Positions 1-50,376 of a stretch of 50,376 nt of DNA are shown in pieces (the stretch's first letter is position 1; every line of letters begins with the position of its first letter). Source of the stretch: Nitrospinaceae bacterium (GTDB lineage Bacteria > Nitrospinota > Nitrospinia > Nitrospinales > VA-1); NCBI GenBank assembly GCA_029261695.1, contig JAJDAV010000014.1, positions 1 through 50,376 on the forward strand, written 5' to 3'. Under the pieces are notes generated by a model that made no database searches, was not told the origin of the DNA, and saw only the letters and a program-made list of their open reading frames with translations. The position numbers were made by a program, and so were the translations under genes.

Positions 1-900
1 ATAAAGGTCTTCCCGGAACCTTCCCTCCTTGACTGCATCTTGCAGGTTTCGATTGGTTGCAGATATTATTCTTAAGTCCACATTAATTTTTTGGGTTCCG
101 CCTACTTTTTCAAAACTCTTGTCCTGCAAAAATCGCAGGAGCTTTACCTGCATCTTCGGCGACATCTCCCCAATCTCATCCAAAAATAACGTGCCCTCGT
201 TTGCCACCTCCAGCTTACCTGGTCGGGAATCATCCGCACCGGTAAATGCACCCTTTTCATGACCAAAAAATTCATTCTCCTGCAATTCCTCAGGGATAGC
301 GCCACAATTGATGGCCACAAAATCTCCACTTTTATATGCGCTATTAAAATGAATAGCTTTGGCCACCAACTCTTTACCTGTGCCACTTTCTCCGCCAATA
401 AAAACATTAATATTTATCCCTGAAACTTCATCAATCTGCCCAAATATTTGCCGCATTGGCTCACTATGACCCACAATATTTTTATAGGAATATGTTTTTT
501 TCAACTCACCTTGCAAACGCTGAATCTTTGCAACCATAGTGTGCATTTCAATTGCCTTATCCACATTGGTTTTAAGCCGAATCTTATTCACCGGCTTCAC
601 CATGTAATCAAAAGCACCCATTTTCATAGCCTCTATTGCAGAATCCAAAGTATCGTTTTTTGTAACAACCATTACTGGAATATCTCGATTGGCCAGGCGC
701 AGCCTTTTAAGGATCTCTAATCCAGGCATCCCTGGCATATTTATATCCAAGCAAATGACACCTGGGTTTTCATCTAAGCTATTTAAGCAGAGGTCACCGT
801 TATCAAAGACTTTTACTTTATAGCCTTGGTCTTCCAACCAATTGGCCATCATCTCGCGGTGGGGAACCTCATTATCAACTACGAATAAAAGTTTGGACAT
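1..900 (-). CDS. Sigma-54-dependent response regulator (NtrC family; REC + AAA+), truncated at window edge
   Basis: Translated by eye from ATG at 900 (minus): MSKLLFVVDNEVPHREMMANWLEDQGYKVKVFDNGD..., then GESGTGKE Walker A and GAFTGAD sigma-54 contact motif. Absent from ORF track because it runs off the window. Confidence 0.93.
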   Translation of the reverse strand, partial: MSKLLFVVDNEVPHREMMANWLEDQGYKVKVFDNGDLCLNSLDENPGVICLDINMPGMPGLEILKRLRLANRDIPVMVVTKNDTLDSAIEAMKMGAFDYMVKPVNKIRLKTNVDKAIEMHTMVAKIQRLQGELKKTYSYKNIVGHSEPMRQIFGQIDEVSGININVFIGGESGTGKELVAKAIHFNSAYKSGDFVAINCGAIPEELQENEFFGHEKGAFTGADDSRPGKLEVANEGTLFLDEIGEMSPKMQVKLLRFLQDKSFEKVGGTQKINVDLRIISATNRNLQDAVKEGRFREDLY

Positions 901-986
901 TTTTAAGATTTAACTTTCGCGACTCACGATAAATAAAAGGATCGACAATTTTTTATTATATAAAGGACACACAATAAAAAGAGGCA

Positions 987-1667
987 CTAATTATTTTCAC
1001 ATCCCCTCGCTGCCCTGTACCCAAGCGTTTCAGCATCCAATAAATTTCCAAAAACTATGTGATTCTTTGGGTTTTTTGGGTAGTTCCTACACCTTGGCCA
1101 TTGATAAATTCTAGTTTTGGGATCACCAATAATTCCATAGGTCAGGAATAAATCATAATCCATATTGTCCTGATTGGAGGGTGGAATGGGAAGTCGGCTT
1201 TCGCGACGAAATTCCCAGGGCGGAATGGGTTTTTCCTGCACCCATAATCCCATCTTTTTTTTCCAGGCCTTATACTCCATTTTCTCTAAAAATGTACTAT
1301 GCGGGTGTTTCACCCTGTAATGCCAAGCCAACCCCGCTTTAATGGCCTCTTCATTTAACATTTTTCCATCGGGTAAAAAGACTTCACCTATTAGACGTCC
1401 ATATTTATCGACCTGGGTGTAATTGACTCGCACAATTTTTTTCAAAGCCAGATCTTCTAATAACCTTTTTGCTGGCCTGCCAAATGGTTGTGCTATTTCC
1501 GGCGCATCAATATCAGCAAGCCTAATTTTATAAAGCTTATCCCTCTGATCTTTTATAGTGAAGGTGTCTCCATCTTTAATAGAAATCACTTCACCATTTA
1601 TTGTTTTTAATTCTGCTTGCGGCAGAAGAAAAAACATCAACGCTAATATGCCAGATTTTATATCCAT
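987..1667 (-). CDS. Thermonuclease-like (SNase domain) secreted nuclease
   Basis: N-terminal hydrophobic signal; DGDTFTIKD, IRLADIDAPEIAQPFG, VDKYGRLIGEV motifs typical of SNase fold. Confidence 0.88.
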   Translation of the reverse strand: MDIKSGILALMFFLLPQAELKTINGEVISIKDGDTFTIKDQRDKLYKIRLADIDAPEIAQPFGRPAKRLLEDLALKKIVRVNYTQVDKYGRLIGEVFLPDGKMLNEEAIKAGLAWHYRVKHPHSTFLEKMEYKAWKKKMGLWVQEKPIPPWEFRRESRLPIPPSNQDNMDYDLFLTYGIIGDPKTRIYQWPRCRNYPKNPKNHIVFGNLLDAETLGYRAARGCENN

Positions 1668-1717
1668 AGTTTTTCAGTGCTAAGAATTCTTAATCACTCT
1701 ACTCATATGTTACCACC

Positions 1718-1873
1718 CACTCGGCGTGGGGCCAAAACTCAAAACTTTTTACTAAGGTTCTGAAGGTAATCTACGCTCAATCATAAACTTCACACCACTC
1801 GGCGTGGAGCCAAAATTCAAAACCGTTTGCTAATATTCTGAAGGCAGACTGCGCTCGATCATAAACTTCACAT
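1718..1873. repeat. Imperfect tandem duplication, 78-bp period, two units (1718-1795, 1796-1873)
   Basis: cactcggcgtgg(g/a)gccaaaa(c/t)tcaaaa... tctgaaggta/gca ... gctc(a/g)atcataaacttcaca in both units; second unit contains the 3' end of the 1830-2870 CDS. Confidence 0.85.
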
Positions 1874-2870
1874 CGTCATTGGCGTTAATATAGTCAATTT
1901 TAATTTTTGGTTGCTTGGATTGAAATACACGAAATACTTCATCCACAAATCCTTGACCTACCGTTGAGATTTTTTCAAAGTCCAAAACCACATATTTAAA
2001 TTTTTCCAATCCCAATACAATTCGCCGTGCCTGGGAACGAGACACATAACGTTCATCACCCAGCTTACTTAGCTCTACAACGATATGTGTCTTATCAAAC
2101 TTTGGTATTCCCTCCGAATCTTGTTCTGAGTATTCTGAAAAAACTTCCTGGATTTTTCTTTCTGACATCAGGCTAATTGTCATTATCAAACCTGTTCCAA
2201 GTATCTTCGAGTTTTCATCTCTTTCCAAAAACCAATCAGGGTCCCGGTTTATCCTTTTATAAACCATGCCCCTTGAATAAATAAAAAAATCATCAAAAGC
2301 ACGAGATGTGAAAAATATGCCTTCACCCGTATGGTTTTCTATGTCAGTGGTGAACTTGCCCTTTGAAAGATGCAATGCGCTTTCGCGTTCATCTTCCAAA
2401 TTCAAAGCATTTTTGATCTTTTTAAAAATTCCTATTCCATTATCTGCAATAGCTATTTCAATGGTATCAGACGTCCATTCTGTGACTATATCCACCTCCG
2501 TACCTTCCGAATGATCGATCGCGTTGTTTAGCATTTCCTGAAAACCATATGCACAAATATCAAAAACATTTTTGGGTAAGGTTTCAAAGTCTTTCTGGAA
2601 ATTTTCCTGCCAGACTTTATGTTCTTCAACGGGGTTTTTCAATGACACATGAATCTCTTTATTCTTATCGGACTTTAAAAAATATTGTACCTGACGGGTG
2701 ATGCCAGACTTGATTATCTTTCCATCTCGCAACAATCGGTTCAAATGCCGGTGCACGGTTGTGCGACTGCACGCAAAAGCATTCGATGCTTTCGCGACAA
2801 TATTTTTTGGATGCAGCGGGATCTTATCTAACAGATAAGCCCGTATCTCTTCCGCCTGATTTTTTACCAT
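1830..2870 (-). CDS. Winged-helix + HATPase (GHKL) + C-terminal STAS-like DUF4325-type protein
   Basis: N-term HTH (KASNAFACSRTTVHRHLNRLLRDGKIIKSG); GHKL motifs (EMLNNAIDHS, IAIADNGIGIF, GEGIFFTSRAFDDF); C-term RYVSRSQARRIVLGLEKFKYVVLDFEKISTVGQGFVDEVFRVF resembles DUF4325. Confidence 0.8.
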   Translation of the reverse strand: MVKNQAEEIRAYLLDKIPLHPKNIVAKASNAFACSRTTVHRHLNRLLRDGKIIKSGITRQVQYFLKSDKNKEIHVSLKNPVEEHKVWQENFQKDFETLPKNVFDICAYGFQEMLNNAIDHSEGTEVDIVTEWTSDTIEIAIADNGIGIFKKIKNALNLEDERESALHLSKGKFTTDIENHTGEGIFFTSRAFDDFFIYSRGMVYKRINRDPDWFLERDENSKILGTGLIMTISLMSERKIQEVFSEYSEQDSEGIPKFDKTHIVVELSKLGDERYVSRSQARRIVLGLEKFKYVVLDFEKISTVGQGFVDEVFRVFQSKQPKIKIDYINANDDVKFMIERSLPSEY

Positions 2871-2880
2871 TTTCGTTCTT

Positions 2881-3050
2881 AAAACCTATTTTATAACTAG
2901 TGTTAATAACTATTACAACTAGTTATAATAAATCCTTCAACCGTTACAATAAAGGAAAATTTTCATAAATATATACAATATATGGACTTTTAATGATTAT
3001 AACTATACTAATTTATAATTATAACTATTTAAAACCCTATTTATAACTAG
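2881..3050. promoter_or_regulatory. Cluster of TTATAACTAG repeats upstream of the HTH/HATPase gene (candidate operators)
   Basis: Perfect inverted repeat TTATAACTAGT (2891-2901) / ACTAGTTATAA (2918-2928); third TTATAACTAG at 3041-3050; near direct repeat aaaacctattttataactag / aaaaccctatttataactag. Confidence 0.5.
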
Positions 3051-3101
3051 CTTGTGTTGAGCGTATAATGGATTTTATAAGGAAGGAATTGAAACGCGGT
3101 T

Positions 3102-3917
3102 TTAAGCCGCTTTTCGTGAACGCAGGATGAGAAAAGCACCTGCTATCAGAAGGAAGATACTATAAAAGCTGCCACGGCTGAGGTCAAAAATTAAGGGAGC
3201 ATCGGGTTCTCTAAACTGTTCTCCAAAAATCCGCACGACCGCATAAAAGGCTAGAAACTCTCCAGTCAATCTCCCTGGCGTAGCTAATACTCCCGTTCGC
3301 CAGAATCTCCATTGGCTATAAATAAGCAACAGCAATCCTTCCAGCGCAGCAGCATAAAGTTGTGAAGGGTGTCGGGGGGTGATCAATTCGAGGGGCATTC
3401 CCATCGGGGCACTTTGCGGAAAGATAACCGCCCAGGAAACATTGGAAACTTTTCCCCATAACTCTCCATTGATGAAATTGGCAATGCGGCCCAAAAGAAT
3501 TCCCGGAGGAACCAGGGGGCATAAAATATCACCCAGCTGTAAAAAACCTATTTTTAGTTTTTTTGATGTCCACCAGCAGGCAAGTACCACACCGATAAAC
3601 CCGCCGTGGCTCGCCATTCCCCCTTTCCAGACCTGCAAAATGCTCCAAGGTCGATGCAGGACATCCTGAAACGCGTAGAAAAACATATACCCTAAGCGCC
3701 CTCCTAAAAGGACTCCCACCATGATCGCGGTAATTGTTAAGGACTGTTCCTCTGGAGTGAGAGCAGCTTTGCCGTGTTTACAAAAAATATGTAAAAGCCA
3801 GATACCGGCAAGAAAGCCCAATGCGTAGGCCAATCCGTAATAACGAATGCCAAAGTTTTCTGTGAATTGAAAAAGGAAAGGGTCTAGATCATGAACCCAG
3901 TAATCGGTTTTAGACAC
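3102..3917 (-). CDS. lgt: Prolipoprotein diacylglyceryl transferase
   Basis: HGGFIGV, GRIANFINGELWG, RHPSQLYAAALEG motifs; multipass membrane protein. Confidence 0.95.
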   Translation of the reverse strand: MSKTDYWVHDLDPFLFQFTENFGIRYYGLAYALGFLAGIWLLHIFCKHGKAALTPEEQSLTITAIMVGVLLGGRLGYMFFYAFQDVLHRPWSILQVWKGGMASHGGFIGVVLACWWTSKKLKIGFLQLGDILCPLVPPGILLGRIANFINGELWGKVSNVSWAVIFPQSAPMGMPLELITPRHPSQLYAAALEGLLLLIYSQWRFWRTGVLATPGRLTGEFLAFYAVVRIFGEQFREPDAPLIFDLSRGSFYSIFLLIAGAFLILRSRKAA

Positions 3918-3965
3918 AGTGGCCTTTTAAGGTAAGAGTTGTGAAAAAATCGAGGCTTTAAAATT

Positions 3966-4937
3966 TTACCGTTGCAGCAATGAGGCGGCATCAATTGCCC
4001 CATAGGTGAAGATCATGTCAGCTCCTGCGCGTCGCATACTTAATAGCGATTCCATCAGGCAACTGTCGTAATCCAGCCAACCTTTTTCCTGTGCGGCTTT
4101 CAACATCGCATATTCGCCACTAACATGGTAAGCGGCAATCGGTAACTCAGACTGCTCACGCGTAATACGTATAACATCGAGATAGGGCAGGCCGGGCTTG
4201 ATCAATAACCAGTCTGCACCTTCTTCTTCATCAAGATGAATTTCACGAATGGCTTCGCGCACATTAGCAGGATCCATTTGATAAGTTTTTTTATCCCCTT
4301 CCTTCGGTGCTGATTCGAGTGCATCGCGAAAAGGGCCATAAAAAGCCGAAGCATATTTTGCGCAGTAACTGCATATCAATACATTTTCGAATCCAGCCTC
4401 ATCCAATGCCCAGCGAATAGCTTCGACACGGCCATCCATCATGTCAGAGGGGGCAACAACATCGGCACCGGCCTTTGCCTGAGCCACAGCCATGCCAGCA
4501 AGATACGGCAATGTGTCATCGTTGAGTATCTTTCCGTCCTTAACGAGTCCGTCATGCCCATCACTGGAATAAGGGTCCAACGCAACATCGGTGATAACGA
4601 CTAAATCAGGAATCTGTTGTTTCAATTCTTTTACCGCTCTTTGTAGCAATCCATCCGGATTCAAACTTTCCTCCCCTTCGGAATTTTTCAGGGAGTCATC
4701 AATGGCAGGAAAAAGCGCAACGGCTGGAACTCCAAGCTCAAAAGCTTTTTTGGAATCCGCCACAAGTTGGTCAATGGAAAGGCGTGATACCCCAGGCATA
4801 GAACTAATAGGGGTTCTTTGGTTTTTACCCTCTTGGACAAAAGTAGGCCAAACCAGATTACGCGGTTGTATTTCTGTTTCCCGGATCAATCCTCTTATTC
4901 CCGGGGTCAATCTGTTTCTTCTAGGGCGATCTATCAT
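3966..4937 (-). CDS. hemB: Delta-aminolevulinic acid dehydratase (porphobilinogen synthase)
   Basis: RPRRNR N-term, VITDVALDPYSSDGHDG, APSDMMDGRV, YCAKYASAFYGPFRDA, LIKPGLPYLDVI motifs. Confidence 0.97.
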   Translation of the reverse strand: MIDRPRRNRLTPGIRGLIRETEIQPRNLVWPTFVQEGKNQRTPISSMPGVSRLSIDQLVADSKKAFELGVPAVALFPAIDDSLKNSEGEESLNPDGLLQRAVKELKQQIPDLVVITDVALDPYSSDGHDGLVKDGKILNDDTLPYLAGMAVAQAKAGADVVAPSDMMDGRVEAIRWALDEAGFENVLICSYCAKYASAFYGPFRDALESAPKEGDKKTYQMDPANVREAIREIHLDEEEGADWLLIKPGLPYLDVIRITREQSELPIAAYHVSGEYAMLKAAQEKGWLDYDSCLMESLLSMRRAGADMIFTYGAIDAASLLQR

Positions 4938-5029
4938 GACGTATCTTATTGTTGAAAAAGGTATTTATCCTACTCGGGCAAGGATAACGAAACATTTTTG
5001 GCAATGCAACCCGATTCCAAAAAAACAAA

Positions 5030-5052
5030 ACCCTGCTGGGTTTCAGCAGGGT
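5030..5052 (-). terminator. Rho-independent terminator downstream of tRNA-Asn
   Basis: ACCCTGCTG-GGTTT-CAGCAGGGT perfect 9-bp hairpin; on the minus strand followed by a T-rich tract (TTTGTTTTTTTGG). Confidence 0.8.
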
Positions 5053-5089
5053 CTGTTTGTACTCGCCGTCTTAGTGGACGGTATATAAA

Positions 5090-5164
5090 TGGCTCCGGTG
5101 AGAGGATTCGAACCTCTAACACATCGATTAACAGTCGATTGCGCTACCATTGCGCCACACCGGA
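5090..5164 (-). tRNA. tRNA-Asn (GTT)
   Basis: Minus-strand cloverleaf TCCGGTGTGGCGCAATGGTAGCGCAATCGACTGTTAATCGATGTGTTAGAGGTTCGAATCCTCTCACCGGAGCCA; encoded CCA. Confidence 0.95.
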
Positions 5165-5349
5165 ATGGAGTTGATTTTGTTCTTAAAGCGTTGAAAAGTA
5201 GTCCAGTTTTACCATATTGTCAATAAAAATTAAAACATTTTCTTCTCACCAGGTCAGGCAAATATAAGCAAACTTAAAGTAAAAAGCTTGGCGGTGCCAT
5301 TAGCCTTGCGGGCATACACCTTTAGGGTCCAGCGTCACGCTGGGCTGGG

Positions 5350-5949
5350 TTAGCCCATTTCCATACGTCCTTCGAGGGATTTCAGCAAGGTCACGGAGTC
5401 GGCATATTCAATGTCGGATCCAACCGGTAGGCCTCGCGCGATACGTGTAACCTTCACATCCAGAGGCTTGAGAACTTTCGAAACATAAACTGCGGTAGAC
5501 TCGCCTTCCATATCAGGATTGGTAGCAAGGATCACTTCCCGGATTTCTTTTGTAGCCACCTTTTCCTTTAAAGCTTCAATATTTAAATCGTCTGGACCAA
5601 TACCATCCAATGGAGAAATGACCCCCATCAAAACATGGTACACACCTTTGAAATAACCCATATTTTCCATTACATAAACGTCGTGAGGTTCTTCCACCAC
5701 ACAAATCTGTTTTTGGTCACGAGAGGTATCGGAACAAATCCCACATGGGTCGGCTTCTGTGATTCCATGACATACAGAACAAAGAATAATTTTATCTTTT
5801 AAGTTCTGGATTGCATTCGCAAGCTTCGTGGCCTGATCGGCTTTACTGCGCATCAGAAAAAACGACAAACGCTCAGCCGTTTTTTGTCCAATTCCAGGGA
5901 GCCTTTTTAACTCATCAATAAGATCCGTTACCGCCGGTGGCCTCTTCAC
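5350..5949 (-). CDS. recR: Recombination protein RecR
   Basis: LIDELKRLPGIGQKTAERLSFFLM; C4 zinc finger CSVCHGITEADPCGIC; Toprim VVEEPHDVYVMENMGYFKGVYHVLMG. GTG start at 5947-5949. Confidence 0.96.
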   Translation of the reverse strand: MKRPPAVTDLIDELKRLPGIGQKTAERLSFFLMRSKADQATKLANAIQNLKDKIILCSVCHGITEADPCGICSDTSRDQKQICVVEEPHDVYVMENMGYFKGVYHVLMGVISPLDGIGPDDLNIEALKEKVATKEIREVILATNPDMEGESTAVYVSKVLKPLDVKVTRIARGLPVGSDIEYADSVTLLKSLEGRMEMG

Positions 5950-6131
5950 GGCAGCCTACCGGCTGCAGGGAGTATGTCGATATTCGCAAGGCTGGCATTA
6001 ACCTTCATACCTTTAACTTTAATTTGTTTCCACGAAGTGGACGTACCGCCATAGGCAGTGGGCAGCCTACCTGCTGCAGGGAGTAGGTCGGTACCTATAA
6101 GGCTAGCAATAACCTTCATACCTTTCACCCT
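5950..6131. repeat. Duplicated 71-bp element (5950-6020 and 6061-6131) with palindromic core
   Basis: ggcagcctacc(g/t)gctgcagggagta(t/g)gtcg...aaggct(g/a)gca...aaccttcatacctttcac repeated at 111-bp offset; core GCAGCC-TACC-GGCTGC is a hairpin. Confidence 0.8.
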
Positions 6132-6192
6132 AGTTTTCATCATATTTGAGTGCATTAAAAAAATATTCAAGAAATTTGCGAAGAATAGTCAA

Positions 6193-6519
6193 TCAAGTGG
6201 GAGGGAAAAGGCCGGGAATTTTTATGCCACCGGTCATTTTTGTCATTTCGCCCTGAGCTAATTCTTTAACTTTTTTACTGGCTTCGTTAATGGCACCGGT
6301 TATTAAATCTTCCAGAACTTCACGATCGTTCATATTGATCAGTTCGTCATCGATTTTAATGGAGATGATTTCATTGAGTCCATTCGCAACAACTTTTACC
6401 ATTCCACCGCCGGTGCTTACTTCTACTTTTTGTTCTGCCAAACCTTCCTGCATTTCAGCAAGTTTGGATTGCATTTCCGATGCTTGTTTGAATAATCCAG
6501 TCCAACCTTTATCAAACAT
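6193..6519 (-). CDS. ybaB: YbaB/EbfC nucleoid-associated protein
   Basis: 106-108 aa; QASEMQSKLAEMQEGLAEQKVEVSTGGGMVKVVANGLNEIISIKID pattern; located between dnaX and recR as in many bacteria. Confidence 0.93.
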   Translation of the reverse strand: MFDKGWTGLFKQASEMQSKLAEMQEGLAEQKVEVSTGGGMVKVVANGLNEIISIKIDDELINMNDREVLEDLITGAINEASKKVKELAQGEMTKMTGGIKIPGLFPPT

Positions 6520-6567
6520 AATATTTTAAAATGCCCAAGGGCACTTTCCTTTTATTATCAATTACTA

Positions 6568-8169
6568 TTATTTGACCACAATGCCGCCGAAAATGTCCAG
6601 AGCGTCTTGAATTATTTCTGATTCTGATTTTTGTATTCCAATTTCAGGGTCTATTGACTTTTTTTTTTCTGCAACTGCTGCTTGAGCAGTGGGTTCCTGC
6701 ATGCCTGTATCAAGAATCAGCTTTAAATCCACATCATGGCCGCATACCGTTTTTACGGTTTCCTTCAGGAACTGAATATTTTCAGGGGTCTCCACTAAAT
6801 CGAAAGTAAAGCTGTCGCTAAACGCCAGATGAATTTCCTTTTCGCTAAAAACAGGAACCTGACATTTTTCAAGATAATGCTCAAAAAAAGGTTTGGTTCT
6901 CGAAACCTGTTGCTTAATTTGATCCCATGAAAATGGTGCTTTTTGGCTTACCGCTTTTGCAACAGAGGGCGGTGGAGTTTCTTCAGTACCTATTGGCTGC
7001 TGAGAAGGGACAGGAATTTGTTCCGCGCTATTGCTTTGAGACTGATTAATCTGTTCAATAAGTTCATCTATCTTTTTAAAAGGCCGAGTTTCTATCAGGC
7101 GCAATAAGGCCATTTCAAAAACCATTTGCGAAAGAGAGCTTCTTTTCATTTCCATTTCAGCTTTTGATAAAACAGTAAACATCACTTGTAATTCATCGGC
7201 ATGAAATTTTTCTGCCTGTTCCTTTAATGTTTCTAAGCTGCATGTATGAGTGTTGAGCAATGTTTCAGGCTGGTCGGAAATTTTCACTATCAAAAGGTTT
7301 CTTAGATATTCCATAAGACTACGACAAAACAAACCCAGATCTTTTCCTTGTTTTACTATTTCCTGGATCAAAGTAACCAGAGCCGCAGGTTCCCGATCTA
7401 TTAATCGATTAACAAATGTTTCAAGGGTGTTTCCACCTACAATACCCAGCACCGCTTCAACGGATTCAGCATCTACTTTTCGTCCGCTGTAGGCGATGAC
7501 CTGGTCTAGCAGACTTTGCGCATCTCGCATGCTGCCGGCGCCAATTTTTGATATATCTTCTAATCCTCTTTTTTCTATTTCAATCTTTTCCTGATCACAA
7601 ATTAGTTCTAATTGTTTCGTGATTTGCGATTGCGACAAAGGTTTGAATTCAAAACATTGACAACGGGAAAGAATCGTTTCAGGAATTTTTATTAGTTCTG
7701 TTGTAGCAAAAATAAATATTACTCGTGGCGGAGGTTCTTCGAGTGTTTTTAATAATGCATTGAATGCACTTTTGGAAAGCATGTGAACTTCGTCGATGAT
7801 GTAGACTTTGTAGCGCGCAGATGAGGTGGCGTATTGCACGTTATCTATTAAGTCTCGAACTTCCTGGACACCATTATTGGAAGCTCCATCTATCTCTTGA
7901 ACATCAATACAATTCCCTTCTGTGATTTCTATACAGAATGTACATTTACCACAGGGATCAATAGTCGGACCTTTTTCACAATTGAGGACACGGGCAATTA
8001 TCCGTGCGGTGGTAGTTTTACCAACACCCCGTGTTCCAGAAAATAAAAAGGCGTGTGAAACACGTTCCAGTTCTATTGCGTTGGAAAGGGTGCGGACAAT
8101 ATGTTCTTGTCCAATCAGCTCACTGAATTTCTGGGGACGCCATTTACGAGCTGAAACCTGGAAGTCCAT
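6568..8169 (-). CDS. dnaX: DNA polymerase III subunit gamma/tau (start placed at MDFQVSARKWRPQ, 8169)
   Basis: RKWRPQKFSELIGQEHIVRTL, GTRGVGKTTTARIIAR, Cys zinc-binding module, YIIDEVHMLS, EEPPPRVIFIFATTE. Confidence 0.96.
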   Translation of the reverse strand: MDFQVSARKWRPQKFSELIGQEHIVRTLSNAIELERVSHAFLFSGTRGVGKTTTARIIARVLNCEKGPTIDPCGKCTFCIEITEGNCIDVQEIDGASNNGVQEVRDLIDNVQYATSSARYKVYIIDEVHMLSKSAFNALLKTLEEPPPRVIFIFATTELIKIPETILSRCQCFEFKPLSQSQITKQLELICDQEKIEIEKRGLEDISKIGAGSMRDAQSLLDQVIAYSGRKVDAESVEAVLGIVGGNTLETFVNRLIDREPAALVTLIQEIVKQGKDLGLFCRSLMEYLRNLLIVKISDQPETLLNTHTCSLETLKEQAEKFHADELQVMFTVLSKAEMEMKRSSLSQMVFEMALLRLIETRPFKKIDELIEQINQSQSNSAEQIPVPSQQPIGTEETPPPSVAKAVSQKAPFSWDQIKQQVSRTKPFFEHYLEKCQVPVFSEKEIHLAFSDSFTFDLVETPENIQFLKETVKTVCGHDVDLKLILDTGMQEPTAQAAVAEKKKSIDPEIGIQKSESEIIQDALDIFGGIVVK

Positions 8170-8205
8170 AGGATGGAACCTTGTTTTAAACTGAAGGGGT
8201 ACTAA

Positions 8206-8318
8206 AGGCAGAATTGCTGGGTATCTCACAGCACACACGGGATTTTGTTACCGCTGCTTCCTTCCGGACCTGACGGGTTTCACAAAGCCATGTTGCGTAA
8301 GGCCCAACAAAACTGCCC
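8206..8318 (-). ncRNA. ffs: Bacterial small signal recognition particle RNA (4.5S type)
   Basis: Minus strand contains GTCAGGTCCGGAAGGAAGCAGCGGTAAC, the conserved SRP RNA apical domain; ends pair (GGGCAGTTTTGTTGGG with CCCAGCAATTCTGCC). Ends approximate. Confidence 0.93.
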
Positions 8319-8371
8319 AAAATTTATTACCCTCTAACGAGGGGGGTAAATTGCTATAACTTCTAATTGCT

Positions 8372-8462
<91 letters not shown>

Positions 8463-8602
8463 CTCAATTGCTCTTATATTTTAATTAAAAAAGGTCGAGA
8501 CCACGTCATATTTCTCGGACTCAAGACGTTTTTCTCGACCCAATTGAAGCGAAGCGGTTATTTTAATATATCCGCCAAAATATTCAATCTTTATTAATCT
8601 GA

Positions 8603-8980
8603 TTACGAAATCATATCTTTGGGGGTTAAAATCCCAATAACAGTATTCTGCTCAGTCACCGCGAGATGTTTTATTTTTTTTCTCTGCATTAACTCATTCG
8701 CATCGCTACGGGTTAAATAATGGTTCAGGGTGACCAGTGGATGGGACATAATGGAGTCGATTTTTGTTGTCTTTGGATCTAACCCCTTAGCCATAATCCT
8801 TTTTACCAAATCAGATGTGGTAATAAGTCCCACGGGTTCTTCATCTTCCTTAACCAGCAAACAACTAATCCCCTTTTCTTCCATAATTTTAGCGGCTTCT
8901 TCTGCTGTAGATTGGACATTTACACTTAAGACCGGTGTGGACATGAAATCTTTAATTACATCCATAGTCAGTTCCCCCAA
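8603..8980 (-). CDS. Tandem CBS-domain protein
   Basis: VIKDFMSTPVLSVNVQSTAEEAAKIMEEKGISCLLVKEDEEPVGLITTSDLVKRI and a second repeat ending VIGILTPKDMI; TTG/ATG start ambiguity. Confidence 0.92.
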   Translation of the reverse strand: MGELTMDVIKDFMSTPVLSVNVQSTAEEAAKIMEEKGISCLLVKEDEEPVGLITTSDLVKRIMAKGLDPKTTKIDSIMSHPLVTLNHYLTRSDANELMQRKKIKHLAVTEQNTVIGILTPKDMIS

Positions 8981-9155
8981 AATTATCTCTATTCTAAAAA
9001 GATAACAGCATCGTTCAAATTATTCAAAAAAGAGTCTTTATTAAATTATTAAAAACTCAAGATAAGAGGGTTTTGACCATATAAAACAATAACCTTCCTA
9101 AATTGAATTAATTGCTATTAGTTTTTGTCAGGAAAGGAGAGGAAGGAAAAAAGAG

Positions 9156-9229
9156 TGCGCCCAGCAGGACTCGAACCTGCGACCTACGGTTCCGCAAACC
9201 GTCGCTCTATCCAGCTGAGCCATGGGCGC
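9156..9229 (-). tRNA. tRNA-Arg (GCG)
   Basis: GCGCCCATGGCTCAGCTGGATAGAGCGACGGTTTGCGGAACCGTAGGTCGCAGGTTCGAGTCCTGCTGGGCGCA; CCA not encoded. Confidence 0.95.
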
Positions 9230-9245
9230 GCAATTTTTTATTATA

Positions 9246-9848
9246 TCAGGAAATATCTGCGGGGATATAATCCATTAACTGAAATGCAAATTCATCGTGT
9301 TCAAACGCATACATTGTGGGATATTTTGCAAAAGCCCAGCCTTCGTATAAAGTTTTTCCTTTTTCTTCTACTACCAATCGAACCGCGGGATTCGTCAGCT
9401 CATTTCCCTTAGAAGAATAATTTGTTTGTGTCATAACAAAGTTGGGCAAGAAGGGTCCCACACTTACTTTTAATTCAGAACCCTCTATAATGAAATTACT
9501 TCCCAAAGAAGCGATTTTCATAGAGCTTCTGGCTTCATCAATTTTGTTTCGGACCATAATCTTTACAGCTTTCCACTGGCCGTCAACTTCTTTAGGAACA
9601 ACAATTCCCCGATCAACTTTTACACCTTCCTTAATTCCAGGGTGGGTCTCATCAGGGTTGGCTCCAGATGGCTTTTCAGCCATAGCTTCAACTGGTTTAG
9701 ACCGAGATCCTTCAAATTGAGGTACATCCACCTCGCTAATTTTTTTTGCCTGAGGGGGCGGTGTATCGCTATCACCACTACCGCTACAGCCTATAAGCAA
9801 TCCAATCGCTAGTACGAATAAAGTTTTGGTAATATTAAATGACTTCAA
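9246..9848 (-). CDS. Lipoprotein, possibly DUF2155-type
   Basis: Lipobox-like LAIGLLIGCSGSG; C-terminal WKAVKIMVRNKI...NFVMTQTNYSSKGNELTNPAVRLVVEEKGKTLYEGWAFAKYPTMYAFEH. Confidence 0.75.
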   Translation of the reverse strand: MKSFNITKTLFVLAIGLLIGCSGSGDSDTPPPQAKKISEVDVPQFEGSRSKPVEAMAEKPSGANPDETHPGIKEGVKVDRGIVVPKEVDGQWKAVKIMVRNKIDEARSSMKIASLGSNFIIEGSELKVSVGPFLPNFVMTQTNYSSKGNELTNPAVRLVVEEKGKTLYEGWAFAKYPTMYAFEHDEFAFQLMDYIPADIS

Positions 9849-9907
9849 AGTGGTTTCCCTTATTTAGCAAATATTTCTATGAGCCTGATTTCCAGGCTCG
9901 AAGAGGG

Positions 9908-9999
<92 letters not shown>

Positions 10000-10044
10000 A
10001 CAATAATTAGTCATAACCTATAGCATTGCCATCACAGCTAGTAA

Positions 10045-10130
10045 TGGCGGAGGGAGTAGGATTCGAACCCACGGAACTTTCGTTCAACGGTTTTCAAGAC
10101 CGCCGCCTTAAACCACTCGGCCATCCCTCC
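10045..10130 (-). tRNA. tRNA-Ser (TGA)
   Basis: GGAGGGATGGCCGAGTGGTTTAAGGCGGCGGTCTTGAAAACCGTTGAACGAAAGTTCCGTGGGTTCGAATCCTACTCCCTCCGCCA; anticodon TGA. Confidence 0.95.
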
Positions 10131-10230
10131 TGAATGTTTTGGACTGCGCTTATATTTATCTACTTGTGTATAAAAGTCAAGCGCGCTATTTTGAGGTTTT
10201 AAGCTTTATAAATCAAGTAGAACATTCAAT

Positions 10231-11508
10231 TTATAGTGATAAAACCTCACGCCCTTGTAAATAAGGTCGTATCGCTTCTGGAACAGTAACGGTTCCATCG
10301 TCATTTTGATAATTTTCTAATATCGCTACAAATAATCGACCTGCAGCCAACCCTGATCCGTTTAAAGTATTAACAAATTCTGGTTTTCCCCCGGTTCTTT
10401 TTTTACAACGAATTTTAGCCCGGCGCGCCTGGTAATCCCTAAAATTGCTACAAGAAGATATCTCTCGGTATGTATTTTGACTGGGTAACCACACTTCCAG
10501 GTCATAAGTTTTTGAAGCCGAAAACCCCAGATCACCCACACATAATTCCATGACACGGTAATGCAAATTCAGTTTTTTTAAAATCGTTTCCGCATCCTGC
10601 ACTAGTTTCTCCAACTCCTTTTCTGATTCACTGGCCTTGGAAAATTTGACTAATTCTACTTTATCAAACTGGTGTTGCCGTATTAATCCTTGGGTATCTT
10701 TTCCATAGGAACCCGCTTCTCGCCTGAAACAGGGAGTATAAGCGGTATAACAAATTGGTAAAGATTCTTCTTCAAGAATTTCTTCTCTATGAAAATTTGT
10801 TACCGGTACCTCTGCGGTTGGAATTAAATATAGAGGATCATCTTCCATAGCAAATAAATCTTCTTTAAATTTTGGCAACTGTCCTGTGCCGAGCAAGCTT
10901 TCCTCATTAACCAAAAAAGGTGGATAGAGTTCTTCATATCCATTTTCCTGGGTTTGCACATCAATCATGAAATTAATCAAAGCCCGTAACAACGCGGCCC
11001 CGGCCCCTCGATAAACTGCAAATCTGGCACCCGATATTTTCGCGGCTCGCTTAAGATCGATTAACCCTAGTTTTTCACCAAGTTCCACATGGTTGAGGGG
11101 TTGATTAGACAGGCTGGGCTTGGTTCCCCATTCTCGAATAAACTTGTTGCTGGACTCATCTCTACCATCAGGAATATTATCATCAGGTAAATTGGGGATG
11201 CCCAGTAATTTTTCATGAATGATTTTTTCCAACCCTTCAACTGTATCATCTAACTCTTTTATGGATGTATTCAGGTTTTTTACTTCTTCCATGAGCTGAG
11301 ATGCATCTTGCCCTTGTTGTTTTTGCTTTCCAACTTCCGCAGATAGTTTCTTTTTCTTATTCTTGAGCTGCTCAGATTCTTGAAGGCCTTGTCGCCTTTT
11401 ATCTTCCTGTTCCAATAAGGCATCTAATTCATGATCGCCTCCATTGCGGCGATCAAGTCCGGCTTTCACCACCTGAAGATTTTCGCGGATAAATTTAATA
11501 TCTAGCAT
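10231..11508 (-). CDS. serS: Seryl-tRNA synthetase
   Basis: MLDIKFIRENLQVVKAGLDRR; class II motifs TPCFRREAGSYGKDTQGLIRQHQFDKVELVKF, EISSCSNFRDYQARRAKIR, NGSGLAAGRLFVAILENYQ. Confidence 0.97.
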   Translation of the reverse strand: MLDIKFIRENLQVVKAGLDRRNGGDHELDALLEQEDKRRQGLQESEQLKNKKKKLSAEVGKQKQQGQDASQLMEEVKNLNTSIKELDDTVEGLEKIIHEKLLGIPNLPDDNIPDGRDESSNKFIREWGTKPSLSNQPLNHVELGEKLGLIDLKRAAKISGARFAVYRGAGAALLRALINFMIDVQTQENGYEELYPPFLVNEESLLGTGQLPKFKEDLFAMEDDPLYLIPTAEVPVTNFHREEILEEESLPICYTAYTPCFRREAGSYGKDTQGLIRQHQFDKVELVKFSKASESEKELEKLVQDAETILKKLNLHYRVMELCVGDLGFSASKTYDLEVWLPSQNTYREISSCSNFRDYQARRAKIRCKKRTGGKPEFVNTLNGSGLAAGRLFVAILENYQNDDGTVTVPEAIRPYLQGREVLSL

Positions 11509-12308
11509 TATCTTTTCTTTTCAATCCTTTTTTCTATTCCCACCAATTTCATTTTCAATATAGAAGGGAAAGTATATTGCCCTTCTAAAGCCTTGAAACG
11601 GTTGTAAGCATCTTGAAGGTGACCTTCTTCTTCTAAACACGAGGCCACTACAAAATCCATTTCTGACTTAAATCTACTATTAGAGTATTCCAGATTAAAA
11701 TGCCTGTATTGTTCCCTGGCTTCAGGGCAACGGTTGAGAGCATATAAAATTTCTATTATTTTAAATTTTGTTTCTTCAGCCCAAGGACTATTGGGATAAT
11801 TTTCGAGAAGAATTTGTAGCTCTACTAAAGCTTGATCATAATTTTGTTTTTTATAATAGATAGAAGCAATTCGATATTGATGATCACCATTTGAAAGTTC
11901 TTTTTCATGAAAATTAATCAGATTTTGATATTCAATGATGGCCTGATCGTAATCCTTTAAACCAAATTCTGCAATTTCTGCGATATATTTCTGAGCTTTA
12001 TATCCAAACGGCCCCTCTCTATTCATTTCCCGAACTTCCTGAAAAAAAACCAGGGCGCGGTTGCTATTATTCAGGCTGAAATGATAAATTTCTCCCATTC
12101 GAAACAGTGCCTCCTCGGCTTTCGGGCCAGAAGGATAATTTTTTAGAACCTCATTCAATAATTCCAAGGCACTGTGGTTATGACCTTGAATCCACTCGTC
12201 ATTGGCTTTTTGAATTAAAGGATCGTTTTTTTCGCCACAGGAAACCAGAAAAAGCAGGGCAGAAAATATAATGGATGCAGTTAAGGCGGGAAAAACTTTT
12301 ATATACAT
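11508..12308 (-). CDS. TPR-repeat outer-membrane lipoprotein (BamD/YbgF-like)
   Basis: Lipobox LFLVSCGEK; repeated TPR-like helices (YDQALVELQILLENYPNSPWAEETKFKI). Confidence 0.75.
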   Translation of the reverse strand: MYIKVFPALTASIIFSALLFLVSCGEKNDPLIQKANDEWIQGHNHSALELLNEVLKNYPSGPKAEEALFRMGEIYHFSLNNSNRALVFFQEVREMNREGPFGYKAQKYIAEIAEFGLKDYDQAIIEYQNLINFHEKELSNGDHQYRIASIYYKKQNYDQALVELQILLENYPNSPWAEETKFKIIEILYALNRCPEAREQYRHFNLEYSNSRFKSEMDFVVASCLEEEGHLQDAYNRFKALEGQYTFPSILKMKLVGIEKRIEKKR

Positions 12309-12336
12309 ATTCTAAAAGATGAAACCTTAGTTTATT

Positions 12337-14754
12337 TTACTCAACCAGTTTTTCAATGCTCACAACGTGATTCGAATCACCCGTGCCTACCAATCTAACT
12401 CCTTGGGTGTTTCGACCAATTACAGAAATTTCATTGACCTTCATTCGAACAATATTGCCATCGGAAGTGATAACTAAAAGCTCATCACTTTCGGTTACCT
12501 GCTGAATACCCACTACCGTTCCAATCTTTTCGTTGCAGCGAATGGTCATAACCCCTAGTCCGCCGCGTCCTTGAACGGGATATTCTTCTAACTGTGTTCT
12601 TTTTCCGTAACCATTCGAGGTAACCGTTAAAAGCATATTACCGGGGTGTACGATTTCAGCACCAACAACACGATCATCTTGCTTCAAACGAATTCCTCTC
12701 ACACCCCTACCTGTTCGACCTATTGGACGAGCTTCTTTTTCTGAAAAGCGGATGGAAAACCCTTTTTCGGTTGCCAAAAGAATGTCACTTTCGCCATCGC
12801 AAAGTTCGGCGCCAATCAACCTATCTCCGTCATCAATCGTCAAGCCGATAACTCCACCCTGTCTTGGTTTGCTGTATGACATTAAAGAAGTTTTCTTTAC
12901 GATCCCGCGCTCTGTAGCAACCATTACAAATTTATCTTCTTCAAACTCACGAACAGATAAAATACTGGCTATCGACTCACCGGGTTGTAAACTCAGCAGA
13001 TTTGCAATGGATTTTCCTTTTGCAATTCGACTCACTTCGGGAATGGCATAAACACGCAGCCAATGAACTTTTCCGATGCTGGTAAATATAAGTAGATGGC
13101 TAAGAGCTGATGCTATAAATAGTTTTTCAACAACATCTTCTTCTTTAAGGTCCATCCCGCGAATTCCCTTACCACCTCTATGCTGCGCCTTGTAATTATC
13201 TGTTGAATGGCGTTTGATATATCCACTTCGGGTATAGACAACCACAGCATCTTCATCGGCGATCAGATCTTCTATAACAATATCCCCTTCATCCGTTTCA
13301 GCAATTTCTGTACGCCGCTCATCGCTATACTTGGTTTTAATTTCTATTAATTCATCTTCTATGATTTTTAACTTAACTTCCTCGTTTGCTAAAATATGAA
13401 GATACTCTTCTATTTTTTTGCGAATTAGTTCTAGCTCATCAATAATTTTCTGTCGTTCTAAACCCGTTAAGCGTTGTAGTCGCATTTCCAAAATTGCTTT
13501 TGCCTGAACTTCTGACAGTGCAAATGTAGATATGAGACCTTCTCGTGCGGTAACAGGATCTTCCGCATTACGTATGAGCTTCACCACTTCGTCAAGGTTA
13601 TCCAAAGCTATTTTTAAACCTTCGAGAATATGTTCTTTTTCTCTGGCTTTTCTAAGCTCAAATTCTGTTCGAAGTGTTATTACTTCTTTTCGAAATAAAA
13701 CAAAGTAGCGGAAATATTCTTTTAGGTTTAAAACCTTGGGTTGTTGGTTAACTATAGCTAGGAGAATTACTCCAAATGTATCTTGAAGCTGAGTATTTTT
13801 ATACAGAGTATTCAGCACAACTTGACCCATCGTGCCCTTCTTAAGTTCGACTACCACACGAATTCCATCGCGATCTGACTCGTCTCTTAAATCAGAAATA
13901 CCCTCCAGCTTTTTCTCCCTAACTAGCTCTGCAATTTTTTCTACCAATCGAGCTTTGTTAACCTGATAGGGCAGTTCATTGATTATGATTCTTTCCCGGT
14001 CTCCCTTTTCCATTGTTTCAATTTCTGCACGGCCTCTGACGCGTATGATTCCGCGTCCCGTTTTATAGGCAGAGATGATTCCATTTCTCCCTTGGATGAT
14101 TCCACGGGTGGGAAAATCAGGGCCTTTTACAATTTGCAAAAGGTCATCAATAGAGCAGTCCGGATCCTTAATTACGTGAATCGCTGCATCGACAATCTCA
14201 ACCAAGTTATGCGGCGGAATATTCGTAGCCATGCCGACAGCAATACCTGATGATCCATTCACCAAAAGCTGGGGAAAGCTAGCCGGAAGAACTGAGGGTT
14301 CTTTTGTTGACTCATCATAGTTTGCGACAAACTGGACGGTTTCCTTTTCCAGGTCGCGCAATAACTCACCCGTTATCTCCTGCATTCGAATTTCGGTGTA
14401 ACGCATTGCGGCCGCTGAGTCTCCATCAATGGAGCCAAAATTTCCCTGACCATCTACCAACGGATACCTTTGTGAAAAATCCTGCGCCAACCGAACAATG
14501 GTGTCATAAACTGCTTGATCACCATGGGGATGATACTTACCGATTACATCACCAACAATACGGGCAGACTTTTTATACGGTTTATTAAATACGTTTCCCG
14601 TCTCATTCATAGCAAACAAAACACGGCGATGCACTGGCTTTAAACCGTCTCTAATATCGGGGAGAGCGCGACCAATGATTACGCTCATTGCGTAATCGAG
14701 GTAAGCACTTTTCATTTCATCGTCAATATTGATCGGGTCAATTGTTTCTGGCAT
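12337..14754 (-). CDS. gyrA: DNA gyrase subunit A
   Basis: [40 protein letters not shown] catalytic Tyr, GyrA-box-like QGRGGLG. Confidence 0.97.
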
Positions 14755-14817
14755 TAATTTATCTTTCTAAAAATGTAAATTTTAAAAACAAAGAAGAACT
14801 CTTTGAGATATTAAGTT

Positions 14818-17532
<2,715 letters not shown>

Positions 17533-17660
17533 TTAAAAGGTAGATTTTTTAGAAGAAGTTGTTATTAAAAGTGCTGCATTTTTAGCAAAGGTGGGGAAAA
17601 CTTTTACTGTCTGAATTATACCCTATTTTGAGCATTTTTATAACCTGTTTTTGACATGTT

Positions 17661-19031
17661 TTATACAGGTTTTCCATTTTCTATGAGGTTTAAAATTTCG
17701 CGAATTGAAGACTGCAAACCATTGTTTTCTTTGACGCTGTTTGAAATCTTTTTGTGGGAGAAAATGACGGTTGTGTGATCTTTGCCACCAAACTGCCTGC
17801 CTATTTCTGGAAGAGATGATTTTGTGTGCTCACGGCATAAATACATGGCTATTTGACGGGTTGTAGAAATCTCCCGCGTACGTCTTTTTGACTTGATATC
17901 GGAGACTTTTACATCGTAAAAAGCAGCCACGGTTTTTAGGATATTTTGAATAGTAAAGTTCTTTGATTTATCAAAGGTAAAGTCCTTTAGGACTTCCTTT
18001 GTAAGGTCCAGATTAAGTTCTCTATGAGTAAAAGAAGAGTAGGCAATAATCCTTAATAAAAACCCTTCAAGTTCTCGAATATTTGATTTGATGTTGCTTG
18101 CTATAAAGATAGCTACATCTTGAGGAATATGCTTTTTATGTAACTCTGCTTTTTTGTATAAGATAGCTACTTTAGTTTCGAGGTCAGGAGTGTTGATATC
18201 AGCTGTTAAACCAGACTCAAACCTCGATCTCAGGCGTTCTTCCATGTTATGAATATCTTTTGGATATCTGTCGCTTGAAATAACAACCTGTTTATGTGAT
18301 TCGTAAAGCGCATTGAATGTGTAAAAGAACTCTTCCTGGGTTCTTTCTTTTCCAGCAATAAACTGGATATCATCTACCAATAAAATATCAAGAGGCCTAT
18401 ACCTTTTTCGAAAATAAGGCATTTTGTCTTTTTTGATCGACTCAATAAGATCTACCGTGAAGCTTTCCGCAGAGATATATCGAACTCTAGATTGGGGGTT
18501 GTCTTGGCAAATCTTATTTCCAATAGCATGCAATAGGTGAGTTTTTCCCAAACCCACGGCCCCATAAATAAATAGTGGGTTGTAAGCCATGGCAGGATTA
18601 TTGGCAACCGCCAAAGCCGCTGCGTGAGCAAACTGGTTACTCGACCCCACAATAAAATTAGAAAAATTGTATTTCGGACTTAATGTTTTAGTACAAGGCT
18701 CAGGTTCATAAACCGATTCAATGGGTTGCGGCTCTTCCTCTAAAACAGCCCCCTCTTTTTGTTGACCTATATGGGCAAATTTTTCAGATTCTATACAGAA
18801 ATCAACCAGAATGGGTTGATTGGAAACAGCTTTTAAAGTGTCTTCGATCAACTCACGGTAATTCTCTATCAAGCATTTTCGGTAGAACTGGTTTGGAACA
18901 GCAATTGTTATCAATCCATTATCCAGGTTTCGAGGATAGGTTGGTGAAAACCAAGTTGCATAACTATCGGGGAGAATGGCCTCCTCAATTTTTTCCAAAC
19001 ACTTTTTCCAAATAGTTTCTTTGGCTTCCAT
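17661..19031 (-). CDS. dnaA: Chromosomal replication initiator protein DnaA
   Basis: NPLFIYGAVGLGKTHLLHAIGN, LLVDDIQFIAGKERTQEEFFYTFN, C-terminal CREHTKSSLPEIGRQFGGKDHTTVIFSHKKI. Confidence 0.98.
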   Translation of the reverse strand: MEAKETIWKKCLEKIEEAILPDSYATWFSPTYPRNLDNGLITIAVPNQFYRKCLIENYRELIEDTLKAVSNQPILVDFCIESEKFAHIGQQKEGAVLEEEPQPIESVYEPEPCTKTLSPKYNFSNFIVGSSNQFAHAAALAVANNPAMAYNPLFIYGAVGLGKTHLLHAIGNKICQDNPQSRVRYISAESFTVDLIESIKKDKMPYFRKRYRPLDILLVDDIQFIAGKERTQEEFFYTFNALYESHKQVVISSDRYPKDIHNMEERLRSRFESGLTADINTPDLETKVAILYKKAELHKKHIPQDVAIFIASNIKSNIRELEGFLLRIIAYSSFTHRELNLDLTKEVLKDFTFDKSKNFTIQNILKTVAAFYDVKVSDIKSKRRTREISTTRQIAMYLCREHTKSSLPEIGRQFGGKDHTTVIFSHKKISNSVKENNGLQSSIREILNLIENGKPV

Positions 19032-19498
19032 AGATAACAGGAGTAATTAAATTGTTTTTAGGGGGGAAATTAGCGGTCAATATATAAAACAAGAGTTATA
19101 AATGCAACATCTAAAACATTTTTAAAAACGCAAACCACTCAACCCGTGTATTAACAAAAGTTTTTGGGCAAAGATTTTTTAAACTTTAACTCTTTTTATA
19201 TTTTCAAAATTTTATAATTTGATTACTTCCCTTTTTTTGAAAAAAAACCTTCATTTTCCAACAGCTTAGGAAGTTTATAGGTTCATTCGATTTACATATA
19301 GTAAGGGGATGCTTAATTGTTACTGGTTGAATGGAGAGAGATTCCATTTTTTAAATGGTTTTTGACTAAATAAAAAAAGAAGCCCATTTTTGCGATTTAT
19401 CCCTCCAGTTCTTTGCGCAAAGGTCTGAATCCTGCCTCAGTAGGGTCGGAAATTTTCCGGCCCGCCCTTCTTACAAACAATTTTTATCAGGTATTTTT
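19032..19498. other. Candidate chromosomal origin region (AT-rich dnaA-flanking intergenic, strand-switch point)
   Basis: AT-rich 19.08-19.26 kb directly upstream of dnaA; genes to the left are minus, to the right predominantly plus. No perfect TTATNCACA box found by eye. Confidence 0.35.
19443..19463. repeat. 21-bp palindrome GGGTCGGAAATTTTCCGGCCC
   Basis: 10-bp arms (one G-T pair) around a single central T, just before the first phage ORF. Confidence 0.6.
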
Positions 19499-19732
19499 AT
19501 GGACAGGTTAAAAGGGAAAAAAACTTACATCGTTTCTACTTTAATGTTTCTTACGTCTTTGTTTAATCTTATTTTTGGAGATATTTCCTTAAACGAATTT
19601 TTTTCCAGCGATTCAATGAATCTTTTGCTAGAGGCAATGGGGCTTTCTACATTAAGAGCGGGTATTAAACAAAATCAGCAAGATGCAATTATTGAAGTAG
19701 TTAAAAAAATAAATTTCCCTCACGCGAGTTAG
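19499..19732 (+). CDS. Small membrane protein, holin-like phage protein
   Basis: 77 aa; KKTYIVSTLMFLTSLFNLIFGDISLNEF hydrophobic segment; first ORF of phage cluster. Confidence 0.5.
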   Translation: MDRLKGKKTYIVSTLMFLTSLFNLIFGDISLNEFFSSDSMNLLLEAMGLSTLRAGIKQNQQDAIIEVVKKINFPHAS

Positions 19733-19753
19733 CCAAAATTTGTTTCAATATTT

Positions 19754-20119
19754 TTGAATACTTATATGACTTTAGAACTATTTAAAACATTAACTCCCTG
19801 GATAACCTTTTTTATCCTGTTGATTCTTGGAACAGTGGGTTGGTTTATTCGCTGGATGATTAGCGAAAATAACAGAAGGTTGAGCGAATTTAGACAAAGC
19901 TTGGAAGATATTGAAAATATTATTCGAGAACTAGAACGAAAAAGACAAGAAGATCAGAAATATATTTATGAGCAATATGTTGATAAAAAAGCCTTTTATA
20001 TTGCTGTTGGAAAAACTGAAGGACTTATCACTAGGATTTTTAAACAACTAAATGAGTTGAGTAAATCAGTAAACCAGATTGTAGGAGCATTGAATGCAGG
20101 AGACCAAAATATCGCCTGA
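19754..20119 (+). CDS. Membrane-anchored coiled-coil phage protein
   Basis: N-terminal TM (WITFFILLILGTVGWFIRWMI) then charged coiled-coil. Confidence 0.55.
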   Translation: MNTYMTLELFKTLTPWITFFILLILGTVGWFIRWMISENNRRLSEFRQSLEDIENIIRELERKRQEDQKYIYEQYVDKKAFYIAVGKTEGLITRIFKQLNELSKSVNQIVGALNAGDQNIA

Positions 20120-20558
20120 AGCAATTTCAGTCAGTTTAAAAGAGCTATCCAAACTAATTGAAGAACTGGGAAGAAATAAAGAAATTGTACTTGGGCTTAT
20201 CAAACAGTTTCCAGACGATTTAAAAAATCATCGTGTGTATTGTGCCTATACCGGAAAAATTAGTGATGCACTAAAACTAAGAATACAAACTGAAAAGATA
20301 GATCCATCGCGCCTACTATCAGAAGCTCTTCAAGTAATTGCAATTTATTTAGCAGAAAACAGTGAAATATCAGCAGCACATTTTATTGGTGATCATGTTG
20401 AGGAAATTGAGGAAAAAGTAATACAACAATGGCGGAATTACCAGGAAGTCGAAAAATTAGTTCTAAACGGACAACAGAAAAAAGAATTAAAGACAGTCTC
20501 AAACCCTTTGGAAAAAGAAGCTCCGAACAAAAAGAAAAATATAAAGAAAAAGCCCTGA
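20094..20558 (+). CDS. Hypothetical phage protein immediately upstream of terminase (small-subunit candidate by position only)
   Basis: 154 aa; overlaps upstream ORF by 26 nt and TerL ORF by 130 nt in another frame. Confidence 0.5.
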   Translation: MQETKISPEAISVSLKELSKLIEELGRNKEIVLGLIKQFPDDLKNHRVYCAYTGKISDALKLRIQTEKIDPSRLLSEALQVIAIYLAENSEISAAHFIGDHVEEIEEKVIQQWRNYQEVEKLVLNGQQKKELKTVSNPLEKEAPNKKKNIKKKP

Positions 20559-22021
20559 ACGATCTTAAGTTTTTTGCGAAGCACTATTTTCCACATCACC
20601 TTACGGAAAATTGTTCTTCCATGCATAAGGAAATGTTCCTTCGATTTCAAGAACATATATTGGAATCTGAGTTATCAGGAAAGGGAAATAAAATCGCGAT
20701 GGCTGCCCCGCGTGGAAATGCAAAGTCTACTCTGACATCATTGATTTTACCACTTTGGTGCATAGTCGGTTATCGAAAAAAATTTATTGTCCTCATTTCA
20801 GATACTTCGGATCAGGCAGAAGAGTTTCTTGAACAGATAAAAACAGAATTGGAAGCAAACGATAGGTTAATTGAAGACTTTCCTGATGCTTGCGGATCTG
20901 GACGAACTTGGAAAGCAGCAAAACTTATTACTAATAATGGTGTTGCGGTTCGCTGTTGGGGAAAAAGAAAACGCTCGAGAGGAGCTCGGCATGGAAACCG
21001 AAGACCTGACTTGGTTATCTGCGATGACCTGGAAGATGATGAAAATATAGATTCACCAGATCAGCGGGAAAAAGATAGGAAATGGTTTTTTAAAGCGGTA
21101 ATGAAAATAGGAGGTCGCTACACGGCATACATCGTTGTTGGAACAGTACTCCATTACGATTCCCTACTTTCCAGGTTGCTGATGCGACCTGGATGGGAGG
21201 CAAAAAAATGGAAAGCCGTTATTAAATGGTCTTCTTCCACACTTTGGGAAAAATGGGAAGCTATTTTTACTTCGCGCAGTCTGGATGCAGAAAAAAGAGC
21301 GGAAAGGTTTTATAAGAGAAATCAAAAGGAAATGTTAAGAGGATCTCAGGTTTTGTGGCCTGAGGCAGAATCTTATTATTATTTGATGGCTATGCGTGTT
21401 TCAGATGGGCCAGCCTACTTCGACTCTGAAAAACAAAATGAGCCTGTAAACCCAGACGATTGTCTTTTTCAAGAAGACTGGTTTCGGTTTATTCCTGAAC
21501 CAATTTTTGTAAATAAAGATTCAAGATTTTATTGTGCAATTGATCCTTCAATGGGATCTGTCTCTAATAAATCCGATCCCTCAGCAATTTTAGTTGGCTG
21601 TGTAAACCCGGATGGAATTATAGATATCATTCAAGCTGATATTCAAAAGCGTCATCCTGATTCAATTATGGAAGCGTTGTTTGAATTTCATAAACAATAT
21701 CGATTTGAAAGAATCGCCATTGAAGAGGTTCAGTTTCAACAATTATTTAAAGATCAGGTTTTGAAAGAGGGCACTAAAAGGAAACTATACCCACCTGTAG
21801 AAGGAGTGAGGCCAATAAACGATAAAACGTTGCGGATATCAAAACTGCAACCGCATATCAAAAATGGCCTTATTCGCTTTAGAAGAAACCAAACCTTACT
21901 TTTGGAGCAGCTAAAATATTTTCCTAAAGCCAGTCACGATGACGGACCCGATGCGTTGGAAATGCTATTTAATTTGATCGACTATGGGTTTTCAGGACCG
22001 CGCATTCGTAGAGTCATCTGA
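20429..22021 (+). CDS. Phage terminase large subunit
   Basis: Walker A-like AAPRGNAKST, Walker B LVICDDLEDDE, nuclease-type AIDPSMG...SDPSAILVG and FPKASHDDGPDALE. Exact start uncertain. Confidence 0.92.
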   Translation: MAELPGSRKISSKRTTEKRIKDSLKPFGKRSSEQKEKYKEKALNDLKFFAKHYFPHHLTENCSSMHKEMFLRFQEHILESELSGKGNKIAMAAPRGNAKSTLTSLILPLWCIVGYRKKFIVLISDTSDQAEEFLEQIKTELEANDRLIEDFPDACGSGRTWKAAKLITNNGVAVRCWGKRKRSRGARHGNRRPDLVICDDLEDDENIDSPDQREKDRKWFFKAVMKIGGRYTAYIVVGTVLHYDSLLSRLLMRPGWEAKKWKAVIKWSSSTLWEKWEAIFTSRSLDAEKRAERFYKRNQKEMLRGSQVLWPEAESYYYLMAMRVSDGPAYFDSEKQNEPVNPDDCLFQEDWFRFIPEPIFVNKDSRFYCAIDPSMGSVSNKSDPSAILVGCVNPDGIIDIIQADIQKRHPDSIMEALFEFHKQYRFERIAIEEVQFQQLFKDQVLKEGTKRKLYPPVEGVRPINDKTLRISKLQPHIKNGLIRFRRNQTLLLEQLKYFPKASHDDGPDALEMLFNLIDYGFSGPRIRRVI

Positions 22022-22089
22022 AAAAAATGAATTTTAATCATCTATTAATAATTAAAACTTTTCAAATTATAGACAGGGAGGGATTATTT

Positions 22090-22482
22090 ATGAGTCTATT
22101 GGTAAACCCAAAGGAACGGATTGTTAACGTTGCCGTTGATGGATACAAAATTAGCTTGGTTTTGCGGCAGTATACGATGAATGAGTATGCCAACTTTATG
22201 GAACAACGCTTTTCGTTTAAGCACACAGGAGAGGTGAATGATAAGTCCATGACCGCTCGAGTACATTTTGTTGACCAATTGCTATTGGATATTCGAGCTG
22301 AAGATGAGGATGGGAGAAAAGAGGAAATCCTTTTTAATGACCCGCAAACAAATGAACAAAAACAATTGACACCACAGGTTCCCAATTGGAAAGAGTTTAT
22401 TGATGCCTCCTGGAAAATTGCAACCGCTATAAAGTTAGAACAGCAGGCGGCACAGCTTGAAAGTAATGTCCTAAAAAACTGA
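22090..22482 (+). CDS. Tail assembly chaperone, short (G-like) product
   Basis: SD GGGAGG before ATG 22090; MSLLVNPKERIVNVAVDGYKISLVLRQYTMNEYANFM; ends at a frameshift signal; upstream of tape measure. Confidence 0.75.
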   Translation: MSLLVNPKERIVNVAVDGYKISLVLRQYTMNEYANFMEQRFSFKHTGEVNDKSMTARVHFVDQLLLDIRAEDEDGRKEEILFNDPQTNEQKQLTPQVPNWKEFIDASWKIATAIKLEQQAAQLESNVLKN

Positions 22483-22521
22483 TTGGCTACCTCCAGGATA
22501 ATGTTTCGGGGCTGGAGGTAG
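22473..22521 (+). promoter_or_regulatory. -1 programmed ribosomal frameshift element
   Basis: In-frame heptamer A AAA AAC (22473-22479), 7-nt spacer TGATTGG, hairpin CTACCTCCAG (22487-22496) / CTGGAGGTAG (22512-22521), 10 bp perfect. Confidence 0.88.
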
Positions 22522-22796
22522 AGTATCAAAAATTTCTTGAAAATGTTGAAGATGAAACAGAAAATCCGAAATGGAATATTCAAAATCATCCCGCACAAAA
22601 AGTCATTAAAAAATATCCTATTGGATTTGGCGAATGGGTTAAATGGCTTGATTTTCTTCTGACCATTCAAAAAAGCGGATACTTGCTTGATCAGGATAAC
22701 CTTTCCCCCCTTACCTGGAAAGGCTTGGCTCTCTTGCGCCAATGGCAGGAAAAACAAAACGATTCTTTAGCAAATCAATTTTTTAAAACCCAATAA
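22479..22796 (+). CDS. -1 frame extension of the tail assembly chaperone (T part of G-T fusion)
   Basis: After -1 slip at AAAAAAC (22473-22479) frame is open from CTG 22479 to TAA 22794-22796: LIGYLQDNVSGLEVEYQKFLENVEDETENPKWNIQNHPAQKVIKKYPIGFGEWVKWLDFLLTIQKSGYLLDQDNLSPLTWKGLALLRQWQEKQNDSLANQFFKTQ. No ORF-track entry. Confidence 0.85.
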   Translation: MIGYLQDNVSGLEVEYQKFLENVEDETENPKWNIQNHPAQKVIKKYPIGFGEWVKWLDFLLTIQKSGYLLDQDNLSPLTWKGLALLRQWQEKQNDSLANQFFKTQ

Positions 22797-22832
22797 ATTT
22801 ATATCCAACACTTTAATTCAGTGGAGGTAATT

Positions 22833-23024
22833 ATGTGTAGAGCAACTGATTGTATTGAAACAGAGGGTTCGCAATGGAATAAAAAGGCTTTGAAAGATAT
22901 TCGATTTTTTATGTCTTACCCCGAAATCATGGATGAGTGGGAAGAACCTTATATTAATAAATTAGTCAGGCAGATTGAACACATTAATATGTTTCGTGAA
23001 AATTTTGATCAAAGATTGTATTAG
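22833..23024 (+). CDS. Small hypothetical phage protein
   Basis: GGAGG SD then ATG at 22833: MCRATDCIETEGSQWNKKALKDIRFFMSYPEIMDEWEEPYINKLVRQIEHINMFRENFDQRLY. Confidence 0.6.
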   Translation: MCRATDCIETEGSQWNKKALKDIRFFMSYPEIMDEWEEPYINKLVRQIEHINMFRENFDQRLY

Positions 23025-23036
23025 TGCGGAGGTTTT

Positions 23037-24101
23037 ATGCCTGTAAATGTTTCGACTAAAATTGTCGTTGGTTTTGAAGACTGCTTGAATAATATTTCAA
23101 CACAGGCATTTAGTTCTTTAAGAAACAGCGGGAATTCTGGGGGTTTATTAAGTTCCTTATCTGAGAAATTTTGGGTTGGTAAGCACTTCAAATTAGAGGC
23201 ATTGCAAGAATCTAGATCAAACTCTCTCAAACCTACCAATATTCTGGGGTCAATGGCACATGAGGCCATTAATCCCCAGATTGTTCAGGGTTCCATACTT
23301 GCGGATGAAAGTTCAAACCTCCTCTTACCTTCCGCGGGTATGGAACCCTTTGCAACCGCAATGGAACATTTAATTAATGGTAACGGTTTTAATATAAATG
23401 GGTTAGCAATTGATAATTATATTACCCAGGCATTGGAGTTCTGGTTGAATGGAAGGCTCGATATAAAACTGCAAGATGCCTTTGACAGATTGTTATTGTT
23501 TACTCGGTATGCAGCAATCAGCATGGCCAAATCTTTTGGTCAGGCACTTTTTGAATTTTCCAGGATCTCCGTTGAGCTAAGTGAATCTTTAAGACTTTCT
23601 GGAATTATTCTGTTCAATAAATTTGAAGAAGGAATGTTGGGTGCAATTGAAGAACTAAAAGGTTTAATTAAATTATTTTTCATAGATTTTGAAACGGAAA
23701 TAATTGGTATTTCGGAAGCTAAGGTTGTCATCCTTGAAACAGCGGCTCAAAGAACAGGTGGATTTAATCCATTTTCCAGTATTCTAAATAAAAGTTTTTT
23801 TCTTTCAGGTCTTTCTGGCCCGAGTGCTGGAATCAGCTCCTCTCCAGGAATTCTTTCTCAACCTCTCAACCCCGGAATTAATATTTTTGGGAAAGAGAGA
23901 CATATTAAACCTCTTCAAATAAATAATATTAATCAATCGGGGACGGATAAATTTTCAGGCCGTAGAGAATTTGAGTATTTTCAGGTTGAAAATATAATCC
24001 TGAATGTTCCTAGTGATTTTAGTTCGCGGTTAACGGAACGCCAGTTTGCTGTTGAGCTTCGTGATGAAATAATTCGGTTAGACCGAAGAATGAGTGAATA
24101 A
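23037..24101 (+). CDS. Short tape-measure-like tail protein, copy A (diverged paralogue)
   Basis: Shares with 26156-27253: IVVGFEDCLNNISTQAF vs IKVGFEDQFTNLSQQAF; NYITQALEFWLNGRLDIKLQDAFDRLLLF vs QYVFDAFEFWLSGDLLAKLQDSFDGLVLF; LRDEIIRLDRRMS vs LRDEIHRLDRRMS. Confidence 0.75.
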   Translation: MPVNVSTKIVVGFEDCLNNISTQAFSSLRNSGNSGGLLSSLSEKFWVGKHFKLEALQESRSNSLKPTNILGSMAHEAINPQIVQGSILADESSNLLLPSAGMEPFATAMEHLINGNGFNINGLAIDNYITQALEFWLNGRLDIKLQDAFDRLLLFTRYAAISMAKSFGQALFEFSRISVELSESLRLSGIILFNKFEEGMLGAIEELKGLIKLFFIDFETEIIGISEAKVVILETAAQRTGGFNPFSSILNKSFFLSGLSGPSAGISSSPGILSQPLNPGINIFGKERHIKPLQINNINQSGTDKFSGRREFEYFQVENIILNVPSDFSSRLTERQFAVELRDEIIRLDRRMSE

Positions 24102-24134
24102 AAAACCAGATATAAAAATATTAAGGAAAAATAT

Positions 24135-24425
24135 ATGGACGTGTTAATAGAATCGAGCCGTTGGAAAGATAAATATTCTCAACAAGGCCTCGAAAGCCCG
24201 CCGATACATTGGGAATCTGTTACTCCACATGCTGTGAATAAATTGTCAAAAGTTTGTCGGGTTGTTTTTGTGGGTGTGCCAGGGGATCTTGAAGTTCAAA
24301 ACGTTGAAGGCGAAATAATAATCTTTAAAAATTGCCCGGCAGGATATGAAGCCAAAGGATTTTGGGTGCGTGTAGGTACGAACTCGACAGGGTCTGCTGC
24401 TGGCGACTATCTTGCAGGTGAGTAA
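24135..24425 (+). CDS. Small phage protein resembling the spike-base family seen in GTAs/phages
   Basis: VTP...L..VCRVVFVGVPGDLEVQNVEGEIIIFKNCPAGYEAKGFWVRVGTNSTGSAAGDYLAGE matches the general pattern (VTPsDs..L...Ra.yVG.aGdl.v...g..vtf..vpaG.....V..v.atGTtA) I recall for that family. Confidence 0.5.
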   Translation: MDVLIESSRWKDKYSQQGLESPPIHWESVTPHAVNKLSKVCRVVFVGVPGDLEVQNVEGEIIIFKNCPAGYEAKGFWVRVGTNSTGSAAGDYLAGE

Positions 24426-25210
24426 TGATGAAATTTGCGAGTTTATCTCAAACGGCAACAACTTCTCCTCTTTTATCCGGGTCGTTGCTAATATCAAGTG
24501 ATGCCCTGAAAATTTTTAAAGTGGATAAAAATGGTAATGAAATCGCCAACGCCATTCCTGTTAGTGCTTTTTCAACTGCCCAACGACCTCCTGATGGCCT
24601 TGCTCTCGACCCATCAGATAATTCTTTGTGGGTATCTACAGAATACAATAGTAGTGGTACGGGCATTGATATCCGGGTATGGAACTTAGATTTTGATACC
24701 GGTTCTCCAATCAGCTCTTTTGGAATTAATGAATTTGATAGCGGTGCAAATGAAATTGAGGGCATATGTGTAGACCCTTGGGATTATACACTTTGGTTGG
24801 TTGCAGATGGTGCTGGATCCATTAATCTATATCACTTGAATAGAAATGGTAGTTTGATTCAGACCTATGACCTTTCTTCACTGGGGATGAGTAGTCCTCA
24901 AGATGTATGCATCAATCCGGCATTACAACAACTTGTCATAACAGACAATACTTTTGGCACTCTGTTCTTCTTTGATATGGGGGTTAATTTTATAAGGTCT
25001 ATCGTTTTAGATAAGTTGGATCCGGTTCCAGTATCGCTGCAAGGCATTTCCTACGATCCTACGAATGGATTTTATTGGGTCACATATTACCTTCCAGAAG
25101 ACTGGATTGTTTTAATTGATCACGAGGGAAGACCTCAACATAAGTTTCAAAATACTAATTATACGGATATTTCTTACGCTAACCCGACTGGGATAGCGGT
25201 GAAATTATAA
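24425..25210 (+). CDS. Beta-propeller (NHL/SMP-30-like) protein in phage tail cluster
   Basis: Repeated PPDGLALDPSDNSLWVST, EIEGICVDPWDYTLWLVAD, PQDVCINPALQQLVITD, LQGISYDPTNGFYWVTY blades. Confidence 0.7.
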   Translation: MMKFASLSQTATTSPLLSGSLLISSDALKIFKVDKNGNEIANAIPVSAFSTAQRPPDGLALDPSDNSLWVSTEYNSSGTGIDIRVWNLDFDTGSPISSFGINEFDSGANEIEGICVDPWDYTLWLVADGAGSINLYHLNRNGSLIQTYDLSSLGMSSPQDVCINPALQQLVITDNTFGTLFFFDMGVNFIRSIVLDKLDPVPVSLQGISYDPTNGFYWVTYYLPEDWIVLIDHEGRPQHKFQNTNYTDISYANPTGIAVKL

Positions 25211-25294
25211 AACGTTAAATTAATTATAGCTGTAAAGGTCAGCGATTTCGTTTATCAGAACTGTTCAAAATATAAGTCCACTCCTTTCATCGGC

Positions 25295-25530
25295 AGGGCG
25301 GGCAAGCAGTTAGGTGAGTTTAAGGTGGGTGACAAATTCATCAAACAATATGTTTTCGATGCATTCGACTTCTGGCTGTCAGGCGATTTGTTTGTCAAGC
25401 TTGAAGACTCTTTCGGATGGTTTGCTTTTTTTATGTCGAACTCGGTAAGCAACCTTGCGGAAACTTTTACAAATGAGAGTAATGATTTAGCGGAAATGGT
25501 AGCGGGGCTTGGTATAAAAGATTGGAATTG
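25295..25530 (+). pseudogene. Truncated tape-measure fragment, copy C
   Basis: GEFKVGDKFIKQYVFDAFDFWLSGDLFVKLEDSFGWFAFFMSNSVSNLAETF vs copy B GDFKVGDKTINQYVFDAFEFWLSGDLLAKLQDSFDGLVLFMSNSASNLANTF; DNA similarity continues with 26530-26770. Confidence 0.85.
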
Positions 25531-25543
25531 ATTTTGGAATATT

Positions 25544-26119
25544 TTAAGGAAATAACCCATCCCAGCCCATGTATGCCAAACTTCCTATTAAAAGAAGCCC
25601 CCCAATAAATAAGCAAAAAATAATAAGTACTTGCTGAAAAGATAATTTATTTTCTTTTTTGAAGAATCGTGTTCCGCAATGAGGGCAATAACGGGAGTTT
25701 CTACTTAAGGGGTTTTCACATTCCCTGCAAGGGATCATATCCTTTGAATCATTTTTATAAATATCATCTTCTTTGAAGAATCGTGTTCCGCAATGAGGAC
25801 AATAGCGGGAGTTTTTACTTAAAGGGTTTTCACATTCCCTGCAAGGGATCATATCCTTTGAATCATTTTTATAAATATCATCTTCTTTGAAGAATCGTGT
25901 TCCGCAATGAGGGCAATAACGGGAGTTTCTACTTAAGGGGTTTTCACATTCCCTGCAAGGGATCATATCCTTTGTATCATTTTTATAAATATCATCTTCT
26001 TTGAAGAATCGTGTTCCGCAATGAGGGCAATAACGGGCATTTTTACTTAGAAGGTTATTGCATTCGCGGCAATTTATTTGGCTCATTATTGAGGGATATG
26101 GAGGTTTTTTAATTAACAA
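25544..26119 (-). CDS. Four-fold repeated zinc-ribbon protein with C-terminal transmembrane helix
   Basis: Four CRECxNxLSxNxRYCPHCGTRFFK units; C-terminal LSFQQVLIIFCLFIGGLLLIGSLAYMGW. Likely start at MSQINCREC. Confidence 0.85.
   Translation of the reverse strand: MLIKKPPYPSIMSQINCRECNNLLSKNARYCPHCGTRFFKEDDIYKNDTKDMIPCRECENPLSRNSRYCPHCGTRFFKEDDIYKNDSKDMIPCRECENPLSKNSRYCPHCGTRFFKEDDIYKNDSKDMIPCRECENPLSRNSRYCPHCGTRFFKKENKLSFQQVLIIFCLFIGGLLLIGSLAYMGWDGLFP
25661..26116. repeat. Near-identical coding tandem repeat, 114-bp period, about 4 copies
   Basis: gaagaatcgtgttccgcaatgagg begins at 25661, 25775, 25889, 26003 (exact 114-bp spacing = 38 aa). Confidence 0.9.
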
Positions 26120-26155
26120 TTATATCATAAGAAATAGTGGCAATTATTGAGGGTT

Positions 26156-27253
26156 TCGATGGCTATATCAACAACAGTACAAGCAAATATAAAAGTAGGG
26201 TTTGAAGATCAATTTACAAATCTGAGCCAGCAGGCATTTGAACAATTTAAGAAAAAAGCATCTGAAACATTTAATTCAATTTCTAACACCAACATTGGAA
26301 GTTTTTATAATTTAAAATCCGATTTAAGTTTGTTATTCAGCGGCTATAGTGCATTGGGAACATCTTTCGTAGAAATAAATGATAATTCAAAAAATTTAGT
26401 AAGAAGCCTTAAATCCCTTCCAAAAGAATCTTTAAAAATAGTTGCAAACTCTTTAAAGGCATTGAACCCGGCCTTAATTGCTCTAGGCCCACATCTATTA
26501 ACGGCAGCAGCGGCGATTGGCACGTTTGCCTTGGCCTGGGAAGCGGGCAAACTGTTAGGTGATTTTAAGGTTGGTGATAAAACTATCAACCAATATGTTT
26601 TCGATGCTTTCGAGTTTTGGCTTTCAGGTGATCTACTTGCCAAACTTCAAGACTCATTCGATGGTTTGGTTCTTTTCATGTCGAACTCGGCAAGCAACCT
26701 TGCCAACACGTTTATAAACGGAATCAATAGCCTTCCGGAAATGGTGGAAGGGCTTGGTCAGGCGATGCTTAATGCTGGCAGCGAGTTGGTAGATGGTTTT
26801 GGCAGTGCTGTTATTGGAAAATTAAAGGAGGTTAAAAATTCTGTCTTATCTCTTTTCACAGAAATAAAGGCCACCCTTTCTAAAATACCTTCCATCTCTG
26901 ATGTTACCAGTGGAGTGGGTAATATTATTGATGGTATAGGAGATTTAATTGGCGGGGGCGATTCAACCGGATCATCGGGTTCGGGAGGGAACGCGGGTTT
27001 TTCCATCCCCAAGTTTGATACGGGTATAGACCGGGTTCCCCGCGATATGCTCGCCATCATTCATAAAGATGAAGCGGTGCTCAATGCCGTCGATGCCCAA
27101 AAGTTTCGTTCTGGAAACCAGGGAGGTGCGGTAATTCAAAACCTCAATATTAATATTCCTCAAGGCATTGGTTTGAAACGAGAACAGTTTCGCCAATTGG
27201 CTATGGGCCTTCGAGACGAAATTCATCGTCTCGACCGACGTATGTCTCGCTAG
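26156..27253 (+). CDS. Short tape-measure protein, copy B
   Basis: Hydrophobic segment ALNPALIALGPHLLTAAAAIGTFALAWEAGKLLG; C-terminal tape-measure-like FDTGIDRVPRDMLAIIHKDEAVLNAVDAQKFR. Confidence 0.8.
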   Translation, partial: SMAISTTVQANIKVGFEDQFTNLSQQAFEQFKKKASETFNSISNTNIGSFYNLKSDLSLLFSGYSALGTSFVEINDNSKNLVRSLKSLPKESLKIVANSLKALNPALIALGPHLLTAAAAIGTFALAWEAGKLLGDFKVGDKTINQYVFDAFEFWLSGDLLAKLQDSFDGLVLFMSNSASNLANTFINGINSLPEMVEGLGQAMLNAGSELVDGFGSAVIGKLKEVKNSVLSLFTEIKATLSKIPSISDVTSGVGNIIDGIGDLIGGGDSTGSSGSGGNAGFSIPKFDTGIDRVPRDMLAIIHKDEAVLNAVDAQKFRSGNQGGAVIQNLNINIPQGIGLKREQFRQLAMGLRDEIHRLDRRMSR

Positions 27254-27384
27254 CGGCTATGCGTCACAACCAACAGGTCTATTCTTTTATAGCAATCCGA
27301 AATCAAAAAACATAAAACCTGGATGTTTCGTTTTTCCGGCGTGACGCTGGTCTGTGGTTAAAATTTAACTTTTAAATAAAAAAT

Positions 27385-28563
27385 ATGAAAATTATTGATT
27401 GGTTAAAGAATATCAGTACTAAAGAAAGTGCTGTCACTCGGGCTATGACTTTATGGCTTCCCGGGGGGCAGGGAGTTTCCCCAAAAACGGATTACCGGTC
27501 TCTGGCAAAAGAAGGGTTTACGCAGAATAGTGTGTTGTTTTCCTGCGTTAAAGAAATTTCTTCGGCTGTCGCCGGTGTTCCCTGGTCACTGTTTCGACGT
27601 TTGCCTAATGGAGAGCGGCGTGAGGTTTTACAACATCCCATACTGGATTTATTTGAACGGCCTAATCCCTTACAAGGAAAATTTGAATGGATCGAATCTG
27701 CCGCGAGTTTTCTTTATCTTTCGGGAAATGCATATATTGAATGTGTTGGCCCGGGTGACGGTTCGCCCAAAGAACTTTATGTTCTTCGACCTGATCGAAT
27801 GCGTGTTGTTCCCGATCCGGTTCATTTAGTGAGCGGATATGAATATACAGTTTCGGGACGAAAGGTTAAGTTTTCTTCTGAAAGTATTCTTCATCTTAAA
27901 TTATTTCATCCATTGGATGACTGGTATGGATTGTCTCCGGTAGAGGTTGCGGCTTTGGCAATCGACAAACTCAATAGTGGTGATAAATGGAATGCTTCTT
28001 TACTGCAAAATGCTGCGGTTCCTTCGGGTGCTTTGACTTGTAAACAACGATTGACTGATGAACAATTTGATCGATTGAAAACTGAAATGCGTCGGCAGAT
28101 TCAAGGGGTTAATAACGCACGCGAACCTTTACTACTAGAGCAAGATCTTGAGTGGAAGGAGCTGGGAATTTCTCCCAAAGATATGGACTGGATTGAAGGT
28201 TTAAAAATGAGTGCCTTACAGGTTGCGCAAATATATAACGTTCCGCCTGAGTTGATTGGTTTGGGTCCTGCGACTTATCAGAACCGTAAGGAAGCACGCA
28301 AGGCTTTGTATACGGAAGTGGTTTGTCCTTTTCTAAATCGTTTTCGCGATGCTCTAAATAATTGGTTAGTACCGCGTTTTTCAGAAAACCTTTTTTTGGA
28401 TTACAACAAAGATGGTATTGAAGCATTGTCAGAGGATCAGGAGGCTTTGTGGAATCGCGTTAACCAAAGTGATTTTTTAACGCTTAATGAAAAACGTCGC
28501 ATGGTGGGCTTCGATGAAGTTCCCGGAGGGGACAAGCTAATGCCAAAAAATATTTCTATTTAA
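27385..28563 (+). CDS. HK97-family portal protein
   Basis: NSVLFSCVKEISSAVAGVPWSLFRR, HPILDLFERPNP, LSGNAYIE, LRPDRMRVVPD, IYNVPPELIGLG. Confidence 0.95.
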   Translation: MKIIDWLKNISTKESAVTRAMTLWLPGGQGVSPKTDYRSLAKEGFTQNSVLFSCVKEISSAVAGVPWSLFRRLPNGERREVLQHPILDLFERPNPLQGKFEWIESAASFLYLSGNAYIECVGPGDGSPKELYVLRPDRMRVVPDPVHLVSGYEYTVSGRKVKFSSESILHLKLFHPLDDWYGLSPVEVAALAIDKLNSGDKWNASLLQNAAVPSGALTCKQRLTDEQFDRLKTEMRRQIQGVNNAREPLLLEQDLEWKELGISPKDMDWIEGLKMSALQVAQIYNVPPELIGLGPATYQNRKEARKALYTEVVCPFLNRFRDALNNWLVPRFSENLFLDYNKDGIEALSEDQEALWNRVNQSDFLTLNEKRRMVGFDEVPGGDKLMPKNISI

Positions 28564-28579
28564 TGAAGGTGAAAGTTTT

Positions 28580-29260
28580 ATGAAAGAGATTAAATCGTTT
28601 CCATTCAAAATGGACGCAATTAATGATGCAGGTGAGTTTTGCGGTTACGCTTCTACATTCGGGTCTATCGATCTGGGTGGTGACGTGGTGGTAAAAGGCG
28701 CATATAAAAAAACATTGATTGAGAGTAAGGGACGATTCCCTATTCTCGACCACCACGATCCCACCCGCCAAATTGGTTGGAATGTAGAAGCTCATGAAGA
28801 CGAACGTGGTTTATTTGTACGTGGCTTGCTCGACTTGAATGTTACTGCGGCAAAGGAACGTCATAGTTTAATGAAAATGGCGCAGAACATTGGCGGAAGG
28901 ACCGGGCTTTCCATCGGTTTTCGGGTTATTAAAGAAGAGGCCGATAACAAACGTCCTGAAATCCGCCTGCTTAAAGAAATTCAACTCATGGAATACAGTG
29001 TTGTTACGTTTCCGATGAACCGCCAGGCAGGGGTCATCAGCGTGAAAGCCAAAGAAGAATTGATCGGCCAGTTTTTAAAAAACGCCGTAGGAATGGATCC
29101 GAGGCAGACTCGGCTGGCGATTCGCAATTTAAAATCACTCCTTATCAGGAAAAATGAGCCGGGTTTGACCCACTCTTTTGGCAAAGGAGCCGATTTTAAG
29201 GGAAAAGGGATGCTGCGGCAATCCCTTCAAAGGCTATTGAATGATGTAAGACAAGCATAA
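28580..29260 (+). CDS. HK97-family prohead protease
   Basis: GYASTFGSIDLGGDVVVKGAYKKTL, DHHDPTRQIGW, GGRTGLSIGFRV, LMEYSVVTFPMNRQA. Confidence 0.93.
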   Translation: MKEIKSFPFKMDAINDAGEFCGYASTFGSIDLGGDVVVKGAYKKTLIESKGRFPILDHHDPTRQIGWNVEAHEDERGLFVRGLLDLNVTAAKERHSLMKMAQNIGGRTGLSIGFRVIKEEADNKRPEIRLLKEIQLMEYSVVTFPMNRQAGVISVKAKEELIGQFLKNAVGMDPRQTRLAIRNLKSLLIRKNEPGLTHSFGKGADFKGKGMLRQSLQRLLNDVRQA

Positions 29261-29377
29261 TTTACTTAAAACAACCCAATTTACCCTCGTTTGGCCCAAA
29301 TAATTATGAAAAGGTTCCTTATTATATAGGTACTTTCATAAGGTGCCTGCGGGGGTTTCTTTTTGAAGGAGAATGAC

Positions 29378-30568
29378 ATGGAAGAGATCAAACAGCTCGT
29401 AGAAGAGCTCAACCAGGCATTTTTGGAACACAGAAGCAAAAATGACCAACGTTTATCGGAAATTCAGAAAAAGGGATATGCCGACCCAGTTTTAGAAGAA
29501 CAGGTAGACCGTATTGCTAAAGAGATACAAAACCTTACGGAAGTGAAACAGCGCATTGAAAAAGTTGAGACCAAATTGAATCGCCCCGCAATGGCAGAAC
29601 ATGAAAACCTAGACCCCCACTCAAATGCAAGGAAGCAGGCTGTGGTGCATTACCTTAGAAAAGGTGAGGGGCTATTATCTGCGGATGAAGTCAAATTACT
29701 TTCTTCGGATAGTGATCCGGACGGTGGTTATTGGATGACTCCTGAAATTTCTGAACGCGCGGTTCAAAAAGTTTATGAGACTTCTCCGATGCGCAATATC
29801 GCTACGGTAGAAACTATTTCAAGTGATGCTTTGGAAATTCCTGAAGATCTTAACGAAGCGGACAGTGGTTGGACCAGTGAACGTGCATCTCGTCCTGAAA
29901 CAAACACTCCGCAGATTGGTGTTCGCCGCATTCCAGTGCATGAACTTTATGCGATGCCAAAAGCAACGCAAACATTGCTCGATGATTCACGCATTGATGT
30001 CGAAACCTGGTTATCAATGAAGATCGCGGACAAAATGTCGCGCATAGAAAATTCATCCTTCGTAAACGGGGATGGTTCTGGAAAACCTCGTGGAATTCTT
30101 ACCTACCTGGCGGGGACAAACAATCCGGGAGAGGTTCAACAAATTAATACTGGAAATGCCAGCTCATTGACAGCTGATGGGCTTCGCACTCTTTTTTATG
30201 CATTGAAAAGTCCATACATTCCCAATGCAAGGTGGCTTATGTCCCGAAGCGCGATTGAAGAAGTCTCAAAATTAAAAGACTCCAGCGGTTCTTATATTTG
30301 GCAACCCGGTTTCCAAGAAGGCGAACCACAAACGTTGTTGGGCCATCCCATTGAACGTATGGAAGATATGCCGCAAGTTGCAGCGAATTCTTTGTCTGTA
30401 GCATTTGGTGATTTTAGTCAGGCTTATACCATTGTTGATCGGATGGGATTACGTGTTTTACGTGATCCATTCAGTTCCAAACCCTTTGTATTGTTTTACA
30501 CCACAAAACGCACCGGTGGCGATGTGACTAATTTCGAAGCTTTTGCCATTCAGAAAACTGCTGCATAG
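29378..30568 (+). CDS. HK97-family major capsid protein
   Basis: N-terminal coiled coil, then SDPDGGYWMTPEISERAV, SSFVNGDGSGKPRGIL, WLMSRSAIEEVSKLKDSSGSYIWQPG, FGDFSQAYTIVDRMGLRVLRDPF. Confidence 0.95.
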   Translation: MEEIKQLVEELNQAFLEHRSKNDQRLSEIQKKGYADPVLEEQVDRIAKEIQNLTEVKQRIEKVETKLNRPAMAEHENLDPHSNARKQAVVHYLRKGEGLLSADEVKLLSSDSDPDGGYWMTPEISERAVQKVYETSPMRNIATVETISSDALEIPEDLNEADSGWTSERASRPETNTPQIGVRRIPVHELYAMPKATQTLLDDSRIDVETWLSMKIADKMSRIENSSFVNGDGSGKPRGILTYLAGTNNPGEVQQINTGNASSLTADGLRTLFYALKSPYIPNARWLMSRSAIEEVSKLKDSSGSYIWQPGFQEGEPQTLLGHPIERMEDMPQVAANSLSVAFGDFSQAYTIVDRMGLRVLRDPFSSKPFVLFYTTKRTGGDVTNFEAFAIQKTAA

Positions 30569-30646
30569 CAGTACCTCAGCTTAAGTTCTTAATCCTTTTA
30601 ATGAAAGGGTTGGAGCGATAAATAAATAATCCATACGGAGACGGAA

Positions 30647-31024
30647 ATGAAAGATTTTAAGAATAATTTTGATGTTGTCAATTCCATTGACCCAGATGAT
30701 TACATAGCAGATGAAAATGGGACAGGAGTGGACCTTCGTGGTTTTGATGGATCAGCCATAGTGTTCAGTGTAGGTACGGTGACTGATGGTACTCATACTC
30801 CGAATATTCAGGAATCGGATGATAATTCCAATTGGAGTGATATCAGTGCAGACGATCAGCATGGTTCATTGGTTGATTTTGTTTCTGATACTAATCAGCT
30901 TGTTGGATACAGAGGAAACAAGCGATACCTTCGTGCAGTGCTAACGATTAGCGGGGCTACTACAGGTGCGCAGGCTGCGGCATTGGTTGCTCGTGGTGTT
31001 CCACATCATTCTCCTGTTAATTGA
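30647..31024 (+). CDS. Hypothetical virion protein downstream of capsid
   Basis: 125 aa beta-rich protein; VGTVTDGTHTPNIQESDDNSNWSDIS; in head gene block. Confidence 0.6.
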   Translation: MKDFKNNFDVVNSIDPDDYIADENGTGVDLRGFDGSAIVFSVGTVTDGTHTPNIQESDDNSNWSDISADDQHGSLVDFVSDTNQLVGYRGNKRYLRAVLTISGATTGAQAAALVARGVPHHSPVN

Positions 31025-31078
31025 TTTTAAAATTCCTCTTTCCTGGTTCGCCGGGAAAGGGGGGAACCGGACGTTTTT

Positions 31079-31282
31079 ATGAAAATTAAGATGCTTAAAA
31101 CCCGACAAGGGTCACCGGATGGTATTTCAGTTCATACCTATTGCGCGGAAGATATTGTTGAAATTCCCGAGGAACTTGCAAAAGTTTTTATTCGCAAGCG
31201 TTGGGCTAAAAATATGGAATCTAAAAATCTGGGTAATGCTCCTGAAAATAAAAGAGCCAGAGCCCGAAAAAAAAGTGGCTAA
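31079..31282 (+). CDS. Small hypothetical phage protein
   Basis: 67 aa in-line ORF between head genes. Confidence 0.5.
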   Translation: MKIKMLKTRQGSPDGISVHTYCAEDIVEIPEELAKVFIRKRWAKNMESKNLGNAPENKRARARKKSG

Positions 31283-31286
31283 TAAC

Positions 31287-31922
31287 ATGGCATTAAAAAT
31301 TAAAACTTCACCTTCTTTGGAACCGGTTACGGTTGCCGAAGCTAAAAATCTGTTGCGTATTGATGATGGTAACGATGACACCTTGATCGCATCCATGATT
31401 ACTGCAATTCGTCAACGCGCTGAAGAATGGACTAGCCGGTCATTTATTACCCAGACTTGGACACTTTGGCTGGATGAATTTCCTTTTCGGACTGGAAACA
31501 GGATCCAAAGTATAAATGGGCGGGTCATGGTAATTCCACGACCTCCGATGCAGTCGGTCTCATTTATCAAAACTTACGATAAAGATAATGCAGCGTCAAT
31601 TTTCGAAGCAAGTAACTATTTTGTTGATATTGCCTCATCCCCTGGAAGGATTGCTTTGAATGAAAATAGTACTTGGCCCACCCCGCTTAGAAAATTTAGT
31701 TCTGTGGAAGTTGAATTTATGGCGGGCTATGGATCCACTGCAAGTAATATTCCGGAAGGAATTAAACAAGGCATGTTGCAGTGGATAAAACTATTATTCG
31801 CAAATAAATCCAAGTTATACGAATCTGATGAATCAACTCCAGGGTTATTGGAGATGAATCAAATACCTATACCTCCCCTGGTACGGATGCTTTGGGAACC
31901 CTATAGGCTTGTTCAGCTTTAA
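31287..31922 (+). CDS. Head-tail connector (gp6-like)
   Basis: SLEPVTVAEAKNLLRIDDGNDDTLIASMITAIRQRAEEWTSRSFITQTWTLWLDEFP; start reassigned to ATG 31287. Confidence 0.88.
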   Translation: MALKIKTSPSLEPVTVAEAKNLLRIDDGNDDTLIASMITAIRQRAEEWTSRSFITQTWTLWLDEFPFRTGNRIQSINGRVMVIPRPPMQSVSFIKTYDKDNAASIFEASNYFVDIASSPGRIALNENSTWPTPLRKFSSVEVEFMAGYGSTASNIPEGIKQGMLQWIKLLFANKSKLYESDESTPGLLEMNQIPIPPLVRMLWEPYRLVQL

Positions 31923-31935
31923 AAAATAAATTGAT

Positions 31936-32403
31936 ATGTCTATTACAGTTCAGCTTGACTCGTTTGGAAAAATTAAAAACTGGTTAAAAAACTTATCTAT
32001 TAGTTTGAAAAATGTGGCAAACGCTACAGGCCGAAGGGTTACTAATGATTCTGAACAACTTGCAAAAGAGCGGGTGCGTTCTCCAAATATGAAACCCGAG
32101 AAAAGAACCGGGGCCTATCTTCAGTCGATTGAATCGGAATTTAAAGGTGGCACCGTTTCTTTTCTGGGAACTTTGAAAAGCGATTCTTCTATCGCCGGTA
32201 TTATTGAGTTTGGTAGTCGACCGCATATTATTAGACCCAAAGGCAATAAAATTTTGTTTTGGCCGGGAGCTAAACATCCCGCAAAAGAAGTTCAGCATCC
32301 CGGAACTCCAGAATTTCGCGTTCTTGGGGATGCTGTAGAGGCGGGTATTTTTAAAGTAGATGAAAAACTTGCAAAAGAATTTAAGAAACATTTTAAAACT
32401 TAA
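31936..32403 (+). CDS. HK97 gp10-like head-tail/tail completion protein
   Basis: GIIEFGSRPHIIRPKGNKILFWPG...VQHPGTPEFRVLGDAVE. Confidence 0.75.
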   Translation: MSITVQLDSFGKIKNWLKNLSISLKNVANATGRRVTNDSEQLAKERVRSPNMKPEKRTGAYLQSIESEFKGGTVSFLGTLKSDSSIAGIIEFGSRPHIIRPKGNKILFWPGAKHPAKEVQHPGTPEFRVLGDAVEAGIFKVDEKLAKEFKKHFKT

Positions 32404-32426
32404 ATTAACTTAATTCGTGGAGAGTA

Positions 32427-32900
32427 GTGGTGACCGACTACACAGCTTTTGGTAATGCCATTAAAACAACCTTACAAAACGATACGTGGATAGGGAATAA
32501 CGTTCGAACGGTAGAAATTCATAAGCGAGGATTCTCAATTCAGGAAGAGAAGGACGCGCGGTATTTTTCTAAGGAGGATCTTCCTGCTATTGCTGTTATT
32601 CCCAATTCTGGAGCCAAACAGCAAGAAATTCAAACTACCAATGAAATTCGTGAGACTGTTCCAGCACAGATCGTTACGGTTACTCGAATGCGCAATGCGC
32701 AAATTGGAAATGAAGAAAATCTTTTGGTTGTTAATAATATTGAACGGATTCTTGATAAACAAAAGAGTTCTACAAACAATCTTGGAATTGATGCTTTCGT
32801 ACAAAGCGTTAGCACCACGGGGGAACAGTTTAAAAAAGGGGAATACTATTATTTTATTTCTACGACAACAGCCCAAATTGAAATAATAACCCCATTCTAA
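32427..32900 (+). CDS. Probable tail terminator-like protein
   Basis: Size and position between gp10-like and tail tube genes. Confidence 0.45.
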   Translation: MVTDYTAFGNAIKTTLQNDTWIGNNVRTVEIHKRGFSIQEEKDARYFSKEDLPAIAVIPNSGAKQQEIQTTNEIRETVPAQIVTVTRMRNAQIGNEENLLVVNNIERILDKQKSSTNNLGIDAFVQSVSTTGEQFKKGEYYYFISTTTAQIEIITPF

Positions 32901-32930
32901 TAATTCATTAAAAATATTAACGAGGGCTGC

Positions 32931-34001
32931 ATGCTATTGCAGTTTGAGGATAAAACTATGGCGACAAAAAGAATTACCACCGGATGGCGAGGGTTTTCCA
33001 CGGCAAAAGAAACAACCTATGGAACTCCGGCAGTACTGGCAACTTCCTTTAATTTTGAAGGACCTATTACCGATATCCAACCAAATGAGGTTCAAACGGA
33101 TGAAAATGAGGTAACTGGATTGAATGAACCCGCAAAACAGGAAGTTCTCAACTGGAAACTCGATGGCAGCCATCAACAACGGGCCATGCCACATAATCTC
33201 GCGCACTTTTTAACAATGGTTATGGGAAAAGTCACCACAGATCAACCAGATATTGCAAACGATCCCAGTGTTTATCGACATTATATTGAGCGTGACCTAA
33301 TTAGCATTACCCTGCCTTCTCTGACCATGGTGGAGTATGACGGAATTGCCGCAAAACGATTCAGTGGATTGTTTGGAAAATCTGTAAAAATTAGTGGCGA
33401 ACGCGGTGACTTTGTAAAACTTGATGCCCAGTTCGGTGGTATGGGGAAGGAAGAGTCCAGTATCGATTCTAAGCCCACAGTTGTTGGAGAATCTTATCTG
33501 CGTTATGGGGATGTTAATTTTATGCGAGGTGGTTCCCTGTCTGGATCTGTTTCTTCAGGTGATCTTTCTATCGTTGGTACCCCTACCTCACTTAAGGGAG
33601 ATTTACAATCATTCGAATGGACGATTGATAACCAGGCTCAAACTATTTATGAAATGGGTGATAGCAGCAGCTTTGTAAGCCGTGTAGAACGTGGTGATAA
33701 GTTCAGCCAAAGTTTGTCAGCATCCCTCGAAATGCAAGACGATACACACAAAACTGGGCTGATTAACGGCACTGAATATGTGATTAATATTCCCATCACC
33801 GGTTCGGTTATTGGTGGAGGATCCGGGTCATATAAATTTTCATGCGACATTATTTTTCCGAAAGTAGTTTATAAAGAGGCAAAGAAAGATCGAGATGGAG
33901 AAGTTGTTAAGGTTAATGCAGAATTTCAAATTCTTGAAGATACGACTTATGGTTCCGTGATTGTTAAAATTATTAATGAGCAAACAAGTTATCTAATTTA
34001 A
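32931..34001 (+). CDS. Major tail tube protein-like
   Basis: RITTGWRGFSTAKETTYGTPAVLATSFNFEGPITDI; size and position; likely start MATKRITTG. Confidence 0.65.
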   Translation: MLLQFEDKTMATKRITTGWRGFSTAKETTYGTPAVLATSFNFEGPITDIQPNEVQTDENEVTGLNEPAKQEVLNWKLDGSHQQRAMPHNLAHFLTMVMGKVTTDQPDIANDPSVYRHYIERDLISITLPSLTMVEYDGIAAKRFSGLFGKSVKISGERGDFVKLDAQFGGMGKEESSIDSKPTVVGESYLRYGDVNFMRGGSLSGSVSSGDLSIVGTPTSLKGDLQSFEWTIDNQAQTIYEMGDSSSFVSRVERGDKFSQSLSASLEMQDDTHKTGLINGTEYVINIPITGSVIGGGSGSYKFSCDIIFPKVVYKEAKKDRDGEVVKVNAEFQILEDTTYGSVIVKIINEQTSYLI

Positions 34002-34091
34002 AAATAGAAATGAGGGTTAACCCAAAATTTGATTTATTAATTAATTTAATCTTGAAATTTGAGGTTAATTTTTTTCTTTTGGAGTTTGTTT

Positions 34092-34466
34092 ATGAGTTTT
34101 GGTTTTTATTTTCCAATGAAAACATCTTCTGTAGTTCAATGGATACCCGAAACGTTCCCCGATTATCCTGCGCTTGAGCCTGTAGACTTTCCTGAACAAG
34201 TTACCTCAATTACGTCTGGTGGTACGGTTTATGTCCAAGACAAAGGACCCTTCCTAGAATTGTTTTCTCTTTCTTTCAGCCGGGTGAGTCAGGTAGACAG
34301 GGACGGGGCCCTGGTATTTTTTAAAACGGTTAAAAAATCGTTTGAAAGTTTTGAATATGAAGACAGAACGGGAACCTTACACACCGTTAGATGGATGAAT
34401 TCGTTTAATTTCCAATTGGTAGTTTTTGGAAAGTATTCAGGGTCGATTGAATTGCGAAAACAATAG
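34092..34466 (+). CDS. Hypothetical tail protein
   Basis: MSFGFYFPMKTSSVVQWIPETFPDY; in tail block. Confidence 0.5.
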   Translation: MSFGFYFPMKTSSVVQWIPETFPDYPALEPVDFPEQVTSITSGGTVYVQDKGPFLELFSLSFSRVSQVDRDGALVFFKTVKKSFESFEYEDRTGTLHTVRWMNSFNFQLVVFGKYSGSIELRKQ

Positions 34467-34475
34467 GAGAAAAAG

Positions 34476-34793
34476 ATGTTGGATTGGAATAATTGTGGGC
34501 TAGATGATTTCTCGTTTGAAATTAATGGTGAAGAAATTCAGGAAATTGGTCAAAGGCAAATGTTTCCTGTAAAAGTTTTTTATAAAGATGGGACATTGGC
34601 TTTTATTACATCTATTCCTTTTCGATCAGAATTTTATTGGCAACTTCGCGGGCGAGAAGACTGGAAAGAAAAATTGATGGCCATTATAAAGCAACGTTTA
34701 AAGGTAGAAATAACCGAACGGATTCGGTCTAGCCAAATGACTATTGATGACAAATTGGAAATTATTGAAACGGGTCAAAAGACAATTGTTTAA
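34476..34793 (+). CDS. Hypothetical tail protein
   Basis: 105 aa in-line ORF with upstream GGAG. Confidence 0.5.
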   Translation: MLDWNNCGLDDFSFEINGEEIQEIGQRQMFPVKVFYKDGTLAFITSIPFRSEFYWQLRGREDWKEKLMAIIKQRLKVEITERIRSSQMTIDDKLEIIETGQKTIV

Positions 34794-34815
34794 TTGCCTA
34801 TTTTGAGGAAAATTA

Positions 34816-37710
34816 ATGAGAACGGATTTTACTACGGGCTTTACAACAGCTCGGATTAAAAAGGCGAATGCGCCCATCAATCTAATACAGATTGATTGGC
34901 CGGCACTGAATGGCTTGTCTGCATTGACTCTACGATTTACCGACCGCAAGGGTATAAATATTGATGGAGTGGATTGGTTTCCTCTTGTTAAGGATATGGG
35001 GAATATTGATAGACTTATTACAGCGGATCACCTTACAGCAAATTCTGGAGCTAGTCTTACCGTGGAAGTTGTAAATGTTCCTGTAAGCTTGTTTGGTTTG
35101 GAAAATAGGTTTTCTCATCTGTTTCGGAATCGTCCACCTGAGGCTTCTACGGTTAAAGTTTACCAATGGTTTGCGGGAGAGGGACTCGCAGGTTCTGACT
35201 TTGCTGAAATTTTTGTAGCCCGTATGGGTGATCCTATCACTTATGATGAGTCTACTTGTACCTTTGATTTAATTGATATTTCAGAAGGTTATGGTTCGCG
35301 TATTCTAGGAAATTCGATTAGCCTTCAGGATTACCCGAATGCACCTGAAGATTCCATTGGAAAAACTAAACCCATTGTTATAGGGGCTGTTGATGGTGCT
35401 CCAGGGATATTGGTGCGGAAATCGCAACAAACCGTGCTGACATCTGTTGCCACACCTGGTGGATCGATTTTGACAGTGGCATCGACTGAGAAATTTCCTT
35501 CCTCTGGGACACTAGTGATAAATGATGATGAGGTGGATTACACGAGTATTAATTCTTCCCAGTTTTTAGGATGTAGCGGTATTAATGAATTTCATTATGC
35601 CGACGATTCGGTTTTGGAAAAGGTTGCGGATCATAGATATTTATTTAGTGACCCAAGATATCCAATCAAAAATATTTCCAATGTGAAGGTTGGTGGGCAT
35701 TTTGTGGGTTCTGGAGATTATTCTATAGATATCAATTTAGGTGAAGTGGTCTTCAGTTCGAAACCAAAAATATCCGATTCCATTGATACAAAATTTCTTC
35801 AAGCTCAGAACGACCAAGTTGGTTCTGGAAATACGGCTTTTGATCCTATAAATGCCATGATTCCAAATAGCCCGACTAGTTACGCTAAAATTAATCAGAA
35901 TAACGACACCCTTTCTTTAAAGCAAACTGACAACCTGCCCAATATTGGAGAAATTGGAAAAGTATTTTTGAGAGTTGAACATTTTGTAGAGGAAAAACTA
36001 CCTAATGATAGCTTAACGGCGCACATTACCGGTGTGGGTCAGGTTGGAAGTTTGTCGGCCCCGGCTGTAGATGATGTGGTAGTGGCCAGTGGGACAACCG
36101 ATATTACTCATACTCATTTGGATACTTTGGGTTTTCCTATTACTGATCCTCAACATCAACACTCAGAGTCTTTGCCTCCCAAAATTACACAAAATGCTCT
36201 ATCGGGCGTTGGTGGCCAGGTGATTATTTTGACATCTGGTCAAACACATACCATTTCTTTTGCTGACCCCGGTCCTGGCACTTGGGCAACAGCAGAATAT
36301 GGAATATCATTTGAATGGACGGGTACAGCTGCAGGCGGATCTTTTAAAGCGGTTTCTGCTACCTCACAGTGCAACTCCTCTTTTGGTTATCAACTTTGGT
36401 CTATTAGCGGTACAACACAGACCTATTCCACGGGTGGGAACATTGATAATGCCTGCAATACCATTGTTATTGGTCATAATACCAGTCTGGTTCATTTTTA
36501 TATAAGATCCGCTACTCGGGTTATTACCATGGCAACAGCAAATTCCGTTTCTATTCAACCCACAAATATTTCCACTTCTAAGGCTGGAGAGATTTCACAG
36601 CATGTTTCCAGTCCCGCGGTAAGCTCTACATCGGAAAAAGCTACGCGCAGCGTAATTGATCTTTTTGATATTTCGTCTCATGTAAATGGTGATTGGAACT
36701 GGTTCGAGGATCGAGAAAGCCAGATTAAATATAGTGGTTCAAGCGATGGGCGTACGGCCTTTATTGTTCATTTGGCTTATGAGGTGGAATATGCAAGACG
36801 GAGAATCGAATTTACCGATAAAGTTTCTGCGGAAATTTCAGGAGTTCAAGATGATGCGGTAGCAACTATTACAGGAAATGCCCATTCATTGATTGAACGA
36901 CCGGACCATATTTTTAAGTGGTCTATTCTTCATGGATTGAAGTTGGACGCCTCTCAAATTGATCTTAATTCCATTGACCAAGCTGGAATCTTATTTGGTA
37001 ATTCCGATTATTTGTTTGGAGGCATTGTTCAGGAAAAGGTTTCTTTTTCCGATTTGTGGCAACAATGGGGAAAGGAATGCAGGTCCTATTTATATTGGGA
37101 TTTGGGGAAGGCTAAAATCCTTTTTCGGCCTTTAAATCTGTCTACCTCGGAAACCGTTGTTAATAAGATTATTTTAGAAAATATGGTTTTGATTGATTCA
37201 AACGGTGTGATTGAGTTTAAGGTTACGCGGAACCCCATTAGTAATGTTGTAAATAAATTGGACCTTAGGTTTAACAGGAATTGGACGAATAATGATTACC
37301 ATGCGGTGGAAAGCTTTTTGGATTTGGAATCTCAAAATAAATTTGGGTTAAAAGAAAAACCGGGAGAGTTCGAATTTAATTGGATTCGTGATCAAACCAT
37401 GGCTTCCGATATTGGGAATTACTATTTGGAAGAGTTAAAGGAGCCAAGGGATGTTTATGATATAGGTTTACTTTTGGACAATATGGAAATTGAAAAGGGA
37501 GATATCCTTGAGGTTAATCCTCCAATTCATGAACTTAAAAAGGTGCATGCCCTTGTTCTTGGATCGGGGAGAGTCGTGGGTTCTGGTGTTGACCAGAGAA
37601 TGGATACTGTAAGAATTCTTGCAAGACAGATGGGAGGGGTTGTGGGTAATAACGGATTTGGTCTACAGGGTTTTGGAACAAGTGGGTTTGCAGGGGTAGA
37701 AAGAAATTGA
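34816..37710 (+). CDS. Large tail tip/baseplate hub protein
   Basis: 964 aa; N-terminal IQIDWPALNGLSALTLRFTDRKGINIDGVDWFPLVKDMG plus C-terminal Gly-rich GNNGFGLQGFGTSGFAG; largest late gene. Confidence 0.75.
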   Translation: MRTDFTTGFTTARIKKANAPINLIQIDWPALNGLSALTLRFTDRKGINIDGVDWFPLVKDMGNIDRLITADHLTANSGASLTVEVVNVPVSLFGLENRFSHLFRNRPPEASTVKVYQWFAGEGLAGSDFAEIFVARMGDPITYDESTCTFDLIDISEGYGSRILGNSISLQDYPNAPEDSIGKTKPIVIGAVDGAPGILVRKSQQTVLTSVATPGGSILTVASTEKFPSSGTLVINDDEVDYTSINSSQFLGCSGINEFHYADDSVLEKVADHRYLFSDPRYPIKNISNVKVGGHFVGSGDYSIDINLGEVVFSSKPKISDSIDTKFLQAQNDQVGSGNTAFDPINAMIPNSPTSYAKINQNNDTLSLKQTDNLPNIGEIGKVFLRVEHFVEEKLPNDSLTAHITGVGQVGSLSAPAVDDVVVASGTTDITHTHLDTLGFPITDPQHQHSESLPPKITQNALSGVGGQVIILTSGQTHTISFADPGPGTWATAEYGISFEWTGTAAGGSFKAVSATSQCNSSFGYQLWSISGTTQTYSTGGNIDNACNTIVIGHNTSLVHFYIRSATRVITMATANSVSIQPTNISTSKAGEISQHVSSPAVSSTSEKATRSVIDLFDISSHVNGDWNWFEDRESQIKYSGSSDGRTAFIVHLAYEVEYARRRIEFTDKVSAEISGVQDDAVATITGNAHSLIERPDHIFKWSILHGLKLDASQIDLNSIDQAGILFGNSDYLFGGIVQEKVSFSDLWQQWGKECRSYLYWDLGKAKILFRPLNLSTSETVVNKIILENMVLIDSNGVIEFKVTRNPISNVVNKLDLRFNRNWTNNDYHAVESFLDLESQNKFGLKEKPGEFEFNWIRDQTMASDIGNYYLEELKEPRDVYDIGLLLDNMEIEKGDILEVNPPIHELKKVHALVLGSGRVVGSGVDQRMDTVRILARQMGGVVGNNGFGLQGFGTSGFAGVERN

Positions 37711-37759
37711 CTTAAAAAACTATATTAAATTTGGAATGTTAAAACGATTGAGGTTATGA

Positions 37760-38221
37760 ATGACTAATACTTTTACAGCAAATTTGAATTTGGCCATACC
37801 CGGACCGGGTGATTTAAATTGGGAAAATGAATATTCTGATTTTGCAAATGCAGTTGATGATTTGGGAAATTTACTTTGTTTTACTATTTCTGCCCACGAT
37901 GCGGCTCAAAATGGAATTGTTTTTTTTGATGGATTTATTCCTGAAGAAACTATTTTTGTTCGGGCGGTTGGAATTTTTTCCCAGGTACCTCCGACCGGCC
38001 AAAACTTAAAGATTGATATATTGAAAAATTCAACGGATCAAAATAATGAAGCGGTTTTAACTGATGGAAGTCAGTTTGAAAAAACTACTCTTGCTACAGG
38101 TATTTTATTTTCTAACAGTGATCGGTTGGGTTTGAAATTTTCCCAAGTTGGTTCTGTCAACGCCGGAGATAAAATTGTTGTTACTATTTATTTTCAAAAG
38201 GAAGCTATTGCAACGGTGTGA
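37760..38221 (+). CDS. Small tail fibre/appendage-type hypothetical protein
   Basis: Last plus-strand ORF of the tail module; beta-rich. Confidence 0.45.
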   Translation: MTNTFTANLNLAIPGPGDLNWENEYSDFANAVDDLGNLLCFTISAHDAAQNGIVFFDGFIPEETIFVRAVGIFSQVPPTGQNLKIDILKNSTDQNNEAVLTDGSQFEKTTLATGILFSNSDRLGLKFSQVGSVNAGDKIVVTIYFQKEAIATV

Positions 38222-38239
38222 ACATTGAAAAATTGTTTA

Positions 38240-38662
38240 CTAGGATTGCGATAAAAACTTTTCAATGATCTCACGAATTTGAGAAACTACTTTTTTAATT
38301 TCCAAGGGTTTGGTAATGATTCCGTTCATTCCATTGCTTAAATAGTTTTCGTGATCGCTTTGCTCATTGTTTGCGGTCATTGCAATTATTGGGGTGGGGA
38401 CTCTTGACGTGTCGGAGGATTCCAAGGCTCTTATTTTTTGAGTTGATTCCAAACCATCCATAACGGGCATATGGATATCCATCAGAATTACATCAAAAGA
38501 ATCCTTTTGAAACGCTTCGTAAGCCTGAAGACCATTTTCGACAGCCGTAATATCGTGGCCTCTTCTCTTCATTAGTTTCGTAGCTAATGCTACGTTAACC
38601 GCTGTGTCATCTGCCAGTAATATTTTAAGGGGTGGGCCATCGTCTTTTTTCTTATCGTCCAT
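38240..38662 (-). CDS. Stand-alone response-regulator receiver (REC) protein
   Basis: KILLADDTAVNVALATKLMKRRGHDITAVENGLQAYEAF...DVILMDIHMPVMDGLESTQKIRALE...PIIAMTAN...GMNGIITKPLE; no output domain. Confidence 0.93.
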   Translation of the reverse strand: MDDKKKDDGPPLKILLADDTAVNVALATKLMKRRGHDITAVENGLQAYEAFQKDSFDVILMDIHMPVMDGLESTQKIRALESSDTSRVPTPIIAMTANNEQSDHENYLSNGMNGIITKPLEIKKVVSQIREIIEKFLSQS

Positions 38663-38712
38663 AGGTAATATTATTCCGACATGGATTCGATGTAAAGCAT
38701 TAAAAATGCTAT

Positions 38713-39606
38713 TTATAGCTCTTTCCAGGCTCCAATAACTCGGCCTACCACTGGGTCGGGGTTTTCGTCCAGATTTATTATCTGTACTTGGGAAAGGGGA
38801 TTGATGGGTCTTAAAACTAATAGATTTTGTTGGCGTTCTAGGTATTTGGCGGTCAAACCTCCTTCATGAAATATTGCGAATATTCGATTTTTTGACCATT
38901 TTTTATCATCTCGGTCGATAACCACAATATCTCCGGAATGAAGCATCGGTTCCATTGATTCTCCATCCACTCGGCTGGCTACCAGATTTTTTCTTTTTCC
39001 TGCTGCACGAATATGTAAAAGAACATAATCTTCAATATTTTCTTCTTGGATAATAGGTTGGCCTGCAGCTATTGAAGAATCTGTAAGTGGTATGGACACG
39101 TAATCTTCACTTTTTATTTCTGGTGCTGTCGATAAGCTTTCTGGCTGGAAAATTTTTAGTTTCGGGGTTTGAACGGGTGCCGAATCTCCCTCCTTAATTA
39201 ATTCATGAGGGGGTATATCCATTTTCTCTGATAGGTTGCTTAATAAATCAGAGGATACCGGCCAGCTCCCATTCTCATAAAATTTTAAAACCTGAGGAAT
39301 CATGCAAAGATATTGCCCCATTTCCTCCAGGGACCAACCTCTCCCTTTTCTATATTTTTTTAATTTTTTCCCGACAATTTGGTTGATGGGCGTTAGGGAA
39401 TCTTTTCCTGTTATCAACCAATTTAAGTTGAGGCAAAAGTGATTAGCTATTTTTTCTAAGGTGAGGGAGTCAGGGGGTCCGTTATTTCTCTGATAACTTT
39501 TCCTAAAATTTTCATAATTTAAACCAACCTGGCGGCAAAACTCAGCCAGATTATCACTGCCCGGCAAAACCTCTATTCTTTCCCAGATCCTATTTTTATT
39601 ATGCAT
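38713..39606 (-). CDS. Phage repressor with two HTH segments and S24 (LexA/CI-like) peptidase domain
   Basis: SDNLAEFCRQVGLNYENFRKSYQR...LNLNWLITG; VGKKLKKYRKGRGWSLEEMGQYLCMIPQVLKFYENG; VDGESMEPMLHSGDIVVIDR Ser motif and LTAKYLER Lys motif. ATG start at 39606 preferred over TTG at 39627. Confidence 0.85.
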   Translation of the reverse strand: MHNKNRIWERIEVLPGSDNLAEFCRQVGLNYENFRKSYQRNNGPPDSLTLEKIANHFCLNLNWLITGKDSLTPINQIVGKKLKKYRKGRGWSLEEMGQYLCMIPQVLKFYENGSWPVSSDLLSNLSEKMDIPPHELIKEGDSAPVQTPKLKIFQPESLSTAPEIKSEDYVSIPLTDSSIAAGQPIIQEENIEDYVLLHIRAAGKRKNLVASRVDGESMEPMLHSGDIVVIDRDDKKWSKNRIFAIFHEGGLTAKYLERQQNLLVLRPINPLSQVQIINLDENPDPVVGRVIGAWKEL

Positions 39607-39885
39607 GTTATCAAAAAAACTTGACAAATAGAGACTTATGTCCCATATTTATATTCGGTTATGTGAAATTTGTCCCTATTCCGAAACTCAATGGTAAATT
39701 AAAAAACTATCGGATATAGAATATGGTTAAAAGGTTTTTTAGTATTTAGGGGTCTTATTCATCCAAATTTGATTGATTATAGCACTAAAATGGATGAAAT
39801 TTTAAGGGGTTATTTAACTTTTTAAGAGTCCAAAATTAATCTATGCCTAAAATTTTGATATAGATAAATTAAAAGGCTTGTATTA

Positions 39886-40359
39886 ATGAGAATTGGGTTT
39901 TTATGTTCCATTTTTGGGAGGTTTTTCATGGCAAAGATTCAGATTAAAAATACCTTATTGAAACGGAACAATATTAAGCAAAACCTTAAAGAATGTCGCC
40001 AGGAAAATTTTCTTCTCGAAAATGGGGAAGAAATTCAAAGAGGCTGTGGTTTGCTTGGGTTATACCGGACGGATTTTGGGTGGAGATGTCTTTATTGCGG
40101 AAATTATTTATATAAAAATAAATTACCCTTGGATGCTTTATGGTTTCATTTTCGAATAGGGCGGGAATATTGGCGGATTTCCGTTTCGCAAGATAGAATT
40201 TTTATTAATGGAGTACCTGTATCTGGATTGCCCGATTCTTTGCCACGAAAATTTATTTCAGACCTGTCTGAGCCTCGGCCTCCAAAATGGTTTCCCTACT
40301 TTGTCGCTTATGAAGGGCAACAATTTAATAAATATTTGGAGAAATACTGGAATGTCTGA
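39886..40359 (+). CDS. Hypothetical phage protein with two CxxC-like elements
   Basis: CGLLGLYRTDFGWRCLYCGNYLYKN; divergent from repressor. Start may be internal MAKIQIKN at 39928. Confidence 0.5.
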   Translation: MRIGFLCSIFGRFFMAKIQIKNTLLKRNNIKQNLKECRQENFLLENGEEIQRGCGLLGLYRTDFGWRCLYCGNYLYKNKLPLDALWFHFRIGREYWRISVSQDRIFINGVPVSGLPDSLPRKFISDLSEPRPPKWFPYFVAYEGQQFNKYLEKYWNV

Positions 40360-40699
40360 TTTGGGTCGAATAGAAAATTTGGAAGACAATTTTAATAAGG
40401 ACGGTGATTATCATTTAAGTTATTTTCCACCAGATGAACTTGAAATCCTCCGAAATTATCAGGATCTCGAAAGTCCTTCTCTGGAATTTAAATCAAAAGA
40501 TGAATACTCTTATCTTAAAGAGCAATCGATGGACATAGGCAGTATGGGGCTTACTGATCGCCAGATGGTTGCTGTTTCACTTGTGTTTTTTGGAGGGATT
40601 AAGAAAAACCTTGCTGCTAAAATAATGAAGATAAGTTGCCAGGCCTTGCGAGGCCATATTAAAGCAGGTCTTAAGAAGATGAGTAAAATGTTAAAATAA
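40352..40699 (+). CDS. Sigma-70 region-4-like HTH regulator candidate
   Basis: LTDRQMVAVSLVFFGGIKKNLAAKIMKISCQALRGHIKAGLKKMSKML; ATG overlaps upstream stop (ATGTCTGA). Confidence 0.65.
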   Translation: MSDLGRIENLEDNFNKDGDYHLSYFPPDELEILRNYQDLESPSLEFKSKDEYSYLKEQSMDIGSMGLTDRQMVAVSLVFFGGIKKNLAAKIMKISCQALRGHIKAGLKKMSKMLK

Positions 40700-40782
40700 A
40701 TTTGGGCGTCAGTAAAATTTTTTTAATATATAATTCAATGCGATAATGTTGATTCGCTTATTTAAAAATTAGACGGATTTTT

Positions 40783-41574
40783 ATGAAAATTATTGTTTGT
40801 ATCAAGCAGGTTCTGGACACTGCAGCTAAAATTGAAATTCAGGGTGAAAAAGTTGTTTCCCCTGGAAGTCCATTTATCATGAACCCATACGATGAGTTTG
40901 CAGTAGAAGAAGCAGTTCGTATTAAGGCCGCTTTACCTGAATCTGAAATTATTGTTTTTTCAATGGGGCCGGACAGCGTTAAAGAAACGCTTAAGAGAGC
41001 TTTGGCCATGGGAGCTGACCAGGCAGTTCATTTAACAGATCCTTTGTTTGAAGGTCTCGACAATTCCCTGGTTGCAAAAATTTTAGCAAAGGCTATCCAA
41101 AAACAATCTTTTGATTTAGTTCTTTGTGGGAGGCAAGCGGTTGATGATGATATGGCTCAGGTTGGTCCTGCACTGGCCGTGTTGTTGGAGATACCGTTCA
41201 TAACTATTGTTACCCAACTACAATTTTCTGATAATTTTCAAACCGCTGATATTACACGGCAAGTGGAAGGCGGTAGTGAGGTTCGAAAAAACATGTCTCT
41301 ACCTTTTCTTGTAACTTGCCAGAAAGGTTTGAATGAGCCTCGACTTCCATCTCTCAAAGGTATAATGGCAGCTAAGAAAAAGGAGATTCAAAACCTCTCA
41401 GCCTCTGACCTCGGTTTGGAAGAGGGATTGCTTAATCCGCGAAATAATAAGTTGCATGAGATAAAACTGTCCTTGCCTCCTGAAAGGAAAAAAGGAATAA
41501 TCCTTGAGGGTTCGGATGAAGATATTGCTAAACAGTTGGCCACAATAATCCGTGAAGAAGAAAAGATCATTTAA
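40783..41574 (+). CDS. etfB: Electron transfer flavoprotein beta subunit
   Basis: MKIIVCIKQVLDTAAKIEI, NPYDEFAVEEAVRIK, GMGAD-like ALAMGADQAVHL, CGRQAVDDDMAQVGPALA. Confidence 0.95.
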   Translation: MKIIVCIKQVLDTAAKIEIQGEKVVSPGSPFIMNPYDEFAVEEAVRIKAALPESEIIVFSMGPDSVKETLKRALAMGADQAVHLTDPLFEGLDNSLVAKILAKAIQKQSFDLVLCGRQAVDDDMAQVGPALAVLLEIPFITIVTQLQFSDNFQTADITRQVEGGSEVRKNMSLPFLVTCQKGLNEPRLPSLKGIMAAKKKEIQNLSASDLGLEEGLLNPRNNKLHEIKLSLPPERKKGIILEGSDEDIAKQLATIIREEEKII

Positions 41575-41594
41575 TTTAAAAAGGCCTTATCAAA

Positions 41595-41780
41595 ATGAAT
41601 GACACTTCAGCGTCTGACAGCACCCGTGAGCAAAACTTTTTGCAAAAAAATAAAGAAAAGTTAGGGCTGGGAGCTCTTGTTGTTTACGTCCTTCTCCTTG
41701 GTCTTGGTACAATAGGGGAGATATGGGAGGTCGAGTGGATTCTTGATCTACCTTTGTTCAGGCCCCCCGGCAAGTATTAA
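41595..41780 (+). CDS. Small single-TM hypothetical protein between etfB and etfA
   Basis: 61 aa; LGLGALVVYVLLLGLGTIGEIWEV hydrophobic helix. Confidence 0.55.
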   Translation: MNDTSASDSTREQNFLQKNKEKLGLGALVVYVLLLGLGTIGEIWEVEWILDLPLFRPPGKY

Positions 41781-41933
41781 TATAAAATAATATCCATATT
41801 GGGCTAAGCCTAAAATGTCTTTTTAAATCCTTCCGCTTAGATCTCCTTCATTTTCGTTTCTCCGTTGTAGTTTTTTTGTAGCTGGGTTATCCTTCCTGTT
41901 TTTCAATGTTATAAAATTATTCTGGAGTATGTA

Positions 41934-42917
41934 TTGGATAATAAATTTACGATCGTGGTTGTAGTTGAACACGATCAAAATGCAATCAAGCCAGTTACCT
42001 TTGAAGTTTTAAATGCAGCTCGTACTATAGCGGATTCAGTCATTGCATATTATTTTTCTGACAATGCTGAGGTTGATGTAGAGCCACTGATTCAGGGGGG
42101 TGCGGATGAGGTCAAGATATGTCATAACTCGGACTTTGCTTCCTATACCCACGAAACCTACGCAGCTGCATTAAAAGCCGAGATTGAAAAAACTCAGCCC
42201 GATCTTATCCTGTTATCCGCTTCAAACAATGGTAAAGAACTAGCCGCCGAGATGGCCACTCGACTCGATGTTGGGTTGGCAACGGATTGCGTGGACCTTC
42301 AACTCTCTGAGGGAGAAGTGATCGTAAAGCGGCCAGTGTTTTCTGGTAAAGCTTATTCTCTGTGCCGCTTGAGTGGGGCCAAACCTTACTTGGTTACTTT
42401 GCGCCCAAACATATTTAGAGGTGAAGGAACCGCTGAGACCCGAACGGGTAATGTAGTAAAAGAAGAAATTAATCTACCGGATTTTTCAAAGATTGTGGGT
42501 GAATTGACTCGCGAAGTCGGAGCTGAGCTTGATGTCACTGAGGCACGGATTATTGTATCTGGTGGATTGGGCATGCAAGCACCCGAAAACTTTAAATTCC
42601 TGGAAGACCTGGCGGAGGTTTTAGGTGCAGCTGTGGCGGCCTCTCGCCCCGTAGTAGACAATGGATGGCAGGAATACTCCCACCAGGTGGGACAAACGGG
42701 CAGGACCGTTTCTCCCGATTTATATATTGCCTGCGGGATTTCTGGTGCAGTACAACATTTGGCAGGTATGTCGTCCTCTCGGTGTATCGTTGCGATAAAC
42801 TCTGATCCTCATGCACCCATTTTTTCGGTTGCGGATTATGGTATTGTCGGTGATGCCCTGAAAATCGTCCCTTTGTTAACTAAAGAATTTAAAAATATTT
42901 TGGGTGATCAGGGCTGA
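41934..42917 (+). CDS. etfA: Electron transfer flavoprotein alpha subunit
   Basis: LILLSASNNGKELAAEMATRL, C-terminal FAD-binding VDNGWQEYSHQVGQTGRTVSPDLYIACGISGAVQHLAGM, INSDPHAPIFSVADYGIVGD; TTG start. Confidence 0.96.
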   Translation: MDNKFTIVVVVEHDQNAIKPVTFEVLNAARTIADSVIAYYFSDNAEVDVEPLIQGGADEVKICHNSDFASYTHETYAAALKAEIEKTQPDLILLSASNNGKELAAEMATRLDVGLATDCVDLQLSEGEVIVKRPVFSGKAYSLCRLSGAKPYLVTLRPNIFRGEGTAETRTGNVVKEEINLPDFSKIVGELTREVGAELDVTEARIIVSGGLGMQAPENFKFLEDLAEVLGAAVAASRPVVDNGWQEYSHQVGQTGRTVSPDLYIACGISGAVQHLAGMSSSRCIVAINSDPHAPIFSVADYGIVGDALKIVPLLTKEFKNILGDQG

Positions 42918-42932
42918 TTCCCATCCAGAATA

Positions 42933-43565
42933 ATGAATATCAAAGAAATTTTAAAAGACCCCCGTTTAGGCCTTTCCCCCGATGCTCCCTCTGAGCAAAT
43001 AGAGTTTCAAATACAATCCTATCTTGATCTGCTGGTAAAGTGGAATCACAAAATTAACCTCACCTCTGAAAAACTTCCTCAGGACATTTTAAGCCGTCAC
43101 ATTTTTGATTCATTGCAATACGCCCGGGTATTATCTGTTTCCGACCGGTTCATGGATATTGGTAGCGGGGCAGGGTTCCCCGGTGTTCCTATTAAAATAG
43201 TCTATCCTCAAACTACCGCCGTTTTAGTCGAGAGCCAAAGAAAACGATGCAGCTTTCTTGAATCAGTAACACAAAAACTCAACCTTGAAGACACCACTGT
43301 GATCAATGATAGAGCAGAGAATATATCTATTTCTTCAAAGATTGATACGGTGATATTTAGGGCGGTTTCCGATATCAAGAGCTGTTTGAGTTTGGCAGAA
43401 AGATTTTTGGGAATTGACGGGAGGGTTGTACTGAAGAAAGACCCTGAAGAAAAAATCGAAATAAGTCAAACCCTTGATGATTTTTTGCTCCAACAGGAAG
43501 TAGTGGTTACCGGCTTTAACGATAAAAAATCCAGCTTAATGGTTTTTAAAAAATACGCTCCCTAA
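42933..43565 (+). CDS. rsmG: 16S rRNA (guanine-527-N7)-methyltransferase
   Basis: LVKWNHKINLTSEK, RHIFDSLQY, FMDIGSGAGFPGVPIKI. Confidence 0.95.
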   Translation: MNIKEILKDPRLGLSPDAPSEQIEFQIQSYLDLLVKWNHKINLTSEKLPQDILSRHIFDSLQYARVLSVSDRFMDIGSGAGFPGVPIKIVYPQTTAVLVESQRKRCSFLESVTQKLNLEDTTVINDRAENISISSKIDTVIFRAVSDIKSCLSLAERFLGIDGRVVLKKDPEEKIEISQTLDDFLLQQEVVVTGFNDKKSSLMVFKKYAP

Positions 43566-43569
43566 GCAA

Positions 43570-43585
43570 TGTTTCACGTGAAACA
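43570..43585. promoter_or_regulatory. parS site 1
   Basis: Perfect TGTTTCACGTGAAACA. Confidence 0.98.
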
Positions 43586-43614
43586 TGGGTGTGGATTTAG
43601 GGGGGGGGTGAAAT

Positions 43615-43630
43615 TGTTTCACGTGAAACA
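43615..43630. promoter_or_regulatory. parS site 2
   Basis: Perfect TGTTTCACGTGAAACA, 45 bp from site 1. Confidence 0.98.
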
Positions 43631-43738
43631 ATTGACCCCATTGCCAGGGGTAAAAGAGGTCAGAATCTATGAAATATATTTGGTAGAAAGATGGATTTAT
43701 GCTAATTTCTAGAAAGCATACCTCGAATATTAGGCATA

Positions 43739-44536
43739 ATGAGCAAAATAATAAGCATTGCAAACCAAAAAGGTGGTGTGGGGAAAACGACCACAGCCAT
43801 CAACCTCGCAGCATCATTAGCCCTTTCGGGCAAAAAAGTTCTATTGATTGATGTGGACCCTCAGGGCAATGCCTCGAGCGGACTAGGTGTTGAAGAAGAT
43901 GCCAAGGGGGTATATGAGTTATTGATGGGTGAGGCGAGTGTGGAAGAGGTTACTTGTGCTACTGAAATCGAGACACTAAAAATAATTCCTTCAAGAGTCG
44001 ATTTGACCGGGGCTGAAATTGAGTTGGTAAACAGGGAGTCTCGAGAAAAAATATTGAAACAGGCTCTGACTAAAATAGATGAATATGAATTTGTGGTCAT
44101 TGACTGCCCGCCATCATTGGGGCTTTTAACATTGAATGCCTTGGCTGTTTCCAATTCAGTATTGATTCCAATGCAGTGCGAGTACTATGCTTTGCAGGGT
44201 CTCAGCCATTTGCTGAAAACATTAAAGCTTGTAAAAAAATCTATCAATCCTGATTTAAAAGTTGAAGGTATATTGTTGACCATGTTTGATGGGCGAACTC
44301 TGCTGGCAGCCCAGGTAAAGGACCAAGTGCAAAAATATTTCAGTGACTTTCTTTTAAAAAGCGTCATTCCCAGAAATGTACGTTTGAGCGAGGCACCTAG
44401 TCATGGCAAGCCAATCATGCTTTATGCGGGCCGCTCGCGAGGTGCAGACTCTTATGTAGAGCTTGCCAAAGAAATTATTTCAAGATCGAAATCAGATTCT
44501 CGTCCCAAAACTCCCTTAACAGGTTCGGCGGCATGA
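43739..44536 (+). CDS. parA: Chromosome partitioning ATPase ParA/Soj
   Basis: ISIANQKGGVGKTTTAINLAASLA; VDPQGNASSGLG; VIDCPPSLGLLTLNAL. Confidence 0.97.
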   Translation: MSKIISIANQKGGVGKTTTAINLAASLALSGKKVLLIDVDPQGNASSGLGVEEDAKGVYELLMGEASVEEVTCATEIETLKIIPSRVDLTGAEIELVNRESREKILKQALTKIDEYEFVVIDCPPSLGLLTLNALAVSNSVLIPMQCEYYALQGLSHLLKTLKLVKKSINPDLKVEGILLTMFDGRTLLAAQVKDQVQKYFSDFLLKSVIPRNVRLSEAPSHGKPIMLYAGRSRGADSYVELAKEIISRSKSDSRPKTPLTGSAA

Positions 44537-45399
44537 ATAGAAAAGCATTAGGCAAGGGAATAAATGCCCTAATCCCTGACTTTGAAATGGGTGTCCCTGA
44601 GGCAGAACCTTCATCGACCAACGATTTACTGGTTGATGAAATTTCCCCTAATCGCCTGCAACCCAGAAGTCATTTTGACGATAAAAAGTTGGAAGAACTG
44701 GTGACTTCCATTAAGGAGCATGGAGTGCTGCAGCCGGTGGTTGTGCAGAAGGCTGGTTCGGGTTTTGAGTTAATTGTGGGTGAAAGGCGTTGGCGAGCTT
44801 CTAAGAAATTGGGCCTAAAAAAAATCCCTGCTGTGGTTCGCGAAGTCAGTGATGCGCAATCTCTTGAAATAGCTATTATCGAAAATATCCATCGCCAGGA
44901 TTTGAACCCAATAGAAGAAGCCGAAGCTTATGCGAGGCTCTCCAACGAATTTGCTCTGACTCAGGAAATGGTCGCGGAAAAAGTAGGTAAAAGCAGAACA
45001 GCAGTGACCAATATTTTGCGGTTATTAAAACTATCCAGAAATATTAAAGAAGACTTGGTCTCTGAAAAAATTTCAATGGGCCATGCAAGGGCTTTGCTGG
45101 GTTTGGAAAACTCCAAACAAATGGAAGCTCTGAGAAAAGATATAATCAAACAAGATTTAACAGTTCGACAAACTGAAACCAGAGTCAATAAATTAAAAAG
45201 TGGTTCGGCCGATAAGAAGGGCTCTTCGGCCGCGGCAAAGGATATTTTTATTAAGGATCTCGAAAAGGATTTGGCAAGAAGGCTGGGAACAAAGGTAGAT
45301 ATTTCTCCCAAAAAAAATGGCGGAAAATTAGTTGTGACCTATTACTCCGATGACGACTTGGAGCGGATTCAGAACTTGATGGGAAGCAATAAAAAATAA
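44533..45399 (+). CDS. parB: Chromosome partitioning protein ParB/Spo0J
   Basis: RKALGKGINALIPD, LQPRSHFDDKKLEELVTSIKEHGVLQPVVV, GERRWRASKKLGLKKIPAVVRE, ENIHRQDLNPIEEAEAY. Confidence 0.97.
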   Translation: MNRKALGKGINALIPDFEMGVPEAEPSSTNDLLVDEISPNRLQPRSHFDDKKLEELVTSIKEHGVLQPVVVQKAGSGFELIVGERRWRASKKLGLKKIPAVVREVSDAQSLEIAIIENIHRQDLNPIEEAEAYARLSNEFALTQEMVAEKVGKSRTAVTNILRLLKLSRNIKEDLVSEKISMGHARALLGLENSKQMEALRKDIIKQDLTVRQTETRVNKLKSGSADKKGSSAAAKDIFIKDLEKDLARRLGTKVDISPKKNGGKLVVTYYSDDDLERIQNLMGSNKK

Positions 45400-45447
45400 T
45401 AATTTAAAGAGGTAGGGTTTCTCATGTGGAAGGAAAAGACAAACATG

Positions 45448-45852
45448 AAAAAAGATGACGCGCAGATAAAAGCCTATATGGGCGAAGATACGGTTTTCAA
45501 CGGATCACTCACGTTTGACGGAACCGTTCGTATCGATGGAAAATTTGAAGGGCAAGTCATAACAGAGGACACTTTAATCATAGGTGAAACGGGTCATTTA
45601 ATGGCTGAAATTTCTGCCGGTACGGTCATTTGTATGGGCCGGGTGGAAGGAACCGTTATGGCTTCTAAAAAAGTTGAAATTCATTCCACCAGCAAAGTTG
45701 TGGGAAATGTAAAATCTCCGGCCTTATATATTGAATTGGGTGGAGTGCTGGATGGAAGTTGTGATATGACAGGAAAAGAAACAAAAATTATTCCCCTGGT
45801 AAAAACCGATGAAAAAGAAAAGAAATCTGCCAGCCAAACCAAAAACGGTTGA
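45448..45852 (+). CDS. Bactofilin (first copy)
   Basis: MGEDTVFNGSLTFDGTVRIDGKFEGQVITEDTLIIGETGHLMAEISAGTVICMGRVEGTVMASKKVEIHSTSKVVGNV. Confidence 0.93.
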   Translation, partial: KKDDAQIKAYMGEDTVFNGSLTFDGTVRIDGKFEGQVITEDTLIIGETGHLMAEISAGTVICMGRVEGTVMASKKVEIHSTSKVVGNVKSPALYIELGGVLDGSCDMTGKETKIIPLVKTDEKEKKSASQTKNG

Positions 45853-45930
45853 TGTTTAAAGGCTCAAAGTTGTTGTTTTAAAAATACTTATTGAGTTTTT
45901 TGGGGTTGAGGATTAAAATACATTCTGGCT

Positions 45931-46641
45931 ATGGAAAGTGAGGAAAGGGGAACCCTGGATCCGGGGACTGTTTATATAGTAAGTACTCCAATTGGAAATC
46001 TAGGCGATTTCACTCAGCGGGCGGTAGAAATTTTGAGTGGCGTATCCTTGATTGCTGCCGAAGATACCCGTCGCACACGGATTTTATTAAATCGATATGA
46101 AATCCAAACACCTCTTTCCAGTTACAACAGCTATAACAAGTTTAAAAAAGAACCATTATTCATGGGTCGCCTTAAAAAAGGCGAAAGCATTGCCTTGGTT
46201 TCTGATGCAGGAACACCCGGAATTTCAGATCCGCATTACCATTTAGTGCAAGCGGCGTTGGATGGGGGGTTCGCTGTAAATGCCATTCCCGGTCCATCAG
46301 CATTGTTGGCTGCCCTGACGGTTTCGGGTCTTCCAATGGATAAATTTGTTTTTGAAGGGTTTCTTCCAAGAAAAAAAGGAAGATCAACAACGCTGGAAAA
46401 ATTATCAGCGGAAAAAAGAACCATTGTAATTTTTGAATCACCGAATCGAATCCAAAAAACCTTACGGGATCTTTTAAAGTTTTTTGGAGATAGAAAAATT
46501 TCGATCGCCAGAGAATTAACGAAAATGCATGAAGAGGTAATCCGCGGGAATCTGGAAGAACTCGCTCCTCAAGAGCGCAACTGGAGAGGTGAATTAACTC
46601 TGGTAATTGCGGGATCAAACGAAAAGAAAAGGAAAGACTGA
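45931..46641 (+). CDS. rsmI: 16S rRNA (cytidine-1402-2'-O)-methyltransferase
   Basis: GTVYIVSTPIGNLGDFTQRAVEIL, AAEDTRRTRILLNRY, SDAGTPGISDPHYHLVQAA. Confidence 0.95.
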   Translation: MESEERGTLDPGTVYIVSTPIGNLGDFTQRAVEILSGVSLIAAEDTRRTRILLNRYEIQTPLSSYNSYNKFKKEPLFMGRLKKGESIALVSDAGTPGISDPHYHLVQAALDGGFAVNAIPGPSALLAALTVSGLPMDKFVFEGFLPRKKGRSTTLEKLSAEKRTIVIFESPNRIQKTLRDLLKFFGDRKISIARELTKMHEEVIRGNLEELAPQERNWRGELTLVIAGSNEKKRKD

Positions 46642-47958
46642 ATGCCGGTAATTTCAATCATCGGTCCAAAAGGCGGAATCGGAAAAACAACGCTATCGAT
46701 AAACACTACTGCAGCGTTGACGCGAATGTTGGGCAAATCATTAGATAAGGACAGTGTGTGTTTGTTCGATCTCGATTTACGTCTTCCTACGATTTCAAGT
46801 ATTCTTGAAAGCCATCCTAGAAAAACCTTTTACGATTTGTTTGAAACCCTGGCTAACAAAACATATCAAGTCGATTTTTTGCAATCCATATATAGAATTC
46901 TGACATTGTTTCAGGCTTATCTGGACAAGGAGATTAAAAGCGACAATGCGCAGTTGCAAAAAAGCCTGGCCTTATACAAAAATCTGAATATTGAGTTGTT
47001 TCATTTTTCGGAATTTTCTTTTGGAAATCAGTTGCAGGAATTGTTTCTTGAGCGTGGGCAAATTTATACAGTAAATCAGATCAAGGTCCTGAAACCGCTT
47101 TTGAAAAAATTCAATATGGATCAGTTTAAAGAGGTCCTAAAAGAACATGAAAATAATTCCCGCCCTGTTGCAGATGAATTTATTAATTATATAGAGGAAT
47201 ATAAATTCTCTTTGCTGGGAGGTGAAGTTCCTATTCTTGGAAAAAGGAACCACCGAAAACGCATCAATGAACCCGCTTTCCTGCTACTGTTTTTGGAGTT
47301 TGTAAATGAACTCATCGACCGTTTCAAATATGTTGTTCTAGATACTCCTGCGGGTGGTGTAAACCATCTATCTTCCTTGATGAACTCCATCGATCAAGTC
47401 CTTTTCATTTTTGATATGAGCAATAGCATCGCGGTTAATGGAAGCATTGATGCCTTGCATTCGTTCATCGATTATTACGAAGATTTTTACAGGGATTTCA
47501 AACAGGGCCGATTGACAGGATTGGATAAAGCCTATGTCAACCGGATGATCGCAACCCGGGGGGAAGAGGCTGTAACGGAAATACTAAGTAACAAGAAATT
47601 TGGAATTATTTTTAATAGATGCCAATCGCCTAAGGAAATTTCGAACTGCCTGGATCAACTAAGAGAGTATTTGGAAACTTTGGATCGTTATGAAGATTAC
47701 AAAGACCGAATTCATATGGTAGGAATGGTCCCCCATCACAAAATTATTAACATTACAAATAATCGCGGCACTTTATTTTATAATAAGGATAGCTCCTTAT
47801 CTAAATGCATAAATCTTGTGGCGGAAAATATCCTTACGGACAATAAAAATTGTCCCACTTTGTCTAACCGCAATGAAGAAATTTTGGCTTTCCTTCAGAA
47901 AAAAGGGCAAGGAACCTGGGCTAGTAGATTCAGTAGAATAGCCAGTAGTGTGGGCTAA
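46642..47958 (+). CDS. MinD/ParA-superfamily ATPase with large central insertion
   Basis: Deviant Walker A GPKGGIGKTTLSINT; VCLFDLDLRLPTISSIL; YVVLDTPAGGVNHLSSLMNSIDQVLFIFDMS; about 150 aa between the latter two motifs. Confidence 0.85.
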   Translation: MPVISIIGPKGGIGKTTLSINTTAALTRMLGKSLDKDSVCLFDLDLRLPTISSILESHPRKTFYDLFETLANKTYQVDFLQSIYRILTLFQAYLDKEIKSDNAQLQKSLALYKNLNIELFHFSEFSFGNQLQELFLERGQIYTVNQIKVLKPLLKKFNMDQFKEVLKEHENNSRPVADEFINYIEEYKFSLLGGEVPILGKRNHRKRINEPAFLLLFLEFVNELIDRFKYVVLDTPAGGVNHLSSLMNSIDQVLFIFDMSNSIAVNGSIDALHSFIDYYEDFYRDFKQGRLTGLDKAYVNRMIATRGEEAVTEILSNKKFGIIFNRCQSPKEISNCLDQLREYLETLDRYEDYKDRIHMVGMVPHHKIINITNNRGTLFYNKDSSLSKCINLVAENILTDNKNCPTLSNRNEEILAFLQKKGQGTWASRFSRIASSVG

Positions 47959-47967
47959 TTTTTTGTA

Positions 47968-48519
47968 ATGACCGATATAAAACTTAAAGTTCTAACAGAA
48001 AAAGATTTCTATTTCCTGGCTAAAAAAACACCAGAGGGTGTTTATGATAAGGAAACCAGAGATAAGCTGCTTAGGATTATAAAAAGATTGAACCACGGGA
48101 TAGATTTTTGTACCGGTGATGAAAAGCAGCTTCACAAAAAATTTAAAAATTCAGTTTTTGGAATCTTGTACAGCAAAGATTCAGAAACAAACGAGAAAAT
48201 TAATCATCCAGGGAAAATACATTTAGCAGGAAAATTTTCTGGAGATATTGTAGCCGAATCCGTTCTTATTGAAAAAACCGCTACGGTTTTTGCAAATATT
48301 GCTGCCGAAGAAGTTTTATGTAAAGGCGTAGTTCGGGGAGACATCCGCGCCACTGAAAAAGTCAAAATTACCAAAGAAGCAGAGGTCACCGGTGATATCC
48401 ATTCCCCGAATCTAAATATTGAAAAAGGTGCGTTATTTGAAGGCCGTTGTTCAATGCCTAAGAACAGAAAACCTCAACCTCTTTTTTTGATGGGAAAGAT
48501 GCCCAAAAAAACCGGCTGA
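47968..48519 (+). CDS. Bactofilin (second copy) with unusual N-terminal domain
   Basis: C-terminal bactofilin repeat (GKIHLAGKFSGDIVAESVLIEKTATVFANIAAEEVLCKGVVRGDIRATEKVKITKEAEVTGDI) preceded by about 75 aa shared with the next gene. Confidence 0.88.
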   Translation: MTDIKLKVLTEKDFYFLAKKTPEGVYDKETRDKLLRIIKRLNHGIDFCTGDEKQLHKKFKNSVFGILYSKDSETNEKINHPGKIHLAGKFSGDIVAESVLIEKTATVFANIAAEEVLCKGVVRGDIRATEKVKITKEAEVTGDIHSPNLNIEKGALFEGRCSMPKNRKPQPLFLMGKMPKKTG

Positions 48520-48611
48520 AGTTTTTCGGTAATCTTTTATAAATTGCAAATTATCCTTAATTATAGCTCGGAATAAAAAGTCCGGGTACTTTGCTTTGAG
48601 GTTTAAAGGGT

Positions 48612-49760
48612 TTGGATATCAAGCTTACGGTTTTAACCGTCACAGAATATAATTTGATCGGTACAAAAGACCCAAGCGGAAGTTATGATCGCAAGACCCG
48701 GGAAAACCTGTATTGGATTATTGAAAAGCTGAGGACCAGCACCCTTCCACTTTCGAAACTTGAAACCCGCCTACTGGGAAAATTTAGAGATGCCACATTT
48801 GGCGCCTTGGAAGAAAAAGACAAAAAAGTAAAATTCGAAGTCGCACGTTATCGTTTGTCCAGCAATGTAAAGAGTACTTTAAAGTTGGTTGCTTCGGGGG
48901 TTGCCTTGGCGATTATAACCGGAGTTATAATTTACCAAATCTTTCTGGATAACCCCACTCGCCATAAAGTTGATGTGGCCTGGTATCAGGGTTTAAATAA
49001 AGTTGGCCTGGTGTCAAAGGAAGAAATTGAACAAATACGAAATGACCTTTCCATTACTTCTGTTGAGCTGGAGGAAACGCGAAAATTCAATGCTGAGCTA
49101 AGCCAGCAAATTGAAAAAATGATTTTGAATAACAAGGTAACGGAAAATTTAAAATATATTGTCAAACAGGTTTATAACAAGAAAGAAGCAAGTTACCAGA
49201 AGTCGGGAAAATTTATGACCCTGAAGTACAACGGAAAAAAAATTGCTTCGTATAATTATAAGGACCCGCAACTTTGGTATCTTTTGGGCGTTATTGAGAG
49301 CGGCGAACTTAGAGTTTATTATAACGATGAAGAAATTTTACAAATCGAATCTATTTTTGGCCGGGCGGGTGAAGAAACTCCCGTGGGTGAATATGAAATA
49401 AAAAATAAAGCATACAAACCCACCTGGTATAAAAAAGAAACACTGGATGGAAAAACAAGAGTCCGGGCAATTCCCTTTGGACATAAAGACCATGAAATCG
49501 GTCATTGGTGGATGGGAATGAAAAAACTGGGAGAACCCGTTCCGGGCAGCTATGGAATTCATGGTGTCAATGTCAGCAAGGTCAATGAATTCTTCAAGAA
49601 AAATTATGATTGGAGAAACGGAAGTGCCGGTTGCCCCAACATTCAGGATTGGTATCTAGACTTTCTCGCAAAAATGGTCCCACGCGGAACACGGGTAAAT
49701 ATAGTAGAGAAAGCCAAGGGGAATAAGAGAAAGGATTTCATCTCACCTTCTGCCGCTTAA
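48612..49760 (+). CDS. Membrane-anchored L,D-transpeptidase (YkuD) with same N-terminal domain
   Basis: TM VASGVALAIITGVIIYQIF; YkuD catalytic SYGIHGVNV...GSAGCPN; N-term DIKLTVLT...KDPSGSYDRKTRENL. TTG start. Confidence 0.88.
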   Translation: MDIKLTVLTVTEYNLIGTKDPSGSYDRKTRENLYWIIEKLRTSTLPLSKLETRLLGKFRDATFGALEEKDKKVKFEVARYRLSSNVKSTLKLVASGVALAIITGVIIYQIFLDNPTRHKVDVAWYQGLNKVGLVSKEEIEQIRNDLSITSVELEETRKFNAELSQQIEKMILNNKVTENLKYIVKQVYNKKEASYQKSGKFMTLKYNGKKIASYNYKDPQLWYLLGVIESGELRVYYNDEEILQIESIFGRAGEETPVGEYEIKNKAYKPTWYKKETLDGKTRVRAIPFGHKDHEIGHWWMGMKKLGEPVPGSYGIHGVNVSKVNEFFKKNYDWRNGSAGCPNIQDWYLDFLAKMVPRGTRVNIVEKAKGNKRKDFISPSAA

Positions 49761-49897
49761 CTTTTTAACGAGAAGGCTTAGGGAGGTGTATTGGTTTGTA
49801 TTTTTTATATAAGCTCCAGATTAAAATTGAACAATTTATAGAAAAGTAATAAGTCCCTAACTTTGCTGGAATGGGGCAACTCGGAAAAAACATATAA

Positions 49898-50376
49898 ATG
49901 AAAAATAAAAAAAACACTTCCCCTGCGAAAAAACTTTGGGGTGGCAGATTCAAACAATCAACCGATGCATTGATGGAAACTTTCTCAGCTTCCATTTCGT
50001 TTGACAAACGTCTTTACGACTGTGACATCGAAGGCAGTATTGCTCATTGCAAGATGCTGGCGCGTTGCAAAATCATCACATCTGCCGATTCGAATAAAAT
50101 CATTAAAGGGCTGAAACGAATTTTACGTGAATGCGATGAAGGTCGTTTTGAGTTCAGTGATAGTCTTGAAGATATTCATATGAATATAGAAAGTCGCTTA
50201 CGAGAAATTATTGGTCCTGTTGCGGGTAAGTTGCACACGGCGCGAAGCCGCAACGATCAGGTCTGCCTTGATATCAGGCTTTATCTACGAAAAGAAATTG
50301 ATGATATCGTTGGAGAGCTGAACCGATTATGTAAGGCTTTGGTTTCAATTGCGCAAAAAAATATTGACCATGTCAT
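49898..50376 (+). CDS. argH: Argininosuccinate lyase, truncated at window edge
   Basis: Translated by eye from ATG 49898: [54 protein letters not shown]...[11 protein letters not shown]...[19 protein letters not shown]. Confidence 0.95.

Follow-up and report, generated by a model that had tools for sequence, protein, structure and literature searches.

The window, a stretch of 50,376 nucleotides, is Nitrospinota chromosome and carries phage-like genes between dnaA-gyrB-gyrA and etfBA-gidB-parAB (Table 1). We consider it very probable that a ribosomal frameshift in this cluster makes two proteins, G and the fusion G-T, and that the cluster most likely holds the genes for a host-inherited particle of the gene transfer agent (GTA) type rather than for an infectious phage. 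The frameshift itself is a known phage device. The larger result is the cluster, which, as judged by its placement and gene trees, is anchored at the origin, vertically inherited and unlike a typical phage. An earlier note on this DNA, which described the frameshift, had left this setting out.

Slip site and reading frames

Read from ATG 22090, the zero frame passes through GTC and ends in CTA AAA AAC TGA (22471-22482), with A_AAA_AAC in the zero-frame register and in the X_XXY_YYZ pattern of a programmed -1 ribosomal frameshift site. From CTG 22479 the -1 frame stays open to TAA 22794-22796 (105 codons); 5' of the slip site it is open for only 4 codons, without a start codon. Both strands of the window were scanned for any slippery heptamer followed by few remaining zero-frame codons and an extended -1 frame, and this approach returned the slip site and one ordinary gene overlap. 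Our rereading agrees with the earlier note on the end of the open reading frame and the register of its heptamer, on the 105-codon open -1 frame, and on the perfect 10-bp hairpin with a 15-nt loop behind a 7-nt spacer (TGATTGG). Two details had to be corrected. The mechanical start of G would be ATG 22027; a ribosome-binding site precedes ATG 22090 instead, giving a protein of 130 aa and 15.1 kDa and a G-T fusion of 235 aa and 27.5 kDa. Further, the junction had been written as ...VLKK-LIG..., whereas tandem slippage on A_AAA_AAC would yield ...VLKN-LIGYLQDNV... (junction peptide NLIGYLQDNVSGLEVEYQK). The KK form would arise only where the ribosome slips ahead of AAC decoding.

Table 1. Coordinates of the frameshift elements, the head-tail cluster and its host flanks in the window.
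Feature	Position	Strand	Evidence or remark
Host flank: gyrA, gyrB, dnaA	12337..19031	-	
Large terminase	20429..22021	+	phrog_38, E 2e-115
G, zero-frame putative tail assembly chaperone, 130 aa, end LKN-stop	22090..22482	+	homologues in 19/77 Nitrospinota genomes
Slippery heptamer A_AAA_AAC	22473..22479	+	zero-frame register; invariant in 22/22 distinct sites with readable heptamer
T, -1 frame extension, 105 aa + TAA	22479..22796	+	homologues; dN/dS in relatives
Zero-frame stop TGA, abutting heptamer	22480..22482	+	
Spacer TGATTGG, 7 nt	22480..22486	+	length preserved in alignment A3
Hairpin, 10-bp stem (22487-22496 / 22512-22521), 15-nt loop	22487..22521	+	folding and covariation
Small ORF between T and tape-measure-like gene, 67 aa	22821..23024	+	36% match between terminase and portal in G008
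Tape-measure-like paralogue 1, 354 aa	23037..24101	+	27% identity to 26147-27253 over its length
Tape-measure-like paralogue 2, 368 aa	26147..27253	+	several tail length tape measure PHROGs, best E 1.2e-6
Portal	27385..28563	+	PF04860, E 3e-82
Prohead protease	28580..29260	+	PF04586, E 1e-23
HK97-type major capsid	29363..30568	+	PF05065, E 7e-83
Head-tail connector, neck/completion protein, tail tube (32931-34001, PF18906)	31119..34001	+	
Further tail genes, including a 964-aa protein (34816-37710)	34059..38221	+	gene order kept in relatives
Response-regulator receiver and S24/HTH repressor-like gene, cluster edge	38240..39627	-	flank kept in relatives
Host flank: etfB, etfA, gidB, parA, parB	40783..45399	+	

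Conservation of the site was followed in the relatives that the genome collection names as Nitrospina, Nitrospinaceae or Nitrospinota. A protein search of 60 related genomes recovered 14 homologous sites besides the window, each with a T homologue in the -1 frame from the last base of the heptamer. Profiles of G and of T, searched separately against 77 Nitrospinota genomes, converged on one set of 19 genomes and 21 sites, and at all 21 G ends on the base with which T begins (one masked copy, in G035, matched T from its seventh residue owing to N). The heptamer was readable at 22 distinct sites, one of them on a viral contig, and 21 of these were readable throughout. A_AAA_AAC is present at every one of the 22. 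A stop codon stands right behind it in 19 of the 21 fully readable sites, and the remaining two have one within 1-4 codons. Identity to the window copy is 30-45% for G (most distant prophage copy left out) and 29-52% for T at the 13 other loci of alignment A2, or 29-54% without the most distant prophage copy. In-frame A_AAA_AAC occurs 112 times in 355,217 codons of Nitrospinota open reading frames (about 3 per 10,000), and 21 of these occurrences fall in the final six codons of the frame, more than chance would give. The earlier note had named homologues that lack both the heptamer and the open -1 frame as one kind of evidence against it; this test was run, and the homologues did not refute the note. 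Genomes that carry the cluster without G and T were examined for another frameshift site and gave no convincing candidate. Across the aligned copies the slip site is strictly conserved, which makes the frameshift, as read from the alignment, an unusually well-conserved case of an ordinary phage trick.

These homologues also bear on the possibility that the split frame reflects an assembly error or a decayed gene. The window does come from a draft assembly, in 220 contigs. The same architecture, however, appears in every independent assembly in which the sequence can be read, and both frames have a dN/dS well below 1. The homologues thus refute this explanation, to which we assign next to no probability.

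T is under purifying selection, with dN/dS of 0.08-0.23 in close pairs. Its first codon is CTG, CTA or CTC, followed by ATC, ATT, ATG, GTC, AGT or CTG, and the short open stretch upstream contains no start codon at most sites. The locus therefore has the selected -1 frame, devoid of a start of its own, that is a mark of programmed -1 frameshifting, and fusion to G is the simplest route to T because most sites have no start codon upstream. T could also be a separate protein, made by ribosomes that reinitiate close to or at the zero-frame stop, with an A-rich heptamer that is incidental; the stop does fall right where T starts, an arrangement seen in genes with stop-start coupling. We find reinitiation very improbable, since the -1 frame has no conserved ATG, GTG or TTG around the junction, and it leaves both the 22 identical heptamers and the covarying hairpin at fixed spacing unexplained.

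A putative stimulatory hairpin

The 10-bp stem lies 7 nt behind the heptamer, within the distance (about 5-9 nt) at which a downstream stimulatory structure is expected. Folding of 22473-22560 gave -23.0 kcal/mol (z -3.19), a value equaled in only 1 of 200 shuffles, and folding placed a hairpin at the same position in all 21 fully readable sites. In the alignment, 96% of the cells of the 10-bp stem are paired, compared to 32-54% in slid controls. Double changes affect 4 of the 10 pairs and 13 cells (4.3 in shuffles), counts that are inflated by sequence relatedness; none of 500 shuffles matched the double-change cell count or the covariation score of the stem. The clearest covarying pair is C-G in 11 sequences and U-A in 9. 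One of its bases is the first position of a Leu/Phe codon and its partner the synonymous third position of a Glu codon, so the link between the two is not demanded by the protein. The most divergent copies (L003, L015 and L076) retain the stem through different pairs. Compensatory changes among homologues therefore back the hairpin that had been described from the window.

The hairpin also helps weigh the possibility that G-T arises by transcriptional slippage, from mRNAs with altered numbers of A. Runs of A are the usual substrate of polymerase slippage, and a six-A run is present at nearly all sites. The run is, however, short (six A, seven at one site), and polymerase slippage would need neither the C, nor the register, the 7-nt spacing or the covarying hairpin, all of which are conserved. 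We regard transcriptional slippage as extremely improbable. With ribosomal slippage, the majority of the ribosomes that start at 22090 would halt at TGA 22480 and release G. A minority, slowed by the hairpin, would slip back one base on A_AAA_AAC and continue to the end of G-T. In E. coli constructs, A_AAA_AAC is reported to shift less readily than A_AAA_AAG (PMC5009743).

Identity of G and T

Sequence searches of G and T against Pfam, PHROGs and PDB returned no credible match, a protein search of G or T in phage records returned none, and neither did a search of viral contigs with a single G sequence. G was modeled confidently by AlphaFold2 (pLDDT 88.8); the model of T is poor (pLDDT 70). In a library of viral structures, the two best matches to the G fold were tail assembly chaperones, one from a Bacillus phage and one from a haloarchaeal virus (probability 0.99-1.00, E about 0.003, modest TM-score), and the top three, annotated as tail assembly chaperones, had probabilities of 0.97-1.00; a fold search of the PDB with G returned noise only. 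G and T lie upstream of a tape-measure-like gene, and the tail tube (32931) is part of the same module, the arrangement expected of a lambda-type pair. The earlier note had assumed the chaperone identity. The fold matches and the order tail tube, G/T, tape measure in two related prophages now give it a basis, and G/T is, by predicted fold, synteny and the frameshift, a probable tail assembly chaperone. In lambda, G binds the tape measure and T binds the tube protein (PMC5009743). By analogy with gpG/gpGT, the Nitrospinota G would coat the tape measure, and the T domain would recruit the tail-tube protein, which would polymerize to the measured length.

The tape measure had been placed just downstream of the chaperone. 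A tape-measure-like gene does follow, at 23037, but the 67-aa open reading frame intervenes. The cluster in the window has two tape-measure-like paralogues (27% identity) and a single G-T pair.

The head-tail cluster and its place in the chromosome

The phage-like cluster spans 19499-38221 (18-19 kb). Its structural proteins are, by sequence similarity, derived from tailed phages, as are those of GTAs (PMC9662315). Two genes of other kinds lie within it. One, at 25544-26119 on the opposite strand between the tape-measure-like genes, carries four near-identical zinc-ribbon repeats; the other (24425-25210) encodes a beta-propeller-like (NHL/SGL) protein, which G008 has too. The response-regulator receiver and S24/HTH repressor-like gene at 38240-39627 (minus strand) may reflect host control of the cluster.

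The same placement, with dnaA on one side and etf/par on the other, recurs in many genomes, which span several genera and families. Trees built for 20 genomes from DnaA+GyrB+GyrA and from terminase+portal+protease+capsid have 16 of 17 splits in common, and their distances correlate with an r of 0.91 and a slope of 1.01; the sole mismatch is a poorly supported branch. At least four genomes that no longer have the cluster retain remnants of its edge at this locus, and in other genomes without it dnaA is joined straight to etfB. Together, the remnants and direct joins fit a cluster that was present in the ancestor and has been lost repeatedly. Among the scanned proteins of the cluster none matched an integrase, and the GC content of the cluster (0.395) is that of the host flanks (0.40). 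Thus, the cluster is endogenized, vertically inherited and congruent with its host, in the sense used for GTAs (PMC9662315), with the exception of the G-T cassette. Some genomes of other families carry the origin cluster without a recognizable tail tube and G-T.

We weighed these observations against the alternative of an ordinary long-lived prophage, or of repeated prophage integrations at one site, that was never domesticated. Head and tail genes typical of phages, a tail cassette common to prophage-like loci, the S24 repressor-like gene at the cluster edge and a capsid with about 45% identity to its counterpart in free phages are all consistent with a prophage. Such an element is, however, difficult to reconcile with one host junction across several genera and families, congruence with the host at unit slope in 16 of 17 splits, a GC content equal to the flanks, deletion remnants at the locus, and cluster proteins among which no integrase was found. 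We therefore consider the prophage explanation unlikely and favor host inheritance of a GTA-type cluster.

Movement of the G-T cassette

In most genomes the G-T cassette follows the tail-tube gene. It is displaced in the window, where it follows the terminase; in G022 and G010 it comes behind the gene that follows the capsid, and in G018 behind two additional tail genes. Between the window (G000) and G008 the distance is 0.58 for G-T, 0.12 for the head genes and 15% for the tail tube. The cassette, judged by these positions and distances, evolves faster than the remainder of the cluster, has been moved or replaced, and is not strictly co-inherited. We infer that this tail-length cassette has been exchanged, possibly with prophages.

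Likely exchange partners are two prophage-like loci away from dnaA, G030:C19 (L056/L057) and G040:C12 (L127). Both carry the tail tube, G with A_AAA_AAC, T in the -1 frame and a tape measure, in that order, and their tail tube is homologous to that of the window cluster. In contrast, their terminase, portal and head genes are unrelated to it: G030:C19 has a GpA terminase, a lambda-type portal and a Mu-like head, and G040:C12 another terminase and head type. Their tape measures are also longer (609 aa in G030:C19, 572 aa in G040:C12).

One further locus, L126 (G063:C40), has two G-T pairs in a single cluster. They are separated by about 4.7 kb, tape-measure-like sequence follows each of them, and the second pair groups with the viral contig L028. 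This contig and L029 (both from IMG/VR) hardly resemble free phages, as both bear Nitrospinota chromosomal head-tail genes; the G-T site sequence of L029 is that of genome G018.

A candidate gene transfer agent

GTAs have phage-derived structural proteins, are fully endogenized, and package and deliver random host DNA, their own genome being unpackageable (PMC9662315). On its genomic features the cluster looks like such an element and is a candidate GTA. An 18-19 kb cluster fixed beside dnaA and inherited with the chromosome makes a GTA-type particle the most likely product. This would be a short-tailed, phage-like particle under host control, which may transfer DNA and would not be an infectious phage. 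At 1.5 angstrom per residue, tape measures of roughly 350-370 aa would give it a tail of about 55 nm. A more specific reading, on which our confidence is evenly balanced, is that the clusters represent an independently derived Nitrospinota GTA family beside the origin genes, whose heads co-descended across families and whose frameshifted chaperone/tape-measure cassette was repeatedly moved and exchanged with prophages. A search of open-access full text for Nitrospina, Nitrospinae or Nitrospinota together with gene transfer agent found no such element described, which is not proof of novelty, and none of the open-access GTA literature searched described a programmed frameshift in a GTA.

The frameshift is a well-supported case in a protein family missing from Pfam and PHROGs, and gene callers would overlook its T domain. 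A frameshift retained under selection, with a covarying hairpin, within a cluster that descends as core genes do, is evidence that complete tails are still built, and makes the GTA hypothesis testable in Nitrospinota. The position beside dnaA and parAB would give the genes the highest copy number in replicating cells. Nitrospinota include major marine nitrite oxidizers, and the phylum matters for the marine nitrogen cycle.

Comparison with known systems

Phage lambda slips on the heptamer GGGAAAG. The Nitrospinota site differs in having A_AAA_AAC, a stop abutting the slip site and a strong covarying hairpin. Furthermore, the Nitrospinota G/T shows no detectable sequence similarity to phage chaperone families and sits in a vertically inherited chromosomal cluster. 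In both systems, G and T overlap, T is a -1 frameshift extension only (a predicted one in Nitrospinota), a tape measure is nearby and the tail-tube gene is in the same cluster (PMC5009743).

With RcGTA, BaGTA and BhGTA the cluster shares tailed-phage head-tail genes fixed at one chromosomal place, co-diversification with the host, no integrase found and short tape-measure-like proteins (PMC9662315, PMC3610622). BaGTA sits close to a phage-derived replication origin, and the Nitrospinota cluster next to chromosomal origin genes (PMC9662315, PMC3610622). Unlike these three GTAs, the cluster belongs to the phylum Nitrospinota, encodes a particle that is predicted from sequence, and has a tail cassette that varies in both place and sequence.
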